IMG/VR virus record: IMGVR_UViG_3300022602_000514
Location: 1 to 20,063 of that record
DNA length: 20,063 bases
Direction: 5' to 3' (one strand)
Origin: a virus
Below are positions 1-20,063 of this stretch, piece by piece; within the stretch, counting starts at the first letter, position 1; every line of letters begins with the position of its first letter. The translations under genes were made by a program, and so were the position numbers. The notes under the pieces are model-generated. The model was not told where the DNA came from. It saw only the letters and a list, made by a program, of their open reading frames with translations, and searched no databases.

Positions 1-1304
1 CTATAAAGTGGCCAGCGGATAAGGTTGAGCGTCGTTCGGTTGCTTCGCTTATACCTTATGCCCGTAATGCTCGAACTCATAGTGATGCTCAGGTTGCTCA
101 AATTGCAGCTTCCATTAAAGAGTGGGGTTGGACAACTCCTGTTTTAATTGATGAGACAGGAAGCATCATTGCCGGTCATGGCCGCGTTATGGCTGCGCGG
201 AAGCTGGGATTGAAGGAAATCCCTACAATGGTTGCTACTGGTTGGACTGAAGCGCAGAAAAAAGCGTATGTGCTGGCTGATAACCAACTGGCTCTTAATG
301 CTGGATGGGATAATGATTTGTTAAAGGTTGAACTGTCCGATTTAAAGTCGGAAGGGTTTGATTTAGATTTAATTGGCTTTGATGGGGATGTTTTGGCCGG
401 ATTGTTAAATGACCCAACTAAAGGGTTGACTGATCCCGATGAAGCACCGGAATTGCCGTTAGAACCTATTACTCAAAAAGGGGATGTTTGGATTCTTGGC
501 AATCATCGAATTATTTGTGGAGATAGTACTGACGCTTTAACAGTTGAGAAAGTTTTAAACGGTGTAAAACCGCACCTTATGGTCACTGATCCACCTTATG
601 GTGTTAAATACGATCCATCTTGGCGTGTTAAGGCAGGGGCTGCGTCTTCTGGGGCGGCGCTTGGAAAAGTGCTAAATGATGACCGGGCTGATTGGCGTGA
701 GGCATGGGCGTTGTTTCCTGGTTCGGTTGCATATGTTTGGCACGGAGGTCTTCATGCTGGAATTGTTGCCGAAAGTTTAATGCACTGTAAATTTTCAATT
801 CGGGCTCAAATTGTTTGGGTTAAAACAAGAGCTGCTTTTTCGCGGGGGCATTATCATTGGCAACATGAACCAGCTCTTTATGGGGTAAAAGAAGGCGAAG
901 ATGATCAGTGGCGGTTTATTCCTGAGCATGAGGTTAGTGCTTATGCGGTAAAAGATAGCCAAACTGGCGCTTGGCAAGGAGGCCGAAAACAATCGACTGT
1001 TTGGTTTATTGAGCATATTAAGTCAGATACAGGGCATGGCACTCAAAAGCCTGTCGAATGTATGAAGCGGCCTATCGAGAACAATTCATCGCCTGGACAG
1101 GCCGTTTATGAGCCTTTTAGCGGATCTGGTACGACAATTATTGCGTGTGAGATGACGGGTCGTTCTTGTCATGCTATAGAATTAAGCCCAGAATATGTAG
1201 ACGTTGCCGTCAAACGGTGGCAAAATTTCACGGGACAGAAGGCAATTTTGGAATCAAATGGCAAAACCTTCGAAGAAAATTCAGGAGAGCGAAAGCCCTC
1301 CTAA
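1..1304 (+). CDS. ParB-like nuclease/DNA-binding domain fused to N4/N6 DNA methyltransferase (5' partial)
   Basis: The frame (codons starting at base 3) is open to the left window edge with no start codon before the ATG at 189. The ParB-like domain clearly begins before that ATG, so the true start lies just outside. The ParB/sulfiredoxin-like part spans about bases 51-250, with an NARTHS box at 66 and GHGR at 174-185. The C-terminal part is a DNA methyltransferase with catalytic DPPY at 588-599, an HGTQKP motif near 1035 and the AdoMet-binding EPFSGSGTT at 1110-1136. DPPY before FxGxG is the beta-class order, as in CcrM-type enzymes. Such fusions are common in phages and are thought to methylate phage or host DNA at a specific site. 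The target base and site cannot be read from the sequence. It lies just upstream of the terminase genes and overlaps the small terminase by 47 bases. It is AT-richer (40% GC at 301-360) than the genes after 1600. Confidence 0.9.
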   Translation, partial: IKWPADKVERRSVASLIPYARNARTHSDAQVAQIAASIKEWGWTTPVLIDETGSIIAGHGRVMAARKLGLKEIPTMVATGWTEAQKKAYVLADNQLALNAGWDNDLLKVELSDLKSEGFDLDLIGFDGDVLAGLLNDPTKGLTDPDEAPELPLEPITQKGDVWILGNHRIICGDSTDALTVEKVLNGVKPHLMVTDPPYGVKYDPSWRVKAGAASSGAALGKVLNDDRADWREAWALFPGSVAYVWHGGLHAGIVAESLMHCKFSIRAQIVWVKTRAAFSRGHYHWQHEPALYGVKEGEDDQWRFIPEHEVSAYAVKDSQTGAWQGGRKQSTVWFIEHIKSDTGHGTQKPVECMKRPIENNSSPGQAVYEPFSGSGTTIIACEMTGRSCHAIELSPEYVDVAVKRWQNFTGQKAILESNGKTFEENSGERKPS

Positions 1305-1722
1305 AAAGATGGGCCGTCCGGCTTATCAGCCAACCGATAAGGATAAGAAGCAGGTTTTGATCATGTCAGGCATTGGGCTCACACATGATCAAATATCAAA
1401 AATCATTGGAATTTCCGATGAGACGCTTCGAAAATATTACGCTGATGAATTGGAAACTGGCGAGTCTCGCATGAACGCGCAGGTTGCTCAAAATCTATTT
1501 TCTATTGCAACCAGCAAAGATACGGGCGCGGTTGCCGCTGCTATGTTTTGGATGAAAACCAGAGCAAAATGGCGCGAAACAACACGGAATGAGCTCACCG
1601 GCGCTGACGGTGGCTCGATCAAGACCGAGGCGACGTCGAAGGTCGATTGGCGGGAGCTCGATCCCGATCAGCGTGACGTGCTGCGCCAGGCGCTCCTGGC
1701 AGCCAAGGGATCGGCGAAGTGA
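1258..1722 (+). CDS. terS: Terminase small subunit (putative)
   Basis: A 154-residue protein with an N-terminal basic tail, a GRPAYQPT motif and a helix-turn-helix-like segment (GLTHDQISKIIGISDETLRKYY). An alpha-helical middle containing AMFWMKTRAKWRET follows. This matches small DNA-binding proteins that sit directly before phage large terminases. The proposed role is recognition of phage DNA and handing it to the large subunit. I chose the ATG at 1258, which overlaps the methyltransferase. A TTG at 1204 extends the frame but has no support, and an ATG at 1309 just after the upstream stop is possible. The stop overlaps the GTG start of the large terminase by four bases (GTGA), so the two are probably translationally coupled. 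Base composition changes inside the gene: 32% GC at 1381-1440 and 63% at 1621-1680, which suggests a recombination join. Confidence 0.75.
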   Translation: MAKPSKKIQESESPPKKMGRPAYQPTDKDKKQVLIMSGIGLTHDQISKIIGISDETLRKYYADELETGESRMNAQVAQNLFSIATSKDTGAVAAAMFWMKTRAKWRETTRNELTGADGGSIKTEATSKVDWRELDPDQRDVLRQALLAAKGSAK

Positions 1723-3347
1723 CGTTCCTCGACGTTGGCGGCCAGCTCCTCGACATCGAAGCCGAGCTGCTCGACAGCGACAGGATCGAGTGCGAGGCGT
1801 CGCTGGCCACCTTCGTCAAGATGGCGTGGGAACAGGTCGAGCCTGGGCAGCCTTACGTCCACGGCTGGCATATTGATTTTATTGCCGAGCATCTCGAAGC
1901 GATGGTTGACGGCCAAGAGATCGACGGCAAGCCGTACAACCGGCTCTTGATTAACGTACCGCCAGGCACGATGAAAAGTATGCTGATCGGGGTATTCATG
2001 CCCGCTTGGATCTGGGGGCCGTGCAATCTGCCGTCTACCCGCTTCCTGTGCGCCTCGCATAGCCAGGAGTTGGCCGTCCGCGATAATATGCGGATGAGGC
2101 GGCTCATCACGTCGGAGTGGTTCCAGGAGCGTTGGCCGCACGTTAAGCTGACAAACGACCAAAACCAGAAGACCAAGTTCGAAAACACGGCGACCGGCTG
2201 GCGACAAGCTACGTCTGCCGGATCCATCACCGGTGCGCGTGCTGACTTCGTGATCATCGACGACGCTCACAGCGTCGAAGGCGCGAACTCCGACCAGCAG
2301 CGCCAGACGACGGTCGATTGGTTCCTCGAAGCCGTTCCTACCCGCGTCAACAATCCCGATCGATCGTCGATCATTGTCGTGATGCAGCGGCTACATCAAG
2401 GCGACATAGCGGGCGAGATCCTCGACAAGCAGCTCGGTTACGATCACATCATGCTGCCTATGCTATACGATCCGCTGCGAGATCTGCCGACCAAGCTCGG
2501 CTATACCGACATCCGCCAGACTGCCGGTGAGCTGCTCTTTCCTGAGCGATTCCCCCAGGACGTTGTGGATCGGGATCGCAAGATCATGGGCGAGTACGCT
2601 TTCGCCGGTCAGATGCAACAGGAGCCAGCTCCTCGCGGTGGCGGCATTATCCGATCTGAGACGTGGCTCAAATGGGAAGGCGAGAAGGACGCTTTCCCTG
2701 AGTTCGATTACATCCTTGCCTCGCTCGATACAGCCTACACCGAGAAGGCCGAGGGCGATTACTCGGCGCTGACCATCTGGGGCGTCTTCTCGTTCGATTC
2801 GATGAGTAACGCCAACAAGATGTTTGGGCCAGACGGTCGAACCGTCCAGATTGAGCGCACCTATGGCGAGCTGCTGCCGAAGGTGATGCTGATCGACGCT
2901 TGGCAGGAGAAGCTGTCGCTGCACGATCTGGTCAACATGGTTGCCAAGACCTGCAAGCTGCGGAAAGTTGACAAGCTGCTGATCGAATCGACGGCAGCGG
3001 GGATCTCGGTCAGCCAGGAGCTGCGTCGGCTCTACAACCATGAGAGCTTTGCGGTGCAGCTCCAGCCGGTGGGTCGCCTCGACAAGACGGCTCGCCTTTA
3101 CTCGGTGCAGCACCTGTTCGATGAGGGCATGATCTACGCTCCCGATAAGGCGTGGGCCGATATGGTCATCCAGCAGGTCGGGATCTTTCCGAAAGGCAAG
3201 CACGACGATCTGGTCGATACCGTCAGTCAAGCGTTGCGCCATCTGCGCGATCTCGGCATGATGCAGCGGGCTCCCGAACGCACGGCGGAGCTCGATGAAA
3301 TGCGGCGTCAGCCTACCCGCGAGCCTGTGCCGTTGTATCCGTCGTAA
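1719..3347 (+). CDS. terL: Terminase large subunit (ATPase and nuclease)
   Basis: The DNA-packaging motor and headful/genome-end nuclease, 542 residues. The ATPase half has an altered Walker A, VPPGTMKS (80-87), Walker B with acidic pair VIIDDAH (178-184) and a coupling-type motif VVMQRLHQGD (220-229). The RNase H-like nuclease half shows Asp337 in SLDTAY, Asp347 in EGDYSA, Glu423 in LIESTAAG and Asp496/Asp497 in GKHDDLVD. All expected catalytic acids are therefore present and the gene looks intact. Start is a GTG at 1719 overlapping the small terminase stop, with AAGGGA about eight bases upstream. The length is normal for the family. Codon use is GC-rich (65% GC at 1741-1800), unlike the genes to its left. 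When Asp precedes a codon starting with C it is GAT in 9 of 11 cases, against 12 of 31 elsewhere in the gene, creating many GATC sites. Confidence 0.95.
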   Translation: MTFLDVGGQLLDIEAELLDSDRIECEASLATFVKMAWEQVEPGQPYVHGWHIDFIAEHLEAMVDGQEIDGKPYNRLLINVPPGTMKSMLIGVFMPAWIWGPCNLPSTRFLCASHSQELAVRDNMRMRRLITSEWFQERWPHVKLTNDQNQKTKFENTATGWRQATSAGSITGARADFVIIDDAHSVEGANSDQQRQTTVDWFLEAVPTRVNNPDRSSIIVVMQRLHQGDIAGEILDKQLGYDHIMLPMLYDPLRDLPTKLGYTDIRQTAGELLFPERFPQDVVDRDRKIMGEYAFAGQMQQEPAPRGGGIIRSETWLKWEGEKDAFPEFDYILASLDTAYTEKAEGDYSALTIWGVFSFDSMSNANKMFGPDGRTVQIERTYGELLPKVMLIDAWQEKLSLHDLVNMVAKTCKLRKVDKLLIESTAAGISVSQELRRLYNHESFAVQLQPVGRLDKTARLYSVQHLFDEGMIYAPDKAWADMVIQQVGIFPKGKHDDLVDTVSQALRHLRDLGMMQRAPERTAELDEMRRQPTREPVPLYPS

Positions 3348-3388
3348 ATATGCGCTATTTCTAGCCATCCTGTTTTGAGGCGATCCCC

Positions 3389-5704
3389 ATGCCGTTAGTG
3401 CCAGACCTGATCCCGAACCTTCGTCAAGCTGCGCCGGATGATCCCGATCAGCCAGGTGGCGCTGACATCATCATCGAGATGGCCGAAGAAGGCGCGGATA
3501 TGCCGGAGGTCGATCAGAAGGGCGCGATCCTCAAGATTGAGCATGGCGATGGCTCGGTCACGGTCAGCCTCGACGGTCGCCCTCTGGGCGAAGCCGATCA
3601 GCGTGAGCCCAAGGGCTGGTTTGAGAATCTGGTCGATGACATTGACGAGCTTGAACTGAGCCGGATCTCGTCCGATCTGTTAAAAGGCATCGAAGATGAC
3701 ATCCAAAGCCGACAGGAATGGATCGAAGACCGAACCCAAGGCATCAAGCTCCTCGGCCTCAAAATGGAAGTCCCAGGGCTATCAGGGGCAGCCGACGGAG
3801 CTCCGGTCGAGGGTATGTCACGGATCAGGCATCCGCTACTGCTCGAAGCTGTATTGCGGTTTCAGGCGAATGCGCGATCCGAGCTACTGCCAACTGACGG
3901 GCCGGTAAAGATCCGCGACGACAACAATAACGGGACATTGCAGGAAGATCAGGACGCCAACGCGCTCGAAGAGGATATGAATCATTTCCTAACGGCAGTG
4001 GCTACCGAGTATTATCCCGACACCGACCGGATGCTGCTGATGCTCGGCTTTGGCGGAACAGCGTTCAAGAAGGGCTATTTCTGCCCGCTCCGCAACCGGC
4101 CTGTCATTGAGTCGGTCGATGCTGACGATCTGATCGTCAACAACGAGGCGACGGATTTGAGCAATGCCAAGCGTATCACCCACCGGTCACAGATGCGGCC
4201 AAACGTCGTTAAGCGGTTGCAGATCCTCGGCGTCTATCGCGACATTGAGCTTTCGACACCGAACGCCATCAAATTGGATTCCGTCCAGCTAGAGAAGAAG
4301 TCGCAGCAGGGCATCAGTGCCGAAAGCTCGAACCCCGATGATCGGGATCGTGAAATTTACGAGTGCTATTGCGAACTGGACATCCAGGGCTTTGAGCACA
4401 AATACAAAGGTAAGGAGAGCGGCCTTGAAATTCCTTACCGCGTTACAATCGACGTTTCGTCGAAGCAGATCTTGTCCATCGTTCGCAATTACGATGAGGA
4501 CGATCAGGAGCTTCCCGAAGCCCGTATTAACTTTGTCAAATACACCTTCGTACCGGGGCTGGGCTTTTATGACATTGGTCTCCTGCACATCCTAGGCAAC
4601 ACGACCAACGCGCTGACGGCAGCGTGGCGTGAGATGCTCGATGCCGGTATGTACGCCAATTTCCCCGGCTTTCTGTATGCCGACACCGGCGCTCGCCAAA
4701 ACACCAATATTTTCCGCGTTCCTCCAGGTGGCGGTGCGCTGGTCAAGACCGGCGGTATGCCGATCAATCAAGCCGTCATGCCTTTGCCCTACAAAGACGT
4801 CGGGCCAGGCTTGATGCAGCTCACGGCCAACATGGCCGACACCGGTATGCGGATCGGCGGTACGTCTGAGCAGCAGGTCGGCGAAGGTCGGGCCGACGCT
4901 CCGGTTGGCACGACGCTGGCGATGATCGAACAGGCCACCAAAGTCATGAACTCGGTTCACAAGCGGATGCACGCTGCACAGGCCGAAGAGTTCCAGATGT
5001 TGGCTCGCCTGTTCAAGGAGAACCCACAGAGCTTCTGGCAGCGCAACAAGCGGCCAGCGAAGCCGTGGGATGAACAGACGTTTTTGCGGGCGCTGGACAA
5101 TTGCGAGCTCGTCCCACAGGCGGATCCTAACACGGCCAGCCATGCCCAGCGTGTGATGAAGATCATGGCGCTGAAGCAGCTACAGGCTGCCAATCCGTCG
5201 ATGTATGATCCAATTGCGATTGATACCGCAGCCCTTCAGGCGATTGGTTGGAGCAATCCGCAGCAGTTCTTGGCTCCGCCACAGGCTCAAGCCTCGCCTC
5301 CGCCTGAAATGATGGCCATTCAGGCCAAGATTCAGACAGATCAGACGGCTGCCCAAGCCAAGATGCTCACGGCTCAAGCCCGCATGGCGCAGGTGCAGCA
5401 GGGCGCACAGGGCGCAAAGGGCGGCATTGGCGCGAATCCTCAAGCCGATCAGATCAAGATGGCCGAGATCGCTGTTCACAAGCAGGAGATTGAGCAGCAA
5501 GCGCAGGATTCAATCCTTGATGCCGAAAACCGCAAGCGCGATCGTGAAAGCCGTGAACGGTTGGCGGCGATCAAGCTGGCCGAGCAGATGATGTCGAACC
5601 CGCAAGCCTCGCCAGTTGCCAATCAGCTTCTGGATCCCGGCTTAATTCAACGGCTCGAAGGCAATGAGCCCGCTCTTGATCCCAACGACGTGAAGGCTGG
5701 CTAA
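3389..5704 (+). CDS. Portal protein (P22-type)
   Basis: A 771-residue protein that would form the dodecameric DNA entry and exit ring at one head vertex. Residues 1-90 are acidic and variable. The core starts near residue 95 with SSDLLKGIEDDIQSRQEW, followed by RHPLLLEAVLRFQANARSEL (148-167) and GFGGTAFKKGYF (220-231), and later TNALTAAWREMLDAGMYA, all typical of this portal family. The C-terminal 150 residues are Gln/Ala-rich and predicted helical (AKIQTDQTAAQAKMLTAQAR region), like the extended barrel of P22-type portals. Start ATG 3389 has GAGG eight bases upstream. Its position directly after the large terminase is the standard order. The stop overlaps the next start (TAATG). GATC sites are dense in both ends of the gene (8 in 3401-3700, 7 in 5401-5700). 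Confidence 0.92.
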   Translation: MPLVPDLIPNLRQAAPDDPDQPGGADIIIEMAEEGADMPEVDQKGAILKIEHGDGSVTVSLDGRPLGEADQREPKGWFENLVDDIDELELSRISSDLLKGIEDDIQSRQEWIEDRTQGIKLLGLKMEVPGLSGAADGAPVEGMSRIRHPLLLEAVLRFQANARSELLPTDGPVKIRDDNNNGTLQEDQDANALEEDMNHFLTAVATEYYPDTDRMLLMLGFGGTAFKKGYFCPLRNRPVIESVDADDLIVNNEATDLSNAKRITHRSQMRPNVVKRLQILGVYRDIELSTPNAIKLDSVQLEKKSQQGISAESSNPDDRDREIYECYCELDIQGFEHKYKGKESGLEIPYRVTIDVSSKQILSIVRNYDEDDQELPEARINFVKYTFVPGLGFYDIGLLHILGNTTNALTAAWREMLDAGMYANFPGFLYADTGARQNTNIFRVPPGGGALVKTGGMPINQAVMPLPYKDVGPGLMQLTANMADTGMRIGGTSEQQVGEGRADAPVGTTLAMIEQATKVMNSVHKRMHAAQAEEFQMLARLFKENPQSFWQRNKRPAKPWDEQTFLRALDNCELVPQADPNTASHAQRVMKIMALKQLQAANPSMYDPIAIDTAALQAIGWSNPQQFLAPPQAQASPPPEMMAIQAKIQTDQTAAQAKMLTAQARMAQVQQGAQGAKGGIGANPQADQIKMAEIAVHKQEIEQQAQDSILDAENRKRDRESRERLAAIKLAEQMMSNPQASPVANQLLDPGLIQRLEGNEPALDPNDVKAG

Positions 5705-7257
5705 TGATCGACAAACGGCATCACTTTCTGATGGTAGCACGGCACTTTGCCCGTGGTGGTTATGCGACTGATGGTGCTGTCGATGATGGTGATCAGCAGC
5801 CAATCGGGATGACGCAAGATCAGATTGACGCTGCTGTTTCCAAGCTGCCAGGTGCTACGATCTCGCCCACCCAGCCAACGTGGCGCGATACTGCTGCATC
5901 GGCTCTTCTTGGTGAGCAACCTACTACGCCACAAAGGGATTTTGTGCGCGGTCTGTTAGGATCCGAGGGTGCAGGTAAGTCGTCTTTTGGCTTGTCGGAT
6001 CTTTTGCCGGTTGATCCGATGAGCGCACAGGAAAACTATCAGAAGGGCGATTATCAAAACGCTCTTTTGAATTTGATGCCTATGCGCGGCCCTGCGGCGC
6101 TAGAGGGTGAAACCTCAACTTTGGCTCGGTCGGTTATGCCGCGTCCCGTTATTCCAACATCACCTAATTTATCCGCGCCAGAAAAAACAATTGAAAGTAG
6201 ATTGGCAACTAAAATAGCTGGCGATCCTTATGCATCAATGCACGAATATTCAAAATTAACGGATGAAGCTGGTCAAAATTTGACTGCAAATGGTCGTATT
6301 TTGAACACTGACACGGCGCGAGAGCTTTCTCCTGATTATTCAAAAGACATGGAATCAAAAGCCACACTTTCTCCGGCTGTCCATGAGCCATCGTCTTGGC
6401 TGACAAAATGGATGTACGAGCAAAAACTTGCTCAACCCGTAAAACCAACCGAAGATCCAATGGTGTTGTTTACGGCGGGAGGAGCTGGCGCAGGTAAATC
6501 AACGGCGCTTAGAGATGTTCCTGCAATGGCGGATCTCGAAAAAAATTCTCAAATTATTTACGATACCAACATGAATAATTACGGGAGTTCAAAGAAGAAG
6601 ATTGATCAAGCGCTTGATGCAGGACGCCAAGCCGTTATTGCTTATGTTTATCGCGATCCTGTCGATGCTTTGGTTAATGGTTCTTTGCCTCGCGCTATGC
6701 GTATGGGCCGGACTGTTCCGCTAGAACAGCATCTTGAAACTCATGCGGGATCGGCTGACACAATCCGGCGGTTGGCCGCTGATTATGCAGACAATCCGAA
6801 TGTTGCGTTTCGTGTCATCGATAATTCCCGTGGAAGGGGAAATGCTGCTCTTGGTAGCCTTGAAACTATAGATCCAAGTCGTTATAATAATGGTATGGAT
6901 CGGTTAAGATCCGCACTGGAAAAATCATATGCAGATGGAAAAATATCAGAACCAGTATACCGTGGAACACTTGGTGCAAATGCCGCCGGAGAAAGCTCGG
7001 GAGGCTCTATTGTCTCTACCGGATACAGATCGGGCGGCACTGTTAAGGGCAATGCCTCTAAATCACAAGGCGGATATCCTAATGTCCGGCCTAGTCGGCA
7101 AGCTAAGACACCACACAAAGTAATTGCTTCTAAGCATTTATCTGCTGCCACAGGGCGTGATCTGATTGATCGCGCCCTTTCTGTTGTTCCGAAATACGGC
7201 TCGCCGCTGCACGATGCCGTAACTATCGCCCAGCAGCAAACACGGGGACGCCCGTAA
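5704..7257 (+). CDS. Phage protein with internal zeta-toxin-like P-loop kinase domain
   Basis: A 517-residue protein coupled to portal by TAATG, with AAGG upstream. Residues 1-130 are a phage-type leader (RHFARGGYATDG near 13-24, and a GDYQNALLNL segment). Residues about 155-420 look like a zeta/PezT-family kinase: Walker A GGAGAGKST (259-267), Asp287 in QIIYDTNM as candidate catalytic base, RDP at 317-319, Arg330/Arg336 in RAMRMGRTVP and a strand ending VIDN (371-374). Zeta enzymes phosphorylate UDP-N-acetyl sugars or related substrates and can be toxic; what this one phosphorylates is unknown. The tail (430-517) has YRSGGTV and ATGRDLIDRAL. The kinase region is AT-rich (35% GC at 6181-6240) between GC-rich flanks. 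No antitoxin-like gene is adjacent. It may be a polyvalent protein injected with the DNA or a maturation enzyme. The family call is from motif recognition only. Confidence 0.7.
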   Translation: MIDKRHHFLMVARHFARGGYATDGAVDDGDQQPIGMTQDQIDAAVSKLPGATISPTQPTWRDTAASALLGEQPTTPQRDFVRGLLGSEGAGKSSFGLSDLLPVDPMSAQENYQKGDYQNALLNLMPMRGPAALEGETSTLARSVMPRPVIPTSPNLSAPEKTIESRLATKIAGDPYASMHEYSKLTDEAGQNLTANGRILNTDTARELSPDYSKDMESKATLSPAVHEPSSWLTKWMYEQKLAQPVKPTEDPMVLFTAGGAGAGKSTALRDVPAMADLEKNSQIIYDTNMNNYGSSKKKIDQALDAGRQAVIAYVYRDPVDALVNGSLPRAMRMGRTVPLEQHLETHAGSADTIRRLAADYADNPNVAFRVIDNSRGRGNAALGSLETIDPSRYNNGMDRLRSALEKSYADGKISEPVYRGTLGANAAGESSGGSIVSTGYRSGGTVKGNASKSQGGYPNVRPSRQAKTPHKVIASKHLSAATGRDLIDRALSVVPKYGSPLHDAVTIAQQQTRGRP

Positions 7258-7282
7258 TAACCCCCCTCTCCAGGAGACTACC

Positions 7283-9199
7283 ATGTCGATTATGTCCAAA
7301 AATGCCCGCTCGGCGCTTAAAAGCAAGGCTCAACGCCTTGTAGGCCCAGATCCACGGGGTACGCCTATTGATGCTTCCGGCTATACGCCACCGGATGCAG
7401 AAGACGCTTCCGTCCAGACCGGTATGCGTCCTCTTTCCAAGCGCCAGTTCAAGAAGGGCGGCAAGGTAATCGGCAAGTACGAAGGCAAAGACGGCCATCA
7501 CCATGCCGGTCGCAAGCCTCGCAAGTCCGGCGGTCGTGCAAATCGCTTTCTGACGCCTGACAATTTGATCAATCGCGATGTGAAAATGGCGAATGATGAG
7601 CGCGTCGGCACGAAGCACGTCGGAGGCATGAAGCGCGGCGGCAAGGCTGAACACAAGCTGGGCGGCGGCATGGTTGGCAACAATCCGGTGGCTCAATCAT
7701 TGTCGAACATTGCCAACGCTGCGATTCCTCCAAGCGCAATGGGCCGCAAAGACGGTGGCAAAGCCAAGTGGATCCAAGGCGCGATCAAGCATGAAGGCTC
7801 GCTGCATAAGGCTCTTCACGTTCCTGCCGGTGAAAAGATCCCTGCCAAGAAGATCTCGAAGGCCGAGCACAGCAAGAATCCTAAGCTGGCCAAGAAAGCG
7901 CACCTGGCTGAAACGCTGAAGCATATGCACCACGCCAAGGGCGGCAAGGCCATGTCCGAGTTCGAATGGAAACATTCGAAGGAAGATGAGCGAGAAGATC
8001 GTATCCTCGCCAAGAAGCATCACATGACGCCGATGCAGTGGGAAAAGTCGAAGCTCAACGAAAAGCACGACAAGCAACAGTCCATGAAGGGCTTGAAGCA
8101 TGGCGGCGAAGTGCATCACACGTCGTGCCGTTGCGAGAAATGCTCCGGCGGTCGCATGGGGCGCAAGCATGGCGGCAAAGCCGAGCACAACATCATGGAA
8201 GTGACGGGCGTTCGTCCTACCGGCGGTCGCAAAGCTCGCGAACATGGTGGCCATACTATGTCCGATGATAGTACGCCACCAAGCGCCTCGTATAACTTTC
8301 TGACCGGCTGGAGCGGCCTTGATAAGGCAACTCCCGATCAGATTGCTGCAATGAATCCACAAGATCGGCAAATGGCTTTGGCAGCCCAGGGGCCAAGCCG
8401 TGCGGTTGCTCCTGCTCATGTTGCTCGTCGCTCTGCTCCTTCTGCTTCTACTGGCCCAGCTCCAGGCTCGACCAGTGGCGGAATGATGGATCCAGCTCAA
8501 CGTGCTGCAATGCTCCAACAGGCGCAGCAGGTTGATCAGCGGGCGATGAGAGCTGACAACGCTCAAGTTTATTCCGATGCTCAAAACCAAGCCAATGCTT
8601 TGCAGCAAGCTGCTGTTCCTGCTTCGCTACGCCCTGATCAGCAGCAGAACATGATGGGCCGTGGGTTGCCTCCATCGCGTACCGATTACGGCCTGTTCCA
8701 GGGCCAAGCCGGTGAGCCCGCAATGGTATTTAGCCGTCAGGTTCCTGATGCCAACGTGGCTCCTGCGTATCACGACAGTTCTGATAACTCGGCTCCGATT
8801 CCGATTGGGGATCTTGGCGAAATGCGCGGCGGTCGTATTGGCCGCAAAGACGGGGGCCGTACCAAGGGCAAAGGCACGAACGTCAATATCGTGATTGCTC
8901 CTCACCATCCTGGCATGGGCCAAGCTCCTGCCGGTATGATGGGCCAGCCTCCTGCTGGTGGCGCACGTTCTGTTCCGGTTCCTCCGCCACAGGGTATGCC
9001 TCCGCAGGGTATGCCTATGGGTATGCCACAGGGTATGCCAGGCGGTATGCCTCCGCAGGGTATGCCTCCTCAGATGGGCGGCATGGCTATGGCTCGCAAG
9101 TCTGGCGGTCGCGCCAACTACCCGATTGATACGGGTGCTGGTGGCGCGAATGCCCGCCTTGAAAAGATCAAAGCGTATGGTTTGAAGCCAGCGCGATAA
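7283..9199 (+). CDS. Gly-Gly basic repeat protein with Cys cluster and Pro/Gln/Met tail
   Basis: A 638-residue protein of unknown function; I recall similar proteins in environmental phages near portal genes. Start ATG 7283 follows CAGGAG. The first 330 residues are very basic and carry about a dozen copies of a motif of the type basic-x-GG-Lys/Arg-Ala (KKGGKV 58, KSGGRA 81, KRGGKA 117, KDGGKA 156, KHGGKA 295). Two WxxSKxDExxD units lie at about 225-264, and a Cys cluster CRCEKC (282-287) could bind a metal. Residues 330-500 are Ala/Gln-rich and probably helical. Then come KDGGRT, an NVNIVI strand (533-538), a Met-Pro-Gln-Gly tract (565-600) and a last KSGGRA before a conserved end (ARLEKIKAYG). 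No transmembrane or signal segment is seen. A terminator follows. Roles to consider are DNA condensation or an ejected internal protein; neither is shown. Confidence 0.75.
   Translation: MSIMSKNARSALKSKAQRLVGPDPRGTPIDASGYTPPDAEDASVQTGMRPLSKRQFKKGGKVIGKYEGKDGHHHAGRKPRKSGGRANRFLTPDNLINRDVKMANDERVGTKHVGGMKRGGKAEHKLGGGMVGNNPVAQSLSNIANAAIPPSAMGRKDGGKAKWIQGAIKHEGSLHKALHVPAGEKIPAKKISKAEHSKNPKLAKKAHLAETLKHMHHAKGGKAMSEFEWKHSKEDEREDRILAKKHHMTPMQWEKSKLNEKHDKQQSMKGLKHGGEVHHTSCRCEKCSGGRMGRKHGGKAEHNIMEVTGVRPTGGRKAREHGGHTMSDDSTPPSASYNFLTGWSGLDKATPDQIAAMNPQDRQMALAAQGPSRAVAPAHVARRSAPSASTGPAPGSTSGGMMDPAQRAAMLQQAQQVDQRAMRADNAQVYSDAQNQANALQQAAVPASLRPDQQQNMMGRGLPPSRTDYGLFQGQAGEPAMVFSRQVPDANVAPAYHDSSDNSAPIPIGDLGEMRGGRIGRKDGGRTKGKGTNVNIVIAPHHPGMGQAPAGMMGQPPAGGARSVPVPPPQGMPPQGMPMGMPQGMPGGMPPQGMPPQMGGMAMARKSGGRANYPIDTGAGGANARLEKIKAYGLKPAR
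8981..9082 (+). repeat. Imperfect tandem repeat encoding Pro-Pro-Gln-Gly-Met units
   Basis: The unit CCTCCGCAGGGTATG and its 9- to 12-base variants recur across this stretch inside the 638-residue protein. They encode a low-complexity Gly-Met-Pro-(Pro)-Gln tract (residues about 567-598). The reading frame is kept throughout. The repeat number could vary by slippage between relatives. Confidence 0.8.
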
Positions 9200-9238
9200 G
9201 CAGGTTCGTGGCGGCGCTCCGGCGCTTTCATAGACAGG

Positions 9239-9275
9239 GCGACCGGCAATTCCCCTCTTTTGCCGGTCGCCTTTT
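9239..9275 (+). terminator. Rho-independent terminator after the Gly-Gly repeat gene
   Basis: An 11-base-pair perfect stem (GCGACCGGCAA at 9239-9249 with TTGCCGGTCGC at 9260-9270) encloses a 10-base loop and is followed by CTTTT. It lies 40 bases after the stop at 9199 and before the small gene at 9305. The T tract is short, so termination may be partial. Confidence 0.8.
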
Positions 9276-9304
9276 AGAGGGAAAGAGGGGAACAAGAGGG
9301 AAAT

Positions 9305-9505
9305 ATGCTTACAACTAACGATCTGTTCGAAAGAGAACTCAAGAAACTTCTGAAAGCGGAAATTGAGAGACTGTCCGAGATTCTTGCCGGTAACGGCATC
9401 TCTGATTTTTCTCAATACAAGTATTACGTCGGCGCTATTCACGGTCTCAGCCATGCTCTTGAGCAGTGCGAAGAGGCCAATTCTATCGTCGAACAAACAC
9501 GCTAA
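9305..9505 (+). CDS. Small conserved phage protein of unknown function
   Basis: A 66-residue protein, mostly alpha-helical by composition, with a charged N-terminal helix (FERELKKLLKAEIERLSEIL) and a second segment around YKYYVGAIHGLSHALEQCEE. I recall similar short proteins beside co-chaperonin or head genes in podoviruses but know no function. Start ATG 9305 has a GAGGG site just upstream, in a purine-rich leader following the terminator at 9239. Its stop codon at 9503-9505 sits inside the strong ribosome site of the next gene, so the two are probably co-translated. Confidence 0.7.
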   Translation: MLTTNDLFERELKKLLKAEIERLSEILAGNGISDFSQYKYYVGAIHGLSHALEQCEEANSIVEQTR

Positions 9506-9516
9506 AGGAGGTTTTT

Positions 9517-9924
9517 ATGGGTTACATGATGCAACACACGACTGATCCTCGTGAAGATATTTTGAAGGCTATGGGCGATCTGTCCGACTTCGAAGTGTTC
9601 CACAACAAAGTGCTTATTGCTGTCTATATTCGGCCTGAAAAGACGTCGGGCGGAATCATTATCACCAATAAGACACGCGATGAAGACAAGTGGCAGGGCA
9701 AGGTTGGCCTCGTTGTTAAAATGGGGCCGTCCGCATTTGTCGATGAAGATGGCAAATGGTTCAAGGGTATGAAGATCAAGACGCACGATTGGCTCGTTGC
9801 CCGTCCATCTGACGGTTGGAGCCTGACATACAACAATCGCGAAACCGGCGAAGATGTTTTGTGTCGCCTTATGGATGATTTTGTCTTCCAAGGCCGCGTA
9901 TCTCACCCTGATTCCGTAATTTAA
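9517..9924 (+). CDS. GroES-like co-chaperonin (Cpn10 family)
   Basis: A 135-residue protein. Residues 28-70 match the GroES core: HNKVLIAVYIRPE, a mobile-loop-like stretch TSGGIIITNKTRDED, then WQGKVGLVVKMGP. In GroES the loop tripeptide IVL after the two glycines docks on GroEL; here it is III, which keeps the hydrophobic character. The later segment HDWLVARPSDGW and the end LCRLMDDFVF also fit the fold. By analogy with T4 gp31 it may act with host GroEL to fold the capsid protein encoded 2.7 kb downstream; that partner is an inference. Start ATG 9517 is chosen because a perfect AAAGGAGG (9504-9511) sits five bases upstream. An in-frame ATG at 9466 lies inside the previous gene and lacks such a site. 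The protein is longer than GroES (97 residues), with about 27 extra N-terminal residues. Confidence 0.82.
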   Translation: MGYMMQHTTDPREDILKAMGDLSDFEVFHNKVLIAVYIRPEKTSGGIIITNKTRDEDKWQGKVGLVVKMGPSAFVDEDGKWFKGMKIKTHDWLVARPSDGWSLTYNNRETGEDVLCRLMDDFVFQGRVSHPDSVI

Positions 9925-9933
9925 GGACACACA

Positions 9934-10842
9934 ATGTCAGAAAATGACGCAAAACTAGAAGATAAAGACGATATTGTCATTGAATTGGCCGATGATGAGC
10001 CAAAACATGATGATGTTGTCATCGAACGAGCCGATGAGGCTCCCCGTTCAACATCGAGATCTGAAATCACGCCGGAAGACGGCATAAGTGAGCTTCAGGC
10101 AAAGCTCGAACAGGAGCGCCAGGCTCGTATTGAGGCGCAGCGGCAAGCCCAAGAGGCTATGCAGCAGGTCAACTCAGCCAAAACTGAAGTCGATTCGACC
10201 AAATTGCATATGATCAGGAATGCAATCGACCAGGTGAAGGCCAACAACGAGATCCTGAAGGCAAACTATCGTGATGCGATGGCTACCGGCGACTACGATC
10301 AGGTTGCCGAGATCCAAGCGACCATGATGGAGAACCAATCCAAGCTCATGTCATTGGAAAATGGCCGCAAGGCTATGGAAGATCGGCCAAAGATCGCTCC
10401 GGTTCCACCGCGCCAGCCAGATATGATCGAAAATCTGGCTTCCCAGGTGACGCCGGAATCGGCCAACTGGCTGCGACAAAACAAGCAGTACCTCAACAGC
10501 CAAAGCAAACTGGATCGCGCCATGCGAGCCCATGCTGATGCTATTGATGACGGCGTTGTTCCTGATTCGCAGGAGTATTTCCAATACATCGAAGGTCGTC
10601 TGGGCATCCAGCGCAATGATAACTACGGAGAGCCAGCTATGTCTGAAGCCGCCAAGCCAATTGCACGGCGGTCATCTCCGCCAGCAGCTCCTGTTACCCG
10701 CAGCGGTACAGGAACCGGCACAACCCGTCCTAATGTAGTCCGTCTGACGTCTGCTGAACGCGAAATGGCGTCGATGATGCAGATGACGGATCAGGAATAT
10801 GCCCGAAACAAGATCGCGCTTCAGCGCGAAGGCAAGATCTAA
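9934..10842 (+). CDS. Putative head scaffolding protein
   Basis: A 302-residue, highly charged protein. Residues 1-50 are acidic (IELADDEPKHDD region). Residues about 50-155 are heptad-like and Gln/Glu/Ala-rich, a probable coiled coil (LQAKLEQERQARIEAQRQAQ). A conserved-looking block follows with TPESANWLRQNKQYL and a HADAIDDG...SQEYFQYIEGRLGI segment. A Pro/Ser/Thr-rich linker then leads to a short helical C terminus with SAEREMASMMQMTDQEYARN. Acidic start, coiled coil and position between portal and capsid genes fit a scaffold that templates procapsid assembly and then leaves. No protease is encoded nearby. It could alternatively be an internal head protein. An AAGGA site precedes the ATG. 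Confidence 0.65.
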   Translation: MSENDAKLEDKDDIVIELADDEPKHDDVVIERADEAPRSTSRSEITPEDGISELQAKLEQERQARIEAQRQAQEAMQQVNSAKTEVDSTKLHMIRNAIDQVKANNEILKANYRDAMATGDYDQVAEIQATMMENQSKLMSLENGRKAMEDRPKIAPVPPRQPDMIENLASQVTPESANWLRQNKQYLNSQSKLDRAMRAHADAIDDGVVPDSQEYFQYIEGRLGIQRNDNYGEPAMSEAAKPIARRSSPPAAPVTRSGTGTGTTRPNVVRLTSAEREMASMMQMTDQEYARNKIALQREGKI

Positions 10843-10852
10843 GGAGTAACTC

Positions 10853-11461
10853 ATGACAAATGAAGCACCTGCCGCTCGTCGCGGTCGCAAAAGCGCACTG
10901 TTCGGCGCAAAAGTAGAGGAAACCAAAGGATCTTTGGTTGAAACTTCGGTCGTCGAAGTGGCTGATGAAGCTCCTCGCCAGCCGTCGCGCCCTGAAATGC
11001 GCGAAGAAAGCCCATTGGCTCGCGCAGCTCGCCGTGCTGCCGAAATTAAGAACAATGGCGGCCTGACGTTTGATGGCGTCGATGAGTTCTACATTGATCC
11101 GGCTATTATCCCGGAAGGCTGGTCTTACGAGTGGAAGCGCGAATCCACCTACGGCCAGAAAGACGATACCTATCAGCTTTCTCTCCGCCAGAGCGGTTGG
11201 GAAGCGGTTCCTTACTCCCGCCACATCGGTAAATTTGCCGAAGGAACCGGCAACACGATTGAGCGCAAGGGTATGCTGCTGATGGAGCGTCCGGCGGTCA
11301 TCACCGACGAAATGCGTCGCAAGGATAGCATGAATGCTCGCGCTGCTGTCGATTCGCGCAAACAGACTGTAGACTCTTCCAAGGGTATGCTAGGGCGCGA
11401 AGATTCGCGTGTGGCTCCTAAGATCAGCAAGGGCTATGAGCCTATGCTACCGCCTTCCTAA
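10853..11461 (+). CDS. Conserved phage protein of unknown function
   Basis: A 202-residue protein. The N terminus is basic and Ala-rich (ARRGRKSALFG), then acidic, with RAARRAAEI around residue 60. The core, about 68-150, holds DEFYIDPAIIPEGWSYEWKR, a GQKDDTYQ segment, then SGWEAVPYSRH and IERKGMLLMERP. I recall this core in hypothetical proteins between scaffold and capsid genes of environmental phages; no function is known to me. The C terminus is charged and low-complexity. GGAG at 10843-10846 is the ribosome site. The gene ends right before a strong terminator and so closes the scaffold transcription unit. A virion or assembly role is suggested only by position. Confidence 0.7.
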   Translation: MTNEAPAARRGRKSALFGAKVEETKGSLVETSVVEVADEAPRQPSRPEMREESPLARAARRAAEIKNNGGLTFDGVDEFYIDPAIIPEGWSYEWKRESTYGQKDDTYQLSLRQSGWEAVPYSRHIGKFAEGTGNTIERKGMLLMERPAVITDEMRRKDSMNARAAVDSRKQTVDSSKGMLGREDSRVAPKISKGYEPMLPPS

Positions 11462-11470
11462 TGGCGTTTT

Positions 11471-11494
11471 AGAGGGGGCTTCGGCCCCCTCTTT
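11471..11494 (+). terminator. Rho-independent terminator with TTCG tetraloop
   Basis: A GC-rich stem of eight pairs (GAGGGGGC at 11472-11479 with GCCCCCTC at 11484-11491, plus an A-T closing pair) caps a TTCG tetraloop and is followed by TTT. It starts ten bases after the stop at 11461. The hairpin is very stable but the T run is short and interrupted, so some read-through into the capsid genes is likely. Confidence 0.8.
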
Positions 11495-11520
11495 ACATTT
11501 TGCTGATTTATTTGTATGTT
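11492..11520 (+). promoter_or_regulatory. Candidate sigma70-type promoter for the capsid operon
   Basis: TTTACA (11492-11497) and TATGTT (11515-11520) are separated by exactly 17 bases: five of six and four of six matches to the consensus. It lies in the longest gap of the window (175 bases), directly after a terminator and before the decoration and major capsid genes, which need high expression. A phage-specific promoter elsewhere in the gap is possible. Confidence 0.4.
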
Positions 11521-11526
11521 ATCTCA

Positions 11527-11567
11527 ATCTCCTCTGGGAGATGAAACAAATCTTCCTCGGGGAAGAT
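11527..11567 (+). other. Tandem leader hairpins upstream of the capsid genes
   Basis: Two perfect small stem-loops lie seven bases apart. The first is ATCTCC-TCTG-GGAGAT (11527-11542), the second ATCTTCC-TCGG-GGAAGAT (11550-11567). They resemble each other in sequence. The first begins where transcription from the candidate promoter at 11492-11520 would start, seven bases past the -10 box. A role in mRNA stability or RNA processing is inferred. The remaining leader to 11636 holds only the ribosome site AAAAGGAG before the ATG at 11637. Confidence 0.55.
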
Positions 11568-11636
11568 CGAACTTAGTCCCTGTTTCTTAGTCGGCCCGGC
11601 GCTCGATGATGGAACTCTTTAAAAGGAGAATCCGTC

Positions 11637-12605
11637 ATGGCGAATACTTTCGCGCCCAACGGTTTTGCTCAATATATTGGAACGGGAACGACCCCCAGCT
11701 ACGAACAAGTTTCGGCTGCGATCTCGTCCAGCAACACGACCAACATCTTTTTGAATGATCCTGTGGTTCAGGCTTGCGGCACGACCGGCCTCGGCACTGG
11801 TTACATCACTCAGGCTTACGGCCCTGTCACTTTGACGGTGGCTGCTACCGCAATCACGACGAACGCCACGACCGGCGCTTTGACGGTTACGTTCACGGCT
11901 GCGACTGCAACGTCTGGCAACCTTCCTACCTCGCCTAACTCTTGGGCTCCTCCGGTTGGTTCGACCATCACGATTGTTGGCTCGACCATGACATCCGGCA
12001 ACTTGAACGGAACGTACCAGGTCACGTCTTCGACGACGACCACGGCAGTTTGCGCCAACGCTGGTGCGACGATCAACGCAACCTCTACCGCTTCTGGTAC
12101 GGTTACGGTTTATGTGCCGATCATGGGCGTATTTGCTGGTTGCAAATATCTCTCGACGTCGCAGAAGACGACCATCCCAATGCGTTATTGGGGCGGCGCT
12201 GACGCCAACGGTGACGTACAGGCTTATGTCATCACCGATCCGAACGCTCAGTTCATTGTCCAGACCGCTAACTCGAACACGACGGCTACCGCTGTCGGCC
12301 TTGCTTCGGTCGGCCAGAACATCTCGCTCAACTACAATGATTACACGGCAACCGGCGAAACCAACGGCAACACGTCCAACGGCCTCTCGACCATGTTTGC
12401 TGATCAGTATTCATTGATCGGTAACTCCGGCGCTGGCCCTGTTTCCAACTCGTTCTTGCCATTCCGCATCATCTCGCTGGCCAATTACATTCCTGGTCAG
12501 ACGAGCCCGCTCGCTTCCATCAACGGAAACGATTCAACCACAGCTTACAACAAGATCGTTGTCGGGTTTAACAACTCGATGCAACGTGGTCTTGCTGGCA
12601 TCTAA
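11637..12605 (+). CDS. Putative capsid decoration/head protein with inserted beta-domain
   Basis: A 322-residue Thr/Ser/Asn-rich, beta-type protein without signal peptide or membrane segment. Its flanks, residues 1-62 (MANTFAPNGF, DPVVQACG, TGYITQA) and 158-322 (IMGVFAGCKYLS, YWGGADANGDVQAYVITDP, LPFRIISL, YNKIVVGFNN), match a core I recall from short phage proteins encoded next to capsid genes. Between them, about residues 63-157, lies an extra domain with VGSTITIVGSTMTSGNLNGT followed by a YQV strand. This pattern recurs in two later genes. AAAAGGAG precedes the ATG, and the gene sits one position before the capsid gene. A decoration or minor head role is inferred from position and composition. 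It is the first gene after the candidate promoter. Confidence 0.65.
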   Translation: MANTFAPNGFAQYIGTGTTPSYEQVSAAISSSNTTNIFLNDPVVQACGTTGLGTGYITQAYGPVTLTVAATAITTNATTGALTVTFTAATATSGNLPTSPNSWAPPVGSTITIVGSTMTSGNLNGTYQVTSSTTTTAVCANAGATINATSTASGTVTVYVPIMGVFAGCKYLSTSQKTTIPMRYWGGADANGDVQAYVITDPNAQFIVQTANSNTTATAVGLASVGQNISLNYNDYTATGETNGNTSNGLSTMFADQYSLIGNSGAGPVSNSFLPFRIISLANYIPGQTSPLASINGNDSTTAYNKIVVGFNNSMQRGLAGI

Positions 12606-12621
12606 TAGGGAGTAGACTACA

Positions 12622-13536
12622 ATGGCTGTTAATCTCTCAGCAATTAAGGATCTGCTCCTTCCTGGCCTTCGTGGTATCGAAGGCAAGTATGAGATGATCC
12701 CGTCGCAGTACGACAAGATCTTCACGAAGCATGATTCGAAACTTGCTCTTGAACGTACCGCAGAACTCCGGTTCCTTGGCCTCGCACAGCTCAAGACCGA
12801 AGGCGCTCAGACCGCTTTCGATAACGGCGCTGGCGAACGCTACATCTACAACCAGGAGCACACGGAAATTGGTCTTGGTTACGCAATCACCCGCAAGGCA
12901 ATTGACGATAACGTCTACAAGACGCAGTTCCATCCATCGAACCTCGGCCTTATGGAAGCATTCCAGCAGACCAAGGAAATCTATGGTGCTTCGATCCTGA
13001 ACACGGCTCAGACCTACAATGCTGCGGTTGGCGGCGACGGCGTAGCACTTTGCTCGACGGCGCATCCTATCGACGGCGGTACTGTTGCCAATACGCCTTC
13101 GACTCAGGTCGATCTTAACGAAGCTACCTTGCTGAACGCGATGATTTCGGTTCGCACGAACTTCAAAGATCAGGCTGGCTTGAAAGTGTTTGCTCGCGCT
13201 CGCAAGCTCATCGTTCCTCCGCAGCTTGAGCCTGTTGCAATCCGTCTGACGAAGACTGAATTGCGCCCAGGCACTGCCGACAACGATGTCAACGCGATCC
13301 TGACCACGGCAGGTGGCTTGAGCGAAGGTTACATGGTCAACGACTTCTTGACCTCGTCCTACGCTTGGTTCCTCCTGACGAACATCGACGGTCTGTCGTA
13401 CATGGAGCGTGTAAAGTTCGAGTCCGATATGCAGGTCGATTTTGTCACTGACAACCTGCTTGTTAAGGGGTACGAGCGTTACAGCTTCGGCTACTACAAC
13501 TGGCGTTCGATCTACGGTTCGTTCCCAACCTCGTAA
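12622..13536 (+). CDS. Major capsid protein (HK97-fold, Mu gpT-like)
   Basis: A 304-residue head shell subunit. Features typical of the gpT-like group are: the N-terminal region EMIPSQYDKIFTKHDS; a loop with GERYIYNQEHTEIGLGYAIT; the STAHPIDGGTVANTPSTQVD segment around 140-160; a helix with LLNAMISVRTNFKDQAGLKV; then LIVPPQLEPVAIRL and a closing AWFLLTNIDGLSYMERVKFE to WRSIYG. Length fits a single HK97-fold subunit with no delta domain and no obvious protease-cleaved propeptide. The ribosome site AGGGAG precedes the ATG. It sits between two beta-rich surface-type proteins, and a scaffold-like gene and a GroES-like gene lie upstream. Codons are biased toward C-ending forms, as expected for a highly expressed gene. 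Confidence 0.9.
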   Translation: MAVNLSAIKDLLLPGLRGIEGKYEMIPSQYDKIFTKHDSKLALERTAELRFLGLAQLKTEGAQTAFDNGAGERYIYNQEHTEIGLGYAITRKAIDDNVYKTQFHPSNLGLMEAFQQTKEIYGASILNTAQTYNAAVGGDGVALCSTAHPIDGGTVANTPSTQVDLNEATLLNAMISVRTNFKDQAGLKVFARARKLIVPPQLEPVAIRLTKTELRPGTADNDVNAILTTAGGLSEGYMVNDFLTSSYAWFLLTNIDGLSYMERVKFESDMQVDFVTDNLLVKGYERYSFGYYNWRSIYGSFPTS

Positions 13537-13548
13537 TAGGAGAGTAAC

Positions 13549-14124
13549 ATGGACGTTAATGGCGGATTTTATCCAAACGCCAATGGCAGTCCGATCTTCC
13601 CTGGTACTGCGTTTACCGGCCCTCTGCTGGCCGGTAACGTATTCCACGGCGATGGATCGAGCTCTCTAGCGGGGTTAGGCGAGACCAACATCGGTCAGGC
13701 CAATGTGGGTTACGCTCAAATGGTTCAGACTGTGGTTGTTACTCAGCCACTGTCTGGTTCCACGACCGTAACAACTCAGATCATTATTCCGGCACAGAGC
13801 CAGATCACCGACATCTACGCTATGGTGACTGCAACTGTTACGGGATCTGCTGCCACGTTTGGTATCGGTACGACTGCAAGCAACACAGCATTTACAGCCG
13901 CCAACGCTGTTAATGGTGGTACTTTGGGGCAGATTACAAGCATCACCCCTGGCACTTCGGCTACTGCAATTGCGAACTGGGACAACGTCAGTAACGCAAC
14001 GGCGCAGTCGAGTGGCCCGCAAGATGTTCAAGTAACTGTCACTTTCACAAACCTTGGTTCGTCCACATCAGGCTCTATCACCCTGACTGTGTTCTACATC
14101 CAAGGCATTAACAACGCCTCGTAA
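13549..14124 (+). CDS. Beta-rich phage structural protein (putative head decoration)
   Basis: A 191-residue protein directly after the capsid gene, with AGGAG before its ATG. Residues 1-45 are Gly/Asn/Pro-rich (FYPNANGSPIFPG). Residues 60-191 are alternating hydrophobic/Thr-Ser strands (TTVTTQIIIPAQSQITDIYA, DVQVTVTFTNLG, GSITLTVFYIQG), suggesting a beta-sandwich. There is no Cys, no signal peptide and no membrane helix. The position suggests a head surface or head-completion protein; I do not recognise a named family. Confidence 0.6.
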   Translation: MDVNGGFYPNANGSPIFPGTAFTGPLLAGNVFHGDGSSSLAGLGETNIGQANVGYAQMVQTVVVTQPLSGSTTVTTQIIIPAQSQITDIYAMVTATVTGSAATFGIGTTASNTAFTAANAVNGGTLGQITSITPGTSATAIANWDNVSNATAQSSGPQDVQVTVTFTNLGSSTSGSITLTVFYIQGINNAS

Positions 14125-14135
14125 GGAGATTGACC

Positions 14136-14561
14136 ATGAAGGGTCATAAGGCACATCACCACGCACATGGCGGCAAGGCTCATCACGCTCACGGCGGTAT
14201 GGCTCACCATGCAAAGCATCGCAAAGCCGGTGGCAAGGCGGAATCGCCTGAACACGGTGTAGACGAGGCTGAAATGGACTTGCGCGACAAGCCTATGGAA
14301 TACAACCACGGCTACCCAGAGCATGAAGCCGAGGCTACCAGCGAGCGCAAGCACGGTGGTCGCGCAAAGCGCAAGCATGGCGGCCATGTCCATAAGCACG
14401 TCGAAATGCACGGCGAACACGCTCACCACCATGCTGGCCGCAAGCCACGCAAGTCTGGTGGCCGCGCTGGCGCAGAGTCGCATCCTTTCACTTCGGCTCA
14501 TGCTGGCACGCCAGCCAAGGGTCGCAAGATCGAAAAGATGACGATGGGTTCTGACGTCTAA
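14136..14561 (+). CDS. His-rich Gly-Gly basic repeat protein
   Basis: A 141-residue protein with 26 histidines (18%) and six copies of a motif of the type x-GG-Lys/Arg-Ala (AHGGKA, AHGGMA, KAGGKA, KHGGRA, KHGGHV, KSGGRA). An acidic middle (EHGVDEAEMDLRD) separates two basic blocks. Residues 97-111 are identical to residues 72-86 of the large repeat protein encoded at 7283. Start ATG 14136 has AAGGAG seven bases upstream; a TTG at 14130 would add two residues but sits too close to that site. Function unknown. His density suggests metal binding or pH-sensitive charge, and the basic charge suggests DNA or polyanion contact. It ends the capsid transcription unit before a terminator. Confidence 0.7.
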   Translation: MKGHKAHHHAHGGKAHHAHGGMAHHAKHRKAGGKAESPEHGVDEAEMDLRDKPMEYNHGYPEHEAEATSERKHGGRAKRKHGGHVHKHVEMHGEHAHHHAGRKPRKSGGRAGAESHPFTSAHAGTPAKGRKIEKMTMGSDV

Positions 14562-14587
14562 TCGTCGGATCTGTTGTTCTAAGTATC

Positions 14588-14612
14588 ACGGGGGCCGTTG
14601 CGCCCCCGTTTT
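14588..14612 (+). terminator. Rho-independent terminator after the capsid cluster
   Basis: An eight-pair stem (ACGGGGGC at 14588-14595 with GCCCCCGT at 14602-14609), a loop of six bases and TTTT at 14609-14612. It separates the His-rich gene from the small basic genes, whose ribosome site follows directly. Confidence 0.8.
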
Positions 14613-14628
14613 ACTAAAGGGGATTAAA

Positions 14629-14871
14629 ATGACTGCTGCTTGGACAAGATCTGAAGGCAAATCTCCATCTGGTGGCTTGAATGCCAAAGGCAGGGCTTCG
14701 GCTCGTGCTGAAGGCCATGATTTGAAAGCCCCTACAAAAGATTCAGATAATCCGCGTCACAAATCATTTTGCGAGCGCATGACCGGCATAAAGCGAAAGA
14801 TGACCGGCTCTGCTGCTGCCGCAGATCCTGATAGCAGGATCAATAAGTCTCTCAGAAAATGGGGGTGTTAA
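14629..14871 (+). CDS. Small basic phage protein, DUF6321-like
   Basis: An 80-residue basic protein. It carries the family pattern AAWTRSEGKSPSGGLNAKGR, LKAPTKDSDNPRHKSFCERM, then DPDSRINKSLRKWGC at the end. I recall this as a widespread phage domain of unknown function (DUF6321), from memory and unchecked. AAAGGGG precedes the ATG. High Lys/Arg content and two Cys suggest nucleic acid or metal contact, but no function is established. The stop overlaps the next start (TAATG). Confidence 0.7.
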   Translation: MTAAWTRSEGKSPSGGLNAKGRASARAEGHDLKAPTKDSDNPRHKSFCERMTGIKRKMTGSAAAADPDSRINKSLRKWGC

Positions 14872-15035
14872 TGTCTGACAAGCCATTTTGGGATAAAGAG
14901 CTGCCAAAAGGCCATCACACAAAGCATCTGTCGCATAAGCAAGAGCAAAATGCTAAAGCTAGAGCGAGGATCGCCGGAAGGCCATATCCGAATTTAATCG
15001 ACAACGCTGCTGCGGCGCGGAAAAAAGGTAAGTAA
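14871..15035 (+). CDS. Very small basic phage protein
   Basis: A 54-residue frame starting at the ATG overlapping the previous stop, so it is probably made by translational coupling. It begins MSDKPFWDKELPKGHH and ends with a basic helix KARARIAGRPYPNLIDNAAA before RKKGK. The KPFW start and GRPYPNLIDN motif recur in small phage proteins I recall next to DUF6321-like genes. Function unknown. The end of its frame provides the AAAGG ribosome site for the next gene three bases on. Confidence 0.65.
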   Translation: MSDKPFWDKELPKGHHTKHLSHKQEQNAKARARIAGRPYPNLIDNAAAARKKGK

Positions 15036-15037
15036 TC

Positions 15038-15808
15038 ATGACCGGTGTCGTCAATCAATCCATTACTCGCGTCGGAGCATATGAGCCTTTCGAGCTGCAA
15101 GTTTCTCGCGGCCAGATCAGCCTTCATTCGACCGTTAGCATTTTTGGTTATCAGGCCGCTATCCCGACGAGCGGTTTTATCCCAGTTTGGGAAAACGCGA
15201 CCGTATATGCTTACCCCGGTTCAGCGATCACCATGACGCTTCTCAGCTCGTCTTCGTCGGATGCGGGCGTTTCGGTTCTGATTAGCGGCCTCGATGCCAA
15301 TTACAATCAGATCTCGGAAACGATCACGTTTACTGCTGGTAACTATACGGGCGTAAATACGACCAATAGCTATTTCCGCATCAATAACATGACGGTCACG
15401 GCTGTTCCTTCGGCGGGTTCATCCAATGTTGGAACAATTAAACTCCAAGATACTGGCAAAACCATTACTTATGCTCAGATCAACATTGGCATTGGTCGCA
15501 CTCAGTCTGCCATTTATACAGTTCCAGCGGGTAACACGTTTTATTTGAAGCGTTCCCAAGGCTGGACGAACATGGTTTATACCTCCGGCTCGTATGGCAC
15601 TTACCGCACCTGGGCTATCAATTCGGCTGGCGTGAATGCTTTGGTCACTCAACGGCCATTCGTTGCTAACTTTGTCAGTGAGCGCTGGTATCCTAATACT
15701 TATGCGGCTAAAACTGACATTCAGTGGCAGATGTCGGCAACCGGCACGGCATACGCTGCTGGTTTTGCTGCTGAAGGCATTTTGGTCGCAAACGACGGCA
15801 CTCTCTAA
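15038..15808 (+). CDS. Putative phage structural protein (beta-rich)
   Basis: A 256-residue Ser/Thr-rich protein. Residues 30-135 contain GFIPVWENATVYAYPGSA and the segment SVLISGLDANYNQISETITF, then YFRINNMTV, a beta-sandwich-like pattern that I recall from podoviral structural proteins. The second half has IYTVPAGNTFYLKRSQGW, resembling a receptor- or tail-surface module. There is no signal peptide or membrane segment. It lies directly before the gp4-like adaptor gene with nine bases between, so a tail or head-tail role is likely. I cannot assign a named family. Confidence 0.65.
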   Translation: MTGVVNQSITRVGAYEPFELQVSRGQISLHSTVSIFGYQAAIPTSGFIPVWENATVYAYPGSAITMTLLSSSSSDAGVSVLISGLDANYNQISETITFTAGNYTGVNTTNSYFRINNMTVTAVPSAGSSNVGTIKLQDTGKTITYAQINIGIGRTQSAIYTVPAGNTFYLKRSQGWTNMVYTSGSYGTYRTWAINSAGVNALVTQRPFVANFVSERWYPNTYAAKTDIQWQMSATGTAYAAGFAAEGILVANDGTL

Positions 15809-15817
15809 GGAGCCAAC

Positions 15818-16771
15818 ATGGCCACTAGCGGCACATACGCATTTAATCCGTCGCTTGGTGAAGTCGTACTGTATGCGTACAACCTTTGCGAGATCCGAAA
15901 TACTGCGCTTGCTCAGGAGCATATGGAAGCCGCTCGTATGGCCACCAATATGCTTCTGTCCAATTGGTCGAACCGTGGCGTAAACCTTTGGGCTGTGGAT
16001 CTTCAGACCGTCCAATTTGATCAGACGCCAGCGACGTTGTCTGCTTCGGGTAATGGCACGACAGCCACCATTACCTATACGACGCCAAATACTCCGATCT
16101 ATCCGGTAGGATCTCAAATCACTGTGTCCGGCGTTACGCCAACGGGGTACAATGGGACTTACACAGTTACTGCATCTGCTAATGGCTCCGTGTCTTACTT
16201 TAATTCTACTACTGGTTCCCAGACGGTAGCAGGAACCATTGATACGTCAGACGGATCCCCTACGGCCTCATATTCTGTCGATCAAAGCACTGTTGTGCTG
16301 CTCGATGCTTATGTGACGACGACACAATCGTCTTCTCAGCCAATTGATCGCATTATCCTGCCGGTTTCCCGCACCGAATATGCATCTTATCCGAATAAGC
16401 AGCAGACGGGATTCCCGACGGTCTTCTGGTATGACCGATTGATTGATTCCAGCCGCTCTACGGGGTCGCCTGGGGCTTCTGTAACGCTTTGGCCGGTTCC
16501 AGATGGTACTTCGTCGCAGTCTTTAAGCTACTACCGGGTACGCCAGATCCAAGACAGCGCCTTTACAGGCGGCCAAACGGTGGAAATACCGTACCTTTGG
16601 CTCGAAGCATTTGCGTATGCCCTGGCTGCTCGCCTTGCAATCATCTGGAATCCTCAGAAGTCCGTACTTTTGAAGCCATTGGCTGATGAAGCCTACGCTG
16701 TGGCTGCCGAACAAAACGTGGAAACCGCGCAACAGTACATTTCCCCGCAGATCAGCGGCTATTATAGGTAA
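15818..16771 (+). CDS. P22 gp4-like tail accessory factor / DNA stabilisation protein with inserted beta-domain
   Basis: The head-to-tail adaptor that binds under the portal ring and helps retain packaged DNA, 317 residues. The family core is split. Residues 1-69 hold FNPSLGEVVLYAYNLCEIRN, EHMEAARMATNMLLSNWSNR and WAVDLQTV. Residues 148-317 hold STVVLLDAYV, DRIILPVSRTEYASYPNKQQ, GFPTVFWYDRL, VTLWPVPDG, YYRVRQIQDS, and WLEAFAYALAARLA. Between them, about 70-147, is an extra domain (VGSQITVSGVTPTGYNGTYT). Relatives I recall run straight from the VDLQ segment to the LDAY strand, so this looks like a domain insertion. GGAG precedes the ATG. This family is the main evidence for a short-tailed virion. 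Confidence 0.85.
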   Translation: MATSGTYAFNPSLGEVVLYAYNLCEIRNTALAQEHMEAARMATNMLLSNWSNRGVNLWAVDLQTVQFDQTPATLSASGNGTTATITYTTPNTPIYPVGSQITVSGVTPTGYNGTYTVTASANGSVSYFNSTTGSQTVAGTIDTSDGSPTASYSVDQSTVVLLDAYVTTTQSSSQPIDRIILPVSRTEYASYPNKQQTGFPTVFWYDRLIDSSRSTGSPGASVTLWPVPDGTSSQSLSYYRVRQIQDSAFTGGQTVEIPYLWLEAFAYALAARLAIIWNPQKSVLLKPLADEAYAVAAEQNVETAQQYISPQISGYYR

Positions 16772-16776
16772 ATGTC

Positions 16777-17520
16777 ATGGCCTATGCGTCGAGATCGGGC
16801 AGAGCTAGGACAAGCAGCAGGAATCCACAGGCATTTGGTATCTGTGATCGCTGCGGCTTTACCTATAACCACGTCAATTTGCAGTGGCAGTTTGACTATG
16901 CCGGTGCTGGCCTGATCAACAAGCGCATTTTGGTCTGCAATCCTTGTTACGATACGCCGCAAGCCCAGCTTCGCGCTATCATCGTGCCGTCGGATCCTAT
17001 TCCGATCATGAATCCGCGTGTCGAGAATTGGGCTGAAGCGGAAACAAACGATGTAACCACGAACGCGCCGACCGTATATGATCCAACTACCGGTATTCCT
17101 GTCCCATCGACGACAAATATCGTCACTCAAGACGGTATCAATGTGACCATGCAGGTGGTTGGCAAGCCTACCGGCCTGTCTCAGAACGCGGTTATGCCGT
17201 TATTCGAGAAGTCGGCTTACAATGTGCAGCTAAATCCGACGTCCATATCATCGACGGGAACAAGCACAGTGACAGTGACGTTCCCTGCACCTGGACACGG
17301 CCTTGTTACCAATGATCAAATTGCGGTCGAAGGGCTTCTGGATAATAACGCTGATGGCATTTACAGCGTCACGGTTACGAATCCGTTGTTCTTCACCTAT
17401 CAGACAAACAATGCTATACCAGTGAAGGCAGGTGGACTGCTCCAAGGCACGACCTTGATGGTCACTGCATTGGTTGGCTTGCCTTACAATTACAATCAAA
17501 TACCGCTTACCGGGGTTTAA
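16777..17520 (+). CDS. Cys4 (zinc-ribbon-like) phage protein with C-terminal beta-domain
   Basis: A 247-residue protein. The N-terminal half carries CDRCG (Cys23, Cys26) and CNPC (Cys54, Cys57), a likely zinc-binding pair of knuckles around YNHVNLQWQFDYAG, followed by AIIVPSDPIPIMNPR. I recall this module directly after gp4-like genes in podoviruses. After a Thr/Pro linker (90-150) comes a beta-domain at about 152-230 (GHGLVTNDQIAVEGLLDN, then GIYSVTV) resembling those inserted in the two other structural proteins here. It starts five bases after the adaptor gene and ends one base before the fibre gene. A tail-assembly role is inferred from context. Confidence 0.72.
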   Translation: MAYASRSGRARTSSRNPQAFGICDRCGFTYNHVNLQWQFDYAGAGLINKRILVCNPCYDTPQAQLRAIIVPSDPIPIMNPRVENWAEAETNDVTTNAPTVYDPTTGIPVPSTTNIVTQDGINVTMQVVGKPTGLSQNAVMPLFEKSAYNVQLNPTSISSTGTSTVTVTFPAPGHGLVTNDQIAVEGLLDNNADGIYSVTVTNPLFFTYQTNNAIPVKAGGLLQGTTLMVTALVGLPYNYNQIPLTGV

Positions 17521-17522
17521 GA

Positions 17523-20063
17523 ATGGCGAACATCACCTTAACCAATCTGCCTACGGTAACGTCCTTGAACGGCACAGAGCCGCTTCTTGGCGTTCAGTCT
17601 AATGCATCAGTGCAAATTACGACGAAGCAGATTGCTTTGTACACCCTCGATCTATTTGGCAACGGCCTGCCTATTACTGTGCCTAATGGTGGCACGGGGC
17701 AATCCTCATTTACATCAAACGCAATTTTGATCGGCAATGGCACTGGGGCGCTACAGGTTGTCCCGCCACCCGCTGGCAATAACTATGTTCTTGTTGGGTC
17801 TTCGGGGTCTGCGCCGACATGGAAGCCGACAATCCCAGTAACGGCTGGTGTTGACAGCATCGCATTTGGCACTACGGGGCTTACTCCATCTGCGGCCACG
17901 GCTGGCGTTGTCACGGTTGCCGGAACGCTAGTTGCGGCCAACGGAGGCACAGGGCAATCTTCCTACGCAATTGGCGATCTGCTTTATGCATCATCGACCA
18001 CGGCGCTTTCTAAGCTGTCTGACGTAGCCACAGGATCGGTTTTGATCTCCGGCGGCGTTGGTGTAGCGCCTTCCTATTCATCGTCGCCAACGCTTACAGG
18101 CACCACGACATCAGCGTTCTTCGTTGCCAACGGCACAATCACTGGAGCCTTAACCCAAGGCGCATATGCCTATGGCACGTTGGGCTATTCCGATATCAAC
18201 ATTTACTCTTCGTTCACCTCATCGGTTAACAATTACACGCAAACCATTCTTCAAAATACCAATTCTGGCGCAGCGGCGTCGGTAAACCACATTATTTCAA
18301 ATAACCTCGGCACAGCCTCGACGTTCTTTGGAGAGTTCGGTATGAACTCTTCAAACTTCTCTGGCACGGGGTCATTTAACCTTCCTAATGCTGTTTACCT
18401 CGACGCCACGTCCGCCGACCTTGCTATCGGCACCACAACGGCCAACGCGATCCACTTTGTTGTCAACAATGGCGCAACCGATGCCATGACCATTGGAACT
18501 AGCGGTGCCATCACTGCTGGCGTCTGGAATGGCTCAACGATTGGCGTTGGTTATGGCGGTACAGGAACAACAACGTCTACGGGTACGGGGTCCGTGGTGT
18601 TGTCAAATTCACCAACACTTGTAACTCCGACGCTTGGGGCAGCGTCTGCCACCAGCGTTTCTATGACATCTGGTACGGTTTCAAGCACACCAGTCAATCC
18701 AACGGATATTGCAAATAAATCCTATGTGGATTCGGTTGCTCAGGGATTGGATGTAAAATCTCCAGTTCTTGTTGGGACAACAGCAAATATTACATTGTCT
18801 GGAGAACAGACAATTGATGGAATTTTAACATCTTCCAGCAGAGTCTTGGTTAAAAACCAGACAACGCAATCACAGAACGGAATTTATGTCTCCTCTTCTG
18901 GAACATGGAGCCGTTCTTCTGACGCAAATACATGGAACCAATTGGTTTCAGCATTTGTTTTTGTTGAAGAGGGGACAACACAGGCTGATACTGGTTGGGT
19001 CTGTACGGTTGATCCGGGCGGAACTTTGGGAACTACGCCTGTTACTTGGGCGCAATTCTCTGGTGCGGGAACTTACCAAGCTGGTACAGGGCTTACATTA
19101 TCAGGCAACGTATTCAGCATCACCAATACGACTGTTACGGCAAATTCTTACGGTTCTTCTACCGCCATACCGACATTTACGGTTAATGCTCAAGGCCAAT
19201 TAACTGCGGCATCTACGGCGGCGGTTGTTGCTCCTGCTGGAACGCTATCTGGTACAACCCTTAATTCTACGGTTGTCTCGTCGTCATTGACCAGTGTCGG
19301 AACGATTGGGACAGGTGTTTGGCAAGGCACGGCGGTTGGCGCGGCTTATGGCGGCACGGGCGCAACAACACTCACATCAAATGGTGTTTTATACGGAAAT
19401 GGAACAGGCGCAATCCAAGCCACAGCGGTTGGGGCGACGGGTCAAGTTTTAATTGGAAATACGGGCGCTGCCCCTTCTTGGTCTAATGCTACATCGGTTG
19501 CTGTTACATCCATCAACTTTGGCACAACAGGCCTTACTCCATCTACAGCCACACAGGGAGCTGTAACAGTTGCGGGTACATTAATTGCGGCAAATGGTGG
19601 TACGGGTCAATCATCTTATACGATCGGCGATTTGCTATACGCGTCGTCTTCGACAGTGTTGTCTAAGTTAGCCGATGTTGCGACGGGTTCCGTATTGGTT
19701 TCGGGAGGTGTTGGTACTGCTCCTGCCTATTCGGCTACGCCGACGCTTACATCTTTGACTGCTGCATCCCATTTTGGTGGGACCACGTCTTCTTCGTCTT
19801 TGACTCTGCAATCAACTACCGGTGCAGGAGCGACTGATAGCATTCTCTTTAAGACAGGCAATAATGGTGCTGTAACGGCTCTGACAATTGCTTCCAACGG
19901 TAATGCTACGTTCCTAAGTACGTCAACAACTGCCATTGGTACATTGTCTCTCACGAATGCCTTGACAGTTGCAAGTGGTGGTACGGGCGCGGCTACATTT
20001 ACGGCTAATGGCATCATTTATGGTAATGGAACAAGTGCGCTTGGCGTTACGGGCGTTGGAACT
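17523..20063 (+). CDS. Tail fibre protein, repeat-rich (3' partial)
   Basis: The frame opens at ATG 17523 and has no stop to the window end: 847 codons visible. The start MANITLTNLPTVTSLNGTEP resembles fibre N termini that attach to the tail. The rest is Thr/Ser/Gly-rich with six GGTG units (residues 56, 141, 345, 610, 692, 819), usually in the form A-x-GGTGQSS followed by a short beta unit such as LLYA or IYGNGT. Residues 398-516 form a separate module (NKSYVDSVAQGLDVKSPV, RVLVKNQT, QNGIYV, FVFVEEGT, DTGWV) known from many fibres. An 81-residue block occurs twice (112-192 and 663-743). The protein is presumably a trimeric host-binding fibre; the receptor-binding tip and any chaperone lie outside the window. 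Confidence 0.85.
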   Translation, partial: MANITLTNLPTVTSLNGTEPLLGVQSNASVQITTKQIALYTLDLFGNGLPITVPNGGTGQSSFTSNAILIGNGTGALQVVPPPAGNNYVLVGSSGSAPTWKPTIPVTAGVDSIAFGTTGLTPSAATAGVVTVAGTLVAANGGTGQSSYAIGDLLYASSTTALSKLSDVATGSVLISGGVGVAPSYSSSPTLTGTTTSAFFVANGTITGALTQGAYAYGTLGYSDINIYSSFTSSVNNYTQTILQNTNSGAAASVNHIISNNLGTASTFFGEFGMNSSNFSGTGSFNLPNAVYLDATSADLAIGTTTANAIHFVVNNGATDAMTIGTSGAITAGVWNGSTIGVGYGGTGTTTSTGTGSVVLSNSPTLVTPTLGAASATSVSMTSGTVSSTPVNPTDIANKSYVDSVAQGLDVKSPVLVGTTANITLSGEQTIDGILTSSSRVLVKNQTTQSQNGIYVSSSGTWSRSSDANTWNQLVSAFVFVEEGTTQADTGWVCTVDPGGTLGTTPVTWAQFSGAGTYQAGTGLTLSGNVFSITNTTVTANSYGSSTAIPTFTVNAQGQLTAASTAAVVAPAGTLSGTTLNSTVVSSSLTSVGTIGTGVWQGTAVGAAYGGTGATTLTSNGVLYGNGTGAIQATAVGATGQVLIGNTGAAPSWSNATSVAVTSINFGTTGLTPSTATQGAVTVAGTLIAANGGTGQSSYTIGDLLYASSSTVLSKLADVATGSVLVSGGVGTAPAYSATPTLTSLTAASHFGGTTSSSSLTLQSTTGAGATDSILFKTGNNGAVTALTIASNGNATFLSTSTTAIGTLSLTNALTVASGGTGAATFTANGIIYGNGTSALGVTGVGT
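17856..18098 (+). repeat. Tail fibre duplicated block, copy 1
   Basis: Residues 112-192 of the fibre. By hand alignment 67 of 81 residues are identical to copy 2 at 19509-19751 with no gaps. It contains one GGTGQSS unit and the segment GDLLYASSTTALSKLSDVAT. Confidence 0.88.
19509..19751 (+). repeat. Tail fibre duplicated block, copy 2
   Basis: Residues 663-743 of the fibre, aligned without gaps to copy 1. Most codons differ at third positions, so the duplication is not recent and the protein sequence has been held. Confidence 0.88.

What the first reader, a model, noticed from the sequence alone, without database searches (positions are those of the whole stretch)
6120..7150. Zeta-toxin-like kinase module embedded next to the portal gene in an AT-rich patch
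The 517-residue protein has Walker A GGAGAGKST (259-267), Asp287 in IIYDTNM and RAMRMGRTVP (330-339), a pattern of zeta/PezT kinases. The coding region for it is 35% GC at 6181-6240, against 63% at 7501-7560. This looks like a foreign module set into a virion-cluster protein. Zeta domains are known in phage polyvalent proteins thought to be delivered with DNA, so a kinase acting on host sugar nucleotides or nucleic acid early in infection is conceivable. No antitoxin gene is adjacent.
Basis: partly seen in the sequence, partly recalled or inferred. Interest (0 to 1): 0.72.

Follow-up and report, generated by a model that had tools for sequence, protein, structure and literature searches.

The report
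Swappable toxin slot beside phage portal
A freshwater phage gene right after the portal gene keeps the same two ends in related phages, while its middle is exchanged between different predicted toxins (here a cell-wall-blocking kinase), which suggests that the virus delivers interchangeable effectors into the cell it infects.

Summary
In detail: ORF 5704-7257 (517 aa, start overlapping the portal stop) contains a real zeta-family kinase in the window's most AT-rich stretch outside its left end (positions 1500-20063). The detail changes. It is not the classical zeta/PezT layout. It is the block-swapped subclass of gonococcal ng_zeta1, in which the catalytic Asp precedes the P-loop. The residue is Asp203, not Asp287 (profile-to-PDB E 5e-23; AlphaFold/Foldseek top hit 6epg, E 8e-14). 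D203, K265, R330 and R336 are conserved in nearly all of 44 homologs.

The larger finding is that the gene is a cargo slot. Relatives keep about 29 N-terminal and 45 C-terminal residues and the same neighbours, but the centre is nothing (85 aa), this kinase, ART-PolyVal, a Tas1-like or another alarmone synthetase, or combinations. Two phages 98.9% identical on both flanks differ as empty versus filled. More distant relatives carry ARTs and peptidoglycan hydrolases there. In unrelated phages the same kinase is fused to portal (23/43) or MuF (9/43).

Most likely it is a virion-delivered effector that phosphorylates peptidoglycan precursors, without an adjacent antitoxin. Packaging and substrate are inferred. 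This is a new variant of polyvalent/MuF-type phage effectors.

The parts
3389..5704 (+). Portal protein (SU10 type), left neighbour of the slot
   Evidence: Pfam SU10_portal 66 bits; PHROG 1216 portal 8.5e-24
5704..7257 (+). Cargo-slot gene, 517 aa, start codon overlapping the portal stop codon by one base
5704..5790 (+). Constant N-terminal end (res 1-29, RHHFLMVARHFARGGYATDGAV)
   Evidence: shared with empty, kinase, alarmone-synthetase and ART alleles; candidate virion-targeting end, inferred
5791..6093 (+). Adaptor block (res 30-130), shared by the kinase and both alarmone-synthetase alleles, absent from the empty and ART-only alleles
5801..7097 (+). Cargo segment absent from the empty allele L010/L038 (432 codons)
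   Evidence: the homologous blocks abut in L010 at 5194/5195
6157..6990 (+). ng_zeta1-type kinase domain (res 152-429)
   Evidence: profile vs 6eph E 4.6e-23; AF2 pLDDT 89.6, pTM 0.86; Foldseek 6epg E 8e-14
6310..6312 (+). Asp203, counterpart of catalytic Asp56 of ng_zeta1 / Asp67 of S. pyogenes zeta
   Evidence: pairwise alignment; 44/44 conserved; PMC5923241
6478..6504 (+). Walker A GGAGAGKST (res 259-267), Lys265 = Lys115 of ng_zeta1
6562..6564 (+).
   Evidence: 38 D, 5 E of 43
6691..6711 (+). Arg330 and Arg336 = Arg175 and Arg181 of ng_zeta1 (active-site positive patch)
   Evidence: each 43/44 conserved; PMC5923241
7096..7254 (+). Constant C-terminal end (res 465-517, ...LIDRALSVVPKYGSPLHDAVTIAQQQTRGRP)
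7283..9199 (+). Gly-Gly/basic-motif-rich protein, conserved right neighbour of the slot
   Evidence: no Pfam match

Best explanation
The gene is one allele of a cargo slot in the head-assembly operon of a tailed phage of the SU10-portal type. Its short constant ends, plus an adaptor, probably let the protein be built into the particle near the portal; this step is inferred. The centre is an exchangeable effector. In this phage the effector is a kinase of the ng_zeta1 subclass. It probably binds ATP at the P-loop (Lys265), uses Asp203 to activate a sugar hydroxyl, and phosphorylates UDP-activated amino sugars such as UDP-GlcNAc or UDP-MurNAc. That would halt peptidoglycan synthesis in the infected cell early in infection. 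No antitoxin is needed because the phage does not coexist with the toxin in a dividing host. Shown here: kinase family and fold, conserved catalytic residues, cargo exchange with fixed ends and neighbours, an empty allele, AT-rich cargo in every allele examined, and portal and MuF fusions of the same kinase in other phages. Inferred: packaging, ejection, substrate and timing.
For: Family and fold. Catalytic residues conserved across 44 homologs: residues named in PMC5923241. Slot: same portal and right neighbour with different centres. Empty allele L010/L038 and 98.9% identical flanks between L009 (filled) and L010 (empty). The kinase cassette is more alike than the backbone between window and L004 (86.6% against 80% nt), so it probably moved. 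Virion link: 23/43 kinase homologs fused to Phage_portal_3 and 9/43 to MuF; slot proteins of distant relatives carry Phage_lysozyme2, SLT, Hydrolase_2 and Amidase_2. Precedent: polyvalent proteins injected with DNA, zeta-like kinases fused to MuF (PMC5512222).
Against: No proteomic proof of packaging. UNAM-contact Asn75 of ng_zeta1 is Ser223 here (Ala, Ser or Val in most homologs), so the sugar substrate may differ. The portal-fused homologs are only about 28% identical to this kinase. The constant ends have no known structure or function.
Confidence: 0.66

Rival explanations
1. Same slot and same fold, but the kinase acts on a different small molecule (another nucleotide sugar, NAD+ or a defence signal nucleotide), so its role is counter-defence or metabolic take-over rather than cell-wall arrest.
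For: Residues that give ng_zeta1 its UDP-MurNAc preference are not all kept (Asn75 is Ser223, Lys59 is Arg206). The next fold hit is AvrRxo1, E 9e-4. Other alleles at the slot act on NAD+ (ART) or nucleotides (alarmone synthetases).
Against: The closest solved structure by a wide margin is a UDP-sugar kinase, and its active-site Arg pair and Asp are kept.
Confidence: 0.2
2. The protein is not packaged. It is made late and blocks peptidoglycan synthesis in the producing cell, helping lysis in the manner of amurins.
For: It sits in the late structural operon, and inhibiting wall-precursor synthesis is a known lysis route (general knowledge).
Against: Other alleles of the same gene are ADP-ribosyltransferases, alarmone synthetases or nothing, which are not lysis functions. 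Portal and MuF fusions of the same kinase point to the particle.
Confidence: 0.09
3. It is a toxin-antitoxin or addiction module carried by the phage.
For: ng_zeta1 and zeta/PezT are toxins of TA pairs.
Against: No antitoxin ORF lies between the portal and the next gene (TAATG overlap upstream, 25 nt downstream). No integrase was found above cut-off in 14 related records. The domain is internal to a fusion with conserved ends.
Confidence: 0.02
4. It is a decaying foreign insert without activity.
For: AT-rich and absent from some relatives.
Against: Open reading frame and all four catalytic residues intact in window, L003 and L004, and conserved to homologs at about 28% identity.
Confidence: 0.03

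Closest known systems
ng_zeta1 toxin of Neisseria gonorrhoeae (PDB 6EPG/6EPH/6EPI; Rocker et al. 2018, PMC5923241)
   Same: Fold, swapped order (catalytic Asp before P-loop), Asp, Lys and both Arg conserved; best sequence and structure match
   Different: About 19% identity in the structural alignment; no C-terminal OB domain seen; no epsilon antitoxin; embedded in a phage protein; Asn75 contact replaced by Ser
Phage polyvalent proteins (Iyer et al. 2017, PMC5512222)
   Same: Late virion-gene context; ART-PolyVal, LPD23, RelA/SpoT, lysozyme, PcfJ and zeta-like kinase domains all occur; paper notes zeta-like kinase fused to MuF in phages
   Different: Here one fixed locus with constant short ends and exchangeable centres, including a natural empty allele; window protein has a single enzymatic domain
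MuF polymorphic toxins of temperate phages (Jamet et al. 2017, PMC5576092; Apk2, PMC12226406)
   Same: Constant part plus variable toxin (RelA-like and ART included); position in the head module next to portal
   Different: No MuF domain here; cargo central, not C-terminal; no downstream immunity ORF; no integrase found in related records, whereas that paper found toxin-bearing MuF proteins only in temperate phages
Tas1 (p)ppApp synthetase, T6SS effector (PDB 6OX6)
   Same: The L009 allele of the slot matches Tas1 at E 8.7e-17 as a profile
   Different: Cargo of a phage slot gene, not a T6SS effector; applies to a sister allele, not to the window itself
T4 Alt (head-packaged ADP-ribosyltransferase)
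   Same: Works-like analogy for the ART alleles: an enzyme delivered with DNA
   Different: No homology test made; T4 Alt family is distinct from ART-PolyVal (PMC5512222)

Membership tests
Zeta toxin superfamily (Pfam PF06414) | Score above curated cut-off | tested here: met
   49.2 bits vs 22.3
Canonical zeta/PezT toxins | Catalytic Asp downstream of the P-loop (profile 38-92) | tested here: not met
   Profile 38-92 unmatched; Asp203 lies 62 residues before Lys265 and the order is the same in the 43 homologs with an aligned P-loop
ng_zeta1 subclass | Block-swapped kinase with catalytic Asp before P-loop | tested here: met
   PMC5923241
ng_zeta1 subclass | Lys115, Arg175, Arg181 equivalents | tested here: met
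   Lys265 43/43, Arg330 43/44, Arg336 43/44
ng_zeta1 subclass | Lys59 and Asn75 contacts to UDP-MurNAc | tested here: inconclusive
   Lys59 is Arg206 (K/R in 44/44); Asn75 is Ser223
ng_zeta1 / TA toxin | Adjacent antitoxin gene | tested here: not met
   No candidate ORF between the two neighbours
ng_zeta1 subclass | Phosphorylation of UDP-sugars at C4'-OH | not testable with these tools
   needs biochemistry
Phage polyvalent protein | Location among virion genes | tested here: met
   Between portal and GroES/capsid block
Phage polyvalent protein | Two or more domains of disparate activity in one polypeptide | tested here: not met
   Window allele has one enzymatic domain; met in sister allele L004 (ART-PolyVal + zeta) and homolog L127 (zeta + ddrB-ParB over cut-off, ART-PolyVal 27.1 bits, below its 31.2 cut-off)
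Phage polyvalent protein | Injected with DNA | not testable with these tools
   needs virion proteomics or injection assay
MuF polymorphic toxin | MuF domain | tested here: not met
   No MuF match
MuF polymorphic toxin | Constant region plus variable toxin | tested here: met
MuF polymorphic toxin | Small downstream immunity ORF | tested here: not met
   25 nt to next conserved gene

The most novel reading that the evidence does not exclude
A family of (probably obligately lytic) tailed phages carries a dedicated interchangeable effector cartridge. Short constant N- and C-terminal ends act as virion-loading signals at the portal, and recombination swaps toxins in frame between nearly identical phages: a block-swapped zeta kinase, ADP-ribosyltransferases, (p)ppApp-type synthetases, or nothing. 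The particle thus delivers a choice of metabolic toxins without immunity genes.
Probability: 0.45. Interest if true: 0.8.

Novelty: new variant of a known kind. Interest (0 to 1): 0.66.

Why it matters
It turns the general idea of polyvalent phage proteins into a directly testable natural experiment: near-identical phages with an empty and a filled slot, and fixed ends of about 30 and 45 residues that may be enough to load a protein into a phage particle. It also extends the swapped-order ng_zeta1 kinases from a gonococcal toxin-antitoxin pair to phage portal operons and portal fusions.

Tried and rejected
Canonical zeta/PezT assignment with Asp287 as catalytic base: rejected by the Pfam gap, the 6epg alignment and conservation. 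TA module with local antitoxin: no ORF. PADLOC and NCBIfam gave no informative hit. PHROGs gave only a spurious P-loop match. One genome-contig scan found only two bacterial relatives (Thiobacillus MAG, Solimonas). L007 cargo by sequence against PDB: only chance hits, resolved by AlphaFold and Foldseek as an alarmone-synthetase fold. A regular expression for the constant C-terminal end of slot proteins of distant relatives matched 32/87 slot proteins against 2/632 other ORFs, but it was written after seeing the sequences, so it is descriptive. Literature searches for an earlier description of this slot found none in the held library.

Full report
What was checked. The window is a 20,063-base viral record. 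It holds a head-assembly operon: ParB/methylase fusion, terminase large subunit, portal (SU10 type), the gene in question, a Gly-Gly/basic-motif-rich protein, a GroES-like protein, capsid and tail genes. The 517-aa ORF 5704-7257 begins inside the portal stop codon (TAATG) and ends 25 nt before the next gene. The kinase segment 6157-6990 has 44.8% GC and 31% GC3, against 57% and 68% for the portal. It is the lowest-GC stretch of that length between positions 1500 and 20063.

The kinase. Pfam Zeta_toxin matches at 5.7e-13 but in two pieces, leaving profile columns 38-92, which hold the catalytic Asp of zeta/PezT, unmatched. A sequence search of the PDB finds a single relative, gonococcal ng_zeta1 (E 1e-5). 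With a 29-sequence profile the match becomes E 4.6e-23. In that alignment Asp203 pairs with Asp56, Lys265 with Lys115, Arg330 with Arg175 and Arg336 with Arg181. The ng_zeta1 paper states that two sequence blocks are swapped relative to other zeta toxins, that Asp56 (before the P-loop) is the likely base, and that Arg175 and Arg181 form the positive patch (PMC5923241). In 44 non-redundant homologs collected from viral, plasmid and genome contigs, Asp203 is present in 44/44, Lys265 in 43/43, Arg330 and Arg336 in 43/44 each, and position 206 is Lys or Arg in all. One aligned row (L125) appears to be a canonical zeta toxin that aligns poorly. AlphaFold2 on residues 143-442 gives pLDDT 89.6 and pTM 0.86. 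Foldseek ranks the ng_zeta1 chains first (E 8e-14, TM 0.72 by query), far ahead of zeta/PezT (about 2e-3) and AvrRxo1 (9e-4). So the domain is a zeta-superfamily kinase of the ng_zeta1 subclass, and Asp287 is not the catalytic base.

The slot. Relatives found through the kinase, the portal and the ends keep the same neighbours. The gene keeps about 29 N-terminal residues (RHHFLMVAKHFARxGYATDGAV) and about 45 C-terminal residues (IDRALSVVPxSGSPLHEAVTxAQQHTRGRP), while the centre changes. L003 has the same kinase. L004 has ART-PolyVal plus the kinase (35.4 and 45 bits, both above Pfam cut-offs). L011-L014 have a different ART-PolyVal (86.9 bits). L008, L009 and L039 have an alarmone-synthetase-like domain that hits Tas1 (6ox6) at 8.7e-17 as a profile. 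L005-L007 have a second alarmone-synthetase-like domain, too remote by sequence (Pfam RelA_SpoT E 0.16) but with a predicted fold (pLDDT 80.8) whose 47 PDB hits at E 0.001 or better are all from the RelA/SpoT and small alarmone synthetase superfamily. L010 and L038 have only the ends, 85 aa.

Evidence for exchange. Aligned to window DNA, the two homologous blocks abut in L010 at 5194/5195, so the window carries 432 extra codons. L009 and L010 are 98.9% identical over about 1.1 kb upstream and 0.7 kb downstream, yet one is filled and the other empty. L004 and L011 have about 95.8% identical flanks but different cargo. Between the window and L004 the kinase region (86.6% nt identity) is more alike than the flanks (80%), as expected of a cassette that moves between backbones. 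Cargo is AT-rich in every allele examined (37-45% GC). In 57 loci where both neighbours are visible (some near-duplicates) the space between them ranges from about 0.1 to 7.0 kb. Among 62 slot-region proteins of the wider family, Pfam finds ART-PolyVal in 11, LPD23 in 3, cell-wall Hydrolase_2 in 3, Phage_lysozyme2 in 2, and single SLT, Amidase_2, PcfJ and others.

Why delivery in the particle is the best reading. The same kinase family is fused to the C-terminus of Phage_portal_3 proteins in 23 of 43 viral homologs and to MuF in 9 of 43, and occurs with ddrB-ParB (and a below-cut-off ART-PolyVal match) in L127 and with ddrB-ParB in L174. The sister proteins at the slot carry peptidoglycan hydrolases and ARTs, the known repertoire of injected polyvalent proteins (PMC5512222). 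That paper already noted zeta-like kinases fused to MuF and proposed wall weakening. Named relatives of the portal include pelagiphages HTVC023P and HTVC027P, Roseobacter phages CRP-901 and CRP-902, Caulobacter phage RW and the 61-kb MW202675, which has peptidase M15 and other genes in the same interval. No integrase was found above cut-off in 14 records, most of them related phages of 23-61 kb and not all complete, so a lytic lifestyle is likely but not proven.

Limits. Packaging, ejection, substrate and timing are not shown. The constant ends have no known function. Ser223 replaces the ng_zeta1 Asn75 contact, so the substrate may not be UDP-MurNAc. The contigs are metagenomic, and L009 and L010 are compared only over the stretches held. 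The wider-family survey includes genes not homologous to the window's slot gene.

Verdict. The kinase is the swapped-order ng_zeta1 type, and the gene is one allele of an exchangeable effector slot. This is a new variant of the known polyvalent and MuF-type phage effectors.

Noticed in passing
L162:348-3110, L148-L172: ng_zeta1-type kinase fused to the C-terminus of Phage_portal_3 portal proteins in many freshwater phage contigs (23 of 43 homologs scanned), and to MuF in 9.
   Followed up: partly
BFVD A0A2R8FDL0: A cedratvirus protein has nearly the same predicted fold (TM 0.73/0.78) as this kinase, suggesting a block-swapped zeta kinase in a giant virus.
   Followed up: no
L122, L123 (Sphingobium and Novosphingobium plasmids): Free-standing 358-aa ng_zeta1-like kinases next to a DNA adenine methylase gene on mobilizable sphingomonad plasmids; no antitoxin annotated.
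   Followed up: no
window 7283-9199 and 14130-14561: Two proteins share repeated Gly-Gly/basic motifs (HHAGRKPRKSGGRA is identical in both); the first is the conserved right neighbour of the slot in the whole family.
   Followed up: no
slot genes of distant relatives, e.g. L049, L052, L073, L080: Slot-region genes end in recurring short tags (GGSIVDRALMLTSKK..RRGRP or KDAALHKALEIIHHLLTR) whatever the centre: candidate virion-loading signals.
   Followed up: partly
window 9466-9924: GroES-like co-chaperonin gene in the head operon, also present in many relatives.
   Followed up: no
window 3-1304: ParB-like/DNA methylase fusion, also AT-rich (45.7% GC, GC3 34%), possibly another acquired module.
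   Followed up: no
L017, L018: Slot gene without the N-terminal constant end; starts in the adaptor block and has a repetitive middle (DAALSRTGPFTGG repeats) with no recognised enzyme domain.
   Followed up: no
L186-L191: The second alarmone-synthetase-like cargo (L007 type) recurs inside very large proteins of 1185-2224 aa in other viral contigs, probably polyvalent proteins.
   Followed up: partly
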